A stretch of DNA of 64,000 nt from Pseudomonas sp. ICMP 561 (lineage in GTDB: Bacteria > Pseudomonadota > Gammaproteobacteria > Pseudomonadales > Pseudomonadaceae). The first letter of the stretch is position 1; every line of letters starts with the position of its first letter. Made by a program: the position numbers and the translations under genes. This document shows, in pieces, positions 1-64,000 of the stretch. Where the stretch lies: NCBI RefSeq assembly GCF_002699985.1, contig NZ_LKBT01000069.1, positions 170,964 to 234,963 on the forward strand, given 5' to 3'. The notes below the pieces were generated by a model, which made no database searches, had not been told where the DNA came from, and was given only the letters and a program-made list of their open reading frames with translations.

Positions 1-861
1 TATCTCGACCTCAAGATTGGGGTCACCGACAAGCGTCCGGATGCGCTGCAATACATGATCAGGACTAAAATCAGGCGCGCCTTGGGCCATGTCAAAGCCC
101 CATCCCGCAATCCACTGAGTCCAAGGTTTTACAGCCCGCAGCAGGCCCAGACCGATTTCTCCGAACCCTGCGACCGGATTCGCAATCCACTGGAGTACGC
201 TTGGGCGATGCGCAACGTAGCGACTCAGATCTGCATTGAAAATGACATATGCAGTGCCGGCTCGAGCCATCTCCCCTTCAATGGGAAGGCCAATGTGCTC
301 GGCAACCTTAGAGCGGGCACCGTCTGTGCCCACGAGATAACGTGCCCTTAGACTGTATTCTCGGGCTGTGTGCACATCCCTGAGGGTCACGGTGACGCCA
401 TCATCATCCTGAACGTGATTTAGGTATTCCGTGTTAAAGGAGAATTGGGCGCCCCGCTCGGCAGCATGCTGCACCAAGATCGGCTCCATGAGCGGCTGCG
501 TAATATCAGCCATCGGGCAGGGGCTACCTTTGACGTAGTCTCCTTTGCGCTCCTCTCCTGAGCCCCAGGTACGCATACGGGCAATCTCTTCCCCTGCGAG
601 GCTCGTCGTGATCAGCGTGTCACCCATTTGTTCCCAAGGCGTGGCACTTTTGCGAACAACGTCTTCAAGGCCCAGGTCGCGCAGTACTTCCATGGCCCGC
701 TGATTGGTAATGTGCGCACGAGGAGAGTTGGCCAACCAGTTGAACATCGTTATAACCCGAACTCGAACACCGTAGGTGGCCAGAGCTAATGCTGCGGTGG
801 CGCCCGCAGGGCCCGTGCCTACCACCAAAACGTCGGTATCAAACTGCTTGGAATCGCTCAT
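1..861 (-). CDS. TfdB-like FAD-dependent aromatic hydroxylase, 3' end outside window
   Basis: The first 287 residues of a flavoprotein monooxygenase of the FAD_binding_3 type are visible. The start ATG at 861 follows GGAG. An N-terminal dinucleotide-binding motif (VVGTGPAGA, about residues 13-21) and a GTDGARS motif near residue 180 are present. By recollection the text (PRAHITNQRAMEVLRDLG) is closer to 2,4-dichlorophenol 6-monooxygenase (TfdB) than to E. coli MhpA. It is the last gene after mhpB-C-D-F-E-T on the same strand, with its own palindromic operator upstream. The context implies it ortho-hydroxylates a phenolic side-chain acid to the catechol cleaved by MhpB. Family is confident; substrate is inferred. 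The C-terminus runs off the window. Confidence 0.85.
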   Translation of the reverse strand, partial: MSDSKQFDTDVLVVGTGPAGATAALALATYGVRVRVITMFNWLANSPRAHITNQRAMEVLRDLGLEDVVRKSATPWEQMGDTLITTSLAGEEIARMRTWGSGEERKGDYVKGSPCPMADITQPLMEPILVQHAAERGAQFSFNTEYLNHVQDDDGVTVTLRDVHTAREYSLRARYLVGTDGARSKVAEHIGLPIEGEMARAGTAYVIFNADLSRYVAHRPSVLQWIANPVAGFGEIGLGLLRAVKPWTQWIAGWGFDMAQGAPDFSPDHVLQRIRTLVGDPNLEVEI

Positions 862-970
862 TTTTATAGTCTCCATCAAAGACAGATTTGTAATTATTTT
901 CTGGCTTCAGATGCTTCGCTCATCTCGGAGCGAGCACAGGCAAGTGCGTCAATATGTCGCGCTTGATCAA

Positions 971-998
971 GTCACTTGCATGCTAGCATGCAAGTGAC
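971..998. promoter_or_regulatory. 28-bp perfect palindrome, probable operator
   Basis: A perfect 28-bp inverted repeat (GTCACTTGCATGCT and its reverse complement) lies between mhpT and the hydroxylase, 110 bp upstream of the hydroxylase start. No T-run follows on either strand, so an operator fits better than a terminator. The core recurs at 7385-7404, 9124-9143 and, as a half, near 12891. The GntR-type protein at 9296-9973 is the obvious candidate ligand; this is inference. Confidence 0.75.
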
Positions 999-1028
999 TA
1001 TGGGTAAAACACGTTTCCGTGTTCTTGG

Positions 1029-2279
1029 TCATGCCTTCCCGACCGATGAACCATCGGTAGCTGGTTCGCGAAAAACCTTTCGATGCGCCTTCTTCTGCAC
1101 CGCCGACAAGTAGCAAAGCGAAAGCGCAGCAACCACGATCCCTGGCGCGCAGGCGAGTAGCACACCAGCGGTACCTGTCCCAAGCGCCAGCATCTTGCCC
1201 GCGACCAGAGGCCCACTCATTGCCCCTAACCGTCCTATCGCCACGGCACTACCCACGCCAGTCACACGACCTTTTACGGGGTAGAAGAGCGGCGCGAGTG
1301 CGTAAAGGACGCTTTGGCCCCCCGTTGTAAATATCCCAGCGAGAAACCCCGCGGCGAGCATCGCCGACATGCTTGCTGAGAAATACAACGCTGCAAGAGA
1401 AGTGAGTATCCCTAGATAAATCACAACAGACATAACCCACGTCGCCACCCGATCCATCAATGCTCCAAGCATCAACGTTCCGATGGCAGCGCCCAGCTGC
1501 ATCGACAGCACAACCCAACTCGCGTTTTTCCCGGTGAATCCTTGAGCGACCAGTAAACTCGGCAGCCAGTTGATCAGGATGTAGGTCACCATTAACGTGA
1601 AAAAGAAGCTGACCCACAACAACAGTGTTGGCTTGGCGCTCTCACCTTTGAAAAGCAGCTCCGTGACATTGACTCTATCGTCAGAAGCGTTGGAAAAAGC
1701 CTGAGACTCAGGCAAGTACATCCACAGCAGCGGTACGATCAGCAGTGGAACAATGCCACCAACGTAAAAAACGAGTTGCCAGCCCACTCCCAGATCATTA
1801 ACACCTATCAACGCGGCCCCAGCGGCGCCCAACGGTACACCGCAGTACATCATGCTGACCGCTGTGCCCCGCAGCTTTGGCCCAGCGACTTCAGAGGCGA
1901 GCGCAATCAGGTTGGGGAGTGATGCCCCCAAACCGACTCCCGTCAGGAACCGAGCAGTAAGAAGGCTGTTGAGATCCCACGCCAGAGCAGTTGCCAGTGA
2001 AAAAATCCCAAAAAGGGCGACGGATCCCATCAGGACGCTTTTTCGCCCGTATCGGTCTGCCAGCCGACCTCCTAGGAAAGCCCCCGGCAACATACCGAGT
2101 ACCCCAGCGCTGAAAACCCAGCCCATGTAAAGCTTGTCCAGGGTGAAAGTTTTCATCATTCCCTGGGCCGCAATGCCGGGGGCTTGTAAATCCAGCCCCT
2201 CCATGAGCGCGACCATGAAACAGAGCGAGACGGTGGTTATTAATCGGAGGCGGGATTGGGTGCTTGTTGAGGAGTTCAT
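1029..2279 (-). CDS. mhpT: MFS transporter for (hydroxyphenyl)propionate-type acids
   Basis: A 416-residue major facilitator protein with 12 hydrophobic segments. The N-terminal FMVALMEGLDLQAPGIAA and the DRYGRK loop match the aromatic acid:H+ symporter family, and the text closely parallels E. coli MhpT. It probably imports the aromatic acid across the inner membrane. ATG 2279 is preferred over 2288 because AGGAGG sits nine bases before it, whereas it directly abuts 2288. It follows mhpE on the same strand after a 150-bp gap. Confidence 0.88.
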   Translation of the reverse strand: MNSSTSTQSRLRLITTVSLCFMVALMEGLDLQAPGIAAQGMMKTFTLDKLYMGWVFSAGVLGMLPGAFLGGRLADRYGRKSVLMGSVALFGIFSLATALAWDLNSLLTARFLTGVGLGASLPNLIALASEVAGPKLRGTAVSMMYCGVPLGAAGAALIGVNDLGVGWQLVFYVGGIVPLLIVPLLWMYLPESQAFSNASDDRVNVTELLFKGESAKPTLLLWVSFFFTLMVTYILINWLPSLLVAQGFTGKNASWVVLSMQLGAAIGTLMLGALMDRVATWVMSVVIYLGILTSLAALYFSASMSAMLAAGFLAGIFTTGGQSVLYALAPLFYPVKGRVTGVGSAVAIGRLGAMSGPLVAGKMLALGTGTAGVLLACAPGIVVAALSLCYLSAVQKKAHRKVFREPATDGSSVGKA

Positions 2280-2431
2280 AAGCCCCATCCTCCTGCGAAA
2301 TTTTTTGCGAGAGCTTTTTGGCAGACACGGACGTTTTTACTCACAAACGAATGCAGGTGTGCGTTCATAATGTTGACCTATTGTTATTGTTTTACAATTC
2401 GTTAAACGGCCGCATGAAGCGGCCATTGGGA

Positions 2432-3451
2432 TCAGCGCTTCAGAAGATCCAGGGCCACATCAACGATCATGTCCTCTTGACCGCCCACCATTCGACGCTT
2501 GCCGAGTTCGACGAGGATATCGATTGTTTTGAGGCCATAACGCTTAGCGGCCACTTCAGCATGACGCAGGAAGCTGGAGTAAACCCCGGCGTAACCAAGA
2601 GCCAGCGTTTCACGATCAACACGTACTGGACGATCCTGGAGAGGACGCACAATGTCATCCGCTGCATCCATCAGCTTGTATACATCCGTCCCATGGTTCC
2701 AACCCAAGCGATCCGCAGCCGCAATGAACACTTCAAGTGGCGCGTTACCCGCACCCGCGCCCATACCCGCCAAGCTTGCATCAATCCGATCGCAGCCCTC
2801 TTCTACTGCGGTAATCGAGTTGGCTACGCCGAGGCTCAAGTTGTGATGCGCATGCATACCCGTCTGAGTCTCTGGCTTCAGCACCGCTTTGAAGGCACGA
2901 AAGCGTTCACGAATATCTTGCATGTTCATGGCACCACCGGAGTCGGCCATGTAAACGCACGAGGCACCGTAGCTCTCCATCAGCTTCGCCTGCTCAGCAA
3001 GTTTTTCCGGCTCGATCATGTGACTCATCATGAGAAAGCCGACCGAGTCCATGCCCAACTCACGGGCGAACTCGATATGCTGTTTAGAGACGTCCGCCTC
3101 AGTGCAATGAGTGGCCACCCGCACTACCCTGGCGCCGGCATTGTAGGCGGCCTTTAAGTCATGCACCGTCCCGATACCAGGGATAAGGAGCGTGGCAATC
3201 TTCGCATGCTTGATCACATCAGCTGCTGCTTCGATCCATTCGAGATCTGTATGCGCGGCGAATCCATAGTTAAAACTCGACCCCTGCAGGCCATCACCAT
3301 GCGCCACTTCGATCGAATCGACCTTGGCAAGGTCAAGCGCCCGAGCGATGTCCTGGACATTGTCGAGGGAGTACTGATGGCGAATCGCATGGCTACCATC
3401 ACGCAATGTCACATCGGAGATGTAGAGTTTTTTTGTCAGGTCAACAGTCAT
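2432..3451 (-). CDS. mhpE: 4-hydroxy-2-oxovalerate aldolase
   Basis: A 339-residue class II pyruvate aldolase of the DmpG/MhpE family. It splits 4-hydroxy-2-oxopentanoate into pyruvate and acetaldehyde and channels acetaldehyde to MhpF. The N-terminal metal site (SDVTLRDG), the HAHHNLSLG metal-binding histidines and the C-terminal [12 protein letters not shown] are all present. The length matches E. coli MhpE (337). It starts 11 bp after the mhpF stop, so the two are co-translated, as expected for a bifunctional aldolase-dehydrogenase complex. Confidence 0.95.
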
Positions 3452-3462
3452 GGTATTTCTCC

Positions 3463-4398
3463 TCAGGCGTTCTTCATCGACTGCGCCATGCGTTCAGCGG
3501 TAGCCAAAGCAGCGGACGTCATGATGTCGAGGTTGCCGGCATAGGACGGCAGGTAATGAGCAGCACCTTCTACTTCCAGGAAGACGGAAGTTTTCAGACC
3601 GGAGAACTGACCCAACCCTGGGATATTCAACGGTGAATCTTCAGGGATGACTTCAAACTGAACCTTTTGCTTGAGCCGGTATCCAGGCACATACGCCTGC
3701 ACCGCAGCTGCCATCTCTTCAACGGACGCCTCTACCATGCTCTGAGAAGCAGCTTCAGAAAGAACAAATACGGTATCGCGCATCATCAAAGGTGGCTCTG
3801 CAGGATTCATCACAATGATTGCCTTTCCACAACCTGCGCCACCGACAGCTTCAATTGCCTTGGACGTCGTTTCGGTGAATTCATCAATGTTCGCCCGAGT
3901 GCCTGGGCCCGCAGACTTACTGGCTATTGACGCGATAATTTCGGCGTAATGGACTTTCGCGACTCTCGACACAGCGGCCACCATCGGGATGGTCGCCTGC
4001 CCTCCGCACGTGACCATATTGACGTTCAAGGCGTTGAGGTTGTCTTCCAGATTGACGACAGGAATGCAGTAAGGCCCTATCGCCGCCGGCGTAAGGTCAA
4101 TCAGGCGGATTGATGGTTTTACACTGCGAAGAAAGGCGTCGTTCTTGACGTGTGCGCCGGCGCTAGTTGCGTCGAATACGAAATCAATCTCCGAAAAAAT
4201 CGGGAGCCGAGTTAAACCCTCTACACCTTCATGAGTGACTTCTACCCCCATACGGGCCGCACGGGCCAAACCGTCAGAGGCGGGATCGATACCCACCATG
4301 ACACCCATCTCCAGATGCTTGGCATTGCGGATGATCTTAATCATCAGATCGGTACCGATGTTGCCTGAACCGATGATGGCGACTTTGAGTTTTTTCAT
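3463..4398 (-). CDS. mhpF: Acylating acetaldehyde dehydrogenase
   Basis: A 311-residue CoA-acylating acetaldehyde dehydrogenase, partner of MhpE, converting acetaldehyde, NAD+ and CoA to acetyl-CoA. The Rossmann motif [12 protein letters not shown] is near the N-terminus and the catalytic Cys131 lies in [13 protein letters not shown]. The start was set at [10 protein letters not shown] (4398) because the longer reading adds seven residues absent from the family. The sequence is very close to E. coli MhpF throughout. Confidence 0.95.
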
Positions 4399-4431
4399 TG
4401 TCTTATTCTCTCTGTGCACGCGTATGTCCGA

Positions 4432-5226
4432 TCACTCGGCGCTAAATTCCACCGCTACATTGCCGACACCACTGATAGTTGCCTCGAATCGATCACCTGC
4501 AGCCACTGGCGCCATCGGGCCCAATGCACCAGTCAAAATGATATCGCCAGCCTTCAATGGTTCGCCCAGGCTCGCCATCGTACGAGCCAGCCAGACCGCA
4601 GCGTTGAGAGGATGACCCAGGCATTGCGCTCCGCCGCCGGCCGAAACCTCCTCCCCGTTGCGAGTCATGCGCATGGTGGCTTCGCGCAAATCCACACCAT
4701 CAAGTCGGCGCGCTGGCCCGCCCAATACAAAGCAGCCGCTGGAAGCATTATCTGCAACAGTATCTACAAACCTGATATTCCAACCCTGGACACGACTTCC
4801 CACGATTTCAAGCGAGGGGACAACCCAACCAGTCGCAGCCATCACGTCAGCAAAACATGTATCGATTCGAGGTAGATCAGCTTCTAGAATCAATGCGATT
4901 TCAGCTTCAATCTTTGGCTGCAAAACACTGTTGATTGGCACGACTTCGTTGTCACCAAAACACATATCGGCGAAAAGTGTTCCGAAGTCCGGCTGATCCA
5001 CACCTAACTGCTGCTGGACTTTTTTGTTGGTCAAACCAATCTTGCGACCCACTACACGGCGCCCATTTGCAATGGCATGTGCGACATTCAGGCGCTGGAT
5101 TGCGTAGGCTGCAGAACGATTGTCCTCTCCGATCTGATCCCGCAGCGGTGGTATGGCTTCACCTGTCAGCTCCGCGTCACGCAAAGATCGGGCGAGTTCT
5201 TCAAGTAGTTGTTGTCTAGTGCTCAT
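4432..5226 (-). CDS. mhpD: 2-keto-4-pentenoate hydratase
   Basis: A 264-residue member of the fumarylacetoacetase-like hydratase family. It adds water to 2-hydroxypenta-2,4-dienoate to give 4-hydroxy-2-oxovalerate for MhpE. The family segments [20 protein letters not shown] and [10 protein letters not shown] are visible. GAGGT precedes the ATG at 5226. It lies 33 bp before mhpF and 100 bp after mhpC. The order B-C-D-F-E is as in enteric mhp operons. Confidence 0.93.
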
Positions 5227-5326
5227 AATTACCTCATAGATGGCATGAGTGCTGTACTGAGTAACCCGAACTCACTGGGCCGCCATTCGTAGGCGCGCCG
5301 CTTGCACGGCGCGTAGTGCGATGCTG

Positions 5327-6196
5327 TTAATGGGTAAAGAAATCAAGCACCATGCGGTTGAACTTGTCGGCGTGCTCCCATTGCGCCCAGTGCCCACACG
5401 CGTTAAACACATGCAGCTCGGAATTAGGAATACCGGCGATCAATCGAAGGCCTGTATCCAGCGGCACGAAGCGATCGTTACGTCCCCAAATCACTAATGT
5501 CTGAGCGTTGATCTCCGACAGTCGATGGCCAAAGTCTGGGAATTGCTTAGGGTTGGCCTCGGCACTTTTCACGAAGTTGTCAAGGTGCTCGCGCTGGCTC
5601 AGCATGTTGTCGAGGCGCCCTTGGAAGAGTTCCTCTGTAAGGGCACTGCTGTCGTAAACGAAGACAGTCATCATCTTTTTGAGGTTTTCAATGTTCGGAT
5701 TACGATAAACGGCTCCGATCAGCTTGATGCCCTCTGTTGGCATTGGAACGAAAGAGCTGGCTCCACCAGTCCCTCCACCCATTAGAACCAACTTGCCGAC
5801 ACGCTCAGGGTTGTCCAGAGCGAAAGCTACAGCCGTATGGCCACCCATCGAATTCCCAACGAGATGCACGCGATCCAAGCCTAGCGCGTTGACGAAACCT
5901 TTAAGAGCATCAGCATTGAGATTGGAACGCGACCCAGTACTCACAATCGGATCACTCTTGCTCCAACCAGGGCAGTCCATCAAGATCACCCGATACCCTG
6001 CGTTGACGAACGTATCAATATTACGATTGAAATTTGCCCACCCGCTCGCGCCTGGGCCCGAGCCATGCAACATGATGATTGTTTCAGCGCCTACACCTGC
6101 GTCGTTGTAATGCAGTTGCAAATCCAGGTTGCCCTCCTTGATTCGAACGAACTTGCTGGTGTTGGCTTCGGTGAAAGTTTGATTAGGAGCTGACAT
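5327..6196 (-). CDS. mhpC: 2-hydroxy-6-oxonona-2,4-dienedioate hydrolase
   Basis: A 289-residue alpha/beta hydrolase that cleaves the meta ring-fission product to 2-hydroxypentadienoate and succinate (or fumarate from cinnamate substrates). The catalytic triad is readable: Ser116 in GNSMGG, Asp241 in GRNDRF and His269 in CGHWAQWE; the oxyanion motif [10 protein letters not shown] is at residues 44-53. The start is ATG 6196 behind AAGGAAAG; the longer open frame adds 40 residues not expected in the family. Confidence 0.93.
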
Positions 6197-6267
6197 TGTT
6201 CTTTCCTTAAATTGACTAGGAGATAGGAAATTGCAGAGCTGATCGAGTACGCGGTGTTGGCCACCAA

Positions 6268-7215
6268 TCAGCGAGTTACCGGACGCGCACTGAGGGCGCC
6301 AAAACCGGCGATCCACTCTGGGATCTCACGGTAATAACGATTGCTGGTCTCATAGGGCCCATAGCTGGATAGCGCGGCGAAAGCGGCCACCCAGGCTTTA
6401 ACTTCGTGCGTCGACTTACCCGCCACGACAGACACATCGTCATTGCTCAAGGCGTCTAGTGCTTTGAGGTTTCCTGACTCAATAGTGTCGAGAAACTGCC
6501 GATCCCATTCGGGATTTAGGGGGTGAAGGGTCGTTTGATCTTCGACAAATTTATGCGCTGCGTGAATGACCCGGTCTGTACGAGCGGATCTCTCGTCTTC
6601 GGGTAAATCACGACCGCTACCCAGAAGGCGATCTTTCAAATGCGCATTAGCGGTTGCCAACTCCGGAACCGGTGGTTGGTGGGATAAACCTCCCGAGCCA
6701 AGAAACAGCACACGTTTGTTTAGCCCTGCTGCGAAACGTCCAACGGCCTCGCCCAGCAACCGCACACGATTAAAGCTGGGCATAGGCCGGGCAAGGCAAT
6801 TGATAAAGATGGGAATGACAGGATAGCTGTCCAATCCGCCAAGCAATATGTCTAGGGGCTGGGCGAAACCATGATCAACCTGCATTCGGTAGGAGACGGC
6901 GGCGTCGATACCAGAATTGAGCACTGCATTTGCGCAACTTTCCGCTAGATCAGCGGGTACCGATATCTTGCCAGCAGCTGAGCCGAAATCACCCACGGCT
7001 TGAGCTGCAATACCGATGCAGAAGGACGGCATCACGTCGTAGAAGAAACCGTTGTAATGATCTGGCGCAAAGATGATGACCAATTCAGGGTCAAACTGCG
7101 CAATGCGATCGCGAGCTGAGGCGATTTCGCCATTCACCTGCGCGAGCACTTCAGGGGACGGGTCGACCAAGCCGACCAAGGGTGTGTGTGACAGACAATG
7201 CAAAAAAACACTCAT
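6268..7215 (-). CDS. mhpB: 2,3-dihydroxyphenylpropionate 1,2-dioxygenase
   Basis: A 315-residue LigB-superfamily extradiol dioxygenase that opens the catechol ring between C1 and C2 using Fe(II) and O2. His115 (QVDHGF) and His179 (GLSHQ) fall at exactly the positions of the catalytic histidines of E. coli MhpB, and the text is collinear with it. The start is ATG 7215 behind GAGGTG. It is the first gene of the operon, about 170 bp downstream of an operator-like palindrome. Confidence 0.94.
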
Positions 7216-7384
7216 TTCTATACACCTCGTTCTGCGCGGATGCATTTGAAATGCTCCTTCAGCACAGTCACGACGGCGATGGACAATTCGGGCATACAGC
7301 TGCGCCGACTTGCCGCTCCAAGGACGTCCCTTGGTCACACGTCGATATGCGTGCGCTTTGTTTTTGGTGGACTCATCATGCACG

Positions 7385-7404
7385 CCTGCATGCTAGCATG
7401 CAAG
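7385..7404. promoter_or_regulatory. Operator-like palindrome upstream of mhpB
   Basis: TGCATGCTAGCATGCA (7387-7402) is a perfect 16-bp palindrome identical to the core of the 971-998 site. It extends imperfectly to 20 bp. It sits in the 367-bp gap between mhpB and the oprD gene, 170 bp upstream of the mhpB start. Confidence 0.72.
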
Positions 7405-7582
7405 TTCATTTTGTCGCCTCGTCTGCTGTTGCCACATCCCACGATTCGCCCCGCAGGATGCGGTCAAGAGACCAAGATCACCTTGATTTAGACCGCTACG
7501 GCATGACAATCAGTCTAAAAAAAGGACTCGCTTTTCAGTGCTAAACAAAGTGAATCTGTCAGCGGAAAAAACGGCGGCGCGG

Positions 7583-8854
7583 CTACCAAAGGCTCATCGT
7601 ATAGTCGATATTCAAACGACTCTCGTTGTCGTCTCGGAAACTGGCGGCGCTGGCGAAATCGTTGCGATAGAGCGAGTGCCTTGCACGAATGGAAAGGCCT
7701 TTCAAGCTGCCCTGAAACGCGTATGAAAGCTCCAGATATCGTTCACTTTCCGTTAGGCCCGCGCCTCCCAGGGTCGGCAATTCAATGTTCGTACCTTTGA
7801 TATACCGAGTAGTTGCTTTCAGCCCTGGAACACCTAAGCCTGCAAAATCATAGCTATACAAGGCCTGCCATGAACGCTCCTTGGGGTTCAAGAACTCAGA
7901 ACTGAGGAACCCTTCGCTAACCACCAGCGGTTCCGTTCCGGCGAGATAAGGCATCGCGGTTTCTCCATCGAGTCGCATGTATCCCGCCCCAAAGGTTTGG
8001 CTACCAAGTGAATAGGTGAACATCACGCCCGTGTTTTTGTTATCAACGCGACCTGCCTCAGCGGCTCCATCCTCGGACGTTTTGTAAAAGCGAAAATCAG
8101 TTTTGAGCTTTCCACTACCGAGCGCAAAAACATGCTCAAACCCCGCGTAATTCTTCTGATACATATCCTCAAGTACGGCGTAGTAGTACTTCAGTGACAG
8201 CGAAGGGGTCAGCTTGTAATCCCCGCCTGCGAACATGAAGCTATCCGATTCGGCGGTCGCGAGAAATCGTCGGTTAGGGGAAGCAACCGTCATAGGCTGA
8301 TAATCAGTTGAGTCGCGCAGGTTGATTCGATCCAGATAACCAATGTGTAGGCTGAGATCATCAATGTCACTAGAACGCAGATAGGTGCCGCGAAAGGTTT
8401 GTGGTAGCAACCGTGTAGGACTCGCAAAAGCGATTGGTAAAAAAGTCGAAATGCTGCCTACCTGAATTTCGGTTTTTGAAACCTTAGCCTTCGCTGTAAG
8501 ACCAAGCTCTGAGTACTCGTCAGTTGCACGCCTTGTCACTGGGTTGCGAGGCAACAGACCGGTACCAGAACGATCAGGAGACGAATCTAGCTTGAGACCT
8601 ACCATCCCTAGCGCATCAAGCCCGAATCCCAGCGGGCCGGATGTGAAGCCAGATGTGAACTTAGCAACTCCACCCTGAGCCCATTCCCTGGCTGCACTCT
8701 GTGACGTAGCTCCTTTGTAGTCTCTGTCAAAGTAATAGTTACGCAATGTGAGCGTAGCTTTACTGTCTTCAGTAAAACCGTCGGCATTCGCTTGCACGGC
8801 GCAAGTAAATACAACTGGAAGCACAAGCCAAATTTTTCTATCAGAAATATCCAT
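7583..8854 (-). CDS. OprD-family outer-membrane porin
   Basis: A 423-residue porin with a signal peptide ending near VQANA-DG, then the OprD/OpdK-type start (FTEDSKATLTLRNYYFDRDY) and alternating amphipathic strands to a C-terminal aromatic (LNIDYTMSLW). OprD-family porins of Pseudomonas take up small carboxylates, so this is probably the outer-membrane entry for the aromatic acid. It has its own promoter region carrying the 9124-9143 palindrome. The subfamily cannot be set without alignment. Confidence 0.92.
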   Translation of the reverse strand: MDISDRKIWLVLPVVFTCAVQANADGFTEDSKATLTLRNYYFDRDYKGATSQSAAREWAQGGVAKFTSGFTSGPLGFGLDALGMVGLKLDSSPDRSGTGLLPRNPVTRRATDEYSELGLTAKAKVSKTEIQVGSISTFLPIAFASPTRLLPQTFRGTYLRSSDIDDLSLHIGYLDRINLRDSTDYQPMTVASPNRRFLATAESDSFMFAGGDYKLTPSLSLKYYYAVLEDMYQKNYAGFEHVFALGSGKLKTDFRFYKTSEDGAAEAGRVDNKNTGVMFTYSLGSQTFGAGYMRLDGETAMPYLAGTEPLVVSEGFLSSEFLNPKERSWQALYSYDFAGLGVPGLKATTRYIKGTNIELPTLGGAGLTESERYLELSYAFQGSLKGLSIRARHSLYRNDFASAASFRDDNESRLNIDYTMSLW

Positions 8855-9123
8855 TATTAAAATCCTGTAGTTATTGTTCTACTAACGCTTTATTGCTTGA
8901 CCACCCAAAACATGAAGCATACGTTCCTAGCACGCTTCAGACGTCCCGCCCAAAAATAAAACATGACCATCACAGCGTTATTGGCCGAATGAGACTCAGC
9001 ACTCGCGATGTATTAACCACTTGCTCGATACAGGTATTTATATCTGTGACGTAGGAGGTTTTGATGTTTTTTTTGCATCAAGCATCATCCCAAGCAGGTG
9101 CTCAGCTGTTTAAGAATTGTTCA

Positions 9124-9143
9124 CTTGCACGCTAGCGTGTAAG
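9124..9143. promoter_or_regulatory. Operator-like palindrome between oprD-type gene and GntR gene
   Basis: CTTGCACGCTAGCGTGTAAG is a 20-bp inverted repeat with one mismatched pair, matching the 971 and 7385 sites apart from an A/T-to-G/C change in each arm. It lies in the divergent region between the porin (minus) and the GntR gene (plus), suited to autoregulation and porin control by one protein. Confidence 0.68.
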
Positions 9144-9295
9144 ATCAGCTCGTCAACGGTTCTCAGTACCAATTCGTCAGCCTTGGGTTGTCGATCCTCA
9201 CCATGCTGGATCGACCCTTGTAGGCCGGCGCTTTGCCTACTAAAGTGACCGCTCAGCCCGCCTTGACGGCGCCACTATTTGTACCTTGAAAGCCT

Positions 9296-9973
9296 ATGCA
9301 CACTCCGAATAAAAAAGTTGCGATTTACCATGAGATCCTCCAGCGTCTTTTGACACGACACTACCTGTTCGGAGAGAAGATTCTGGTCAAAGAAATCGGG
9401 GAGTCGACAGGCATCAGTCGGCAGCCGATCATGACCGCGCTTAACAGTCTTCAAGAACGAGGCTTTGTACAAATCATCGCGCAGGTAGGCTGCCAGGTGG
9501 TTCAGCCTACTGCCGATGAAGTAGCCGATTTCTACCAGATGTTTGCACAGACTGAGGGGCTTATCGCAAGCCTGGCGGCTGAGCGTGGCACACCTCCAGA
9601 GGTGGCAAGAATGCAGGAGCTGAACGAAAAAATAGCCAAGATAAATCCGAGTCACAGTGATGCCTCCGATAGTTACCGCCAGTTCAATGTTGAGTTTCAC
9701 CGGCTCCTCCATGCCATGGCCAGGTCACCGATTGTGTCTACTCGTCAGTTAGCCAACTTCGAGCTTTCTGACTTTTTTATTGTTCAAAGCTGTGGTTTTA
9801 GCGCTCATCTCAGCGATGTCACAGACGAACACGACGAGATTATTGCTGCCTTGACTGTACGCAGCCCAGATAGAGCGCGAACAGCCGCCATGTCGCACAT
9901 CGAGAGCGTTTCCCGGCATGTTATTGAAGCGCTTCAGACTGTGAATACTGACGACAAGGCAGTCATCGGTTAA
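9296..9973 (+). CDS. GntR-family (FCD) transcriptional regulator
   Basis: A 225-residue regulator with an N-terminal winged helix (KEIGESTGISRQPIMTALNSLQERGFVQII, about residues 35-65) and an all-helical FCD-type effector domain (motifs NVEFHRLLHAM and DEHDEIIAAL). The ATG at 9296 has a poor ribosome site. It is divergent from the porin and lies among genes carrying the shared palindrome, so it is the likely regulator of the aromatic cluster. Enteric mhp operons use an IclR-type regulator (MhpR); none is seen here. Confidence 0.85.
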   Translation: MHTPNKKVAIYHEILQRLLTRHYLFGEKILVKEIGESTGISRQPIMTALNSLQERGFVQIIAQVGCQVVQPTADEVADFYQMFAQTEGLIASLAAERGTPPEVARMQELNEKIAKINPSHSDASDSYRQFNVEFHRLLHAMARSPIVSTRQLANFELSDFFIVQSCGFSAHLSDVTDEHDEIIAALTVRSPDRARTAAMSHIESVSRHVIEALQTVNTDDKAVIG

Positions 9974-9992
9974 ACGTATTGGAGGGCCTCAG

Positions 9993-10907
9993 TTATAATG
10001 GAAACGCGGCCTCAAGCCAGACAGAATCGCCCATTGGGCCATTTTTCACATTTGTCTCGTGCAACCATTTCAGTACCACTCCAGTGGAGGGGCTAAAAGA
10101 ATAAAAAAGTTGCGGGCCTATCGCCAGCTTTTGCAGTAGGTTGCCGCTTGGAACATTCGCCCCACGCACACTGTCGTCGTCAGAAAACTGCTTCGTATAA
10201 TAGCCTGCCACCCCCACTTGCAGTTCGGGCAGCGATGGGAGCCTATATCCGAGCAGATAGTCGACATTAAACACACCACCAGACCGGTAGTCCGTATCAC
10301 GATTGCGCTCATTGAATGAAAATGTTGGCGCCAGTGAAACCTCCCACTCTGGTCTTGGGAACCACGTCAATGCAAACTCGGAAATGTAAGTCGTATAATT
10401 AGGTGTTGTATTCGCTAAGTCGTTGCGATCATATCCTCCAAGTGGCTTGAACACGCTAACCCCTCCTAAGAGATGCAAGGTGGGCGTAGGAGAATACAGA
10501 ATATTCAGCGGCGTAATGTAAGTCTGCCTCATTCCCGTCCTTTCGTCAGAGTCCCCACCTGCTTCAACCTTGGTATGCCCTCCTGTCCCAATGATACCGC
10601 TTGTAAAGCTAAGCCCGGATTCGGTTGTGTAATCCCAAGTATGTACGAGCCTCAGAGCTTGAACAAAATTTCCAAGCTTGAAACCGGGAATAGCCGACCG
10701 GCCAGAATTATCCCTGAAGCTGTGAGCAGCATAGTAAACGGTGTAACTATAAAACTCTGTCCCACCCGGAGGTGGCATGAGCGCGGGAACAACAGTTTGT
10801 TCCCCTAATGGCCAAGTCGTATCACCATTTTCAGTAGCTAATATAGACTGAACCCAGGCCATAGCAAAACACAGCAGACACGCGCGCACCGAAGGTTTCA
10901 TGAGCAT
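9993..10907 (-). CDS. Phenol meta-pathway-type outer-membrane channel protein (MetA/SphA-like)
   Basis: A 304-residue exported protein with a signal peptide (LLCFAMAWVQSILA-TE) and a beta-barrel pattern ending in WLEAAFPL. The text (GTEFYSYTVYYAAHSFRDNSG and FAGG-like strands) resembles the Phenol_MetA_deg family (PF13557) found beside aromatic degradation operons. It likely aids uptake of hydrophobic substrates. The start may instead be ATG 10901. It converges with the GntR gene across 19 bp. Confidence 0.75.
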   Translation of the reverse strand: MLMKPSVRACLLCFAMAWVQSILATENGDTTWPLGEQTVVPALMPPPGGTEFYSYTVYYAAHSFRDNSGRSAIPGFKLGNFVQALRLVHTWDYTTESGLSFTSGIIGTGGHTKVEAGGDSDERTGMRQTYITPLNILYSPTPTLHLLGGVSVFKPLGGYDRNDLANTTPNYTTYISEFALTWFPRPEWEVSLAPTFSFNERNRDTDYRSGGVFNVDYLLGYRLPSLPELQVGVAGYYTKQFSDDDSVRGANVPSGNLLQKLAIGPQLFYSFSPSTGVVLKWLHETNVKNGPMGDSVWLEAAFPL

Positions 10908-10950
10908 TCTCGCTTTTTATTATTGGTGTGATGCTTGCTAAAACTTAATA

Positions 10951-11472
10951 TCAACAGTCAATCAGAACAAAAGCAATTTTCGCTGACTTGTCGCTCAGAT
11001 TCCTCCACGCATGTATATTGCCTTGCTGTATGCAAATGGAATGACTGTCTAGCTTTTCTAGTACGCCATCATCCAGTTCTAGCCAAACGGGGCCGTCAAG
11101 GACGATACCGTAGTCCACGGTGGGCGTCTTATGCATTCCTGGACGTTCCGGGTCGAAAGAATCCACTAACCCCGTCAAATGCTCCTTCTGCTCGGTACAG
11201 GCTGCGCAAGGATCAAAGTCTTCCGAAGTAAATACCGAATCAGGAGGAAAGGTTGCAATAATCAACCGCGTCTCCCCTCTGCCTGGGATATAGGACGAGA
11301 CGGCAGTGATAGGATCCGCTAATACTTCGGTAGAAGGAGTCGACGTAGCCCAAACTAGCGCAGTCGAAAATCCAGGTACATTTTTGTACTCATGGTAGCG
11401 AGGAACAGCTCCATCACTGAGTACCACAGAACGACCGTCAACATTCCCAGTCACTAAACGTCTCGTTACCAT
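10951..11472 (-). CDS. Cupin-domain protein
   Basis: A 173-residue protein whose C-terminal half is a single cupin barrel: a metal-ligand-like MHKTPTVDYGIVLDG stretch, then WLELDDG, and HAWRNLSDKSAKIAFVLID at the end. Start ATG 11472 is chosen because AGGAGG lies nine bases upstream. It is encoded just after the alcohol dehydrogenase with a 47-bp gap. Cupins in catabolic operons are often small dioxygenases, isomerases or sensors; the activity here is unknown. Confidence 0.75.
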   Translation of the reverse strand: MVTRRLVTGNVDGRSVVLSDGAVPRYHEYKNVPGFSTALVWATSTPSTEVLADPITAVSSYIPGRGETRLIIATFPPDSVFTSEDFDPCAACTEQKEHLTGLVDSFDPERPGMHKTPTVDYGIVLDGPVWLELDDGVLEKLDSHSICIQQGNIHAWRNLSDKSAKIAFVLIDC

Positions 11473-11519
11473 GATCACAAGCCTCCTGATAGGCGCCACG
11501 CGACGTAGCGCCTAGAAAT

Positions 11520-12632
11520 TCAAAGTCCTGGAGTTACCACAACGTTCGAGAACCCCCCCTTTCGCGCTTCCAGAGCGTCGAGCGCTTCGTTAACTCTCGA
11601 AAGCGGGAATATCAGTTGATCAAAAACAGATAGATCCAACGTGCCAGCCGATGCCATCTCAGCCATGTCCTGCCCTTCAGCAACCGAAAACCAAAGCGAG
11701 CCAATCACGCTGATTTGGTAGCACATAAGCTTAAACATCGGCAGAGGGAGGTCTTCGGACATACCTCCGATATCTACCATCCTTCCACCGCGCCGCAGCG
11801 CGCCAATACCATCAACGCTTATCTGATGAGGAGCACCCGGGCCAACGGCATCAATAAAAACATCCGCCCCGAGACCATCGGTGTGACTGTGCACCCACGA
11901 CTCAATAGGCTCCTCACCGATCGAAAGCACATGTACCCGAGCGGGATCGAGCTGGCGAACTCGCTCCAGTAGTTCTCGGTTGCGAGCCATACCTAGAACC
12001 TTTGTTGCCCCCATCGCTAACGCGAGCATGACCGCGCCCAACCCTAATGTGCCGGTCGCACCGTTGACCAATACGGTCTGCCCTGCTCCGACACCCGCCT
12101 TACGCAGCGCTGAATAAGCCGTGCCCAGATAACCGAACCGGCACCCCTGCTCAAACGTTACAGAATGGGGAAGCTTCACAAGGCTACTGACTGGCGCAGT
12201 CATGAATTCACAAAACCCGCCGTAGGGAAAATCTTCGAATACGCGCTGTGAACCAGGCCCAAAACCAAAATAGCCCTGAAAGGTAAACGCAGTGCAGTTC
12301 AAATGCTGACCCCGCAAGCAAGCGTGACACGAGCCACAGCTTCGGCCCGGATTGACGTACACCCGATCACCTGGTTTCACGCTATGCACGTGAGAGCCCA
12401 CTGCCTTCACTATCCCGGCAGCGTCCAACCCGTAAATAGCAGGTAGCTCAGGCAGAGGCAGGTAGGGAAACCATGTCGGGTAATGCTCAATCACATTGCG
12501 CAGGTTTGGAACGACATTGCAGGCCTTAACCTCGACAAGAACATCGTTCGGATTGCACACAGGAACATCGATTTGGTCGATGGTGAAGATGGGGCCAACT
12601 TCGTGAAGCCGGGCAGCTTGCATTTTGCTCAT
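11520..12632 (-). CDS. Zinc-dependent medium-chain alcohol dehydrogenase
   Basis: A 370-residue MDR-superfamily enzyme. The structural zinc Cys cluster is GRSCGSCHACLRGQHLNC (about residues 85-102), and the NAD(P)-binding glycine motif GATGTLGLGAV sits near residue 180. The start ATG 12632 follows AAGGA; a longer reading begins at 12671. It forms a two-gene unit with the cupin. It probably oxidises or reduces an aryl or alkenyl alcohol/aldehyde linked to the aromatic pathway, by context only. Confidence 0.85.
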   Translation of the reverse strand: MSKMQAARLHEVGPIFTIDQIDVPVCNPNDVLVEVKACNVVPNLRNVIEHYPTWFPYLPLPELPAIYGLDAAGIVKAVGSHVHSVKPGDRVYVNPGRSCGSCHACLRGQHLNCTAFTFQGYFGFGPGSQRVFEDFPYGGFCEFMTAPVSSLVKLPHSVTFEQGCRFGYLGTAYSALRKAGVGAGQTVLVNGATGTLGLGAVMLALAMGATKVLGMARNRELLERVRQLDPARVHVLSIGEEPIESWVHSHTDGLGADVFIDAVGPGAPHQISVDGIGALRRGGRMVDIGGMSEDLPLPMFKLMCYQISVIGSLWFSVAEGQDMAEMASAGTLDLSVFDQLIFPLSRVNEALDALEARKGGFSNVVVTPGL

Positions 12633-12885
12633 GATTTTATCCTTTTTAGGTGAGCGTTCCTGCGGGCGCATGGATACCGGTACGAACCAACATGATCCGA
12701 GGAAGGAGGAGACGATTTAGGTCACGCGCGGAAGCGTCCGAAGCCCTAGGTTCCTAATGAAGGACAGGATCTGCGGGTAAATAAAAACCAATCTTGGATG
12801 CGGAGAAAAGGCGGAGACGAGGATGATGATGGGCATTTCATATGACACCTGCTTATTTTTTTTGTTGACGTAATCTCGCACACTG

Positions 12886-12905
12886 AAATACTAGCATGCA
12901 AGTAC
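12886..12905. promoter_or_regulatory. Half-conserved operator upstream of the alcohol dehydrogenase
   Basis: CTAGCATGCAAGT (12891-12903) matches the right half of the shared palindrome; the left half (GAAATA) is degenerate. It lies in the 446-bp gap between the dehydrogenase (minus) and the LysR fragment (plus). It is weaker evidence than the other three sites but consistent with the same regulon. Confidence 0.45.
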
Positions 12906-13078
12906 ATTTTGAAATGAGGCAAGATCTTGGTTCCGTCACGCAGTTTAAGCCATCAGCCTCCTAGGGTTGGGGCCCGTTAGATCGCGTGATTAGCGTCCGG
13001 CGGCCGACTCAGCAGTCCAATGGAGACTGACATAGATGAAATTAAGACCCGCATTGCGGTACACTGAATCGCATTGCA

Positions 13079-13453
13079 GTGCGAAGAGTGAAATCCCTCT
13101 TGAAAACTGAGAGCATCAAAGCGGTGAGTGAAGAGGAAATCCGCCTGGATACCAATATCTTTTCGGAGATTGATTTGAATCTCATGGTCACCTTTCTTGT
13201 CATCTACGAGGAACTGAACGTCAGCCGGACTGCTGACAAACTCGGCGTGACGCAACCCGCTGTGAGCAATGCACTGGTGCGTCTGCGAGCTCATTTCAAT
13301 GACGTCTTGTTCGAGCGAACCCGTGGTGGGGTCAAGCCCACCCCGCGCGCTGAAGTGCTATGCAATGAACTGAAACCTGCGATGAATTCCATCCAGCTCG
13401 TGCTGAATCGGGACAGGTTCATCGCGCATCAGCGATCGGAAGAGGCAACGTGA
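13079..13453 (+). pseudogene. Truncated LysR regulator (DNA-binding half only)
   Basis: 124 residues from a GTG start hold a complete LysR winged helix (NVSRTADKLGVTQPAVSNALVRLRAHFNDVLFERTRGGVKPT) followed by the linker helix, and then a stop. LysR proteins are usually about 300 residues; the whole effector domain is missing, and no continuation is seen in the other frames before the next gene. It may be a remnant or a DNA-binding-only product. A second, full LysR gene follows 112 bp later. Confidence 0.65.
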
Positions 13454-13467
13454 GTCATCGCACAGTG

Positions 13468-13569
13468 ATGAAGTTTTTGTTTGCCGGCTTACTTGCCATA
13501 TCCCATGTCATAGGCAAGCACCTCTCAAGCACTGTGACCGATGAAGAAACTCGAATGAGTGCGCGATGA
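13468..13569 (+). CDS. Possible 33-residue leader peptide coupled to the LysR gene
   Basis: A short open frame (MKFLFAGLLAISHVIG...) with a hydrophobic N-terminus ends in TGA overlapping the ATG of the LysR gene (ATGA, 13566-13569). The overlap suggests translational coupling, but no strong ribosome site is seen and conservation cannot be tested here. Confidence 0.25.
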   Translation: MKFLFAGLLAISHVIGKHLSSTVTDEETRMSAR

Positions 13570-14507
13570 ATCGAAATGAGCTGCGTAAAGCAGATATCAA
13601 TCTGATGGTAGTGTTTGAGACCATCATGCAAGAACGTAATCTGACACGCACGGGAGAAAGGCTCAGTCAGACCCAGGCGTCAATCAGCTCCTGCTTAAAC
13701 AGGCTTCGGGCCATATACAACGATCCCCTTTTCACGAGGGTGGGGAATCGGATGGAACCCACGCCCAGGGCCAAGGAAATTATCGAAATATTGTCACCGG
13801 CTCTGGATGCATTTTCATCAGCTTTCGACACCAGTCGCGACTTCCATCCTCATATCTGCGAGAAGACGTTCCACATCGGCCTGCAAGACGATGTGACCTA
13901 TGCACTCCTCCCTTCGCTCCATCAAGCCATCCGATCAGAAGCGCCAAATGTCAAGATCGTCATTCAGAAGGTCAGCCACAACACTGTAGCGGATCTACTT
14001 GTCTCGGGGTCTATCTCGGTAGGCGTTTGTCTGACTCGTGACCTCCCCGCGAACGCAAAACGAAAGTTGTTGAGAAATGTTCACCCTATGGTCATTCGAA
14101 CAGACAAAATGCCGGGGCGAGTCACCATGGAAGAGTTCTGTACGCGCCCTCACATGGTCGTGTCGCGTATAGCGGATGTCAGTTGCTTTGCTGATGAGTG
14201 GCTTGCGGAAATGGGCCTTCAGAGGAGTACGTTCGTTTCTGTATCCCAATTCAGCACCCTACCCGCCCTGATGGCAGAGACAGATTTTCTCTCGTACCTT
14301 CCCGATTACTTGGGTCTAGCGATGGAATGCCAAGGGCTAGTGCGCTGCGAACCGATGCCGTTTGATACTCCCACGCTACCGTTGTCAATGACATGGTTGA
14401 GTATTTCTGACTCTGATCCAGCTGAGCAATGGCTTCGAAATCGCATTCAGGATTTCATGGGCCTCGAATCTCACTACCCTCCTGAAGCAGCAAGCGCAGT
14501 CGTATAG
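13566..14507 (+). CDS. LysR-family transcriptional regulator
   Basis: 313 residues. The N-terminal winged helix (RNLTRTGERLSQTQASISSCLNRLRAIYNDPLFTRVGNRMEPT) and a full-length periplasmic-binding-like effector domain are present. The layout resembles NodD/LinR-type LysR proteins with DLNLM-like starts (DINLMVVFETI). It may respond to an aromatic acid, given its place beside the dehydrogenase/cupin genes, but no target site is identified. Confidence 0.88.
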   Translation: MNRNELRKADINLMVVFETIMQERNLTRTGERLSQTQASISSCLNRLRAIYNDPLFTRVGNRMEPTPRAKEIIEILSPALDAFSSAFDTSRDFHPHICEKTFHIGLQDDVTYALLPSLHQAIRSEAPNVKIVIQKVSHNTVADLLVSGSISVGVCLTRDLPANAKRKLLRNVHPMVIRTDKMPGRVTMEEFCTRPHMVVSRIADVSCFADEWLAEMGLQRSTFVSVSQFSTLPALMAETDFLSYLPDYLGLAMECQGLVRCEPMPFDTPTLPLSMTWLSISDSDPAEQWLRNRIQDFMGLESHYPPEAASAVV

Positions 14508-14726
14508 CAGGCTCTGGTGTGAATCCGCCCTGCAATCTAGTTGGACATGGCTTAAACGAGCCGGCAGACACTCTGCTTCCACAGTGATTGCTACACGTGG
14601 TTGCAGGACTCCACCGGCTTCCTGGAAATTCAACTGATGGTCTTCCTCGAGCGCCGACCGGTATCCTTGATTGCGCCAAGCTCACATTCTAGATAGGGTA
14701 ATTTTTTTTGCTCTTCCGTGGACACC

Positions 14727-15422
14727 ATGACCGACGCTTCACAGAATGACCGTCTTGCCAACGACAAACCGCCCTCGAAAGCTCGACGCGCTGTAAAGGG
14801 CCCGCTCCGACGCGAAGCAATCCTAAATGCTGCATTGGAAGTTTTCTCGCGTGATGGATACAGCGCTGCGTCAGTGAACACTATCGCTGAAATTGCAGAG
14901 ATCACCACCGCTGGGCTCCTCCATCACTTTCCCAACAAGGTTGCACTGCTGACGGGGGTACTCGAGCGCCGAGACGAGGAGAGTCGCAAGCTAACGGGTG
15001 CAATGCTCAACAGCAGGCATCTTTACCAGCTGTTCAATAATTTACGTACAGTAAATCGCGCCAACGTCAACATGGCGGGGGTCGTCCGAGTATTTACTGT
15101 TCTTAATGCTGAAAGTCTCACCGACACACATCCGGCATGGGAGTGGTATCAAAGCCGTTATCAAGGTCTCTACAAACGGCTTCTGACAGAATTCGAAGCA
15201 TTGAGAAGCTATGGTGAAGTGCGCGAGGACGTTGACTTACTAGGTGTCGTACAGGAAATCATCGCTATGATGGACGGTCTGCAGATCCAGTGGTTACGCT
15301 TTCCCGATCAGCTCTGGCTAGTAGAGCGTTTCGACGTTTATCTCAAGCGGCTTGAAGAAGACCTGCGGCCAAAAAAAAGAGGGCTCAATCATGAGCCCCC
15401 GAATCGCCAGTTGTCGGAGTAG
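14727..15422 (+). CDS. TetR-family transcriptional regulator
   Basis: A 231-residue regulator with a TetR helix-turn-helix (AILNAALEVFSRDGYSAASVNTIAEIAEITTAGLLHHFPNK, about residues 35-75) and a helical ligand domain. A GTG at 14718 would add three residues. It converges with the GH3 gene 15441-18191, and its last codons overlap that gene's terminator. It could control the adjacent beta-glucosidases; a near-palindrome ACCTACCAGCTAGTAGGT at 18503 is a candidate site. Confidence 0.87.
   Translation: MTDASQNDRLANDKPPSKARRAVKGPLRREAILNAALEVFSRDGYSAASVNTIAEIAEITTAGLLHHFPNKVALLTGVLERRDEESRKLTGAMLNSRHLYQLFNNLRTVNRANVNMAGVVRVFTVLNAESLTDTHPAWEWYQSRYQGLYKRLLTEFEALRSYGEVREDVDLLGVVQEIIAMMDGLQIQWLRFPDQLWLVERFDVYLKRLEEDLRPKKRGLNHEPPNRQLSE
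15371..15400 (-). terminator. Intrinsic terminator of the exported GH3 gene
   Basis: On the minus strand a GC-rich stem (GGGCTCATGATTGAGCCC) is followed by a run of eight T. It lies 41 bp after the GH3 stop and inside the last codons of the convergent TetR gene. Confidence 0.8.
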
Positions 15423-15440
15423 CGATAAAACTTAACTCTG

Positions 15441-18191
15441 TTAGTAGCCTACTGAATCCGTAGCGCTATTCGAATAGCTCCCATCATCCGAATCGCTTCC
15501 ATCATCATTTTCCTGGTCATAGATATTTCCCAGAGTCGGCGCATGAGCGGCGGTGACTTTGGTCTGATTCAACGCAGATCGTGGCAGTGGATTGCTGGTC
15601 GTTGTTGAAAGCTCTTGACGGTAAGGGTTAACTATTTTCGCGTTTAGACGAATATCAGCCGACGATGCGCCTACAGATATATTAAAGGTGTCTGCGTCGA
15701 CCACCCATTGTTTGCTTTGGTCATCATAATAAGCCAATGAGCGGTCATTCAGTTCAATGGTCACCCGACGTGTCTGCCCAGGCTCAATTTTAAGCTTTTT
15801 GTAACCTTTCAGCTCTTTAATTGCCCGCTCGACTTTTGGATTCGCCTGACCAACGTAAAGTTGCGCAACCTCAGAGCCCGCACGTTTGCCAGTGTTGGTG
15901 ATCGCAAACGAGACCTTGATCGGAGCATTACCAACCGCAACGCCTGGAGTCACCTTGATATCAGAGTAGCTAAAGGACGTGTAGGACAACCCGTAGCCAA
16001 ATGGATAGAGCGGTTTGATACCTTTCTTCTCATAGCCGCGATACCCCAGCATCAGGTCGTCTTTGTAACTCATCTCCTTCAACTGCTTATAGTTATCGTA
16101 CGCAGGGAACGTCGCGTAGATCGGATTATCTTCGATATTACGCTCGATGCTGATAGGCAGTTTTGCGGAAGGGTTAACCTTCCCGAAAAGGATTTCCGCA
16201 AGGGCTTGGCCACCATTTTGACCTGGATAGAATGCGTGTAGCGTACCCGCGACATCGTCAATCCAATCACTGGCTTTCAAAGCGGTGCCACCGTGCAAGG
16301 TGACGATCGTATTAGGGTTGACCTTCGCAACATTTCGGATCAGCTCGTTTTGGTATTCAGGCAGCTCAAACCCGTGGTCAAACCCCTCCCCTTCATATTC
16401 GTTACTATTGCCCACTGCGACCATAACGGCGTCGTACTTAGATAGATCCTGCGGCGCAGCTAACGATGCCCAGCTCATCTGAACGCCGTTAAGCCCCCCC
16501 ATCGTCGAGATGTAGCGGTTGCGTCGTGAGTAATCGAGCTTGATGTCGTAGGTCTTGCCCGCTTCAAGCGTGATCTTGCCGTTGACAGGGATGGTAGGGG
16601 GGATACTGCCGCCGGGGAGAGCATTACCGTCACCATTATTGATGATCTCCTGCCCGTTCACGGTGACGCGAACCGCGCCATCGGCACGAACTTTGAAGAT
16701 CTGATCGCCACTTTGCGTTGGAGTGATTTTGCCACTCCAGCGTACGGAGGTGTTCGCCACGTCGCCGTTTGTAGGCAGATTATTGCCGTTCGCCCAGTCA
16801 AGATCTACATAGGTTTCTGTGCGAGTGCTAGCCGGGGCACCAGACCAGTTTGCGTTGGTGAAGTACTCAGCTTTAAGCCCTTTAACAAGATCGCCTTGCT
16901 CGTTGAGGTGCGTCCACTTGGTAGCAAGAGGATCCAGAGACAGGGCGTCGATGAAATCGACCTTGGCCCTAGGAGCGACCTGCTGGATGCCACTTAGCTC
17001 GCTAATGTAATTACGGGCTTCGACATTCGCACTACCGAACCCAGTAGGCGGCGCGTATTTAGCCAAATTACCTACAACCGCAATGGATTTTACCGTCTTA
17101 GGGTTGAGTGGTAGCAGCTGATCTTTGTTCTTGAGCAGTACAATGCCTTCTCGGGCAGTGTTGAGTGATGCCTGGTTGCTTTCGGCACTGTCCATGTCGT
17201 CGTCATTCAACGGCGTTTTCTTATCGAAACCAAACAGGTAGGCCTGCATCAAGACCCGACGCACTTTATCGTCAAGATCTGCTTGAGTTAGCTCTCCGCT
17301 GTCCAGGTAAGGCTTCAATATCTTGCTGTTCATCTGATAGCCGAACAACATATCGACATCAGTACCGGCCTTCGCGGCGTTCAGGCCGTTGACGATGGCG
17401 TTGTAATCGCTCTGTACAAAGCCGGTATAACCCCATTCTTTCTTCAGGATATGCTTGATCAGGTACTCACTTTCGCATGCATAGTGCCCATTCACCTTCT
17501 GGAAAGCGCACATCATTATGGCGACTTTACTGTTCTTGGCTGCCGACTCAAATGGAGGGAGGGACATCTCACGCAGAACGCGCTCAGGGACGATCTCATT
17601 CAGGTTGAAGCGGTTACTCTCCTGGTCGTTGACCGCATAATGCTTCGCGGTAGCCCATACGCCGCGTGACTGAATGCCATTGACCACTGCAGGAGCCAAA
17701 CTCGCCCCTATGAAGGGATCCTCGCCCGAAAGATACTCAAACGCCCGGCCATTGTATGGCATGCGGTATAGCGTAATTCCAGGGCCTGTAACCGACTGAT
17801 AGCCTGCCGTCGCGGCGTCATATCCTAGCGCTCGTCCGAACTCCACCGCTCTGCGCGGGTTCCAGGTAGCCGCCAGATTAGGCCCCGACGGATAGACCAC
17901 CCCTTGAGGGTTTCCGTTGCTTGTATAGCGAATCCCAACGCCGCCATCTGCTCCGGTGCTTTGCGGAATGCCTAGCTTCGGAACGCCCTGTACATCCCAC
18001 CCCCCAGTCCCGGACAGGAAACTAAGTTTCTCTTCATTAGACATCTGGGAAACTGCTTTCAGGGCGTTTTGATTTGCCGTGCGCTCTTGCTCCGTCCATT
18101 GCTCAGTACTGATTCCATCCACTGCGTGAGCTTGTGCGACAGCAGCAGCTAACAAACCCAACGCATAGTTCCATCTCTTCATTTTTTTCAT
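15441..18191 (-). CDS. Exported GH3 beta-glucosidase with PA14 insert
   Basis: A 916-residue glycoside hydrolase family 3 enzyme. A signal peptide ends at AVAQAHA. The GH3 N-terminal barrel carries the nucleophile Asp in GFVQSDYNA, the second domain holds the GEGFDHGFELPEYQ acid/base loop, and a PA14-like domain (GLKAEYFTNANWSG to YDIKLDYSRRN, about residues 430-560) is inserted. A fibronectin-III-like domain follows. The C-terminus ends in a low-complexity acidic tail (DQENDDGSDSDDGSYS) that is unusual. It probably releases glucose from plant beta-glucosides in the periplasm or outside. Confidence 0.92.
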   Translation of the reverse strand: MKKMKRWNYALGLLAAAVAQAHAVDGISTEQWTEQERTANQNALKAVSQMSNEEKLSFLSGTGGWDVQGVPKLGIPQSTGADGGVGIRYTSNGNPQGVVYPSGPNLAATWNPRRAVEFGRALGYDAATAGYQSVTGPGITLYRMPYNGRAFEYLSGEDPFIGASLAPAVVNGIQSRGVWATAKHYAVNDQESNRFNLNEIVPERVLREMSLPPFESAAKNSKVAIMMCAFQKVNGHYACESEYLIKHILKKEWGYTGFVQSDYNAIVNGLNAAKAGTDVDMLFGYQMNSKILKPYLDSGELTQADLDDKVRRVLMQAYLFGFDKKTPLNDDDMDSAESNQASLNTAREGIVLLKNKDQLLPLNPKTVKSIAVVGNLAKYAPPTGFGSANVEARNYISELSGIQQVAPRAKVDFIDALSLDPLATKWTHLNEQGDLVKGLKAEYFTNANWSGAPASTRTETYVDLDWANGNNLPTNGDVANTSVRWSGKITPTQSGDQIFKVRADGAVRVTVNGQEIINNGDGNALPGGSIPPTIPVNGKITLEAGKTYDIKLDYSRRNRYISTMGGLNGVQMSWASLAAPQDLSKYDAVMVAVGNSNEYEGEGFDHGFELPEYQNELIRNVAKVNPNTIVTLHGGTALKASDWIDDVAGTLHAFYPGQNGGQALAEILFGKVNPSAKLPISIERNIEDNPIYATFPAYDNYKQLKEMSYKDDLMLGYRGYEKKGIKPLYPFGYGLSYTSFSYSDIKVTPGVAVGNAPIKVSFAITNTGKRAGSEVAQLYVGQANPKVERAIKELKGYKKLKIEPGQTRRVTIELNDRSLAYYDDQSKQWVVDADTFNISVGASSADIRLNAKIVNPYRQELSTTTSNPLPRSALNQTKVTAAHAPTLGNIYDQENDDGSDSDDGSYSNSATDSVGY

Positions 18192-18502
18192 GATTTGATT
18201 ACTGCTCTCAATGGTTAAAAACTACTTACTGTTTTCAGGCAATAGGGGGTCATAGAGTCGCTATGGGATTTCCAACAGCGTCTCAAAAGTCTCGCATTCT
18301 CTATAAAAATCTTCTTGCCGTACTAAATCGACTAATAAATCTCAAAACCAATATCAAAGTGATACCACTTTCATTGATTTGTATCTTTTTATAAGCAAAA
18401 ATAAGACTAAAATTTTGTTCATCTGTCAAACATTTACTTGCAAGCCGCTGTTTTACAATGGTTTTTATCGTTTTCTCAGCAGAAAAACACCAGGAAATGA
18501 TT

Positions 18503-18520
18503 ACCTACCAGCTAGTAGGT
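18503..18520. promoter_or_regulatory. Near-palindrome ACCTACCAGCTAGTAGGT
   Basis: An 18-bp inverted repeat with one mismatched pair lies in the 443-bp gap between the divergent GH3 gene (minus) and the small secreted protein gene (plus). It is the size and style of a TetR operator; no second copy was found near the TetR gene. Confidence 0.4.
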
Positions 18521-18634
18521 TTTTAGCGGCAATATGCTAGCATTGTGCTGCGTTTAAACATCCGCTTACACTGGACTGGCTTCAAGATATGGCTCTCCAA
18601 GGCTACTCAAGTACTACCATTTCAGAGGTGCTCA

Positions 18635-18859
18635 ATGAAAAGTTCCATTCTCAGCTCTATTATGATCTTCGGTATGGCTGTATCAGGCGGGGTATGGGCT
18701 GACCAAGCAGTGCAGAATGACTCAGCGTCAGGCACCACAGACTCGAAAGTCCTAACCCAAACTCATGATAAAAAAGCGTCGGAGCGCCAAAGCAAAAAAG
18801 GAGAAGTTAAGAAAGGCGGCCGCCCTACTGCGCAAGATGAGGGAAAAATTTCCAACTGA
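18635..18859 (+). CDS. Small secreted lysine-rich protein, unknown function
   Basis: 74 residues. The start ATG 18635 is preceded by AGAGGTG. A clear signal peptide (MKSSILSSIMIFGMAVSGGVWA-DQ) precedes a charged, probably disordered mature part (DKKASERQSKKGEVKKGGR). I do not recognise the family. It is divergent from the exported beta-glucosidase. Confidence 0.6.
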   Translation: MKSSILSSIMIFGMAVSGGVWADQAVQNDSASGTTDSKVLTQTHDKKASERQSKKGEVKKGGRPTAQDEGKISN

Positions 18860-19096
18860 ATGGCTGTTTTTGTCGAACTAAAGACCTCAGATATTGGGGT
18901 CTGCATGACTTCGCTGCAGAAACCATGTCATCTAAGCGGATTGGTATCACGTCGCCAAGCCACTAGCTTAAAAGCTCCGATACTCAATTCAGGATCCTCA
19001 CCCTTCACTCGAGACGGCTAGCTGATATTGGATGAGCCAGATACCTGTCGATCACTCCGCGACGTGCGGAGCACCTAGCGCTATTGGAGTAGCTTT

Positions 19097-19783
19097 TTGC
19101 TAGACCTCCCTGACAATTTTAGATATGCATTGCTCATGTTTCTCCTGAAGCTCAGTCTAGTGATCTGCGCATTGGGCATGATCTGGTTAGATATCGCCGT
19201 GCTCGATACGCAGATGCTAGAGGTTTCTTTTACCGAAATCGGTCAGGAAGTCATGCTGGCGACATGTGCGGCCTGTTTCTGGCTAGCACCAGGAGAGCAC
19301 TCCCAAAAAGGACTGCACACCTTGACGGGTGGATTCTTCGCATGTCTGCTGATTAGAGAGCTAGATGGGTTGCTTGATCCTATCAATCATGGAGCATGGC
19401 GCTGGCCGTTGCTGGCAATTGCCCTAGCTTCATGTTTCATTGCATTCAGCTCAAAAAATAGAGTCAACACCGTGAGCTCCTTAGCAGAGTTTGCTAAAGG
19501 CCGAGTGTTTGGGACGCTATCAACCGGCTTTTGCATCTTGGTATTTTCGAGGGTATTCGGGATGGGTGCTCTTTGGCATGTGATTCTGAGCGATGGCTAT
19601 GCACGTCTGGCTAAAACGACCGTCGAAGAAGGGGTCGAGTTACTGGCTTACAGTGTGTGGCTGGCAGCAGGGATTGATCACTATGTCCGACAGATAATTT
19701 CACGCAGATCCTCCTCCGAGTCAAAGCGCCACCGTGATGCAAAGGCCCTCTATTCTGAAGACAGAAATACGTATCAAAATTAA
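19097..19783 (+). CDS. Hypothetical integral membrane protein
   Basis: 228 residues from a TTG start behind GGAG; an ATG downstream near 19136 is an alternative. About five hydrophobic segments are readable (FLLKLSLVICALGMIWL, MLATCAACFWLA, WPLLAIALASCFIAFS, LSTGFCILVFSRVFGM, LLAYSVWLAAGI), ending in a basic cytoplasmic tail. The family is not recognised. It is followed after 18 bp by the 74-residue gene. Confidence 0.6.
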   Translation: MLDLPDNFRYALLMFLLKLSLVICALGMIWLDIAVLDTQMLEVSFTEIGQEVMLATCAACFWLAPGEHSQKGLHTLTGGFFACLLIRELDGLLDPINHGAWRWPLLAIALASCFIAFSSKNRVNTVSSLAEFAKGRVFGTLSTGFCILVFSRVFGMGALWHVILSDGYARLAKTTVEEGVELLAYSVWLAAGIDHYVRQIISRRSSSESKRHRDAKALYSEDRNTYQN

Positions 19784-19801
19784 AATTACGGATTCGATAA
19801 A

Positions 19802-20026
19802 ATGGGTCAACAGAAGCACTACCGAATCGATTATTTTCTGCATGGTGCATTCAAATCGTTCCACCTCTGTGCACCAGAGATGAACAGCGTTGAAGCATGG
19901 CATTGGGCGACAATCGATGCAGGCTTGAGTCAAATACCTAAGCTTCGGAATGACAACTCGCCAAAACTCACCAAACCTGCAGCAGAGCGCCTTGGAGTAT
20001 CCAAAGTCGAGTGGACACTCACCTGA
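19802..20026 (+). CDS. Small DUF6555-like protein
   Basis: 74 residues beginning MGQQKHYRIDYFLHGAFKSF and ending KLTKPAAERLGVSKVEWTLT. The layout resembles a small uncharacterised Pseudomonas family (recalled as DUF6555). Function is unknown. The ribosome site is weak. Possibly co-transcribed with the membrane protein upstream. Confidence 0.5.
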   Translation: MGQQKHYRIDYFLHGAFKSFHLCAPEMNSVEAWHWATIDAGLSQIPKLRNDNSPKLTKPAAERLGVSKVEWTLT

Positions 20027-20249
20027 CGCTTGCAAAGCGCAAAGCATGTCGAATTAAGCGCTGCCCTCCTAGCAGCGCCCTGTCCATAACGCGTGCGGAT
20101 TTCACCCAATCCCCCCAAATCAAGTCCAGCAGAGTGCCAACTGAGAACGGATGGTGCCACCACCGCATTTCTGCTCTTACCCCTGCAGGGGAACCCACGT
20201 TCCAGACACCACTCAGACCCTTACAGCATTCGACCGGAGACCGTAAACA

Positions 20250-22376
20250 ATGAGTGAAACCATTCGACATCCAATCCTATCGCCTCCTGATGAGCGAGCC
20301 CGAGCGCTGGTCGCTCAAATGACAGAAGACGAAAAATTCTCTTGGTTGTCTGGGCCGATGGCGATCCCTTTGGGAACGGTCGACAAACCCCTAGGCGCAT
20401 TGGGATCTGCTGCGTTCTACCCCGCTATTCCACGATTAGGTATTCCGGCAATACAACAATCTGACGCCAGCTTGGGCGTTGGTAACCTTGGCGATGTTCG
20501 GCCTGGCGATCACGCAACGGGACTGCCAAGCTCTCTACTACTCGGCGCAACCTTTGATCCCGACCAGGCATTTAAGTCTGGCGCTATGGTTGGTAAGGAA
20601 GCTAGACAGAAAGGATTCAACGTTCAACTTGCCGGTGGGGCCAACCTTATTCGAGAGCCCCGCGGCGGCCGGAATTTCGAGTACATATCAGAAGACCCTT
20701 TACTCACTGGCACCCTCGCCGGCCATTCGGTTGCGGGAATTCAATCCCAAAAGGTTGTCTCAACAGTCAAACATTTTGTCGCCAACGCTCAGGAAACCGG
20801 CCGAGTGATGGTCAGCTCAAACATCAGCGAGCCAGCGCTTCGTGAATCGGACTTGCTGGCTTTCCAGCTCGCGATTGAAATTGGGAACCCCGGTTCAGTC
20901 ATGCCAGGCTATAACCTGGTGAATGGCGAATATGCATCCGAGAACGCATTTCTGTTGAATACGGTGCTTAAGGGGGAATGGGCTTACCCTGGATGGGTTA
21001 TGTCCGATTGGGGAGCTACACACTCAACTGAGAAGGCCGTGCTTGCAGGTCTGGATGTTCAATCCGGCGCCAACCTCGACGACAACGATTATTTCGGTGA
21101 CGCGCTTCGTAAGGCTGTCAAGGAAGGACGCGTCCCGCAGGCAAGGATCGATGACATGGTGACGCGTATTCTGCGTAGCCTGATTTCCGTTGGTGCACTG
21201 GATGAAGATCTTAGCAATTCACTCCCCGTTGACTACAGCCAGCACAAGCTGACGGCACAGCGCGTGGCAGAGGAAGGCATCGTTTTGCTTAAAAACGCTG
21301 ACGATATGCTACCTCTACCTCAGCGCGCCAAAAGACTTCTCGTCGTAGGTGCCTATGCAGATCAAGGAGTGCTATGCGGAGGAGGATCATCTTCCGTTTC
21401 CCCTCTTGGGAGCCTGTCATTGCCTGGCGTTGATATCGTAGGGATGCAGGTTGCCAAGGTGTACCAACCCTCCTCCCCCCTCCAGGCTATTCGAGAAGAA
21501 AGCTGCGCGCAGCAAGTAGACTTCTTGGATGGCGCGGACGTGGCGCTCACAATCGCACAGGCGGCGATAGCGGATGCAGTCATCATCATTGCTCAGGAGT
21601 GGCGCTCCGAGGCGTTGGATGCAAAAGGCCTAGCATTACCTGACGATCAAGATGCGCTCATTGAGGCTGTCGCCCAAACAAATGCCAAGACTGTGGTAGT
21701 GCTACAAACAGGTGGCCCGGTACTCATGCCATGGCTCGACAAAGTTGGTGCCGTGGTGGAAGCCTGGTATCCAGGTTCTGGCGGGGCACCGGCTATTGCC
21801 GGTGTGCTTTTCGGGCGGATAAACCCCAGCGGACGCTTACCGTTGACTTTTCCGGCTGCTGAGTCTCAGCTGCCCAGACCTGAGCAGCTCGACCCAAACA
21901 CGACTACATCCAATCCCGGAATGCCGCGTAAGGGAGATATCATTCCTATCGATTACGACATTGAGGGCTCGGATGTAGGTTATCGATGGTTCGCAAGAGA
22001 ACGAATCACACCACTTTTTCCGTTTGGCTTTGGCCTGTCCTATACACAGTTTGAAATCACCAACCCAACCATCAGCGCCGGTGCGCCGTTCAACGTTTCT
22101 GCATGGGTAACCAATTCCGGCAAACGCGCAGGTGCGACCACTGTGCAAATCTATGTGGCCAAAGCAGGTGATGATGGTTTTGTTAAACGCCTCGCCGGCT
22201 TCAAGAAAGTCTTCCTCAGCGCAGGAGAACAAATTCAGGTGGATGTAACGCTAGAGCCTCGGATCTTTGCGCGTTACGCAGGTGACGGTTTTGCGACTGA
22301 AAGCGGTTCATATAAGGTTTGGGTGGCGCAGCATGCCCAGGATGAAGAGTTGGTCATTCACGCCCAGATACCATGA
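20250..22376 (+). CDS. Cytoplasmic GH3 beta-glucosidase
   Basis: A 708-residue GH3 enzyme without a signal peptide. The nucleophile Asp is in WVMSDWGATHS and the C-terminal loop is EWRSEALDAKGLALPDDQ. The C-terminal fibronectin-III-like domain (VTNSGKRAGATTVQIYV) is present; there is no PA14 insert. GGAG precedes the ATG. Together with the exported enzyme it suggests outside and inside steps of beta-glucoside use, though no sugar transporter lies between them. Confidence 0.9.
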   Translation: MSETIRHPILSPPDERARALVAQMTEDEKFSWLSGPMAIPLGTVDKPLGALGSAAFYPAIPRLGIPAIQQSDASLGVGNLGDVRPGDHATGLPSSLLLGATFDPDQAFKSGAMVGKEARQKGFNVQLAGGANLIREPRGGRNFEYISEDPLLTGTLAGHSVAGIQSQKVVSTVKHFVANAQETGRVMVSSNISEPALRESDLLAFQLAIEIGNPGSVMPGYNLVNGEYASENAFLLNTVLKGEWAYPGWVMSDWGATHSTEKAVLAGLDVQSGANLDDNDYFGDALRKAVKEGRVPQARIDDMVTRILRSLISVGALDEDLSNSLPVDYSQHKLTAQRVAEEGIVLLKNADDMLPLPQRAKRLLVVGAYADQGVLCGGGSSSVSPLGSLSLPGVDIVGMQVAKVYQPSSPLQAIREESCAQQVDFLDGADVALTIAQAAIADAVIIIAQEWRSEALDAKGLALPDDQDALIEAVAQTNAKTVVVLQTGGPVLMPWLDKVGAVVEAWYPGSGGAPAIAGVLFGRINPSGRLPLTFPAAESQLPRPEQLDPNTTTSNPGMPRKGDIIPIDYDIEGSDVGYRWFARERITPLFPFGFGLSYTQFEITNPTISAGAPFNVSAWVTNSGKRAGATTVQIYVAKAGDDGFVKRLAGFKKVFLSAGEQIQVDVTLEPRIFARYAGDGFATESGSYKVWVAQHAQDEELVIHAQIP

Positions 22377-22386
22377 TGAGAATAGT

Positions 22387-22418
22387 GGGCGGTGTCGGGA
22401 GGACATCACCCACCGCCC
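22387..22418 (+). terminator. Hairpin after the cytoplasmic GH3 gene
   Basis: GGGCGGTG (22387-22394) pairs with CACCGCCC (22411-22418), 11 bp after the stop. Only a short T stretch follows, so termination strength is uncertain. The next 400 bp hold no gene I can support. Confidence 0.5.
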
Positions 22419-22826
22419 TTAAATACTCGTGCCGTTACAATCATTACTGAAAATTATTGCTCGAACTCATGATCAACCAGCTAAATTCTCAGCCAGCGCC
22501 TCATGTCTAGACCTCAGAATGGATGGAGCAAGGCGGAATGCCGAATGTAGGCGGAAAGCGTTCATAACATTGCTTTGCGTCACTGGCAGCACAGGCCTCG
22601 CTTGTGCGACCGCCAAGACAGAAATGACTGGCGGCACTGCACCGTGTTTGACTGAGCCAGCAATACAAAGCCGCACACAGGGATCCGCGAGCCACGTTGA
22701 CCAGCGTGGCCTCGCAACGTGCTGGCGAGCCCACCGCCGGGGAAACAGTCTGGTTTCGCCTAGGAACGGGCTAGTGGCCGTCCAGCTCAGAATCTTGGGT
22801 CACACAATCAAGGTGCAAGTTGAACA

Positions 22827-23039
22827 CTATTCATTTGGGTCAGCATCGCCAGCGATTTGATTGAGTCGAGACTCGCCCTGCTGGAAGCTCTGAATCATAC
22901 GGAGTATCGCCTGAGCGTCAGGCATGTTCCCGCTAGCTTCCAACCTTTCCGAGATACGACGTAGCTCTATCACCGACCATTTAAGATCGGCGCTGATGCC
23001 TAAAATCTCGCGTCTTGCTTGATTGTTGACGTTACTCAC
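22827..23039 (-). CDS. Small helical protein, unknown
   Basis: 70 residues (MSNVNNQARREILGISADLKW...), predicted mostly helical with LRRISERLEAS-type heptads. It starts 13 bp after the stop of the 115-residue gene and is probably co-transcribed behind the LexA box at 23422. No known domain is recognised. Confidence 0.5.
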   Translation of the reverse strand: MSNVNNQARREILGISADLKWSVIELRRISERLEASGNMPDAQAILRMIQSFQQGESRLNQIAGDADPNE

Positions 23040-23051
23040 CTCTAACTTGCC

Positions 23052-23399
23052 TCATCGTGCGCCCGACTGGGCATTCATTTCCGCTTCGCCTAAGCCTATC
23101 TCGCCGTGGCCTTTGTATGCAGCCGCGAATGCATTGAGCTTCGTCGTTGCTTGTCGAGACTGCTCTAGCTTCGTATCAGACAGCTCCCATTTCACTCGCG
23201 TCAGCTCAAGCGACAACGCATCCCGTTCCCTGAGCATTTGGTCATGCATCCCAATCAACTGATGAACCTGACGCCGAGTTTTGGAGAGATCCTTCTGCAG
23301 CTCGCACACCTCCGATGCAAGCATGTGGGCTTGGTGCTTCCAGCATTCCAGAGGGCTAGGTATTCCTAACTCATCAAATCCGGTGCAGTCGATGTCCAT
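23052..23399 (-). CDS. Coiled-coil protein under a LexA-type box
   Basis: 115 residues. A long coiled coil (ASEVCELQKDLSKTRRQVHQ to DTKLEQSRQA, about residues 28-85) dominates. AGGAGAGG precedes the ATG at 23399, and a match to the LexA box is centred 30 bp upstream of the start. Function is unknown; a DNA-damage-induced role in the mobile element is inferred from the box alone. Confidence 0.55.
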   Translation of the reverse strand: MDIDCTGFDELGIPSPLECWKHQAHMLASEVCELQKDLSKTRRQVHQLIGMHDQMLRERDALSLELTRVKWELSDTKLEQSRQATTKLNAFAAAYKGHGEIGLGEAEMNAQSGAR

Positions 23400-23421
23400 C
23401 GTGTCCTCTCCTTGTAATATG

Positions 23422-23437
23422 CTGTATATCTGAACAG
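23422..23437 (-). promoter_or_regulatory. LexA (SOS) box
   Basis: CTGTATATCTGAACAG fits CTGT-N8-ACAG, the gammaproteobacterial LexA consensus. It lies 23 bp upstream of the 23399 start. A second palindrome, GAGTACAAATGTACTC (23440-23455), lies next to it and could be a separate operator. Confidence 0.65.
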
Positions 23438-23682
23438 TGAGTACAAATGTACTCCATGCCTAGATCACGTTCAAGCCAGCGCCGATCAATGACCAGCACC
23501 TAGACTTGAAAATGGGCAACGAGCACCTCTGGATCCGAGCGTAACGACGCTCGTGGCCGATGGCGGGGAGGACTGTGCGAAGGAATGAAAGCGTCTTGAG
23601 GGTGGGGAGCGGGAGGCGATGCTGAGCTGAGCACTCTTTACATCGCGCTCTCAGAATTGGAAGGAGATGAGACCTTTTTCAG

Positions 23683-23892
23683 TCAGCTGGGATCTGTTAC
23701 GTAGTTCATGCATGTGGCAATTTGGTAAATCGCACCTGAAGCAAAAGGCCTAATATCCTCACGGATATCCCCGCTCATCAGCTCCTCGGCGGACAGATGG
23801 CACAGAAGATCAATATCAATGCCCATTGACGCCGCTGTGCTTAATACAACGATTAGCGCTTCACGGGCTTCTCTAGCTTGATTATCGTTCAT
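23683..23892 (-). CDS. Small protein, unknown
   Basis: 69 residues from ATG 23892, preceded by GGAGG nine bases upstream; longer in-frame readings lack a site. The text (REAREALIVVLSTAASMGIDIDLLCHLSAEEL) is helical and acidic. No family is recognised; of the kind common in Pseudomonas islands. Confidence 0.5.
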   Translation of the reverse strand: MNDNQAREAREALIVVLSTAASMGIDIDLLCHLSAEELMSGDIREDIRPFASGAIYQIATCMNYVTDPS

Positions 23893-24248
23893 GACAGACA
23901 TCCTCCCTGTTATTAGCCAAGATAGCTGCCACCAGGTAAGGCGTTGGATCATTTCGAAATAACGCCAGGCACGTGCGGTAGCGCAGCGGAATTCCACTCG
24001 TTGTTAGAGGTATGCGGACAGGATGTTCGCTTATAGGACGCTGCATTTGACCACCCCCAAGACCGCGAGCTCATCGCTATCCCTGACGTACCGTGGTGGA
24101 TACTTAGGACTCTGCGACTTTGAGATTGACGTCTTTGCTCTGAATGCGGAGGCAATGCACACGATCAAAGCGGCGAAGTCGCACTGTAATTCCGGTCAGA
24201 TGAGAACGTCGAAATCTCGTGCTCAGATACCTAGGCTTCAACAGTCAT

Positions 24249-24608
24249 TTAGAGCCCAAAATCTCGACTAATTTGATCATCGATCATGGCCCCATCAGCT
24301 AACTTGTCGCGCATCAGCATCAGCTGTAGTTGCCGCGTGAGATGAGCCCGTAGCGTTGACCGGACGGAGATGAAACGCGGAGGATCGCTGGGCATGTCGC
24401 TCAGAAGCTTGAGCTCGGCCATGATCGACCAGATCATCATTACTGCAGGCCCAGTTATTTGCGAAGCATGAAGCCTTTCTGGGTAGCTCCATCCGCGCGG
24501 ACGAGAGATGCACGCGTCTCGCAACACTGCGCGCAACACGAACGGATCGTATTGATCGAATGCCACAGACCATACTGCTAATTCAACCCTGCTTGCACTG
24601 CTGTCCAT
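24249..24608 (-). CDS. Hypothetical protein
   Basis: 119 residues with no clear ribosome site. Contains a hydrophobic helix (ITGPAVMMIWSIMAELKLL) and a basic segment (STLRAHLTRQLQLMLMRDK). Overlapping frames look like shadows. No domain is recognised. Confidence 0.4.
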   Translation of the reverse strand: MDSSASRVELAVWSVAFDQYDPFVLRAVLRDACISRPRGWSYPERLHASQITGPAVMMIWSIMAELKLLSDMPSDPPRFISVRSTLRAHLTRQLQLMLMRDKLADGAMIDDQISRDFGL

Positions 24609-25240
24609 ACCACGTCGCGCCCTACCCGGCTTGTTGAAATGACCGCGTCTGTAGGCAGATAAAAACGTCCGAGAAGCAGGAATGACAGCCTACATTCAAC
24701 ACCCCGCACGTAAAAAAAGGGGGGGGTCTAAAATTTGAAAAAAATCACACTGCTTTTTGAAGTCAATGTTAAGCGGCAGCTATCGCTGCCTAAATGACGA
24801 TCCCTCTACGCCCTAGCGGGCTTAACCGTCGAGGCCTTGCCACCTGCGCCTGGCTGGACAACAAAGCGCTGAAAATCAAAAACGTAAAAGCTGCTTCGTG
24901 ATTTCAATTCAGAGCACAAGGCGAGGCACAGATCGCCGCTTTTTCTTTGAAAACAAAATACAATCGACGGCAAATTTTTTTGCCTCTATATAAATACAAC
25001 TCCGTCGACGGGACGAATTTTCTAGGGGGTGGGGGGCAAAATAATTGCAAAAATGTCGCAGATGAGACATTTATGTCGGGTTTATATAAGTTATCTGAGC
25101 CTGTCCTAACTATTCACTAGTTTATGGCCCTAGATCGACGGACTGCTTACTGAGGGAGGAAACATCAAGGGATGTCCCCTGGTCGACCTATGTTGAAAAC
25201 ATCCGATCCCGTTTATTTCATTCATCAGTTATCCATTCGC
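24609..25240. other. 632-bp gene-free AT-rich stretch with G-tracts
   Basis: No supported gene. It holds two oriented A-run/G-run junctions (24714-24727 and 25023-25037), a GGCAAA-TTTT-TTTGCC hairpin near 24970, and AATGTC/GACATT arms around an 8-base loop near 25052. Base use differs sharply from neighbours. It could be an origin- or transfer-like site or a decayed region; nothing decides. Confidence 0.4.
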
Positions 25241-25885
25241 CTAGCAGTGGCCGTTTTTCTCTATCACAAGCCTGACAAATTGAACCAGATTACTGATCGC
25301 CCCTCTTCCGCTCCGATCGAGATGGTAACCCATTAAGCCGACGACTCTTGGGCCATCTCTGTCGCATCGAACTGAGTCTCCGATCATTACCGCTTGCGCT
25401 TGCTGAGGGCTGAAATAATCGCCCGGGGCGATATCGATCTGCTCACAAACTGCCAGATAGATCTCAAGATTCGGCTTCATCGCGCCAAGCTCGTAGCTGA
25501 ACGCATATCCGTCCATGTGGGGAAAGAGGTGCTTCACTGTTGCTCCATACTCAGCTGCGAGGTTGGAACAGATCGCGACCTTTATCTCGTTATCGCGCAG
25601 CAATGATATCGCCTCATTCGCGTCAGGAAATGGAGCGATGGATGCTAGTTCTTGCTTCAGAGCGTCCTGCAATAAACACATATCCTCAGGGCAGACATCG
25701 ATACCCAGGTGTACGGCCGCCTCAGGTAATGCAAGGTCACTGGTCATCAGTGTCGCGATGTCTCTTGGGGTTGGAGTGCGGCCTTGTCTAGAGCCATAGC
25801 GAATCAACTCACGGTAGGGATTCAGTCGTGTCTTGATTTGAAGGAGTGTTCCAAATGCGTCAAAAACGACACCTGTGATTGGCAT
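25241..25885 (-). CDS. HAD-superfamily hydrolase
   Basis: A 214-residue phosphatase-fold protein. Motif I is VVFDAFGTLLQ, with the second Asp replaced by Ala as in haloacid dehalogenase-like DAFGT proteins. Motif II is ICSNLA, motif III Lys lies in GAMKPNLEIY, and motif IV is IGDSVRCDRDGP. The start ATG 25885 follows AAAGGAT. Substrate is unknown. It is the last gene of a minus-strand block of small unknown proteins. Confidence 0.8.
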   Translation of the reverse strand: MPITGVVFDAFGTLLQIKTRLNPYRELIRYGSRQGRTPTPRDIATLMTSDLALPEAAVHLGIDVCPEDMCLLQDALKQELASIAPFPDANEAISLLRDNEIKVAICSNLAAEYGATVKHLFPHMDGYAFSYELGAMKPNLEIYLAVCEQIDIAPGDYFSPQQAQAVMIGDSVRCDRDGPRVVGLMGYHLDRSGRGAISNLVQFVRLVIEKNGHC

Positions 25886-26027
25886 TTGATATCCTTTGCC
25901 TGATAACAAAATGGTTACTAAGCCGCTCCGGACACAGAGCACGTAATCTGCTCAACTTGCTTCGCCCGATAAATGAAGTGCCAAGCCATGACAACTCACT
26001 CCCAGCGCTTCAAAGTAGCAGTGACAA

Positions 26028-26351
26028 TCACAGCAGCTCAAGTGCGCTAGAAATGTCGGACTGGTTCCCCTGCTCCCAAGCGACCGCTAGGGCACAGTCG
26101 ACAAGCACGTACTGACTTCCGGAAAGAGTCGTCGCGATTAAATAGCCGTGTTCCTCTTCGTAGCCCTGCACATCAGAGGTACGAATCATCCGACCGTTCT
26201 TGAATCGGTCTTTTCGGTCGAAATATGCCGTACCCACGAGACTCAAACTCAGCCTTTGCGGCTGATAAAGAAATGCTGTGACGCTACCCGTGAAGGTTAG
26301 CTGGCAAGCTACCATGACAAGGTTCGGGATCTCAACGTCGTTCTTTTGCAC
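26028..26351 (-). CDS. Small protein, one of three related in layout
   Basis: 107 residues from GTG 26351, placed by GGAG eight bases upstream. The C-terminal part (RMIRTSDVQGYEEEHGYLIATTLSGSQYVLV) matches in layout the ends of the 26480-26959 and 27509-27829 products: R-x-S/T start, EHGY, then a Gly-Ser turn and Y-V-L/I-V strand. Function is unknown. Confidence 0.55.
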   Translation of the reverse strand: MQKNDVEIPNLVMVACQLTFTGSVTAFLYQPQRLSLSLVGTAYFDRKDRFKNGRMIRTSDVQGYEEEHGYLIATTLSGSQYVLVDCALAVAWEQGNQSDISSALELL

Positions 26352-26479
26352 GTATATCTCCACTCAGTCGCTAGCGGTTATGGGATGGAAATAGTCGCGG
26401 CTGTAGCTTCGGGAGGGATACACCAGCCGTCCTCCCGGATCGCGCATCGTGTACGTCAAAGCTCATTCTGCGATCGCCA

Positions 26480-26959
26480 TTACTGTTTCCACGGTAGCCT
26501 TTTTCTACTGCCAGGGCCCACAAGCACATAGGTAGTATTGCGCGTCTGAAAAACATGTTCGGGGATGATGAAGGTTTGGTAGGTGCTGCGCACCCAATCG
26601 CCCGGCCGGCGCTTGCCGGTGCTATGCAATACCACATCTGCTGCATACAAAACGAAAGGTGATAATCCATCAGATGCGAGATCGACTCGATACTCGTTCG
26701 TCACTTCGATTTCGACGATGATCCATTCCCTTACCAAGCAATATTGCCTTCCAGCAAAATTGAGAATTGCATGAGCCTCAGCAGCTTCAACGCTTCCTTC
26801 AAATCCGATAGCCGGATCACCCGCACTACCTAACAGCTCAACGACGCTGCGCAAAATATTTGTCACGCCCGATTTTCCCTGACGATATGGTTTAACACGG
26901 AGATGGACTTGCCGAGACCAAATTGTTCCATAGCCGTCGGCAGCACAGACGAATCTCAC
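26480..26959 (-). CDS. Hypothetical protein, related small family
   Basis: 159 residues from a GTG that overlaps the preceding stop (GTGA). The C-terminal GDWVRSTYQTFIIPEHVFQTRNTTYVLVGPGS segment parallels its neighbours. Amphipathic strands suggest a small beta-rich domain. No known family is recognised; overlap indicates an operon with 26956-27456. Confidence 0.5.
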   Translation of the reverse strand: MRFVCAADGYGTIWSRQVHLRVKPYRQGKSGVTNILRSVVELLGSAGDPAIGFEGSVEAAEAHAILNFAGRQYCLVREWIIVEIEVTNEYRVDLASDGLSPFVLYAADVVLHSTGKRRPGDWVRSTYQTFIIPEHVFQTRNTTYVLVGPGSRKRLPWKQ

Positions 26960-27456
26960 GCTTCAATACTTATCCCAAACTTCGAAAAGTCTTGCAAGAG
27001 CGTTTTATGACTTAGCATGGCAGGGACTGTCAACAAAGATCGATATGCATAATATGCAAACAGAGGAAATATTAAAAGCCCAACTCCGTACGTTGCAACA
27101 GCAACGATAACACTTGCCGGAACAGCCGCAACCGCAAACTTCAGGCCTGTAACATAGCTCCCCCTCGACATTAACTTTATTTCGTCGAGATCGTATTCAA
27201 CCTTCCCATCAGGCTTTTGATAAGCCAGAAGCACTGTGACTTTTTTGCTAATATTTTTTATAAACCAAGTTCTTGGCATACCTTCGACTACCGCTCCATG
27301 TTTTTTCAGATAGGCCGGCACGACTAGCTTTTTGTAATAAACAGTTCTTCCCTGCTCATCCTCAACCCGGACATTCTCATACATCGTCATCGATGGAGTT
27401 GAGTCGTCATATCGAGAATTCCTAACAACGACAACGACTTTTTTAAGCTCCGACAT
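26956..27456 (-). CDS. Hypothetical protein with C-terminal membrane hairpin
   Basis: 166 residues. The N-terminal soluble part is rich in strands and lysine (KKVVVVVRNSRYDDSTPSM). Two hydrophobic stretches follow (FAVAAVPASVIVAVATYGV and LLIFPLFAYYAYRSL, about residues 105-145). Start ATG 27456 follows AGGAG. GC content is low compared with the core, suggesting transfer. Function unknown. Confidence 0.6.
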   Translation of the reverse strand: MSELKKVVVVVRNSRYDDSTPSMTMYENVRVEDEQGRTVYYKKLVVPAYLKKHGAVVEGMPRTWFIKNISKKVTVLLAYQKPDGKVEYDLDEIKLMSRGSYVTGLKFAVAAVPASVIVAVATYGVGLLIFPLFAYYAYRSLLTVPAMLSHKTLLQDFSKFGISIEA

Positions 27457-27508
27457 TTGCACATCTCCTTTCACAATAGTAGAAAAAGAACCACACTACT
27501 CAATTTTG

Positions 27509-27829
27509 TTAGTGAGCCCTGAGAATTAAAGCCTGAGGCACGCCATCAAAGCTTTCTTCAATAAACATCAGGTGGCTCACGATAACATAGCGGCTCCCAC
27601 AACCCGTTTGAATAACACTATACCCATGCTCCTGCATTACACTGACAACCTCGCCAATCGTAATGCTGCAACCATCTTCACAACGCTTTAATACATCAAA
27701 GAATATTGCTCCCCGATAACCTTCATCCTTAATTCTGGCATCCATCAAAAAACCTGCCACTGGAAAACTAAACTCAATAGATATCGCGTCGATTAGTTTA
27801 TCTGGGTAATACAAAATGCCTCCAATCAA
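27509..27829 (-). CDS. Small protein, one of three related in layout
   Basis: 106 residues if TTG 27829 is used; TTG 27814 just after GGAGG is the alternative. The end (CSITIGEVVSVMQEHGYSVIQTGCGSRYVIV) parallels 26028-26351. It lies 8 bp after the phosphoesterase gene, so both are probably co-transcribed. Confidence 0.5.
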   Translation of the reverse strand: MIGGILYYPDKLIDAISIEFSFPVAGFLMDARIKDEGYRGAIFFDVLKRCEDGCSITIGEVVSVMQEHGYSVIQTGCGSRYVIVSHLMFIEESFDGVPQALILRAH

Positions 27830-27837
27830 TAAATAGG

Positions 27838-28581
27838 TCAGTCAAGAAGAATAGTGAACCTGGGATCGAATCCGCAATTCTCGCCTGGGTAACCTCTCGG
27901 ATTACTAATCAATCGACATCCGTCTACCACAGCGTCAACAAGGCTGTGCGTGTGACCAAAGATCCAAGCATCGGCCAAGCTCACTAACTCCGGCCATTCA
28001 TTTGAATAAGCAGGGAGCAGCGGCGAACTGCTCTCCGAATCGGCATAGCCTCGGAGTGGACAGTGATGACTTACAACTACCGTCTTGCCGCCAAAGTCTT
28101 CAGCCAACTTCTCAGTTAACCAAGCGTGAGTCTGATGATTGCGCGAAATAAGATCCCCAACATTGATGCGACGGTAATTACTGCCGACCCGAATCAACCG
28201 AAAGTCATTCATCAACCGCTTAGCTTCCTCTGCTGCTTCGTAAACGCTCCCGTTCGCAGAAAAATCCGTCCAGGTGGTCGCGCCCAGAAATCGAACACCA
28301 TTGATAACGATGCTCTCGTTTTCGAGTACATGCACGTTGCTTCCCTCAGCTGAGCTCCTCATCGCCTCTAGAGTCCGATCAAGATGTCCACGATAAAATT
28401 CGTGGTTCCCACTGACGTAGATAACTGGGACAGAAAAAGCCTTTTGAGCCCAAAGCACACCTTTGTTTTTTTGGTGAATGTCGCCGGCCAAGATCACGAC
28501 GTCCGCATCTTCTGAAGTGAGGTCTGACAATATCGCCTTCTCGAATTCGAGGTGTAGGTCTGAGTAGATCCTGGCTCTCAA
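27838..28581 (-). CDS. Calcineurin-like metallophosphoesterase
   Basis: About 247 residues. All metal motifs are present: YSDLHLEF (D-x-H), AGDIH (GD), GNHEFY, VVSHHCP and FGHTHS. The start is uncertain: TTG 28581 gives a product beginning at the first strand and follows GGAGG closely; a GTG at 28665 would add 28 residues. The family hydrolyses phosphodiesters or phosphomonoesters; the substrate is unknown. In an island next to small unknown genes it may act on nucleic acid or a signal nucleotide (inference). Confidence 0.8.
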   Translation of the reverse strand: MRARIYSDLHLEFEKAILSDLTSEDADVVILAGDIHQKNKGVLWAQKAFSVPVIYVSGNHEFYRGHLDRTLEAMRSSAEGSNVHVLENESIVINGVRFLGATTWTDFSANGSVYEAAEEAKRLMNDFRLIRVGSNYRRINVGDLISRNHQTHAWLTEKLAEDFGGKTVVVSHHCPLRGYADSESSSPLLPAYSNEWPELVSLADAWIFGHTHSLVDAVVDGCRLISNPRGYPGENCGFDPRFTILLD

Positions 28582-28806
28582 GATGCCTCCAAGGGTGGTT
28601 TGTACCGCGTATTTTTTCGCGATATAGAACGGTTTAACCGTATATTGATTCTGATCCCACGCCACGCCCGCAGCGGCCCGCCTGACTCAAGTAATACCTT
28701 AGTCGGGGGTAATCGGAATCATGAGAAATGCCACTCGGTTAAATATATAGATTTGTTTGGGCCATAGCAAACACGGCATATCGTTCCGTTTGCAGGATCT
28801 CCTGAA

Positions 28807-29268
28807 ATGTCGATCCAAAAAGGCTTCGCATCGGCTCTACGGCTGATTCGGGTCAAACAGCAATTGACCCAAAAAGACATCAGCACCCGGGTCACGGGCT
28901 CTCACGTAAGTCAGTTGGAATCGGGTAAAACGAGTCCCACCCTCAAGATGAGTTCTGAACTCGCGGTGGCGCTGGGCGTACAACCGAGCGCTCTTCTCGC
29001 CGTTGCATTTGCCGCTGAGCGCGGTGTTACTCCGAGAGAAATCCTCAACCAGGCTATGGCCGATCTGGAGCGATTGAGTTTGCTCGACTCGGAGCCGCCA
29101 GAATGCGCTGACGCAACTGCAAGTCCACACCCCACGACAGCCCGCGCGGCTGAAATGCGCGCCTCGGTGCTGTCTCTGAAGGCAAAGGGCTTGTCACAGG
29201 CAGAGGTTTCCCGGGAGATGGGCGTCCCGACTTCGACGGTGAATAGGCATTGGCATGCTGAGGGATGA
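28807..29268 (+). CDS. Xre-family regulator with a second C-terminal HTH
   Basis: 153 residues. The N-terminal Cro/CI helix-turn-helix (QKDISTRVTGSHVSQLESGKTSPTLKMSSELAVALGV) is followed by a spacer and a resolvase-style C-terminal HTH (SLKAKGLSQAEVSREMGVPTSTVNRHW). Two HTHs in one short protein is uncommon. It is divergent from the phosphoesterase gene, which it may control. Confidence 0.78.
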   Translation: MSIQKGFASALRLIRVKQQLTQKDISTRVTGSHVSQLESGKTSPTLKMSSELAVALGVQPSALLAVAFAAERGVTPREILNQAMADLERLSLLDSEPPECADATASPHPTTARAAEMRASVLSLKAKGLSQAEVSREMGVPTSTVNRHWHAEG

Positions 29269-29420
29269 ATCTGCTACGTAAGGAAGTCTCTACGGACACA
29301 CTGGGTTAGCTGATCCAGCTAGATGCTGGGTCGTGTTAGTCTCGATGACTTTAGAGCGCCGAATGGCACGCAGCCTACTGAGAACCGGCCCGAAAAACGA
29401 AACGCGTCCAGGAAACTTTC

Positions 29421-29828
29421 ATGTCGTTGAAGACAGCTTTCGCCGCCGTGCTAAAGGCGATGCGCAACAGTCGCGGGCTTACCCAAGAACATCTGTCAGA
29501 CGCCAGTAGTCGCACTTACCTCTCGAAGCTTGAACGTGCCCAATCCAGCCTGACACTCGATAAGCTTCAGGCTATCAGCCAAACGTTGGAGCTTAGTCCT
29601 CTGACCCTGGTCACCATAACGCTCGGATGTGAGAGCGGCGCACCTCTGCGAGACCTGCTAAATCGGTTGGAAACAGAGCTCCTTGATCTTAAGAGCTCAG
29701 GAGTACTCAACGACCTTGGGATTGATTTCGAGGCAGGCGCAGCAGTCGCCCATGTGAAGGCTCTACCGCAGACGAGGAAGCAGGCAATTATCTCTTCTCG
29801 GCAGACAAAATTGCTCTTTAGTGAGTGA
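29421..29828 (+). CDS. Xre-family regulator
   Basis: 135 residues. The N-terminal HTH (LTQEHLSDASSRTYLSKLERAQSSLTLDKLQAISQTLEL) and following LTLVTITLGCESGAPLRDLLNRLETEL parallel the preceding gene (LLAVAFAAERGVTPREILNQAMADLERL), so the two are tandem paralogs, the second lacking the C-terminal HTH. ATG 29421 is 152 bp after the first gene. Confidence 0.75.
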   Translation: MSLKTAFAAVLKAMRNSRGLTQEHLSDASSRTYLSKLERAQSSLTLDKLQAISQTLELSPLTLVTITLGCESGAPLRDLLNRLETELLDLKSSGVLNDLGIDFEAGAAVAHVKALPQTRKQAIISSRQTKLLFSE

Positions 29829-29940
29829 GAGGCGGCGGGGCATTGAGGTTTAGCAGCAGGCTGCTGAAGGGTTTTCAGTTTTTGGATAGCCTCTTTGTTG
29901 GGCTTTGAAGGTCTCCATAGGCGTGCATCATCGCAGCTCG

Positions 29941-30001
29941 TGTAAATCAACTTTTTGATCTGTAAACCAACTTGGTTTACAGATCAAAAAGTAGATTTAC
30001 A
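29941..30001. repeat. 61-bp four-site palindrome, copy A
   Basis: Layout 8-12-8-5-8-12-8: TGTAAATC, 12 bp, TGTAAACC, 5 bp, GGTTTACA, 12 bp, GATTTACA. The two arms pair with a single mismatched position. Copy B at 33041-33101 has the same lengths and the same motif, so the two bracket a 3.0-kb minus-strand gene block. Could be paired recombination sites or operators. Confidence 0.8.
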
Positions 30002-30270
30002 ACCAGAACCTCACGAAACGGATGGACTAGATGATTGTTGCGCGATTACCAGTTCTGCACTCCGTATATCTGCCCAAGGGGTTTGACTGACAAGCTTCAT
30101 TTTCGGCTCGTCAACCGAGAGGTTCCAAAGCTCTCGGTCAGCAAGACGGCCGCAAGACGTTCCAATGAGGCTTAGTAGGATTTATCAAGCGGCTAGCCTT
30201 CTCTCTGCCCAGTTGCTAACCGTGCTCACCACTTGGAGCTGTATGCGACCACCAAAACCAGCAGCACGTT

Positions 30271-30381
30271 TCAAAATAGGATAGGCCACAGAATCTTGAG
30301 TTGCTGGATGACAAACCATATGAAACAGGCCCCACTTGCTGCGAATAAGCCGATGAGAACGACTCGACTCCATGAGCGCAT
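30271..30381 (-). CDS. Possible 36-residue single-span membrane peptide
   Basis: MRSWSRVVLIGLF... with one hydrophobic segment (VVLIGLFAASGACFIWFVI). No ribosome site is obvious. Longer in-frame reading to 30531 overlaps a different, better-looking frame. Could be the tail of a decayed gene. Confidence 0.25.
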   Translation of the reverse strand: MRSWSRVVLIGLFAASGACFIWFVIQQLKILWPILF

Positions 30382-30416
30382 CGAGTTTTGCCACTGAGTG
30401 ATGATTCGAGTGAATG

Positions 30417-30590
30417 TCAGCGCGGCTGCATCGGTGCGAAAAAATAGATCAGCCCCTCGGCGTGCGCAGATACCGTAAAATCGCGGTGCGTCGGCAGTTC
30501 GGTTCTGAAGTTTAGCGAGTTGTCGAACCATCGCACCACCAAATCGCCCTCCTTGCCCACCTCAGCAATCTTCAAGTCATTCTGATTCAA
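30417..30590 (-). CDS. Possible 57-residue protein
   Basis: From TTG 30590 a frame reads LKIAEVGKEGDLVVRWFDNSLNF to EGLIYFFAPMQPR. Its composition looks coding, and the competing frame in this stretch does not. No family is recognised and no strong ribosome site is present; it may be a gene remnant. Confidence 0.3.
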   Translation of the reverse strand: MNQNDLKIAEVGKEGDLVVRWFDNSLNFRTELPTHRDFTVSAHAEGLIYFFAPMQPR

Positions 30591-30611
30591 TATGCTCAGA
30601 TGCAGGCTACG

Positions 30612-30880
30612 CTAAGGCGTATTCAACGGACAGATCCGATACCCTGGCGAAAATTTAAGGAGCCCATTGGGATTGCCTTCTTGGCGCCAAATTTCATTAT
30701 CAGGATTTAAGCGAGTCAGCTCGTCCTGTTTGACCGCCAAGGTTTCTCGCTACTGGCGAAACTCGCCTTGAATTTGCTGGAGCTGAGTCTCATGCGGACG
30801 CTGATCTTGTTCGCGCTGTTCCTTAACCGGGTTCCGGTGGTGCTCCAGCGCATCGCGTGAGCGAGCGATGCGTCGATCTG
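30612..30880 (-). pseudogene. Decayed coiled-coil gene fragment (KfrA-like style)
   Basis: One frame reads RSRDALEHHRNPVKEQREQ, continues through a TAG stop, then KQDELTRLNPDNEIWRQEG and stops at 30612. The glutamine- and arginine-rich heptads resemble the coiled-coil tails of KfrA-type DNA-binding proteins of plasmids and islands. The internal stop and missing N-terminus mark it as a remnant; assignment to KfrA is tentative. Confidence 0.45.
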
Positions 30881-31099
30881 GTAACAAACGGCCTTTTTGC
30901 GCACATTAGGGAGAGGTATCGCACCTACCCCTCTATTGAACTGCTCCTGACCGCGGATTTCGAGTCGGAACAGGGAGAGCGCTTTTTTAACCAACTCACA
31001 GACAATTTGCAGATGAACGTAGAAATCATCATTGAAATACCAAAAATTCCCGTAACGGTGTCAACGGATGCCGGTTACTAAGCAGTAGCCCGTTGAGTG

Positions 31100-31675
31100 C
31101 TACGGGCGCACGTAGGACTGGCATCGGATAAAGCCCCGTGCCAGCAGCGGTAAACGATGCAAGTGAGCAAGATAGATCTTCAGCACCCTAGGCGCAGCAA
31201 TGGTGCTTTCTTCGCCGCTCTGTAACCGCACTGACAAGCGTAGGCCGCAGATCAATCGCATCTGCGACAACCAAGTTCCCCATACCTCGGTGAGATTGAC
31301 CACCGGTTCAAGGGTGTCGAGAGGCTCAAGAGTAACTGTGAAGCCTTGCCCAGGGAGCAGCGCGTGGCCCGAAATGCCCTGAACCTTGGCGTCCCACCTC
31401 AATCGATTGGCTGGTGAGTACCAATCAATTTGATCGAGATAGATAGCTCGGCCTTCGCGATTACCTATGTGAAAAAGAATCTCCGGGGGATGAATCATCC
31501 CTACCTTCAAATCCCCAACCCAGCGAAACCCAAGCCGTAAGAAGGGCTGGGCCGCGCGGGGTTCAATAAGCTTCCTGCCTTCGACAATTCTCTGTCTCAG
31601 CACCTTTGTCAAATACCAGGCTGTTAGCCCTTCGACGCCCCACGTCACAAACTTTAGATAATCGCGTAGCTCCAC
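31100..31675 (-). CDS. Hypothetical protein encoded after the HEPN gene
   Basis: 191 residues from GTG 31675 behind AGGAGAGGG. The N-terminus (LKFVTWGVEGLTAWYLTKVL) is weakly hydrophobic; the rest is strand-rich with a C-terminal basic end (RVLKIYLAHLHRLPLLARGFIRC). No known family is recognised. It lies 99 bp downstream of the HEPN gene on the same strand, so the two may form a pair. Confidence 0.6.
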   Translation of the reverse strand: MELRDYLKFVTWGVEGLTAWYLTKVLRQRIVEGRKLIEPRAAQPFLRLGFRWVGDLKVGMIHPPEILFHIGNREGRAIYLDQIDWYSPANRLRWDAKVQGISGHALLPGQGFTVTLEPLDTLEPVVNLTEVWGTWLSQMRLICGLRLSVRLQSGEESTIAAPRVLKIYLAHLHRLPLLARGFIRCQSYVRP

Positions 31676-31774
31676 CCAGCCCTCTCCTGCTCCGGCCCAG
31701 ACATTGATTGTATAGGGCAGGATTAAACAGCCCCTGCCGCCATTTCGTACTCCTACTGCCCAAGCCGAAACATC

Positions 31775-33028
31775 TCATCGCGGCTCAGGCTGCATCCCCT
31801 TTGACGAGACCAAATCCGACAACGCTTTCAGATATCGTCTCTCGATCTCACCTTCTGCACTCGATTCGCTCAACTGACTGTAGAGTTTGAAGGCCTGGAA
31901 TTTGGCTAGCGCGGCAAAATGGTGAGATTGCTTTGCTAAGGTTGCCGATACTGTGACGTTATCACCATGAAGAGCCTTTGATCGTTTGCAATAGATGGCT
32001 TTCATCGTCTCAAACGCTTGAGCCTGTTCCGGAGGTGGGAAACACAGCGCTGAGACCAATCGCGAAAGCCGATTTCCGATCGATACCTTTTCAGCGGTGT
32101 AGAATGCGGCCTCCATCGCAATCACTGATGCAGTCAGCCTAACGAACTTGTCCTCACTTCTGTAGGCCCGCGAGAAATGCTCCAGGGCCGTCTTGAGTTT
32201 CCGCAGGACTTTATCTTCTGGATAGAAGATCCTATCCGCGAACCAGCCGAAATCCTGTTCAACCAGTAACTCGTAGAACTCGTCCGAGGGATCAATATTC
32301 AGCCTTGATTGTGATCGGAGAGGATGTCGGTCGATGAAGCCGTCTTCGGATCGAACGTGGAAGGCATGCCGAAGCGGCCTACCCCCATTTGGCCAGCTAG
32401 AGTTCTGCGAGTCGCTTAACTGCGCGAAAAGCTCCGCCAATCTGCAAAAAAACGTGAATCCCTGGCCCGCTTTCAAATCACGCCGGTCTAGAGCGCCATG
32501 GCACGGAAAAGCAAGCAGGCACTCCCCTGCTAATGCTCCACCGCCCTGCGTATTTTGGTGCCGGTATTCATCAGCGTTGATTCTTGAGACACCAAACTCC
32601 TCTTTCAGGACATCCTGTAGCTGCTCATGCCCACGAGTCGATTCAATCAGCCGAAACCGCCCAAGCTCAAGCACGCCTTCGACAGCTTCTCTAGTTTGAA
32701 TCCAACAGTTCAACGTATTGAAGCCCAGCGGATAGATGGAAATCCAGTTCTGAAAGGGCTCACTTTCGGCCAGGATGCCATTCAGACCAGTGAAGACCTG
32801 TTGAGGATCCTCGATTTTTTTCACAACTATCAGATCATCTAACGCCATCATGAAAAACTCATATGCAAGACGAGACGGCGCCAGGAAGTGTGCGATTGGA
32901 TAAGCTGGGGCGACTGACAGCAAACGCGGATGGCCTGGAGGCTTGGGTGGCCAAAGTGGGCGGAAAGGCAGTTGGTCTGTGAGGATTTTGTCTACCATCT
33001 GGCTTGCGTGAACACGGGCCGCCACCAT
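31775..33028 (-). CDS. HEPN-domain protein, candidate abortive-infection ribonuclease
   Basis: 417 residues from ATG 33028; a TTG at 33052 inside palindrome B is possible. The C-terminal third carries the HEPN catalytic motif R349-x4-H354 (KRSKALHG) with the preceding IAMEAAFYTAEKVSIGNRLSRLVSALC helices, similar to Apea-like HEPN proteins. The N-terminal two-thirds is not recognised. HEPN proteins of this kind are RNases in toxin-antitoxin and anti-phage systems. The start abuts the palindrome, which could control it. Confidence 0.7.
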   Translation of the reverse strand: MVAARVHASQMVDKILTDQLPFRPLWPPKPPGHPRLLSVAPAYPIAHFLAPSRLAYEFFMMALDDLIVVKKIEDPQQVFTGLNGILAESEPFQNWISIYPLGFNTLNCWIQTREAVEGVLELGRFRLIESTRGHEQLQDVLKEEFGVSRINADEYRHQNTQGGGALAGECLLAFPCHGALDRRDLKAGQGFTFFCRLAELFAQLSDSQNSSWPNGGRPLRHAFHVRSEDGFIDRHPLRSQSRLNIDPSDEFYELLVEQDFGWFADRIFYPEDKVLRKLKTALEHFSRAYRSEDKFVRLTASVIAMEAAFYTAEKVSIGNRLSRLVSALCFPPPEQAQAFETMKAIYCKRSKALHGDNVTVSATLAKQSHHFAALAKFQAFKLYSQLSESSAEGEIERRYLKALSDLVSSKGMQPEPR

Positions 33029-33040
33029 CGAAACCCAACC

Positions 33041-33101
33041 TGTAAACCGCAAATTTCACCTGTAAACCTATCAGGTTTACAGGTCAAAAAGCTGGTTTAC
33101 A
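33041..33101. repeat. 61-bp four-site palindrome, copy B
   Basis: Same 8-12-8-5-8-12-8 layout as copy A, with TGTAAACC at all four positions (two per arm). The inner arms ACCTGTAAACCT/AGGTTTACAGGT are perfect. GGTTTACAG, then TCAAAAAG, then TTTACA are shared with copy A in the right arm. It lies 13 bp upstream of the HEPN start. Confidence 0.8.
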
Positions 33102-33773
33102 TCCTGCGTTTTCTACCTAGTGCTTTACGCATTCAAGCGATCAGCCAGCCCCATACGAACGCCTCAACTGCGGTGGTCAACGCCACCATCGAATGACAAG
33201 TGCACAATCATGGCCTGTGACTTTCTTCTTCTGGCCTCTTTTTCGAGCTTTTCCTTCAGGCTTGTATAATTCATCAATCGAAAATCTACCCGCCACCCTG
33301 CCCTTGTCATACCCCAGTGCTCGACCTTTTTCATGCCAGACTCATGCCCTTCGTGAAGCCCCCGGGAGTGTTTGCTTCATCCTCAGTCGAAACGACTGAA
33401 ATTTGTCCCGCGTTCCCCCCTCCTGATAGCCGTCCTGATGCCCAGCGGATCGGCCAGCTCTGCAGGCGGATATTTGGCATATACCTGCTGGCCTTAAAGG
33501 GCGATGGAGCGCATGACTGTGGCCCACTAGAACAAGGTAGTATGCTGAGCGCTTTGACTGATGGAGTAGTTGCGTGGGAAGGGGTACAAGATCCCCCGAA
33601 CACGCGCTGACATAAACGATTTCCTGGAGCTTGCATCGAGCCAGATTCTTCCGCTCCTTGATCGGGTCAAGAAGGCCCGGGATGTTTACCAGCTCAGCAG
33701 CGTAGGGGAATACGACATCTTGGCGGAAGACCAATTCGCACATCAAGAAGCTATTGTTGTCGCTTGAGACCTT
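33102..33773. other. Stretch without a well-supported gene
   Basis: Overlapping frames on both strands are mostly shadows. A plus-strand frame 33570-33767 (65 residues, ADINDFLELASSQILPLLDRV) has coding-like composition but only a TTG start. Nothing else can be supported. Confidence 0.35.
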
Positions 33774-33959
33774 CTAAGCACGTTCTGGAAGCTCTGTTTC
33801 TTTGTCTGTAGCGATAGCTGGCTCAGGAGCAGATGGCTCCAGCCTTAGTATCTCAAGCATCCAGTCGCCGGCCCGATCGAACTCCAGCATCATCGCATCG
33901 AACTCCTCAGGTGTGAGAGGTTCTGGGGTGCACTGTGCTTCACGTAACCTCCGGTTTTT
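33774..33959 (-). pseudogene. Possible gene fragment, C-terminal part
   Basis: An open frame reads CTPEPLTPEEFDAMMLEFDR to ATDKETELPERA and stops at 33774. The composition is typical of coding sequence, but no start codon with a ribosome site is in frame. It is probably the end of a truncated gene. Family unknown. Confidence 0.3.
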
Positions 33960-34104
33960 CGTAGTGGAGCCGAATTGAACGGCATGAGTCGACCGGTGCT
34001 GCCGCCAACCTAAATGCCGCTACGCTAATGCCAAGCTTCGAGGACTATAAGCATCGGGGTGCTTTACCACCATAGCCTTTGGCCCATCGTTGAAAGGAAG
34101 CAAA

Positions 34105-35301
34105 ATGTCTACGTTGCACGTCTTTATCGACACAAATATTTTTCTTAATTTTTACTCATTCCCGGATGACCGGCTTGAAGTACTGGACGAACTCATTGCC
34201 CTCACTCAGCCGGGTCAGATCACTCTACACCTGCCCAAACAGGTGGAAAATGAGTTCAAGAGAAATCGTGAGTCCAAGCTTCAAGCTGCGATGTCGGAGT
34301 TCAACAATGCTAAGTTGCCCAGCAAGGTACCCAACCATATGCGGGGAACGGCAACGGCTCGCCAGTACGATGACGCAGTGAAGACGGTTCAGCAGGCCAA
34401 GGCTCTGCTGATTGCAAATGCAACGTCGCTCGCCCTGCGCAATGAGCTTGACGTTGATAGCAAGCTTGCCGATTTGTTCCGCAATGCTGCCCGGTACGCC
34501 GAAGACGACGAGTTGTACGAAAAGGCCATCGTCAGGATGAATAAGGGGAATCCACCAGGAAAGGGCGTGAGCGTAGGAGACCGATACAACTGGGAAACCT
34601 TGCTAAGACATGTTCCCGATGGAGATTTGTTCATCGTCTCCAAGGATGACGATTTTGTATCACCGCTGACCATGGATAAGGTTAGTCGGCCTCTCGCGTT
34701 CCTGTCGGATGAATGGGCCGATTTGAAAGGTGGCGGCAATCTGAGCATGTTCAGAAACATCAAAGATCTCGTGACCTACTACAAAAACCAGCTGGAGCAG
34801 CCCGACGCCGCTGCTCCACCAGAAGTCGTCGAAGTCGAATATGTTCCTCCCACTACCGCCAATCATATCGACCCGGCCGGTGCACTGGCCGTACCGATAC
34901 CTAAGGCTTCGCGAACAGAGAATGAGTCTGAAGCAGTCGTCCCAGAGGAACGCCTCATCCAGGAAGCAGCCAAGGTGCCTCGTCAGGAGGTTCTTGCCGC
35001 TATTCAAGACTTGGTTGAGAGCAGCTCCTTTGCGGATACTCACTCTGCAGTGAGCAAGCTTGCCCCCTATATGCCGTACCTTATGGCGGAGGACGCCGTC
35101 GAATTGTTTCGTGCAGCGGTCACCAACAGCCAAATCGGATGGATTATCTCCGACGATGACGTGGGCGACTTTTACTTGTCACTCCTCAATGAGTGGCCTT
35201 TGGCGATGGATTCTGAGTTGGCAGAGGCGCTTATCGACCTACTGGGGCTTTCGTCAGAGCCGACCCAGGAAGAACCGTTTGAAGAGTACCCACAACTCTA
35301 G
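34105..35301 (+). CDS. PIN-domain protein (DUF4935-like), candidate RNase
   Basis: 398 residues from ATG 34105 behind AAAGGAAG. The N-terminal PIN domain shows FIDTNIFLNFY (Asp9, Asn11), an acidic VENEFKRN at residues 47-54, and a second acidic cluster in LFIVSKDDDF near residue 180. The C-terminal half (after about residue 230) is acidic, begins with a proline-rich linker and is not recognised. PIN proteins are Mg-dependent RNases; a large stand-alone one in this setting suggests a toxin or defence effector. No antitoxin is clear next to it. Confidence 0.75.
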   Translation: MSTLHVFIDTNIFLNFYSFPDDRLEVLDELIALTQPGQITLHLPKQVENEFKRNRESKLQAAMSEFNNAKLPSKVPNHMRGTATARQYDDAVKTVQQAKALLIANATSLALRNELDVDSKLADLFRNAARYAEDDELYEKAIVRMNKGNPPGKGVSVGDRYNWETLLRHVPDGDLFIVSKDDDFVSPLTMDKVSRPLAFLSDEWADLKGGGNLSMFRNIKDLVTYYKNQLEQPDAAAPPEVVEVEYVPPTTANHIDPAGALAVPIPKASRTENESEAVVPEERLIQEAAKVPRQEVLAAIQDLVESSSFADTHSAVSKLAPYMPYLMAEDAVELFRAAVTNSQIGWIISDDDVGDFYLSLLNEWPLAMDSELAEALIDLLGLSSEPTQEEPFEEYPQL

Positions 35302-35310
35302 CCTGCCTGC

Positions 35311-35496
35311 ATGCGCGTCACCCCAGTTGGCATTTGTTCTCCTTTGTTTGAACCGAAGTATGGCATCAGCACTTACCCCTATTCATACGAGCAAGGGACA
35401 GACCCAGGCGAATATAGAATCAGCGAGACTTTTACGGCTCAACCATTCTTAATTCCAAGGCGCACCGAGGACGATGATTGGGTTGTGAAAACATGA
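35311..35496 (+). CDS. Small hypothetical protein
   Basis: 61 residues (MRVTPVGICSPLFEPKYGIS...RRTEDDDWVVKT), 9 bp after the PIN gene stop, same strand. No ribosome site and no family recognised; included because the close spacing suggests it may be translated with the PIN gene. Confidence 0.3.
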   Translation: MRVTPVGICSPLFEPKYGISTYPYSYEQGTDPGEYRISETFTAQPFLIPRRTEDDDWVVKT

Positions 35497-35552
35497 GGAA
35501 AAGAAGACCATTGGTAGCCTAGAGCCATCACCGACCTGCAAGGATGCTTTGT

Positions 35553-35882
35553 ATGCAAGCCAAAACGCTCAAATCCCTCATCGCTGATCACGGTGTTTCC
35601 TTCGACGCCGCAACCATTATGAACACGCTCGTCAAAACCGGTCATGCGGAGGTGTTCCAGTATCCCAGTACGACTGGCAGCGGCGTGATGAAGTCATTCA
35701 AGCGACTCACGGATAAAGCTGAACACATCGGAATCAACAAGGCATCAATGGGCCACCCGTTCAAAACTGAGCCAAAATTCTACGCCGAAACCTTCGCTGA
35801 TTTGCTCAATGTGGTGGTACGTCAACTCCACGAGGAGACAGTCGCGCTTGTAGCAGCGCGTGCAGAGCTAAAGGCTGTTTGA
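35553..35882 (+). CDS. Small hypothetical protein
   Basis: 109 residues from ATG 35553 behind AGGA. Helical, with TLKSLIADHGVSFDAATIMNTLVKTGHAEVFQYPSTTGSG near the N-terminus, resembling a winged-helix layout. Similar small proteins are common on Pseudomonas mobile elements; no function known. Confidence 0.5.
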   Translation: MQAKTLKSLIADHGVSFDAATIMNTLVKTGHAEVFQYPSTTGSGVMKSFKRLTDKAEHIGINKASMGHPFKTEPKFYAETFADLLNVVVRQLHEETVALVAARAELKAV

Positions 35883-36119
35883 TCACGGCAAACCAGTCTC
35901 CCCGATACTGTGTTGTAGGAGCTATCAGACTGCAGAACAACTAAGTGACGGCTACCAGAACACCTGCCGCAGCGAAGGCAATCTGCGTTCAGCTCTGCAA
36001 ACCACTAGCCTTGCAGGCCTTTCGCGATATTGACAGACAATCAACATGCCGGGCACATTCAGGCGGTACGCATGACTCTTGTGCATCGCAGATGCTAGAC
36101 ACCATGGCGGGTAGCCCCA

Positions 36120-36656
36120 ATGAAAGCTGAGAAACTTCCATCACCGCAATTTAAAATCGCATCGTCCACGGATCGACCTATGGACATGCAGTCCATTTTG
36201 AAAGCCTTCGTCGAAGCCGGTTGGGAATTTATATTCTATGCGGCCTATGAGCCACTGGCAGAGATGCTAAGCAACGTATATGTCCATGCTCCAAGCGCTG
36301 CTTCGCCAAGCGTAAGCTGGGAGTTGACGGTGGAACAGGCAGTCGCGGGAACAGCCATTACCGTTCGCGACAACGGTCAAGGGGTCTATGGCTCAGTATC
36401 CAAGCACATCAACAAAGATGTTTCCTCATTAGAAGCCATCATCTTAGCGATTAACCAACGCTCGTCAGCCCAGTATCGTGGGCAGGGCCTCAGCTCTATC
36501 TTGCGAGCTGTCCGCGGAGGGTCTATACATTCGTTCATTATCGAAAGCGGAGATCACTCCTTTAGCGTCACGGAGGACAGGCAATTCTCTAGCCGTGCCG
36601 CAAAGCTTCAAGGTACCCGGGTGCAGATCATCATGCCTTTGGGCCATGAGCAATGA
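36120..36656 (+). CDS. GHKL-fold ATP-binding protein
   Basis: 178 residues. The N-box (LAEMLSNVYVHA, Glu48 and Asn52), G1 box (VRDNGQG, residues 82-88) and G2 box (RGQGLSSI, residues 120-127) are those of a histidine-kinase-type ATPase; there is no dimerisation or receiver domain. Anti-sigma-factor-like kinases have this build. It overlaps the next gene by four bases, and that gene encodes a STAS-like partner. Confidence 0.75.
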   Translation: MKAEKLPSPQFKIASSTDRPMDMQSILKAFVEAGWEFIFYAAYEPLAEMLSNVYVHAPSAASPSVSWELTVEQAVAGTAITVRDNGQGVYGSVSKHINKDVSSLEAIILAINQRSSAQYRGQGLSSILRAVRGGSIHSFIIESGDHSFSVTEDRQFSSRAAKLQGTRVQIIMPLGHEQ

Positions 36657-36985
36657 GCCGCCCTATTGTGCTGCGCGAACTCGCTAAATTTCCTTGCGGA
36701 CGCACACCTATTGATGGCATTTACAGCGGGGAAACCTTCAGAAAAGAGCAACTACTGGTGGCCCTTAGGTCACCAGGCAATGTCACAGTGGATCTGAAAG
36801 GAACGGTTGCTCTCCCATCGTCCTGGCTGGAAGAGGCATTCGGGGGACTTGTGAGGGCAGATAAGTACACCGCGCATGAGCTCAACTCCCGGCTGATTTT
36901 GCAAACATCGAGTCCACTAATCAGCAATCAGATTTGGCGCTACATTGCGAGTGCGGAGGGTACACCTGATGTCCCCGACGACTGA
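36653..36985 (+). CDS. STAS-like (DUF4325-type) protein
   Basis: 110 residues. KFPCGRTPIDGIYSGETFRKE, then VTVDLKGTVALPSSWLEEAFGGL, follows the DUF4325 pattern of a central strand DL-G and a helix SFLDEAFG. Such proteins are usually fused or adjacent to a GHKL ATPase. ATG overlaps the ATPase stop (ATGA), and its end overlaps the next start. Likely partner-switch pair. Confidence 0.65.
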   Translation: MSRPIVLRELAKFPCGRTPIDGIYSGETFRKEQLLVALRSPGNVTVDLKGTVALPSSWLEEAFGGLVRADKYTAHELNSRLILQTSSPLISNQIWRYIASAEGTPDVPDD

Positions 36986-37463
36986 AATCCTTAAGGCAAT
37001 TGTGGTGGCGTTACTGGGTGGGTGGTTTGGAGCATGGATCACTTCGATCAGAGCAAAGTGGACAGCTTTCTCATCTGACTACTCAAAGAGACTAGAGCAG
37101 GGCTTTGTTCTGATTGACCAGCTGTCAGAGTGCTCGTGCCTGTGGTGGGAACGGATTGATCCTAGCGACAAGCTCAAAGTTAATCCCGGCTATATCGCTG
37201 GGCTTCAGTCACGTCTGACCACTTTCATTCAGTCCATGGATGACGACTACTCTGGGTTCAATACATCTGGGGTCGATCAGGCCTACCACGACTTTACTGA
37301 TGAATGCACAGGCGGCCTTTTCCCCGAGAAGGATGCGGTCGTTGCATCAGGCAAGTCCGCTGCCATCCTCAATAACGCCGAGCGCCTGAAGGCTCAACTC
37401 TTCGCAGTTCGCCGCAGAGACTACTCAATGCGCTTGAACATCAAAAAATCTAGAGCTCGGTGA
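36969..37463 (+). CDS. Hypothetical protein with N-terminal membrane anchor
   Basis: 164 residues from ATG 36969 behind GGAGG, inside the end of the STAS-like gene. A single N-terminal transmembrane helix (ILKAIVVALLGGWFGAWITS) is followed by a helical cytoplasmic part. No domain recognised. The three overlapping genes form an operon; the anchored protein may be its effector or sensor. Confidence 0.6.
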   Translation: MSPTTEILKAIVVALLGGWFGAWITSIRAKWTAFSSDYSKRLEQGFVLIDQLSECSCLWWERIDPSDKLKVNPGYIAGLQSRLTTFIQSMDDDYSGFNTSGVDQAYHDFTDECTGGLFPEKDAVVASGKSAAILNNAERLKAQLFAVRRRDYSMRLNIKKSRAR

Positions 37464-37609
37464 AACTGCGATCAGCGTGCCTCGGTAGCGTTAACCATCA
37501 CCTAACTCAGGCCAAGCGCTTCATGACTCAGATAACCAAGTTATTGACGAGACAGTCTTAGTTATTCAATCTGCCAAATCATCAGTCATTTCGCGCCCCC
37601 TCAATCTGA

Positions 37610-40600
37610 TCACTCCACCTCGGTGTCAGGCGCTCCTCGCTTGAGCGACTGAAGAAGCCGGACGAAACCTTTTGCCTGGGCAAAATAACGGTACAAGGCT
37701 GGGGTAGTGTCAGACAATTTAGAGACGGCCGTTCCCATCATCTTCTTCATTTCAGGAGAGTATTTGTAGGCAGCTATCTGCTCAGCCCGTGCATCGAAAA
37801 ACGAGGCCAAGGGTTGGTCGCCGCTTGTATGACGATTTAGATTGTCTAAAAACAGGATGATCCTTCCAACCTCCTGCGGATTAGACGGCTGGATATCGGG
37901 GATCAAATGACCATACTTGGCCAACAGCACTGCAAAGTCATCAGGTTCCACTGATACTGCGAACATAAGATTGCGCAGGCGAATCCCAACCACGCCCCTC
38001 TGCTGCGCGTCCTGGGCCTCCAAGAGTGCCTCTATGATCGCAAACTGTGCATTACCCCATGGCGCAGTCGTTTGTGCATTTGCGATGGCGGTGAGCACTT
38101 CGATGAGGGCATCAGTGACGGCAGATATGCTAGCGATAGTAAGGTTCTCGCGGACAATCGCGCGTATGACAGCCAGGTGCTGCTTCGCGCCGGCTGAAAT
38201 GATCTGAACCCAGCTCCCTTGAGTCATTTCCCCGCCAGTGAGGGACTTGATCACAGAATCTCGCACCTTCGGCAGCGCCTCTTCTCCTGATTCCATCACG
38301 CGATCAATCAGCAGAGCATCGGCTGTCAGAATGTCACGGCAGTGCTCTTCTATACGGATATCCCACGGCAACAGCCACTCCAGGATCTCGTCTTCTGTCA
38401 GGCTGTACGGTTCCAATGCCTCGGTCAGCGCGCTGAAATTCTTGGCTACCCAATCACATTGCAGCGCACCAATCTTCTTGCCCTCAACAAGGTATGCAAG
38501 GTATCCCGCGATGGAGCTACCCACCTCCTCAGAGGTTAATAGGGCAAACAGAAGCTTGCTCGAAAGCAGAGCATTTCCGAGCGATCTGAATATTTCGGAC
38601 TCCAACACCCCATCCAGGTCTTCGAGCAGGGACAACGACTCCGCGTCGGCTTGGCGAATATAAGTGACGGCCGCCACAGCCTTTATCAAAGGGCTTGCGT
38701 TATTGGCGAGCAACGTCGAGAGAGCGTTCAATACTGTCCGATCAATTGTTGTCGCCAATGCCAAGCCCACCACGGCGCCCTCCTCCTCACCGGCCGCACC
38801 AGTAAACGCCGCCAGGGTTGTGACATCCACGGGCCCAACTCCCCCGACGATTCCATTGCGAACTTTGCGTCCTGCATAAACCCATTCGAGCGCAGGCACT
38901 ACCGAGTCTGCCGGCAAAGGTGATGGTGAAAGGAGATGTTCCGAACATGAGGCGAGCTGAAGATTGGCGCTGGGCAGGGCAGCATCTTCGAGGGTGAAAT
39001 CGTGCCGACTGATGACCAATAGACCTTCCATATCAGGCAGCAGATGCATCAAGTGTTCTGCCCGCTTCAAAACCATTCCTCCAACTACATTGTCCTGAGC
39101 GTGCAAGTACAAATCGTATTCCTGGAGCAGCGCCCGAGCCTGTTCGAGGGTTTCCTTGTCATAGCTGGCATTGAGGCATTTCAGCAGCTTTGCTCTCAAA
39201 TTCGTGCCGTGAGCTTCGAGCAACTTCCCGTCCAACCCCAACCCACGACAGTGCTGGAAGGCCTCATAAAATTCTTTGGAACCCGATTTGGACTCTCCGA
39301 AAAGATCCAGCTGCCCCACATTCAAAAGCCCTAGCAACGAAGCAGGCCATTCCCCAGAGTGTGCTTGATGCGCTGCTGCGATGGTCGGAAGTAGCGATGC
39401 CAATACCGGACGCTGTGCAAGTAACCGTTTCACCGCATCGGAGAAGCCGAAAAGCGAAGTGAGCCTCACCAGGGCGTCCGAATCGTTGTCTGAAAAGGCC
39501 TCCATTAGCGGGGTATCAAGCAGCTCAGCGATGGCGATATCGCCCGTTGTGAGGTAGTGGATCTGGAGAAACTGAATCTGCCAACCAGTCTCCATCGTAA
39601 TACCGATGACCGATGTCAGCAGCCCCTTAGTATCCGTGACTAGCCCGGCTTCTACCTCGCCCACCTCCTTCGCATAATCTGTCGAGAACCCATCTGTGCG
39701 CAGAATCTCAACGAGCGAATACTCTGCGTACTTGCACAGCAGCAGATGTGCAGCGATCGCGAGCAAGCTGATCTCTTCGCCTACGACAAGGGCCGTGGTC
39801 GCTATGTCGTTGATGAATTTTTTCTGCAGCCTTGGCGTTACGAGACTGCTGGCCATAGGGCTATGGCGCTGCAGGAACTGTGCACATTGCTCGATAGTGC
39901 TTGGGTTAACGGCGATTCCGTCAGTGGCTGGGAACGTGTGATTCCATAGTTGACGGAAACCGTCCTTCCAACCAGAGGTGATTACCGGCGGTGCCCTGAA
40001 AACGACCGGGAATTTTTTCGCTATGAAATCCTTGGCGTCATACCTGCGGTCACCCTCAGCTTTAAGGTAAGTTGCGACCTTGGTAGAGCAAAATGGCACG
40101 ATTACTGTCAGATTTTCTGCCTTCCCGGCCACGGCGATAAAGATCTCAAGGTCACTCCAGACCGATCGCAAGCTCTCTTTCGGCAGCCGGTCTAGGTTGT
40201 CCAAGATGACGACGAAATGCTTATCCGCTAACACTCGCAGTTGCTCAATCAGCGTCTGCTTCAGATCCAGCGGCGACACCTCTTTGCTGACCTCGATTTT
40301 TTCATTGATGTGGTCGTGAGTAGACCCCTTGAAAAGGCTGAGCAGGCTCCATCGCTCTCCACCTATCTTTACTTTCCAATGCCAAATTTTCGCCAGCAAT
40401 AACACCAGCACCGGACTTAGAAGCGATACGGTGTGGATTGTGAGAAACGCAGAGCTGACATCCTGCGAGGTTCGGGTCAGCGCGAAAATCTCGCGAAATG
40501 AGGTCGCGGAAAAAAACAGGCTAGCGACGAGCGCCATGGCCCAAGCACTCACGCGGCTCGTTGTATTTTTGCTGTACTCGAACAACCGGCCAAGCGCTCG

Positions 40601-40948
40601 GTCTCGGGACTGCTTCAGGGTTCTGGCCTCTTTCCCGGCCGCAGGAAGCCCTTTAAGCGCCTCATCGGTGAACAGTTCGATGAAGTTACTTTTGGTAGAG
40701 CCTTGGTAATTCTGCTCGCAGTCAAAGAACCAGACCCGGTAATGAGGATCTGCCGCCGTCAATTTCGCATCCAACATATTCAAGATCGAGCTCTTCCCGG
40801 AGCCAAACTCACCGTCAAGGCCTATGACCTTGGACGGAGTCTCGCTGAGGATGTGCCGCGAAATAGCGCTCGCGACCTTGTCGTGACTGCTCCCGGGGAA
40901 CACATCCTGGGATGCCGGTTGCTCTGAGTGGAAATTGATTACCTGCAT
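37610..40948 (-). CDS. KAP-family P-loop NTPase with membrane helices, candidate phage defence protein
   Basis: 1112 residues. Walker A is GEFGSGKS (residues 46-53) and Walker B VVILDNLDR (246-254). Two transmembrane helices (about 133-153 and 168-188) are inserted between them, the hallmark of KAP NTPases (PifA family). The remaining 800 residues are helical repeats without a recognised enzyme domain. KAP proteins include PifA, which blocks phage T7. It converges with the GHKL/STAS operon. The start ATG 40948 is followed by MQVINFHSEQP. Confidence 0.8.
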   Translation of the reverse strand: MQVINFHSEQPASQDVFPGSSHDKVASAISRHILSETPSKVIGLDGEFGSGKSSILNMLDAKLTAADPHYRVWFFDCEQNYQGSTKSNFIELFTDEALKGLPAAGKEARTLKQSRDRALGRLFEYSKNTTSRVSAWAMALVASLFFSATSFREIFALTRTSQDVSSAFLTIHTVSLLSPVLVLLLAKIWHWKVKIGGERWSLLSLFKGSTHDHINEKIEVSKEVSPLDLKQTLIEQLRVLADKHFVVILDNLDRLPKESLRSVWSDLEIFIAVAGKAENLTVIVPFCSTKVATYLKAEGDRRYDAKDFIAKKFPVVFRAPPVITSGWKDGFRQLWNHTFPATDGIAVNPSTIEQCAQFLQRHSPMASSLVTPRLQKKFINDIATTALVVGEEISLLAIAAHLLLCKYAEYSLVEILRTDGFSTDYAKEVGEVEAGLVTDTKGLLTSVIGITMETGWQIQFLQIHYLTTGDIAIAELLDTPLMEAFSDNDSDALVRLTSLFGFSDAVKRLLAQRPVLASLLPTIAAAHQAHSGEWPASLLGLLNVGQLDLFGESKSGSKEFYEAFQHCRGLGLDGKLLEAHGTNLRAKLLKCLNASYDKETLEQARALLQEYDLYLHAQDNVVGGMVLKRAEHLMHLLPDMEGLLVISRHDFTLEDAALPSANLQLASCSEHLLSPSPLPADSVVPALEWVYAGRKVRNGIVGGVGPVDVTTLAAFTGAAGEEEGAVVGLALATTIDRTVLNALSTLLANNASPLIKAVAAVTYIRQADAESLSLLEDLDGVLESEIFRSLGNALLSSKLLFALLTSEEVGSSIAGYLAYLVEGKKIGALQCDWVAKNFSALTEALEPYSLTEDEILEWLLPWDIRIEEHCRDILTADALLIDRVMESGEEALPKVRDSVIKSLTGGEMTQGSWVQIISAGAKQHLAVIRAIVRENLTIASISAVTDALIEVLTAIANAQTTAPWGNAQFAIIEALLEAQDAQQRGVVGIRLRNLMFAVSVEPDDFAVLLAKYGHLIPDIQPSNPQEVGRIILFLDNLNRHTSGDQPLASFFDARAEQIAAYKYSPEMKKMMGTAVSKLSDTTPALYRYFAQAKGFVRLLQSLKRGAPDTEVE

Positions 40949-41269
40949 AGAATTCCTTTCGCCCTACGATGGGTAACAACGTTTTGGCCGTTGCGCTACC
41001 ACGATCTGCGATGAGCAGGTCGCCCACTTTCGCATGGTGTGGTAAAAGCGCATTCCTTGGCCGCCTATTATTCGTTGCACGCTAGTATACGACGGGGCTC
41101 ATTGCTGAACTCCAAGCTTTGACCTTGACAATTATTATCATGGATCCAGATTACCAAACACAACATGTAGACTTTCAAAATACCTAGAGCACAAGATACC
41201 GTGGATGCAATATGGGCAGTGATGGGGCAAGGAGCCCCATATTTTCACCACCAGGCCCCAACCCACGCT

Positions 41270-41430
41270 ACTTTCGAAATTCCTTCAACAGATCAAAAAG
41301 AAGTTGCGCCACCGGCGAGAGCCCATCCCCGTCGTGTCACGAGCCTTAGGTTCTGCTAATTTGACTGATCAGTCAGCGGGCGTGTCAGGAGCAGCCTCCC
41401 GTTTGTATTGAAATCATCTTTGTGCAGAGT
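41270..41430 (-). pseudogene. LysR C-terminal remnant
   Basis: The minus strand reads RLLLTRPLTDQSN, a stop, QNLRLVTRR, and after a frame change GDGLSPVAQLLFDLLKEFRK then stop. That is the usual C-terminal end of a LysR regulator. The stop and the shift show it is dead. About 320 bp between it and the KAP start carry no gene. Confidence 0.55.
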
Positions 41431-41479
41431 GTCTCGACTGAGGTTTTTGACTTCAAACAGGACAATAGAATGACCGAGT

Positions 41480-42100
41480 CACCGTACATCACGCATCGCT
41501 AGCCCCTACTCGAAGGCAAGCACGGCACTGCATATCTGCTCCAGTAGTTTTCCATCAGTACGCCCCTTACAGCGACTCGTTTGAAGTCGATGAGCATCGC
41601 GGGGGATTCGAAAGCCGGCACCTTCAGATGTACGAAGATATGAACCAGTGGTTCTGGGGAAATCGTCAATCGTCAGATGGATTCAGGTAGCTCGCTGAGA
41701 CTATCGAAGACAGTGGGATTCGTCTGGCCGCCGCACTTATCGGCTTTAGGGAGATGCGTCCAGAAAATTGCCAGCACGACTATGTCCAAAATGCGCGGGA
41801 ATGGTCGAATGTCCGTTCCACCGTCACTGAGCTTAGGAAATGTGAACTCAGCCTCGATCGACAGCCCTCACTCGTCTGGAGCCTGCTTTTCATCGTACGG
41901 GACGAAGAAATCCGATTCACGGAGTCGCCGCTGGCTGGGGCCAAACGAACAAAGGCGGCAAAGCGCCTAGAGAGTTGCGGTCTTGCCGGAGCCGTTGGGC
42001 CCTATAGGAATGTGAGGCAGGACAGATAAGCAGTGACTGGCTCTGCACCAAACGACCGAAAACCAAAGATGCGAACGGACTGAAGCTTTAAAATAGAATC
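41480..42100 (-). pseudogene. Decayed OLD-family ATPase/nuclease gene
   Basis: Minus strand: LQSVRIFGFRSFGAEPVTAY, a strand and FRSFG pattern of SMC/OLD-type ATPases, ends in a stop at 42002. One frame over, IGPNGSGKTATL (Walker A) continues to RRLRESDFFVPYDEKQAPDE and LSIEAEFTFPKLSD, with two more stops. The order and motifs match the N-terminus of OLD-type ATP-dependent endonucleases. Stops and frameshifts throughout; no C-terminal Toprim domain is visible. The original gene was probably a defence nuclease. Confidence 0.6.
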
Positions 42101-42303
42101 CCTATCCAGATAAACAGGCTCGTCGGTTCGCCGAGAGGATAGTCGAATTCCAACTGAAGCAATGCATCGAGGACTTGGAACTGGCTGAAGCGTACGGCCA
42201 TACATGCCGCATGTGAGTCATGAAACAGGCTGTTCCCCCCAACAGATGTGGCCAGCGTGTATTCACTCAGGGGTAGGTAATCACTCAAGGTGAAGAGGGG
42301 CAT
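42088..42303 (-). CDS. Small hypothetical protein or remnant
   Basis: 71 residues (MPLFTLSDYLPLSEYTLATS...TSLFIWIGILF). Composition is coding-like and the stop abuts the OLD remnant. It may be a gene fragment. No ribosome site is clear. Confidence 0.3.
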   Translation of the reverse strand: MPLFTLSDYLPLSEYTLATSVGGNSLFHDSHAACMAVRFSQFQVLDALLQLEFDYPLGEPTSLFIWIGILF

Positions 42304-42402
42304 ACACTAAAACACTCAAATTAACTCTAAAGCTATAAATTTTTCAAGGCGAGCGAAAGCACGGAAGCAATCCCGACCATAATTAATAATGAAGCATCAA
42401 AC

Positions 42403-43077
42403 CTAATTAAGTGCGCTCTCCTTATGTAATCTTTTTCGCATTCTCTCTAACTCTCTAAGTTCATCTATTGTAGATATTTTCTCCCAAGGCCCATAAAAAC
42501 CAGCCTCCGGATACTCTGAAGACTCTTCACCCTCTAAAACGGTTATATATATATCGGATGCCTGCCCAACCATTCCATCTATTATTTTTATAAGAGTCAA
42601 AACGCCTTTCCGAAGTGACTCAAACTCATCGTCCGACATCTCGCGCTTTGACGAATCTAACTGACGAACACCTAAATCAACGCTTCGAATCTTCTCTTTC
42701 AGTAATAAATTCTGCGACTCCAAACTTGCATTGCGGATCCGCAGAGCCTCTATATCAGTGATAACACTCCCTGGCAATGTTCCAGACCTTGCCTCAACCG
42801 CCATGAAATCTTCAAGTATTTTACGATAGCTTATATTTCTTAAGAGGGTTACATGGCTTACGGGTTTGCACAGCTCATCACGTTCCGATTCGCTTTTATT
42901 GGCATGAACCTTGGCCTCAAACTCCGTTACCAGCTTGGAAACATCCCTAGCCAATCGGGTAACATTTACGTACTTAGCGTTAGATAACACAACCAGAGCC
43001 CGTTTGATGAAATCTACGCGTTGTTGCCGATGATTCTCTCTATATTCATCGAATGTGTCCTTCCTCGGGTTCAGCAT
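42403..43077 (-). CDS. gmtX: Gamma-mobile-trio protein GmtX
   Basis: 224 residues. The N-terminus has a helix-turn-helix-like stretch (YVNVTRLARDVSKLVTEFEA) and a central coiled coil (ALRIRNASLESQNLLLKEKI, about residues 110-130). It overlaps the gmtZ end by 32 bp. The identity rests on position and size: a third small gene directly after two tyrosine recombinases, as in the published GMT modules. Its biochemical role is not known. Confidence 0.7.
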   Translation of the reverse strand: MLNPRKDTFDEYRENHRQQRVDFIKRALVVLSNAKYVNVTRLARDVSKLVTEFEAKVHANKSESERDELCKPVSHVTLLRNISYRKILEDFMAVEARSGTLPGSVITDIEALRIRNASLESQNLLLKEKIRSVDLGVRQLDSSKREMSDDEFESLRKGVLTLIKIIDGMVGQASDIYITVLEGEESSEYPEAGFYGPWEKISTIDELRELERMRKRLHKESALN

Positions 43078-46000
43078 CTTTTTCCTCCACGTGGCTGTGC
43101 CCGATCCGCTTCGTAATCAACAAATCGGGTCTCTCGGGCACCAGCGGCTTGGCTGCCGCCTGGCTAATCCTGAAGACGTCCATAACGTCCATAGCCCCTG
43201 AATTTACCATACTGCCAATTTGTGAGGCTAACGCTACGCCTGGGGTATGCTCGCTAACACTCAGAACGCTTTCGAGATCACCCTCACGCATTAGCAGCAC
43301 AGCTCGGAGATAGGCGAATTTCGTATCCAGTTCAGAGCTAGTGGCATCAGGAAAATTCTGAACGTCGATCAGCCGCTTTACCACATACTCAGCATCAGTT
43401 AGCTCGACACGTTTGAAATGCTCGAGCAATTCATCCTTCCTGGCAACGAAGAAACCTGAATGCTGGCCGCCAAGCGCCATTTGGTACAACTGCTGCTCAA
43501 TCGCTTCACACGAATACGCCTCCCGTGCATAGGTATCGTGATCTTGATTCAAGTTTTCAATCACTTGGCGGTCAGTAGCGCTGCGCTTGAGGTTTTTATA
43601 GTGCTTAAGCTTACGAAGCACTGCGGCCATTTCTTCCTTGAATTTGTCCTTTTCCGCGCTGATGGCAGGGAGATGAGAGACGCCTCGGATGGCATATTGA
43701 CACAGTCCGCAAGGCCTTCCCGCGCCAAGCTCCTCAATAACCTCCTTAGGGCACTTGTTGTTAAAGGGACAGATATGGGTCGGGTTGAAGGCAAACCCCG
43801 TCCCCTTCTTCGCCCTCATGACTTCAATACCGGTTTGGTCTTCCTTCACACCGATTAAGCTAATCAAACCGTGCGTTTTAATAGCTTTCACGGGATCCGC
43901 CTTAATGTCTGCCGCCAAGCGTTCATTCAGCTTGATGACTGCGGCGGCCAACTCGGGAGCATCCGCCGCATTGAGACTGTCTGTGTTTTTTAGCAAATAG
44001 TTAGCAAGAAGCCTCTGATGGCTCGGAAGGTCATCCTCTTCAAAAACAGTGTAGTACCAAACGTGAGGCTCGGTTTGGCCTGTCATGTACTGCCCAACGA
44101 TCCAGGCAGGCAAGAACCTGACAGCCTCAGAGACAAATCCAGCACGAAGACCATGTGGTGTGTAATCACTGACAAGATCATCCACAGTAATCTTTGAGAA
44201 ATACTCTTCAGTGAACTCGACAGCAGTTTCTTCGCCCCACTTGGAGGCTCTCACCACCACAAGCTCCGTGATTTGCTCATCCTTCAACTGGCAATGAATA
44301 AAATACTGCAAAATCGACAACATCACCGGATAAAATCGATAATTCGCCCACCCTTCAGCTTTTTCCAAAGGCATCCTAAACAAAGGGCGAAACTGCCCAA
44401 ACTTAGAGTCGATTTTCATGCCATACCAAAGTTTACCCTCGTAGCCAGGTGCAGTGCAGCGGGCATACCATTTTCGTTGCCTATCCAAAACAGCCATAAT
44501 GTGACGCCCAACGATGGCTGTCCACTCTCCATGCGATTTGTCGCTACTGACAAAAAGTGGAGCAAGCTGGCTTTTGCTACTACGATCCAACATACAATCA
44601 TAGCGATCCTTATCGAGCCAGATTATGTGTTGTTGACGCAGTCCCGTTTCGCACATCAGCTGGGTTAAGCGAACATGATTCGGCACTACACGCTGCTGCA
44701 GGCGCCCATCAAGTTCATATTCAAGTATCCGATAAAAACGAGGAATGAACTTCAGCGCATAAATTTTTCCATCACTATAAAAAATAGGACAGTAGTTCAG
44801 CTTAGTCTGATCAATGATCGTCAAAGGGCCATCCCCCTTGCCCCACATTGACTGCCACTCTGAAGACTCCTGTAATTCTGCGAGACTTGGCTGGTATAGT
44901 TTTCCACGAACTAGACCCGGCATAACACCGTCGGCCATAAGATTCAGGTGCATCACCAAGTATTCCAGAGAGTACAGAATGCTCAAAAACGCACCAAAGT
45001 AAGCACGCGGAATAGGCCGCTTAACGGTTCCGTTGCGCCTTTTGACGGGGGGGTAACATGCCGACGAAAAATTGTTACTGAAACGATCCGCCTTCGCGAG
45101 GGTAAATCGATTTTCCTCTACCCACTCGCAGTATTCGTCCGCGCAGAGCACGCGGGCGTACCAAGTATCATTGCCCCACTTATTAAACTTTGCGAATTCT
45201 TCCAAAAACCTCAAGAAAGTCATGGGTGGGACTTTAGTGAATACGAGAACCCCATTCACGAAATTTGCCTCGCGGGTAAAATACAAGGTGCAGTCAAAAT
45301 CATTCAGACTGGCCGGATAGTCTCGCAGATGCCCGTCCCGAGCTAAGAAGAAATTCGGCAGATAAGTCGATAGGTATGCCAGAATGAGATTCAACAGAAG
45401 TATATAATTTTTTTCACGCTGTAAGCGCTTGGATTTTACATAAGAGCGAAAGGTTTCGTCCAAATGAGCGCAGAATTTTGCAACCTTTTTTGGCAATGCC
45501 GAGTATAACTTTTTTGAACCCTCCGCCTTATCGAACATACTTTTCAACCTATAAGGCTTCACCACATCAGCAAAAAGTGAACTAAGATGTAAGAGTCTCT
45601 TACCGTTGCCATATTCTATCGCAAGGCTTAAAGCCCTATCAGAAGGGGATGGGGCCTCAGGTTTCTTTCGACTTTCTCGATCAATCTTTTGAGCCTCTGC
45701 ATTTTGACGCCTTACCGTGCTCACCGCCTCATCGACCATTTGACGAGCACTCGCATCCTCACCAGCGATAAAATGCAGCATCTGGAACACACGATACTGT
45801 ACCAATGGTTTCTTACGACCCGTACCTTCGCGGTAAACAGCCATGCAATATTCTGGTGTTAAATCACCTGCGCAGTAAACCTGACCACTGAGCAGCAGCT
45901 TTGTCCAGCGGGTGTACAGTCTTTTGTTGAGATCGCGTTCCTTCGCCGTTGCATGGAGTTCATCATAGCGCAAGTGCTCTCTAATACTCTTCAGCAGATC

Positions 46001-46426
46001 AATTTCCCCCAAGGAAATAACCTTATCAAGTACGGAGTCCAAATTGGTTACACTTCTCACTGATAACGGAAGAACTACCTGCTTTCTCAGCCACATGAGG
46101 GTGAGTACCATTTTAAAAAAATTCGCCATTGCGACTTCTTGTTTGGGATTGCACAGCCTGAATTCCGGATGAACGTCGGCGAATTTCGCGTTGGGATCGT
46201 CAGTACAACAAGCAATCAGCGCCGCAAAATCTGCCCGCTTCCACCCTAGATAGTTGATCACCGAGGATTTGAAGAAATTGTTCAGGTAATATGTCACATT
46301 GGGCAATGTCCCAGACGAATACTGGCGATACAACTCAATCACCACCGTATATGCCTCATGAAACGCACGGCCGATCTGCGTAGTTGGGATTAGCCATTTC
46401 ACGGTATTCTTATTAAAATAACTCAC
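43046..46426 (-). CDS. gmtZ: Gamma-mobile-trio integrase GmtZ (large tyrosine recombinase)
   Basis: 1126 residues from GTG 46426. Tyrosine-recombinase residues are readable: Arg in box I (CETGLRQQHIIWL, near residue 592), HGLRAGF (H-x-x-R, near 758) and HVWYYT (His/Trp and Tyr, near 787). A Cys cluster (CPFNNKCP...CGLC, about 887-912) may bind zinc. Size, catalytic set and place between gmtY and gmtX fit GmtZ. It carries a long N-terminal part of unknown function. Confidence 0.78.
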   Translation of the reverse strand: MSYFNKNTVKWLIPTTQIGRAFHEAYTVVIELYRQYSSGTLPNVTYYLNNFFKSSVINYLGWKRADFAALIACCTDDPNAKFADVHPEFRLCNPKQEVAMANFFKMVLTLMWLRKQVVLPLSVRSVTNLDSVLDKVISLGEIDLLKSIREHLRYDELHATAKERDLNKRLYTRWTKLLLSGQVYCAGDLTPEYCMAVYREGTGRKKPLVQYRVFQMLHFIAGEDASARQMVDEAVSTVRRQNAEAQKIDRESRKKPEAPSPSDRALSLAIEYGNGKRLLHLSSLFADVVKPYRLKSMFDKAEGSKKLYSALPKKVAKFCAHLDETFRSYVKSKRLQREKNYILLLNLILAYLSTYLPNFFLARDGHLRDYPASLNDFDCTLYFTREANFVNGVLVFTKVPPMTFLRFLEEFAKFNKWGNDTWYARVLCADEYCEWVEENRFTLAKADRFSNNFSSACYPPVKRRNGTVKRPIPRAYFGAFLSILYSLEYLVMHLNLMADGVMPGLVRGKLYQPSLAELQESSEWQSMWGKGDGPLTIIDQTKLNYCPIFYSDGKIYALKFIPRFYRILEYELDGRLQQRVVPNHVRLTQLMCETGLRQQHIIWLDKDRYDCMLDRSSKSQLAPLFVSSDKSHGEWTAIVGRHIMAVLDRQRKWYARCTAPGYEGKLWYGMKIDSKFGQFRPLFRMPLEKAEGWANYRFYPVMLSILQYFIHCQLKDEQITELVVVRASKWGEETAVEFTEEYFSKITVDDLVSDYTPHGLRAGFVSEAVRFLPAWIVGQYMTGQTEPHVWYYTVFEEDDLPSHQRLLANYLLKNTDSLNAADAPELAAAVIKLNERLAADIKADPVKAIKTHGLISLIGVKEDQTGIEVMRAKKGTGFAFNPTHICPFNNKCPKEVIEELGAGRPCGLCQYAIRGVSHLPAISAEKDKFKEEMAAVLRKLKHYKNLKRSATDRQVIENLNQDHDTYAREAYSCEAIEQQLYQMALGGQHSGFFVARKDELLEHFKRVELTDAEYVVKRLIDVQNFPDATSSELDTKFAYLRAVLLMREGDLESVLSVSEHTPGVALASQIGSMVNSGAMDVMDVFRISQAAAKPLVPERPDLLITKRIGHSHVEEKDAEPEEGHIR

Positions 46427-46559
46427 GCAATATGCTCACTCATAAATATATAATTTAAAAACAAAAACCCGAGGCCTAAGCTGGATATAAACCGCCTAAT
46501 GTTTCGCGTCCTAGCCCCTAACAGCGGCTATTGTGATTGCCGTTACCGGGATCGAGAAT

Positions 46560-47987
46560 CTATGGCTGTTTGTTAGCCGACTGCTCAAGCAGGACGATTT
46601 GCTGCTTCAAGTGCTCAATCTGCACCTTTGCCGTATTGAATCCACCGTCACGCATCCGCATGAGATTCATTGCTGCCATTGATGCGTGGAGCATGTGGCC
46701 GTCTTTACGGGCATACCTCTGCACAGAGGTTGCCGAAGAATGACCCAGTACCTTTTGCACAAAGCCGAGATCAAATCCGAAGGTACCTGGCCTAAAGGGG
46801 TTTGGACAATGGTTATGCAGGTAGTACGCATACATGTGACGAAGAGAATGGAAACCATAGCTCTCCCCCGTCAACGCCTTAGCGGCAGCGTTGAAACGCT
46901 CCCACACGGCCTGATAGGAAGACGGTATACCCTCGCCATTCAGAAGGTTCCTGAACAAGAATTGATGTGAGACAGGCCTGTGGCGGGAAGCCTCAAGCGA
47001 ACGCTGCTCGGTGATATACAGATCGAGGTTGAACCAGAAGTGAGACGCGAAGGGTTCAATCAGGAAAGTCTCTGGAGTAGAGCGCCCCTTGTGTGGGAGC
47101 TTACTGATATCCACATCAGTCATAAATTTCGCAAGCTGTTCGACGCGAGTGTTTGGGTCGATGATCAAAACACTATTATCGAGCGGACTATCCTCGAAAA
47201 GTACCAAATCCGACATAAGCATTGTAAGTGCTTCTGATACTCGGCAACCGCAAGCGGCAATCAATGACCACAGAGTTTTGTCTCTAAGGCAAGTGCTGCT
47301 TTCGATGAGCTTCACGCACAGATCTATAGGGAAGACTTTTTCGTCTCCACCATTGATATCGGTATTTGCGATAGTCGAGGGTTTTGCGGTCGTCGCTAGG
47401 CCAACCAATCGGATTCGCTTCACCCCACCAGCGATGCATCCAGCTAACCAACTCTTGTTGCCGATGGCAGCTCTGACCTTCATTGGAGCCTCAGCGTACC
47501 GAGAGGTAATCGATGGCAACGCTGTGACCATAGTCTCACCTAAGTACCCAGTAGCTTGAAGCTGAAGCATCGCCTTTCTGAACTGCTCACTCGCATCAAT
47601 GAAGTTATTAACAGCCGCAGTATTTTTGCGTAAGGAGCTTCCACCCATTTTACGGTTACCCAGCACCTTCGCTGCAGACCGGCTCAACTCGACGCTGCTA
47701 TTAGTACCAAAAATGAGAAAGTTTTCGTAACCATCAATCGCCTCAGATAACAAAAACGGCGTCAAACCGCCTCTGAGCTCGCTGACGACCTGGATGTACT
47801 GAATGAACAAGAGCACTGCATGCCCGTAGGCTTTAACGGTGTTCCATTTCTTACGCTTGGATAGCTGAAATATCCAGTTGTCGTAGAACTCACTCATAGC
47901 TGGATCTGAGCACAGCAGACGGTACGTTGGTTTGCCGGAGCGGAAGGTTTCGAAGATCGTGATGGGATGGTGAACCATTGTAGCCAT
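46560..47987 (-). CDS. gmtY: Gamma-mobile-trio tyrosine recombinase GmtY
   Basis: 475 residues from ATG 47987 behind AAGGGAAGG. Core-binding N-terminal helical domain, then catalytic domain: Arg in GCRVSEAL (near 247), HSLRHMYA (near 379), LGHSSATSVQRYA with the nucleophile Tyr (near 423). It lies 133 bp upstream of gmtZ and is the closest recombinase to the tRNA-Ser attachment region. A run of TGCAAC motifs precedes it. Confidence 0.8.
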   Translation of the reverse strand: MATMVHHPITIFETFRSGKPTYRLLCSDPAMSEFYDNWIFQLSKRKKWNTVKAYGHAVLLFIQYIQVVSELRGGLTPFLLSEAIDGYENFLIFGTNSSVELSRSAAKVLGNRKMGGSSLRKNTAAVNNFIDASEQFRKAMLQLQATGYLGETMVTALPSITSRYAEAPMKVRAAIGNKSWLAGCIAGGVKRIRLVGLATTAKPSTIANTDINGGDEKVFPIDLCVKLIESSTCLRDKTLWSLIAACGCRVSEALTMLMSDLVLFEDSPLDNSVLIIDPNTRVEQLAKFMTDVDISKLPHKGRSTPETFLIEPFASHFWFNLDLYITEQRSLEASRHRPVSHQFLFRNLLNGEGIPSSYQAVWERFNAAAKALTGESYGFHSLRHMYAYYLHNHCPNPFRPGTFGFDLGFVQKVLGHSSATSVQRYARKDGHMLHASMAAMNLMRMRDGGFNTAKVQIEHLKQQIVLLEQSANKQP

Positions 47988-48045
47988 GAGCCTTCCCTTC
48001 TGATCGACTGTCTTCGGCTGACGCACTCGCGTTCCGCCGCAAAGG

Positions 48046-48113
48046 TGCAACAACCTGTTGCATTGGCAAACACAATGCAACAACGCGCAACATAATGCAA
48101 CTACTCAGTTGCA
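48046..48113. repeat. TGCAAC motif cluster between gmtY and the tRNA
   Basis: Five exact TGCAAC (two inverted) and one CGCAAC in 68 bp. Three direct copies at 48076, 48086 and 48096 are exactly 10 bp apart; TGCAAC/GTTGCA pairs at 48046/48057 and 48096/48108 form inverted repeats. A seventh copy lies at 48341 on the other side of the tRNA. Likely binding sites for a recombinase or gmtY regulator. Confidence 0.65.
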
Positions 48114-48163
48114 CATTTGATAACAGAATGAGGTTTTATTTTCTGCTCGTCAAAAAATGAGGA

Positions 48164-48195
48164 CGAAAAAAAGGGCCTAGATTGCTCTAGGCCCT
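48164..48195 (-). terminator. Terminator of the tRNA-Ser transcript
   Basis: AGGGCCTAG (48172-48180) pairs with CTAGGCCCT (48187-48195). On the minus strand the stem is followed by seven or more T. It lies 16 bp after the tRNA 3' end. Confidence 0.85.
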
Positions 48196-48210
48196 TCATT
48201 CATCGATGTT

Positions 48211-48301
48211 TGGCGGGAAACCAGGGATTCGAACCCTGGGTACGCTATTAACGTACGCCGGTTTTCAAGACCGGTGCATTCAACCACTCTGCCAATTTCC
48301 C
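48211..48301 (-). tRNA. tRNA-Ser (anticodon TGA), probably island-borne
   Basis: 91 nt. The acceptor stem GGGAAAT/GTTTCCC pairs with one G-T wobble; discriminator G and an encoded CCA follow. The anticodon loop CTTGAAA gives TGA, the T-arm CAGGG-TTCGAAT-CCCTG is intact and a long variable arm (GTACGTTAATAGCGTAC) marks class II serine. The sequence differs clearly from the truncated serine tRNA upstream. Confidence 0.93.
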
Positions 48302-48365
48302 GTGGTGCTCTTGACGCTTTTGGCGGTATGGCTCGTAACGTGCAACAGAGAGTATCCTTATATAA

Positions 48366-48433
48366 GAACTCTAGGACCTGTTACAGTCGGCAGTTTTCAA
48401 GACTGCTGCCTTAAACCACTCGGCCATACTTCC
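48366..48433 (-). pseudogene. Truncated tRNA-Ser (TGA), 5' 68 nt
   Basis: GGAAGTA acceptor strand, GCCGAGTGG D-arm, GCAGT-CTTGAAA-ACTGC anticodon arm (TGA) and variable arm are intact, then the sequence breaks after GAGTTC in the T-loop and continues TTATATAAGG. No 3' T-arm or acceptor strand follows. The text matches what I recall of the resident Pseudomonas tRNA-Ser(UGA). The break marks the island edge. Confidence 0.8.
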
Positions 48434-48451
48434 GTTTGCATTGCGGGCGCC

Positions 48452-48479
48452 ATAATACCGGAATGAAACACGCTGTCAA
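48452..48479 (-). promoter_or_regulatory. Sigma-70 promoter of the tRNA-Ser unit
   Basis: Minus strand TTGACA (48474-48479), 16 bp, TATTAT (48452-48457), then a GC-rich GGCGCCC discriminator typical of stable-RNA promoters. It would transcribe the truncated tRNA and then the complete one to the terminator at 48164. Confidence 0.8.
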
Positions 48480-48555
48480 ACTCTCTGGGTGGCTGATTTC
48501 AAGTCGTCTGTTATGATCTTTGCAACTTCACATTTCAACCACCAGGAGCTTCGCC

Positions 48556-49227
48556 ATGCGCGAACAGGATTACGCAGTTAATAACGGCGTGCAGGCCGAT
48601 CAGCTAGAGGTTAGCCGCGTCCTGCGCAACACATACGGCCTTCTGGCTCTGACCCTCGCTTTCAGCGGTGTCATGGCTTTTGTCGCGCAGCAGATGCGCG
48701 TTGGCTACCCAAACATTTTCGTGGTGCTGATCGGTTTCTACGGTCTGTTCTTCCTCACCAATAAACTGCGCGATTCGGCGTGGGGCTTGGTGTCGGCGTT
48801 CGCGTTGACCGGTTTCATGGGTTTCCTGCTGGGCCCGATCCTCAACCGCTACCTGGGTATGCAGGGCGGCGCTGAAGTGGTCAGCTCGGCATTCGCCATG
48901 ACGGCATTGGTGTTCGGTGGTCTGTCGGCTTACGTGCTGATTACCCGCAAGGACATGAGCTTCCTCGGTGGCTTCATCACCGCTGGCTTCTTTGTTCTGC
49001 TGGCAGCGGTGCTGGCGAGCATGTTCTTCCAGATCAGCGGCCTGCAGTTGGCGATCAGCGCTGGCTTCGTGCTGTTCTCGTCGGTCTGCATTCTGTTCCA
49101 GACCAGCGCGATCATTCACGGTGGCGAGCGTAACTACATCATGGCGACCATCAGCCTGTATGTATCGATCTACAACCTGTTTGTCAGCCTGTTGCAGATC
49201 TTCGGTATCATGAGCCGCGACGACTAA
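48556..49227 (+). CDS. BI-1/YccA-family inner-membrane protein
   Basis: 223 residues with seven hydrophobic segments and the Bax-inhibitor-1 pattern (FALTGFMGFLLGPIL, LISRKDMSFLGGF-like). The E. coli homolog YccA modulates FtsH proteolysis. ATG 48556 follows AGGAG. First core gene right of the tRNA locus; it precedes tusDCBE, the usual Pseudomonas order. Confidence 0.92.
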   Translation: MREQDYAVNNGVQADQLEVSRVLRNTYGLLALTLAFSGVMAFVAQQMRVGYPNIFVVLIGFYGLFFLTNKLRDSAWGLVSAFALTGFMGFLLGPILNRYLGMQGGAEVVSSAFAMTALVFGGLSAYVLITRKDMSFLGGFITAGFFVLLAAVLASMFFQISGLQLAISAGFVLFSSVCILFQTSAIIHGGERNYIMATISLYVSIYNLFVSLLQIFGIMSRDD

Positions 49228-49246
49228 TGAGTCGCCCTGCTTCAAC

Positions 49247-49271
49247 AAAAAGCCCGCCTAGCGGGCTTTTT
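49247..49271. terminator. Bidirectional-looking hairpin after the BI-1 gene
   Basis: AAAAGCCCGC-CTA-GCGGGCTTTTT, 20 bp after the stop, with a T-run on the plus strand. Confidence 0.88.
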
Positions 49272-49329
49272 GCTGTCTAGTGCCCGTGAATTCTTTATCA
49301 TTGGTCAAGTTTTCTGCTCAGAGCCTGTC

Positions 49330-49722
49330 ATGAAGTTCGCGATCAATCTGTTCAGCGCAGCCCATGCGCCCTCCTCGCGCCGCGCCCTGCTGTTTGCGCA
49401 GGCGGCGCTGGCCGGGGGGCATGAGATTGTGCGGTTGTTCTTCTATCAGGACGGCGTTCACAGTGCTTCGGCCAATGTCGTCACGCCTCAGGACGAACAG
49501 GACCTGCCCTCGCAATGGCGCGAGTTCATCACCCAGCATCAACTTGACGGTGTGGTGTGCATCGCGGCCGCCTTGCGCCGTGGCGTGCTCAATGCCGAAG
49601 AGGCGCAGCGCTATCAGCGGCCCGCGGCCAATCTGCTCGCCCCGTGGGAATTATCCGGGTTGGGCCAGTTACACGACGCGGCGCAAACCGCTGATCGAGT
49701 GATCTGTTTCGGAGGGCCTTGA
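49330..49722 (+). CDS. tusD: Sulfurtransferase TusD
   Basis: 130 residues, DsrE fold. It is a subunit of the TusBCD complex that relays persulfide sulfur from TusA to TusE for 2-thiolation of tRNA U34. The conserved Cys (LDGVVCIAAALRRG) is present. Start ATG 49330 from the family; the longer frame adds 20 residues. Followed at once by tusC. Confidence 0.92.
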   Translation: MKFAINLFSAAHAPSSRRALLFAQAALAGGHEIVRLFFYQDGVHSASANVVTPQDEQDLPSQWREFITQHQLDGVVCIAAALRRGVLNAEEAQRYQRPAANLLAPWELSGLGQLHDAAQTADRVICFGGP

Positions 49723-49723
49723 A

Positions 49724-50086
49724 GTGGCTAAATCAATGTTGATCATCAGCCGCCAGGCACCTTGGTCCGGACCGGGCGCACGCGAGGTGCTGGATATCGT
49801 ATTGGCCGGTGGCGCTTATGATTTGCCCGTGGGCCTGTTGTTTCTGGACGATGGCGTCTTTCAGTTATTGCCGGAGCAGAACGCCAAGGCCCTGCAACAG
49901 AAAGACCTGACCGCCAACCTCAAGGCGCTTTCGATGTTTGGCGTGGAAGATATCTACGCCTGCGGCACGAGCCTTGCCGAGCGCGGCATCCTGCAGGAAG
50001 CGGTGGATGAGGACATTATTCAATTGCCGCAATCTGTAGAAATCGCCGCACTCATTGACCGCTACGATCACGTGATCACAATCTGA
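49724..50086 (+). CDS. tusC: Sulfurtransferase complex subunit TusC
   Basis: 120 residues from GTG 49724 behind GGAGGG. DsrF-like subunit of TusBCD (MLIISRQAPWSGPGAREVLD; LFLDDGVFQLL). One base separates it from tusD and its stop overlaps the tusB start. Confidence 0.92.
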   Translation: MAKSMLIISRQAPWSGPGAREVLDIVLAGGAYDLPVGLLFLDDGVFQLLPEQNAKALQQKDLTANLKALSMFGVEDIYACGTSLAERGILQEAVDEDIIQLPQSVEIAALIDRYDHVITI

Positions 50087-50382
50087 TGTCGACTTTGCAC
50101 GTTTTATCTCATTCGCCCTTCACCGACAGCCGCCTGACCAGTTGCCTGCGTCTGCTCGGCGCGGCTGACGGCGTGCTGCTGTGCGGCGACGCCACTTACG
50201 CGTTAGCGGACTCAACAGCGCCGCTTGAGGCGCTGCAGGCGCTAAGCGCTAACCAGGTATTTGTGCTTGAAGAGGATATTCAGGCGCGGAGCATGGCGGC
50301 GCCAGCCTGGGTGCGAGTCGTCGACTACCCAGGCTTCGTCGAACTCTCGATTCGCTTCGATAAGGTCAACACGTGGCTATGA
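50086..50382 (+). CDS. tusB: Sulfurtransferase complex subunit TusB
   Basis: 98 residues, DsrH family (MSTLHVLSHSPFTDSRLTSCLRLL). Third TusBCD subunit. ATG overlaps the tusC stop (TGATG) and its end overlaps tusE. Confidence 0.9.
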   Translation: MSTLHVLSHSPFTDSRLTSCLRLLGAADGVLLCGDATYALADSTAPLEALQALSANQVFVLEEDIQARSMAAPAWVRVVDYPGFVELSIRFDKVNTWL

Positions 50383-50714
50383 ACGAGTTGAACGTGTCGG
50401 GGCGAATCATTGCGCTGGATAAAGACGGGTTTCTGCAAAACCTTGATGACTGGTCGATGGATGTTGCCAATGCGCTATCCGGCCGGGAAGGTATTGAACT
50501 GAGCCCCGAGCATGTCGAAGTGCTGCTTTTGCTGCGAGATTTCTATAGCGAATTCCAGCTGTCACCCGCGACCCGGCCGTTGATCAAGTACACCGCCCTG
50601 AAGCTCGGTCCGGAAAAAGGTAACAGCATGCACCTTAACCGCCTGTTCAACGGCACTCCCGCCAAACTCGCCGCCAAACTGGCGGGCCTGCCAAAGCCGA
50701 CTAATTGCATATGA
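50379..50714 (+). CDS. tusE: Sulfurtransferase TusE (DsrC family)
   Basis: 111 residues. It receives sulfur from TusBCD and passes it to MnmA for tRNA 2-thiouridine. The penultimate catalytic Cys is in the C-terminal PKPTNCI. A GTG at 50373 is the alternative start. Confidence 0.92.
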   Translation: MNELNVSGRIIALDKDGFLQNLDDWSMDVANALSGREGIELSPEHVEVLLLLRDFYSEFQLSPATRPLIKYTALKLGPEKGNSMHLNRLFNGTPAKLAAKLAGLPKPTNCI

Positions 50715-51712
50715 ACGACTACGCCCCGCTCGTCCTTGAAACACCCGCCGAACATCCGTTCGCCCAATTCGTCCGAATTCTGGGCAAAGGCAAACGTGGA
50801 GCCCGCAATCTGACCCGCGAAGAAGCACGGGAAGCCATGGGCATGCTCATTGACGAAAAGGTCGAAGAAAGCCAGTTAGGTGCTTTTCTGATGCTGCTGC
50901 GGCATAAGGAAGAAAGCCCGGAGGAATTGGCAGGCTTCACTGAGGCATTGCGCGAACGGTTGAACGCCCCGCCACTTCAGGTCGACATTGACTGGCCCAC
51001 ATATGCGGGCAAGAAGCGCCATTTACCCTGGTACCTGCTGGCGGCCAAATGCCTGGCTGAGAATGGGGTGCGGGTCTTCATGCATGGTGGCGGCGCGCAC
51101 ACTGCCGGGCGCTTGTACACCGAACAGTTGCTGGGTCTGCTGGGCATTCCGCTGTGCCGCAACTGGCATGCGGTGGACGAGGCGCTGCAACAGCATAATC
51201 TGGCGTTCTTTCCGCTGGGCGACTGGGCTCCGCAATTACAACGCATGATCGATCTGCGTAACACCCTCGGATTGCGTTCGCCGATTCACTCTCTTGCGCG
51301 CATCCTCAATCCGCTCAACGCACGGTGCGGCCTGCAAAGCATTTTCCACCCGGGCTACCAAAGCGTTCATCGTGATGCCAGCGGCTTGCTCGGCAATCAC
51401 ACCATCGTCATCAAGGGCGATGGCGGCGAGGTGGAAATCAATCCCGACACTATCAGCCATCTCTATGGCACCACCGACGGTCAGCCATGGGATGAAGAAT
51501 GGCCTGCGCTTTCAGACCGCAGACATGTAAAGCCGGCAACTCTCGATCCGCAGCAGCTTGTCGCTCTATGGAAGGGCGAAATCGAAGACAGCTATCCGCA
51601 ACTGGCACTGATTTCGACGATGGCGCTGGCCCTGCGTGGCTTGGGATTGCCTCGCCCGGAGGCATTTGCACAGGCTGAAGTGTTCTGGAAAAACCGGAAT
51701 ACATCAATTTAA
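50711..51712 (+). CDS. YbiB-like glycosyltransferase-fold protein
   Basis: 333 residues, anthranilate phosphoribosyltransferase (TrpD) fold with altered active-site motifs (GKGKRGARNLTREEAREAM; HGGGAHTAGR). E. coli YbiB binds nucleic acid; it is not a TrpD. ATG 50711 overlaps the tusE stop (ATATGA), so it is in the tus operon. Confidence 0.85.
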   Translation: MNDYAPLVLETPAEHPFAQFVRILGKGKRGARNLTREEAREAMGMLIDEKVEESQLGAFLMLLRHKEESPEELAGFTEALRERLNAPPLQVDIDWPTYAGKKRHLPWYLLAAKCLAENGVRVFMHGGGAHTAGRLYTEQLLGLLGIPLCRNWHAVDEALQQHNLAFFPLGDWAPQLQRMIDLRNTLGLRSPIHSLARILNPLNARCGLQSIFHPGYQSVHRDASGLLGNHTIVIKGDGGEVEINPDTISHLYGTTDGQPWDEEWPALSDRRHVKPATLDPQQLVALWKGEIEDSYPQLALISTMALALRGLGLPRPEAFAQAEVFWKNRNTSI

Positions 51713-51806
51713 CCGATCATTACTCCCGATCCTTTGCGTTATTTGTTCGAACGAATCGGCCTAGACTCTCCTCCAACGCTTTAAGCACATCATTTTGGAG
51801 TTTGAT

Positions 51807-52814
51807 ATGGGCCTTCTCGTCGAAGGACGCTGGCAAGACCAGTGGTACGAAAGCAGCAAAGATGGCGCGTTTCAGCGTGAGCAGGCGCAACGCCGCAACT
51901 GGATCACTAAAGACGGTCAACCAGGACCGTCAGGTGAAGGCGGTTTCAAGGCCGAAGCCGGGCGCTATCATTTGTACGTATCCCTGGCCTGCCCTTGGGC
52001 CCACCGCACGCTGATTTATCGCAAGCTGAAAGGGCTGGAAAGCCTGATCGACGTTTCGGTGGTCAGTTGGCTGATGCGTGAACACGGCTGGACCTTCGAT
52101 TCCGAAAAAGGCTCGACCGGCGATGCACTCGACAATCATGAATTCCTCTATCAGCGCTACCTGGCTGACACCGCCGACTACACCGGCCGGGTCACTGTCC
52201 CGCTGCTGTGGGACAAAAAACTGCAACGCATCGTCAGCAATGAGTCAGCGGAAATCATCCGCATGTTCAACAGTGCCTTTGACGACCTGACCGGTAATCG
52301 TCTGGACCTGTATCCAGACGCTCTGCAGTCGCCAATCAATGAGCTGAACGACCGTATTTATCCAGCAGTGAACAACGGCGTGTACCGCGCGGGTTTTGCC
52401 ACCTCTCAAGGTGCTTATGAAGAGGCATTCGATGATGTCTTTGCCGAACTCGACGCGCTGGAAAAGCTGCTGGGCGAGAAGCGCTATCTGACGGGTGAAT
52501 ACCTGACTGAAGCAGACGTGCGTTTGTTTACCACCATCGTGCGCTTCGATCCGGTGTATCACGGGCACTTCAAGTGCAACCTGCGACGGATTTCGGACTA
52601 TCCGAACCTTAGCAACTGGATGCTGGAGTTGTATCAGTGGCCGGGCATCACCGAAACGGTGGACTTCACGCATATCAAGCATCACTACTACGAAAGCCAC
52701 GGCACCATCAATCCGACAGCTGTTGTGCCTAAAGGCCCGCAGCAGGATCTGGGCAGAGCACATGATCGTGAGCGACTGACGGGACGTGGGATCTGGAACA
52801 AGACAGGCGTGTGA
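51807..52814 (+). CDS. Glutathionyl-hydroquinone reductase (Xi-class GST)
   Basis: 335 residues. The catalytic Cys lies in SLACPWAHRTLI near residue 58, followed by the GST C-terminal helical domain (YLTGEYLTEADVRLFTTIVRFD). Xi GSTs reduce glutathionyl-hydroquinones (YqjG type). Start ATG 51807 follows TTGGAG. Confidence 0.9.
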   Translation: MGLLVEGRWQDQWYESSKDGAFQREQAQRRNWITKDGQPGPSGEGGFKAEAGRYHLYVSLACPWAHRTLIYRKLKGLESLIDVSVVSWLMREHGWTFDSEKGSTGDALDNHEFLYQRYLADTADYTGRVTVPLLWDKKLQRIVSNESAEIIRMFNSAFDDLTGNRLDLYPDALQSPINELNDRIYPAVNNGVYRAGFATSQGAYEEAFDDVFAELDALEKLLGEKRYLTGEYLTEADVRLFTTIVRFDPVYHGHFKCNLRRISDYPNLSNWMLELYQWPGITETVDFTHIKHHYYESHGTINPTAVVPKGPQQDLGRAHDRERLTGRGIWNKTGV

Positions 52815-52842
52815 CCTTGGCACTGTCTCAACGCTATGACAG

Positions 52843-52918
52843 GTAGGAGGCAACTTGTTGGCGAGGGGTTTGCGCGGTGAATCAGGCCTCACGCCTCGCG
52901 AACAAGTTCGCTCCTACC
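52843..52918. repeat. REP pair (REPIN)
   Basis: Two inverted copies of the Pseudomonas REP motif (GTAGGAGGCAACTTG at left; reverse complement of GTAGGAGCGAACTTG at right) around a short loop between the GST gene and cysG. Confidence 0.85.
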
Positions 52919-52941
52919 AGTTGGCGCCGTGCTCAGATGCA

Positions 52942-54336
52942 TTAGACCGTAGCCTGAGCACCTTCAAACCAGGCGAGTTTCTCGCGCAGCTTGACCACTT
53001 CACCCACGATCACCAATGTCGGCGCATGGACTTCATGCTCCGCCACCATTCGTGGCAAATCGGCCAAGGTGCCTGTAAACACCCGCTGACTGGAGGTGGT
53101 GCCCTGCTGAATTAAAGCTGCCGGCGTATCAGCGGATCGACCGTGCTTGATCAGTTGCTCGCAGATGATCGGCAGACCGATCAGGCCCATGTAAAACACC
53201 AAGGTCTGTGCAGGCGCTACCAGATCGCTCCACGGCAAATCACTGGTACCGTTTTTCAAATGCCCGGTGATGAAACGTACTGATTGCGCATGGTCACGGT
53301 GAGTCAGCGGAATACCGGCATACGCCGCGCAACCGCTGGCTGCCGTGATACCTGGTACGACCTGAAAGGGAATGCCGTGAGCGGCCAGTTCTTCGATCTC
53401 TTCACCGCCACGGCCGAAGATGAACGGATCACCGCCCTTCAACCGCAGAACGCGCTTGCCCTGCTTGGCCAGATCAACCAGTTGCTTGTTGATCTCGTCT
53501 TGCGGCACTGCGTGCTCCGCGCGGCGCTTGCCGACATAGACACGCTCGGCATCGCGTCGGCACAGATCCAGAATTGCCGGGGCCACGAGGCGGTCATACA
53601 GCACCACATCGGCCTGCTGCATGAGCCGTAGCGCACGGAAGGTCAGCAAGTCAGGATCACCCGGACCTGCACCTACCAGATAAACTTCACCGGGAGCATG
53701 CGGCGCATCGCCTGCAATCTTGGCGATCAGCAGACGCTCGGCTTCAGCGCCCTGCCCGGCCAGTTGCCGGTCAGCAATCGGGCCCTGGAAAACCTCTTCC
53801 CAGAAGGCGCGACGCTGAGTGACGTCCGGAAACAGATTCTTCACCTGACTACGGAAACGCGCCGCCAGCCCAGCAAGCTGGCCATAAGTCGACGGAATCC
53901 AGGTTTCCAGCTTGGCACGAATCAAACGCGCCAGCACCGGAGCGTCGCCGCCGCTGGAAACCGCGATGACCAGAGGCGAGCGATCCACGATGGCAGGGAA
54001 GATCACGCTGCACAGAGCAGGCGCATCCACCACGTTGACCGGTACACAACGCCGCTTGGCATCCTGAGACACCTGAGCGTTGAGAGGCTCGTCATCGGTG
54101 GCAGCAATGATCAGCACACAACCGTCCAGATCACTGACGTTGTAGCCACGCAAAATCAGATGCCCGCCACTTTTCTCAACCAGCTCACGCAGTTGTGGCT
54201 CGATCTCTGGCGCGACTACCCGAATTACAGCACCGGCCTCGGCAATGAGGCGGGATTTGCGCAATGCAATCTCGCCACCGCCCACGACCAGCACTTGGCT
54301 GCCACGCAGGTTATGGAACAGCGGCAGAAATTCCAT
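52942..54336 (-). CDS. cysG: Siroheme synthase (trifunctional)
   Basis: 464 residues. The N-terminal precorrin-2 dehydrogenase/ferrochelatase ([20 protein letters not shown]) is followed by the uroporphyrinogen-III methyltransferase domain ([34 protein letters not shown]). It makes siroheme for sulfite and nitrite reductases. It starts next to the serS stop on the same strand. Confidence 0.96.
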
Positions 54337-56007
<1,671 letters not shown>

Positions 56008-56008
<1 letters not shown>

Positions 56009-57330
56009 TACTTTCTCCGCTGACGAGGGCTGGAAGCATCCAGAGCAGCCAGATGCCTGAGCTTTTCGCCGATTTTCAGCTCAAGACCACGGGGCACCGG
56101 CTGGTAATACTGACGCGGTTCAAGGTCGTCAGGGAAGTAATCCTCACCCGCGGCGTACGCATCCGGCTCGTCATGGGCATACCGGTACTCTTCACCATAA
56201 CCCAGCTGCTTCATGAGTTTGGTCGGCGCGTTGCGCAAATGCAGCGGCACTTCCAGCGAGCCGTGTTCAGTGGCTTCGCGCATTGCAGCCTTGAATCCCA
56301 TGTACACCGCGTTGCTTTTAGGCGCGCAGGCCAGATAAACAATCGCCTGAGCAACGGCTAGCTCACCTTCCGGACTGCCCAACCGCTCCTGAACATCCCA
56401 CGCCGACATGCATAACGGCAACGCGCGTGGATCGGCATTGCCGATGTCTTCACTCGCCATGCGCACCACGCGCCGCGCCAGATACAACGGGTCGCAGCCA
56501 CCATCGATCATGCGCGCAAACCAATACAACGCCGCATCCGGGTTGGAACCGCGAATGGATTTATGCAGAGCGGAAATCTGGTCGTAGAACGCTTCACCAC
56601 CTTTGTCAAAACGCCGACGGCTGTCGCCCATCAGGCTTTGAAGTAGCTCCAGGCTGATTTCCGAGCCATCTTCAGCGAGGTCCGACGCGTTTTCCAGCAG
56701 ATTCAACATGCGCCGACCGTCACCGTCGGCAGCGGCCATGAGCATGGCAAAACCTTCATCGCTCAGACTCAACTGATGCTTGCCCAGCCCGCGCTCTTCG
56801 GTCAGCGCGCGATTGACCAGCTTGCGCAGCGCGACTTCATCAAGGCTCTTGAGGACATACACCCGGGCCCGGGACAGCAGCGCGTTGTTGAGTTCAAACG
56901 AAGGGTTTTCGGTGGTCGCGCCAATAAAGATCAGCGTGCCGTCTTCGACATAAGGCAGAAAGGCATCCTGCTGGGACTTGTTGAAGCGGTGTACTTCATC
57001 GACAAACAAGATAGTGCGACGGCCGTATTGCCCGGCCTGCTGCTTGGCAACTTCTACCGCCTGGCGAATCTCTTTGACCCCGGCCAGTACCGCAGAAACC
57101 GTCTCAAAGTGCGCATCCGAGACTTTCGCCAGGAGCCGGGCCAGCGTGGTTTTACCCACACCGGGCGGCCCCCAGAAAATCATCGAATGCAGAGCACCCT
57201 GCTCAAGCGCCTCGCGCAAAGGCTTGCCGTGAGCCAGCAAATGCTCCTGACCGACGTACTCATCCAGATTGGTCGCACGCAAACGCGCGGCCAATGGTTG
57301 TGCAATCGGTTCACTTCGAAACAGGTCCAT
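56008..57330 (-). CDS. rarA: Replication-associated recombination protein A
   Basis: 440 residues, AAA+ clamp-loader-like ATPase (MgsA/RarA). Walker A is [11 protein letters not shown], Walker [16 protein letters not shown]. It acts at stalled forks with SSB. ATG 57330 ([13 protein letters not shown]) is preferred over 57336. Sits between lolA and crcB in the common Pseudomonas order. Confidence 0.95.
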
Positions 57331-57349
57331 GGACAACCGTTAAAACCTC

Positions 57350-57973
57350 TTATTCCTGAATGACGTCAGCGCCTTTCGGAATCTGGAACTGGAATTTGCT
57401 CGCCGGGATCGCCTCATTGGCTTTCACGCCGGTGAACAGGATATTGGTGCGTTGGCCGACGCTGTCAATTAGCTGCATGTCATTGATCATGCCGTTACGG
57501 AACGACAGACGCAGGCTGTCGAACAGGGTGTCCTTGGTTTTAGGCTTGAGCGTGAAATCAATCACGCCGCCCGCTTCCTTGGCGGTGATATCAAAACTTT
57601 CGCTGATCTTCGACACATCACCGGACAACAACAGTGCCGGCGTCTGAGTCAGTCGCTGGTCGAGGGTCTTGATGGTGACCTGCTCCAGGTCCGGATCCCA
57701 CAGGGAAACCTTCTTGCCGTCAGAAACCATCAATTGCTCTTGCGGCGCATCGGTGTGCCAGTTGAACAGGCCAGGACGCTGCAGGGCCATTTCACCCGAA
57801 GTTTCCTGCAACTGGGTGCCGCCGCCGTCCAGGGTCAACTGGGAAAAACGCGCAGTCAGGGTTTTGGACGTCTCCAGCAACTGAGTCAGACGAGCGACGT
57901 CTTTGCTGTCGGCGTGCGCCGGAATCGCGGAGAAAGTCAGTGCAGTTACCAACAACATGCGGAAAAGACGCAT
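57350..57973 (-). CDS. lolA: Outer-membrane lipoprotein carrier LolA
   Basis: 207 residues. Signal peptide [21 protein letters not shown], then a mature incomplete beta-barrel ([30 protein letters not shown]). It shuttles lipoproteins across the periplasm to LolB. ATG 57973 follows GAGG; longer starts lie in frame. 73 bp after ftsK. Confidence 0.95.
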
Positions 57974-58046
57974 GGGAGTCCTCATTGAGTTCGGTGGAGT
58001 CTCGCCAGCTATCGACCGCTGGCGAGGCATTTATGGAAGTGCGCGA

Positions 58047-60449
58047 TCAGTCGCGCATCGGGGCCGGCGCAATTACTTCACGCGAGCCGTTGGTATTCAT
58101 GGAGGTCACGACGCCAGCCATTTCCATGGCCTCGATCATCCGGGCAGCACGGTTGTAGCCAATTTTCAGCTTGCGCTGTACCGCAGAAATCGAAGCCCGG
58201 CGGCTTTCCAGCACGAACTTGACCGCCTCGTCATAGAGCGCATCGCTTTCGCTGTCTTCGCCGCCCTCACCGCTGCCGCCGTCGAAGCCGCTACCGGCCT
58301 CCTCGACACCGGCCAGAATATCGTCGTTGTAATCCGGCGTGCCACGCAGCTTCCAGGCCTCAACCACGCGGTGTACTTCCTCATCGGAAACAAACGCACC
58401 GTGAACACGAATCGGCAAGCTGGTGCCTGGAGGCATGTACAGCATGTCACCGTGACCCAGCAATTGCTCGGCACCGCCCTGGTCGATGATGGTTCGCGAG
58501 TCGATCTTGCTCGACACCTGAAACGCCATACGCGTCGGGATGTTGGCCTTGATCAGACCGGTAATCACGTCAACCGATGGACGCTGGGTCGCGAGAATCA
58601 GGTGGATACCCGCCGCACGAGCCTTCTGGGCAATACGCGCAATCAGCTCTTCGACCTTCTTGCCGACGATCATCATCATGTCGGCGAACTCGTCCACCAC
58701 CACAACGATAGTTGGCAGCTTGGTCAGCAGCGGCGCTTCATCATGAATACTTTCGCGCTTGTAGAGCGGATCGGCCAGCGGCGTGCCTGCGTCCTGAGCT
58801 TCCTTGACCTTCTGGTTGAAGCCGGACAGGTTACGCACGCCCATCTTCGCCATCAGCTTGTAGCGCCGCTCCATCTCGGCAACGCTCCAGCGCAAGGCAT
58901 TGGCGGCGTCTTTCATGTCTGTGACGACCGGGCAAAGCAGGTGCGGAATGCCTTCGTAGATCGACAGCTCAAGCATTTTCGGGTCGATCATGATCAGCTT
59001 GGCGTCTTCCGGGCCAGACTTGAACAGAATCGACAGGATCATGGCGTTTACACCCACCGACTTACCGGAACCGGTCGTACCGGCCACCAGCAAGTGAGGC
59101 ATCTTCGCCAGGTCGGTGATGACCGGCTTACCGCCGATGTCATGACCCAGTGCCAGCGTGACCGGCGACTTGGCGTTGTCGTACTCAGGGGTCGAAAGGA
59201 CCTCGGAGAAACGCACGATCTGCCGGTCTTCGTTGGGAATCTCGATACCGACTGTGGTCTTGCCTGGAATGACTTCAACCACACGAACGCTGGTCACGGC
59301 CAGGGAACGCGCGAGGTCTTTGGCGAGGTTGGCAATACGGCTGACCTTGACGCCTGCTGCTGGCTGGATCTCGTATCGGGTAATCACCGGACCCGGATGA
59401 ATGGAATCCACCGACACTTCGACGCCAAACTCCTTGAGCTTGATTTCCAGCAAGTGGCCAACGGCGGCGAGAGACTCAGGAGAATAATTGAGCTGCTTCT
59501 TTTCCGCCGGATCAAGGATCGAGATCGGAGGCAAGGTGCCTTCTACGGCGCTATCAACAAACAACGGTGCCTGTTTTTCCTTCAGTACACGCTTGCTTGG
59601 CTCCGGTGCCTTGGCAGGAGCAGGCGCAATGACGGCCGGAATATGGGTTTCACGAGCGGCCATATGCGTGCTCAAGGCCTTCTCGCGCTCGATCAGACGT
59701 TCTTTGGCCTTGGCCTGCTCACGACGATCAGAGGTAGCAGGCGCTACTACTTCGTTGACGCGGTCATCCACTTCACGCAGTTGTGCAACCATCTGCTTGC
59801 GTTCGTTACGCGCCGCCCACCAGTTGTTCACCGCGTCGTAAAACAGTTCGAACAGATCAAGGGTGATCTTGCCGGTCACATCCATGACCTTGAACCACGA
59901 CAGATCGGTAAACACTGTAAGACCAAACAGGAACAAGGCAATGAATAACAGCGTACTGCCCTGGATATTCAGGGCCTTCTTGGCCATGTCACCAAGAATT
60001 TCACCGAGTACACCGCCAGCTGAGCCGGGAAAACCTGCCGCGAAATGAAAGTGAATATGCGCCAGCGCAGCACCAGCAAGCACCAGAAACACCAGACCTA
60101 TCAGCCGCCATGAAAAAAGCCAGCCGCTCCACTGCCACGGTTCATGGCGATGACGAAACACCTGCCAGGCCTTGACGGCCAGCAACAGCGGGAAAATGTA
60201 GGCAAAGTAGCCCAGCACCATGAACAGGATATCGGCACAGAAGGCGCCAGCACGGCCAGCCGCGTTCTGAACCTCCACCGAGCTGCTGGTATGACTCCAG
60301 CCCGGGTCGTTCTGGTCGTAGGTCAGCAACGCCATCATCAAATACAGGCACAGCGCGCCAAAGGCGATCAATGCACCTTCCTTGAGCCGGTAGTGCAATT
60401 GCTGCCGCCAGAGCGGAACGGGGCTGGGTACTGCGGTGGATTTCTTCAA
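58047..60449 (-). CDS. ftsK: DNA translocase FtsK
   Basis: 800 residues. Four N-terminal membrane helices (residues 20-185), a linker, then the motor with Walker [16 protein letters not shown] and Walker [13 protein letters not shown], and a C-terminal gamma winged helix ([21 protein letters not shown]) that reads KOPS. It moves chromosome ends to dif and drives XerCD resolution. Confidence 0.97.
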
Positions 60450-60951
60450 AACGCTTTTATTCCTGCGCTAGAGCGCGAACATCTGGTGATTGACTACCAA
60501 CGACTGAATCTGCAAAACAATTTGCCATGCCATACAGCTTGAACGGCAGCTTGCAAAGCGCGCATTGTACGGATTTGTACGCCTGATGCCACGGTAGCAT
60601 CCTGCCTTGTAAACGGCGTTCTGGCCGGGTAGTTTCGGATTGTGCTGTCGGATGAAGCCAGCCTTGGCTGATGGTCAAACGCCCCTTGCTCGCCGAACAT
60701 TAGTCTGGCGTGGACATGGCCCATCTTCAAGCCCCGCCGCAAACGTTGAATTTGAGCATGCATTCTCTTTTGTGACAAAGACTTATGCCGTATTTTTTAA
60801 CCGAACGATCAATTGTCCATACGGCTTCACGTATCAAGGAGCACGCGCAAGACGCTTGCGTGCGACAGACGACCGATTATGACCACGACTGCCGTATGGA
60901 GTTGCAATCACGCTGCTTCCCCCGCCCTCCCCTTCCGTAAAGTGCTGCCCT
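60450..60951. other. Intergenic region between divergent ftsK and aat
   Basis: 500 bp without a supportable gene. It must hold the promoters for ftsK (minus) and aat (plus). In many pseudomonads trxB lies here; it is not present in this stretch. Frames seen on the minus strand look like shadows. Confidence 0.5.
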
Positions 60952-61662
60952 ATGCTGACCTGGCTAAAACGTGACAACCTGATTTTTCCGCCGCTGGAAA
61001 AGGCCTTGCGTGAACCCGATGGCCTGCTCGCGGCAGGGGGCGATCTGTCTCCCGACCGACTGGTGCAGGCTTATCGTCACGGCTGCTTTCCCTGGTTTCA
61101 GGATGGGCAGCCCATTCTCTGGTGGTCACCCGATCCAAGAACCGTGATCTTCCCTGATGAGCTCCATGTTTCACGCAGCCTTGCCAAACTGATACGTCAG
61201 GAGCGCTATCGCGTGACCCTCGATCAGAATTTCGCGGAGGTGATACGGGCGTGCGCCGGGCCACGTGCCTACGCTGACGGCACCTGGATTACCGGCTCAA
61301 TCCAGGCCGCTTATCTGGAACTGCACCAACGCGGCTACGCCCACAGTGTCGAAGTGTGGGAAAACGAAGTGCTGGTTGGCGGGCTTTATGGACTGGCGAT
61401 GGGGCAGCTGTTTTTTGGCGAGTCGATGTTCAGTCGGGCTGACAATGCCTCCAAGGTTGGCTTTGCCACGCTGGTGGAGCGCTTGAAAGCCTGGGGATTC
61501 GTGCTGATTGACTGCCAGATGCATACCAGTCACCTGCAAAGCTTCGGTGCCAGGTCCATTTCACGCAAAGCGTTTTCCGATTTCCTGACTCGCCATCTGG
61601 ATCAGCCCAATAACGCCGACTGGCTGCCTAGGCGAGTTCAGCAGGCTGACATACACTCTTGA
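60952..61662 (+). CDS. aat: Leucyl/phenylalanyl-tRNA--protein transferase
   Basis: 236 residues. The family block [22 protein letters not shown] and [11 protein letters not shown], then [19 protein letters not shown], are present. It adds Leu or Phe to N-terminal Lys/Arg for the ClpAPS N-end rule pathway; clpA is nearby. Confidence 0.96.
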
Positions 61663-61693
61663 TAACGATTTATTTTTTGCGGCGGGGGCAATC

Positions 61694-62401
61694 ATGACAG
61701 AGCTGGCGCGGCTGAAGTTTTATGCCACTCAACCCCACTCGTGCAGCTATTTGCCGGAAGAGCAAGCCACCACGCTGTTTCTGGACCCCAGCCAGCCGAT
61801 GGACGTGGAAGTTTACGCCGATCTTTCGGACATGGGCTTTCGCCGTAGCGGCGACCATCTTTATCGACCCCATTGTCAAAACTGCAGTGCTTGCGTGCCT
61901 GCGCGCATCCCGGTCGATCTTTTTTCGCCTGACCGGCAACAAAAGCGTATTTTCAAACGCAACGCCGACATTGAAGTGCGCTGCACTAAACCGCGTTTTA
62001 CTGAAGAATATTTCGACCTCTACCAACGCTACATCGAACAGCGCCATGCTGACGGCGACATGTTTCCACCTAGCCGCGATCAATTTTCGACTTTTTTAGT
62101 ACGCGACCTGCCGTTCTGCAGATTCTATGAATTTCGCCTGGATAATCGCCTGCTGGCAGTCGCTGTTACCGACGTACTGCCCAACGGCCTTTCTGCGGTT
62201 TATACCTTCTACGAACCCACTGAAGAACGCCGCAGTCTGGGGCGCTACGCCATTTTGTGGCAAATCGCCGAAGCTGCACGCCAGCAGCTGCATGCGGTGT
62301 ACCTGGGCTACTGGATAAAGAACTGCCAAAAGATGAATTACAAGACCCAATATCGGCCCATCGAGCTGCTGACAAACCAAAGATGGATCACTCTTTATTG
62401 A
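61694..62401 (+). CDS. bpt: Aspartate/glutamate leucyltransferase (Bpt/Ate)
   Basis: 235 residues. Cys cluster [29 protein letters not shown] and the C-terminal [22 protein letters not shown] are those of the ATE/Bpt family, which in Vibrio-type bacteria adds Leu to N-terminal Asp/Glu. 31 bp after aat, same strand. Confidence 0.94.
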
Positions 62402-62501
62402 AGACCTTGGCTTAACCGGCATTTTTCGGGCACAATGCACGCCGCTTTTGCCTGGCGCCACTTGCACCGGGCCACTCATTAGATACCGAGGGCTTTACTG
62501 C

Positions 62502-62720
62502 ATGTCGAAAGAAGACAGCTTCGAAATGGAAGGCACTGTCGTCGACACCCTGCCCAACACCATGTTTCGTGTGGAGTTGGAAAACGGGCACGTCGTAACC
62601 GCGCATATCTCCGGCAAGATGCGCAAGAATTACATCCGTATTCTTACCGGTGACAAGGTGCGTGTTGAACTGACGCCCTACGACTTGAGCAAAGGGCGCA
62701 TTACTTACCGCGCTCGATAA
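62502..62720 (+). CDS. infA: Translation initiation factor IF-1
   Basis: 72 residues, S1/OB fold ([20 protein letters not shown]...[18 protein letters not shown]). ATG 62502 by family; the longer frame adds 18 residues. Follows bpt by 100 bp. Confidence 0.97.
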
Positions 62721-62735
62721 GCAAGTCTTAACAAA

Positions 62736-62763
62736 AACGCCCGGTTTCTGCCGGGCGTTTTTG
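62736..62763 (+). terminator. infA terminator
   Basis: AACGCCCGG-TTTCTG-CCGGGCGTT followed by TTTT, 16 bp after the infA stop. Confidence 0.92.
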
Positions 62764-62778
62764 TGTGCCCGGTTTTTA

Positions 62779-62862
62779 CGTAGGACCGGCTTTAGCCGGG
62801 AGGGCAGTTTTCGCGACACCGCAAAACACACTGACCCCCTCCCGGCTAAAGCCGGTCCTACG
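62779..62862. repeat. REP pair (REPIN), GTAGGACCGGCTTTAGCC type
   Basis: 26-bp arms at 62779-62804 and 62837-62862 are exact reverse complements. A different REP class from the pair at 52843. Confidence 0.88.
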
Positions 62863-62881
62863 ACGATGCGATAACGCCAAC

Positions 62882-62913
62882 AAAAAACCCCGCACCTCTT
62901 TCGAGATGCGGGG
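62882..62913 (-). terminator. clpA terminator
   Basis: On the minus strand CCCCGCATCTCGAAAGAGGTGCGGGG is followed by six T, 21 bp after the clpA stop. Confidence 0.88.
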
Positions 62914-62933
62914 CTTTTATGGCCCGATAAGAC

Positions 62934-64000
62934 CTAGGCCATTTCTGCTGTGGTTTCGTAGTCGAAGGTGATCTCGCCGTCCCTGAAGTCGATGTGTACC
63001 ACACCGCCATGGTCGGCCAGCTCGCCAAACAGGATCTCCTCGGCCAACGGACGCTTGATCTTGTCCTGAATCAAACGCGCCATTGGACGGGCACCCATTG
63101 CGGCATCGTAACACACCTTGTGCCAGATAGCTTCTCGCCGCCTCGGTTACCTCAAGCAGCACACGCTTGTCTTCCAGCTGCGCCTGAAGCTCGGTGAGGA
63201 ACTTGTCCACCACGCTTTTGATGACCTCATGACTGAGGCGACCAAATTGAATGATGGTGTCCAGACGGTTGCGGAACTCAGGCGTGAAGCTCTTCTTGAT
63301 GACTTCCATCGCATCAGACGAGTGGTCCTGATGAGTAAAGCCAATCGAAGCCCGGGCCGCCGACTCAGCACCAGCGTTAGTGGTCATGATCACGATCACA
63401 TTACGGAAGTCCGCTTTGCGCCCGTTGTTATCGGTCAGCGTCCCGTGGTCCATCACCTGCAAGAGCAGATTGAAGACTTCCGGATGTGCTTTCTCGATTT
63501 CATCGAGCAGCAGCACGCAATGCGGCTGTTTGGTGATCGCTTCGGTCAGAAGACCGCCCTGATCAAAACCGACATAACCTGGCGGAGCGCCGATCAAGCG
63601 AGAAACCGTGTGCCGCTCCATGTATTCGGACATGTCGAAACGCACCAGCTCGATACCAAGAGCCTTGGCCAACTGACGAGCGGCTTCGGTCTTGCCGACA
63701 CCGGTAGGACCGGCGAATAGGAACGAACCCACTGGCTTGTCAGGTGACTTCAGGCCAGCGCGAGACAACTTGATCGCGGTGGAAAGTGAATCAATCGCCG
63801 CATCCTGACCAAATACGGTCAGCTTCAAATCTCGCTCAAGATTCCTCAGCAACTCCTTGTCGGAGCTGTTGACGTGCTTAGGCGGAATTCGTGCGATTTT
63901 CGCGACGATGTCTTCAACCTGCGCCACTTCGATACGTTTCACACGCTTCTCGACCGGTTGCAGGCGCTGGTAAGCCCCCGCCTCGTCGATCACATCGATC
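62934..64000 (-). CDS. clpA: ATP-dependent Clp protease ATP-binding subunit ClpA, 5' end outside window, apparent frameshift
   Basis: The second AAA+ module is present: Walker A GPTGVGKTEAARQLAKA, Walker B HCVLLLDEIEKAH, sensor GASLL-like IIMTTNAG. It unfolds substrates for ClpP and works with Aat/Bpt products via ClpS. After SYLA (near 63120) the frame changes: the upstream frame reads QGVLRCRNGCPS to a stop at 62917, while the next frame gives the normal ending CYDAAMGARPMARLIQ to TAEMA (62934-63116). One base is gained or lost there, in the last 60 codons. Confidence 0.88.

Follow-up and report, generated by a model that had tools for sequence, protein, structure and literature searches.

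Has an island that broke the tRNA-Ser(UGA) gene of its host also supplied the gene that now stands in its place? The question is raised by positions 48211-48479 of a 64,000-nt stretch of Pseudomonas DNA, which was analysed at full length and is called the window. It lies on contig C68 of a 6.31-Mb draft genome of 69 contigs (G000). The sequence-only reading of this locus had proposed that the resident gene was destroyed by the island and that a replacement was supplied under the same promoter, and this turned out to be largely right. The reading developed below, to which a probability of about 0.9 is given, is that the module of an integrative island recombines its attP with the T-loop of the only tRNA-Ser(UGA) gene of the cell, and that the island copy replaces this gene behind the resident promoter.

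Anatomy of the near junction

All features of the junction read on the minus strand. The resident promoter (-35 TTGACA, 16-nt spacer, -10 TATTAT; 48452-48479) matches the consensus at 11 of 12 positions and was the sole promoter-like site detected in 48100-48560, where 0.5 would be expected in shuffled sequences. It now reads into the island. Behind it lies the 5' piece of the resident tRNA-Ser(UGA), exactly 68 nt long (48366-48433), which ends with GAGTTC in the T-loop and is identical (68/68) to the beginning of the tRNA of the relative G050. The following 64 nt of other sequence (48302-48365) form the near end of the island, which comprises the right half-site of attP (TTATATAAGGA) and the leader to the island tRNA, with a GTTGCA motif at +19. 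A complete island-borne tRNA-Ser(UGA) of 91 nt follows (48211-48301); it was called by ARAGORN and scored 55.4 bits with the Rfam tRNA model, and it differs from the rejoined resident tRNA in 23 of 93 aligned columns. A terminator-like hairpin, of which 0.5 would be expected in shuffled sequences, is located 3' of it (48170-48197). The promoter, the tRNA cut in its T-loop, the unrelated spacer and the divergent second gene with its own terminator, all named in the sequence-only reading, were thereby recovered.

In 28 of the 29 relatives read first, the same promoter leads to a single intact 88-nt tRNA, the exception being G098. Within the genus sample, 11 further genomes show the layout of the window, as do three named Pseudomonas records, so that it is not an arrangement due to chance.

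Far end and extent of the island

The missing part of the resident gene was expected at the far end of the island and is indeed present there. The 3' remainder of the resident tRNA, GAATCTCTATGCTTCCGCCA, together with its terminator, is located at C68:121680-121699, on the same contig and 97.6 kb away. Joining the two flanks in silico yielded a tRNA identical to that of G050 (88/88), and across the rejoined site the sequence aligns collinearly with this relative, which has no island at the locus (94.7% over 957 bp). The island is thus delimited to C68:121700-219328. Positions 1-48365 of the window belong to this 97.6-kb element, the far end of which lies outside the window. Both junctions and the displaced 3' piece bear out that the resident copy is broken and that a whole island tRNA gene has been placed behind the resident promoter.

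The junction sequences also decide against ordinary tRNA-site integration, in which the island end restores the resident tRNA and the extra tRNA is incidental cargo. Islands of that kind probably do use the same tRNA, as seven extra copies spanning the anticodon arm to the 3' end were found in six of 99 genomes with an intact resident gene (G019, G073, G047, G036 twice, G062 and G029), and these are probably the far ends of conventional restoring islands. The copies (L079-L085) are located about 15 to 520 kb from the resident gene or on another contig. At the locus of the window, however, the sequence after the cut is not a tRNA 3' half, the true 3' half sits at the far end, and the resident tRNA is not rebuilt from element sequence as in classical integration. 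Ordinary restoring integration is hence refuted here and retains next to no credibility.

A decayed 3' half of a native-type tRNA-Ser(UGA) was noticed on another contig of the same genome (G000:C18:13394-13413; L070/L179). An older restoring island may have left it as a relic of its far end.

The cargo was surveyed in the half of the island that is covered by the window. A Pfam scan of 20 further window ORFs, all of them among the larger ones, revealed families of catabolism, transport and regulation, glycosidases and ATPases; none of these 20 matched a structural phage gene. Window positions 1029-12671 encode a LigB dioxygenase, a hydrolase, an FAA hydrolase, an acetaldehyde dehydrogenase, an HMGL-like aldolase, and MFS and OprD transporters, which together look like an aromatic meta-cleavage pathway. 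Two glycosidases of family 3, one of which has a PA14 domain, were observed in the stretches 15441-22376 and 34090-40948, together with a PIN-domain protein, a KAP NTPase of 1112 aa and one ORF with a sub-cut-off HATPase match.

Attachment site

The crossover core RGTTC, located in the T-stem/T-loop of the tRNA (48366-48370, minus strand), is common to attB and attP. At the far end TCCTTATAGAAG directly precedes GGTTC, and jointly with the near end given above it forms an imperfect palindrome. Its score in the window is 11/15, which was reached by 6 of 2000 shuffled sequences. The corresponding palindrome score was reached by 5 of 2000 in G015, and in G098 the palindrome is weak (58 of 2000). 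The attP is approximately (T/A)CCTTNNATAAG-RGTTC-TTATNNNAGG and palindromic. The near-end consensus of 13 elements reads TTATCt.AgG....TcccAG.TGCAt; it takes in 13 of 15 sequences, G338 and G247 having been missed by the range searched, and includes G226 and P. palmensis, which are near-certainly one genome (over 4518 bp, G226 and the P. palmensis BBB001 record are 100% identical).

The common core extends from RGTTC to about 7 bp (about 5-7 bp), and the tRNA is not rebuilt by it. In G299 the variable R base, which precedes GTTC, is that of the element, whereas most junctions have the host base; R is thus probably part of the exchanged overlap or borders on it. Five GTTGCA/TGCAAC motifs are clustered in 48046-48113, between the terminator and the recombinase gene, and three occur within 160 bp of the far att site, compared to 86 in a 164-kb stretch of the contig. 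These clusters at both island ends may represent arm-type sites. The exact GTTGCA motif was missing near the junction in four listed elements (L200, L203, L205 and L206).

A three-gene module adjoins the island tRNA

Three genes follow the island tRNA and its terminator in the window, and all of them read in the same direction (minus strand). The first one codes for a tyrosine recombinase (46560-48083; ORF of 507 aa, likely start ATG at 47987) with a Pfam Phage_integrase match at 2.4e-13. Residues R281, H412, R415, H448 and Y457, which we take to be the catalytic residues, are invariant across four homologues. The second gene (43046-46426) codes for a protein of 1126 aa and the third (42403-43077) for one of 224 aa; the second stands beside the recombinase gene, and the third follows in the same order, in L197, L198, L199, L187 and L152. 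The module proteins are about 69-75% identical to those of the window in P. vlassakiae RW4S2, P. sp. URMO17WK12:I11 and P. palmensis BBB001.

Searches with family models returned no recognised family for the 1126-aa protein, and a PDB sequence search was likewise empty. Comparison of its profile with the recombinase alignment gave a probability of 0.1%, that is, no relation was found, and its AlphaFold model has a mean pLDDT of 39. By eye, an H758xxR761...Y791 pattern was spotted in this protein and is given as a lead only. No Pfam or NCBIfam family scored above cut-off with the 224-aa protein. A second, distant relative of the recombinase is encoded elsewhere in the genome (G000:C10:58228-59466; L230; E 4e-42), and no tRNA was found in the 4.2-kb locus around it.

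The island tRNA is the only tRNA-Ser(UGA) detected in the genome

The draft genome was scanned as a whole for other tRNA-Ser(UGA) genes. Among 60 tRNA matches (150 of 172 candidates scored), the island copy was the only tRNA-Ser(UGA), and no second copy was found in the draft. The 11 matches of at least 82 nt were typed as Ser UGA, GGA, CGA or GCU, Tyr or Leu. This single-copy status holds for the genome of the window, the one carrier with a full tRNA scan. In P. fluorescens SBW25, tRNA-Ser(UGA) is predicted to be an essential type, and one serTGA is listed for the wild type (PMC7661048). The island tRNA-Ser(UGA) is presumably essential, and since a single copy was found and there is such a prediction for SBW25, the element tRNA is predicted to be required for a viable integration.

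No donor of the island tRNA was found among the plasmid and phage-collection matches listed. The best-listed plasmid match reaches 86.8%, on a megaplasmid of Pseudomonas amygdali (NZ_CP031226.1:651607-651697). In the phage collection, the best-listed full-length match (95.6%) belongs to an unannotated fecal record (MT837188.1:500-590).

Recurrence in Pseudomonas

A recombinase profile, built from four elements of which three are within the sample, identified 10 carriers among the 398 genomes of the genus sample (E 1e-80 or better). All 10 carriers display a broken resident tRNA and a complete tRNA-Ser(UGA) at the same locus and behind the same promoter, and in all 10 the displaced 3' piece is present behind a CCTTNNATAAG-like half-site. 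The T-loop is cut at the same core in each of them, as would fit catalysis by a tyrosine integrase. Four carriers (G247, G258, G299 and G338) were found via the recombinase alone, and of the 518 profile positions the match of G152 spans just 195. A pattern search located the far ends in G126, G152 and G299; its pattern also matched other tRNA-like ends at two mismatches. The module adjoins the tRNA in five of the 10 carriers (G000, G226, G247, G258 and G338); it is located elsewhere on the island in G015, G098, G152 and G299 and on another contig in G126.

The layout is unlikely to result from misassembly: in eight of the 10 carriers, one contig contains both the near junction and the displaced 3' piece, and three of these (G015, G098 and G299) are single-contig assemblies. 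They are on separate contigs in G126 and G247. Island lengths range from about 42 to 154 kb where a single contig contains both ends (eight carriers), these values being approximate as some near-end coordinates were rounded.

Clean cases amount to at least 12 of 398 genomes: seven from a strict junction pattern, the genome of the window and the four found via the recombinase. This is a lower bound, because the strict pattern misses the window and other native variants. When the three profile-source genomes were removed, the junction set (five genomes) and the recombinase set (seven genomes) had three genomes in common (hypergeometric P 3.4e-5); with these genomes kept, P was 1.1e-9. Two genomes, G065 and G091, show a clean near junction and no recombinase match. 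The far end was not found in G065; that of G091 is damaged, with a 3' piece lacking the normal half-site. In a sample of 143 genomes from across the class, the recombinase family was detected at E 1e-30 in one, the window's own, and in none outside the genus.

Two further observations concern additional 3' pieces. In G226, a second tRNA-Ser(UGA)-like 3' piece with a terminator and no attP half-site is located on another contig (G226:C32:11733-11757; L258). In G015, three tRNA 3' pieces lie within 11 kb (G015:C1:3693597, 3698690 and 3704864), two of them resembling the restoring type and one being of the replacing type; they apparently represent islands stacked at one tRNA.

Apparent fixation of island-type tRNAs and second-round integration

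The resident position was read at 99 loci of the genus, a set which leaves out the seven extra-copy loci and in which L075 duplicates L037. A native-type tRNA, meaning one that is not of the island types, was found at 76 loci, island type A at 21 and another island type at one (G098), G001 being kept as its own class. The type A core is exact in 21 of 99 genomes, where it occurs as one copy per genome at the tRNA-Ser(UGA) locus; G001, with three mismatches, would be the 22nd.

The presence of both tRNA types at one locus of the genus could also be explained by an ancestral tandem pair of tRNA-Ser(UGA) genes behind one promoter, of which either copy was lost in different lineages and the first was hit by the island. 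The relatives were inspected for such a double arrangement in the absence of an island, and at each of the 99 loci ARAGORN called one tRNA-Ser, never two, within the 700 nt read. The leader between the cut and the tRNA, moreover, shows the conservation of an element end. The island tRNA is observed on the near side and the resident 3' piece on the far side, a placement not to be expected from insertion into a tandem pair; on this ground the ancestral pair is rejected as very improbable.

The distribution of type A was mapped on a quick-method tree that is based on a single neighbouring gene, which is yccA-like (672 columns), and that could be distorted by linked recombination. Type A requires eight changes on this tree, at least four of which are forced by well-supported branches. 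G050, the sister of the window's genome, is native, and one clade of 12 genomes is wholly type A, with the tRNA at the same distance in all 12.

Of the eight 68-nt resident remnants that were measured, five are identical to intact native tRNAs and three (G068, G081 and G085) have decayed by 8, 11 and 20 edits. This decay bears on whether the broken 5' half could still work as a hybrid tRNA completed by the first bases of the island. A hybrid was called by ARAGORN in three genomes, namely P. palmensis/G226 (L199, L202, L232 and L243), G152 (L206 and L240) and G299 (L242), but not in the window, in L197 or L198, or in eight other sample genomes with the layout. The T-loop of the hybrid would read TTCTTAT instead of TTCGAAT. 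Given this change, the decayed remnants and the lack of a call in the window, a functional hybrid is highly unlikely.

Native-type terminators were recognised by eye behind island-type tRNAs in G085, G020, G043, G052, G017 and G031, the last three of which belong to the 12-genome clade. Behind the tRNA, 9 to 30 kb were read in G085, G020, G043 and G052 and showed no homologue of the module. Such a combination is what the loss of an island with its tRNA kept would leave, and the lone island-type tRNAs are likely to be leftovers of lost islands. Remnants and terminators of these apparently fixed lineages were judged by eye, with one leader (G030) inspected in the 12-genome clade.

In two carriers, the island has cut a type A tRNA gene, whose displaced 3' piece is at the far end of the island in G338 and on another contig in G247. 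These sequences record second-round targeting of an earlier island-type tRNA. The island tRNA-Ser of both genomes (L244 and L245) ends with CCG and not CCA, so that its mature end would need a CCA-adding enzyme.

A replacement ratchet is the probable outcome. Each integration would swap the only tRNA-Ser(UGA) for the island copy under the promoter of the host, some swaps would become permanent on loss of the island and the new tRNA would again be a target; thus about one fifth (21-23 of 99) of the tRNA-Ser(UGA) genes sampled in the genus would be of mobile-element origin, with several independent gains. Another possibility is that replacement was selected as a trap, with the tRNA end of the island being lost by precise excision alone. 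The single tRNA-Ser(UGA) is in line with it, as is the island tRNA being complete even beside decayed remnants. On the other hand, precise excision should be harmless, and the native-type terminators behind island-type tRNAs suggest that an island can disappear apart from its tRNA. Selection as a trap is rather doubtful and complements the replacement of the resident gene by the island copy without being a substitute for it.

Proposed mechanism

The mechanism is drawn from what can be read in the sequences: the anatomy of both ends, the short core, the single tRNA-Ser(UGA) detected, the recurrence of the layout, resident remnants in perfect and in decayed state, island-type tRNAs at which no island end can be recognised, and second-round targeting. 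The tyrosine recombinase, with its two companion genes, would join the palindromic attP to the T-loop of the host tRNA-Ser(UGA), the module being the likely catalyst of this recombination. Upon integration, the 5' 68 nt of the resident gene would be kept at the near end and its 3' end carried to the far end. With a shared core of about 5-7 bp the resident tRNA would not be rebuilt; integration would therefore destroy the resident gene, so that a complete tRNA has to be supplied by the island. The latter, located 64 nt inside the near edge, is oriented such that integration would set it behind the resident promoter, from which it is presumably expressed and then charged, and it would become the sole source of tRNA-Ser(UGA) of the cell. 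In the modelled circle of the window, the best promoter-like match upstream of the tRNA is 9/12 (0.4 expected in shuffled sequences); in that of G015 it is also 9/12, and none was found for G098.

Precise excision would restore the resident gene. Should the island decay instead, the resident half would degenerate and the island tRNA would stay as a permanent housekeeping gene, which may be the target of a later island. The acceptor stem varies from host to host, and a possible advantage for the element is that a whole tRNA need not pair with it.

At a single locus of one genus, fresh insertions can be read alongside remnants that have decayed, replacements that are apparently fixed, and second-round hits. 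This record suggests a concrete route by which horizontal transfer could replace a single-copy translation gene. The same loci are natural replicates for asking whether a foreign tRNA costs the host, and whether a whole tRNA frees the element from matching the acceptor stem of each host.

Comparison with known systems

The Gamma-Mobile-Trio (GMT) is a three-gene module led by a tyrosine recombinase in gammaproteobacterial islands. By NCBIfam cut-offs, the module of the window does not belong to it, as the GmtY model gave 31.5 bits against a cut-off of 340 and the companions matched no model above cut-off. GInt islands carry a ginABCD operon of three integrases and a small HLH protein; the module of the window has three genes and one recognised recombinase. 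Classical tRNA-site islands and phages are reportedly treated by Williams (2002).

According to section 18 of PMC8371274, integration into a tRNA gene reconstitutes an intact tRNA. The classical elements described there likewise use a tyrosine recombinase, the T-stem-loop sublocation and expression from the resident promoter. They rebuild the resident tRNA, however, while the island of the window supplies a whole different gene. Among Pseudomonas elements, prophages 02 and 06 of strain Pf-5 also have att sites in tRNA-Ser (anticodon, V- and T-loops); these are 60-104 bp long, which would be typical of restoring elements, and no replacement tRNA is mentioned in the excerpts of PMC2647930.

The nearest known system is the tRNA-dependent lysogeny of actinobacteriophages such as Fionnbharth, LeBron, Gaia and others (Guerrero-Bustamante and Hatfull, 2024; PMC10865867). 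For mycobacteriophages, that paper reports from experiment that the core is short, that the tRNA is not rebuilt and that the cognate phage tRNA is required. Both systems have in common a tyrosine integrase, an attB in a host tRNA gene, a short core and a tRNA of the same isotype (in the window's genome). They differ in the target, which is tRNA-Lys, Ile2 or Leu in the hosts of these phages and tRNA-Ser for the Pseudomonas islands, and in the position of the element tRNA. The Fionnbharth tRNA, which has a strong promoter of its own, overlaps with an oppositely oriented protein gene, and that of Gaia is located downstream of Int (PMC10865867). The island tRNA instead sits at the attP edge behind the resident promoter. 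The prevalence outside actinobacteriophages is said to need investigation, and the discussion names as a possible case the prophage Lj965 of Lactobacillus johnsonii, in which the tRNA is likewise not rebuilt and a cognate tRNA is carried (PMC10865867). Lj965 is a prophage and from another phylum, and this discussion is silent on promoter capture or fixation.

A literature search, which is not proof of absence, returned no account of such tRNA replacement in islands or in Pseudomonas. What is apparently new comprises its occurrence in Pseudomonas islands, the three-gene module, the position of the tRNA, which adjoins the attachment site and is preceded by the resident promoter, and the recurrent, apparently fixed replacement. 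The island family breaks the tRNA-reconstitution rule, as some actinobacteriophages do.
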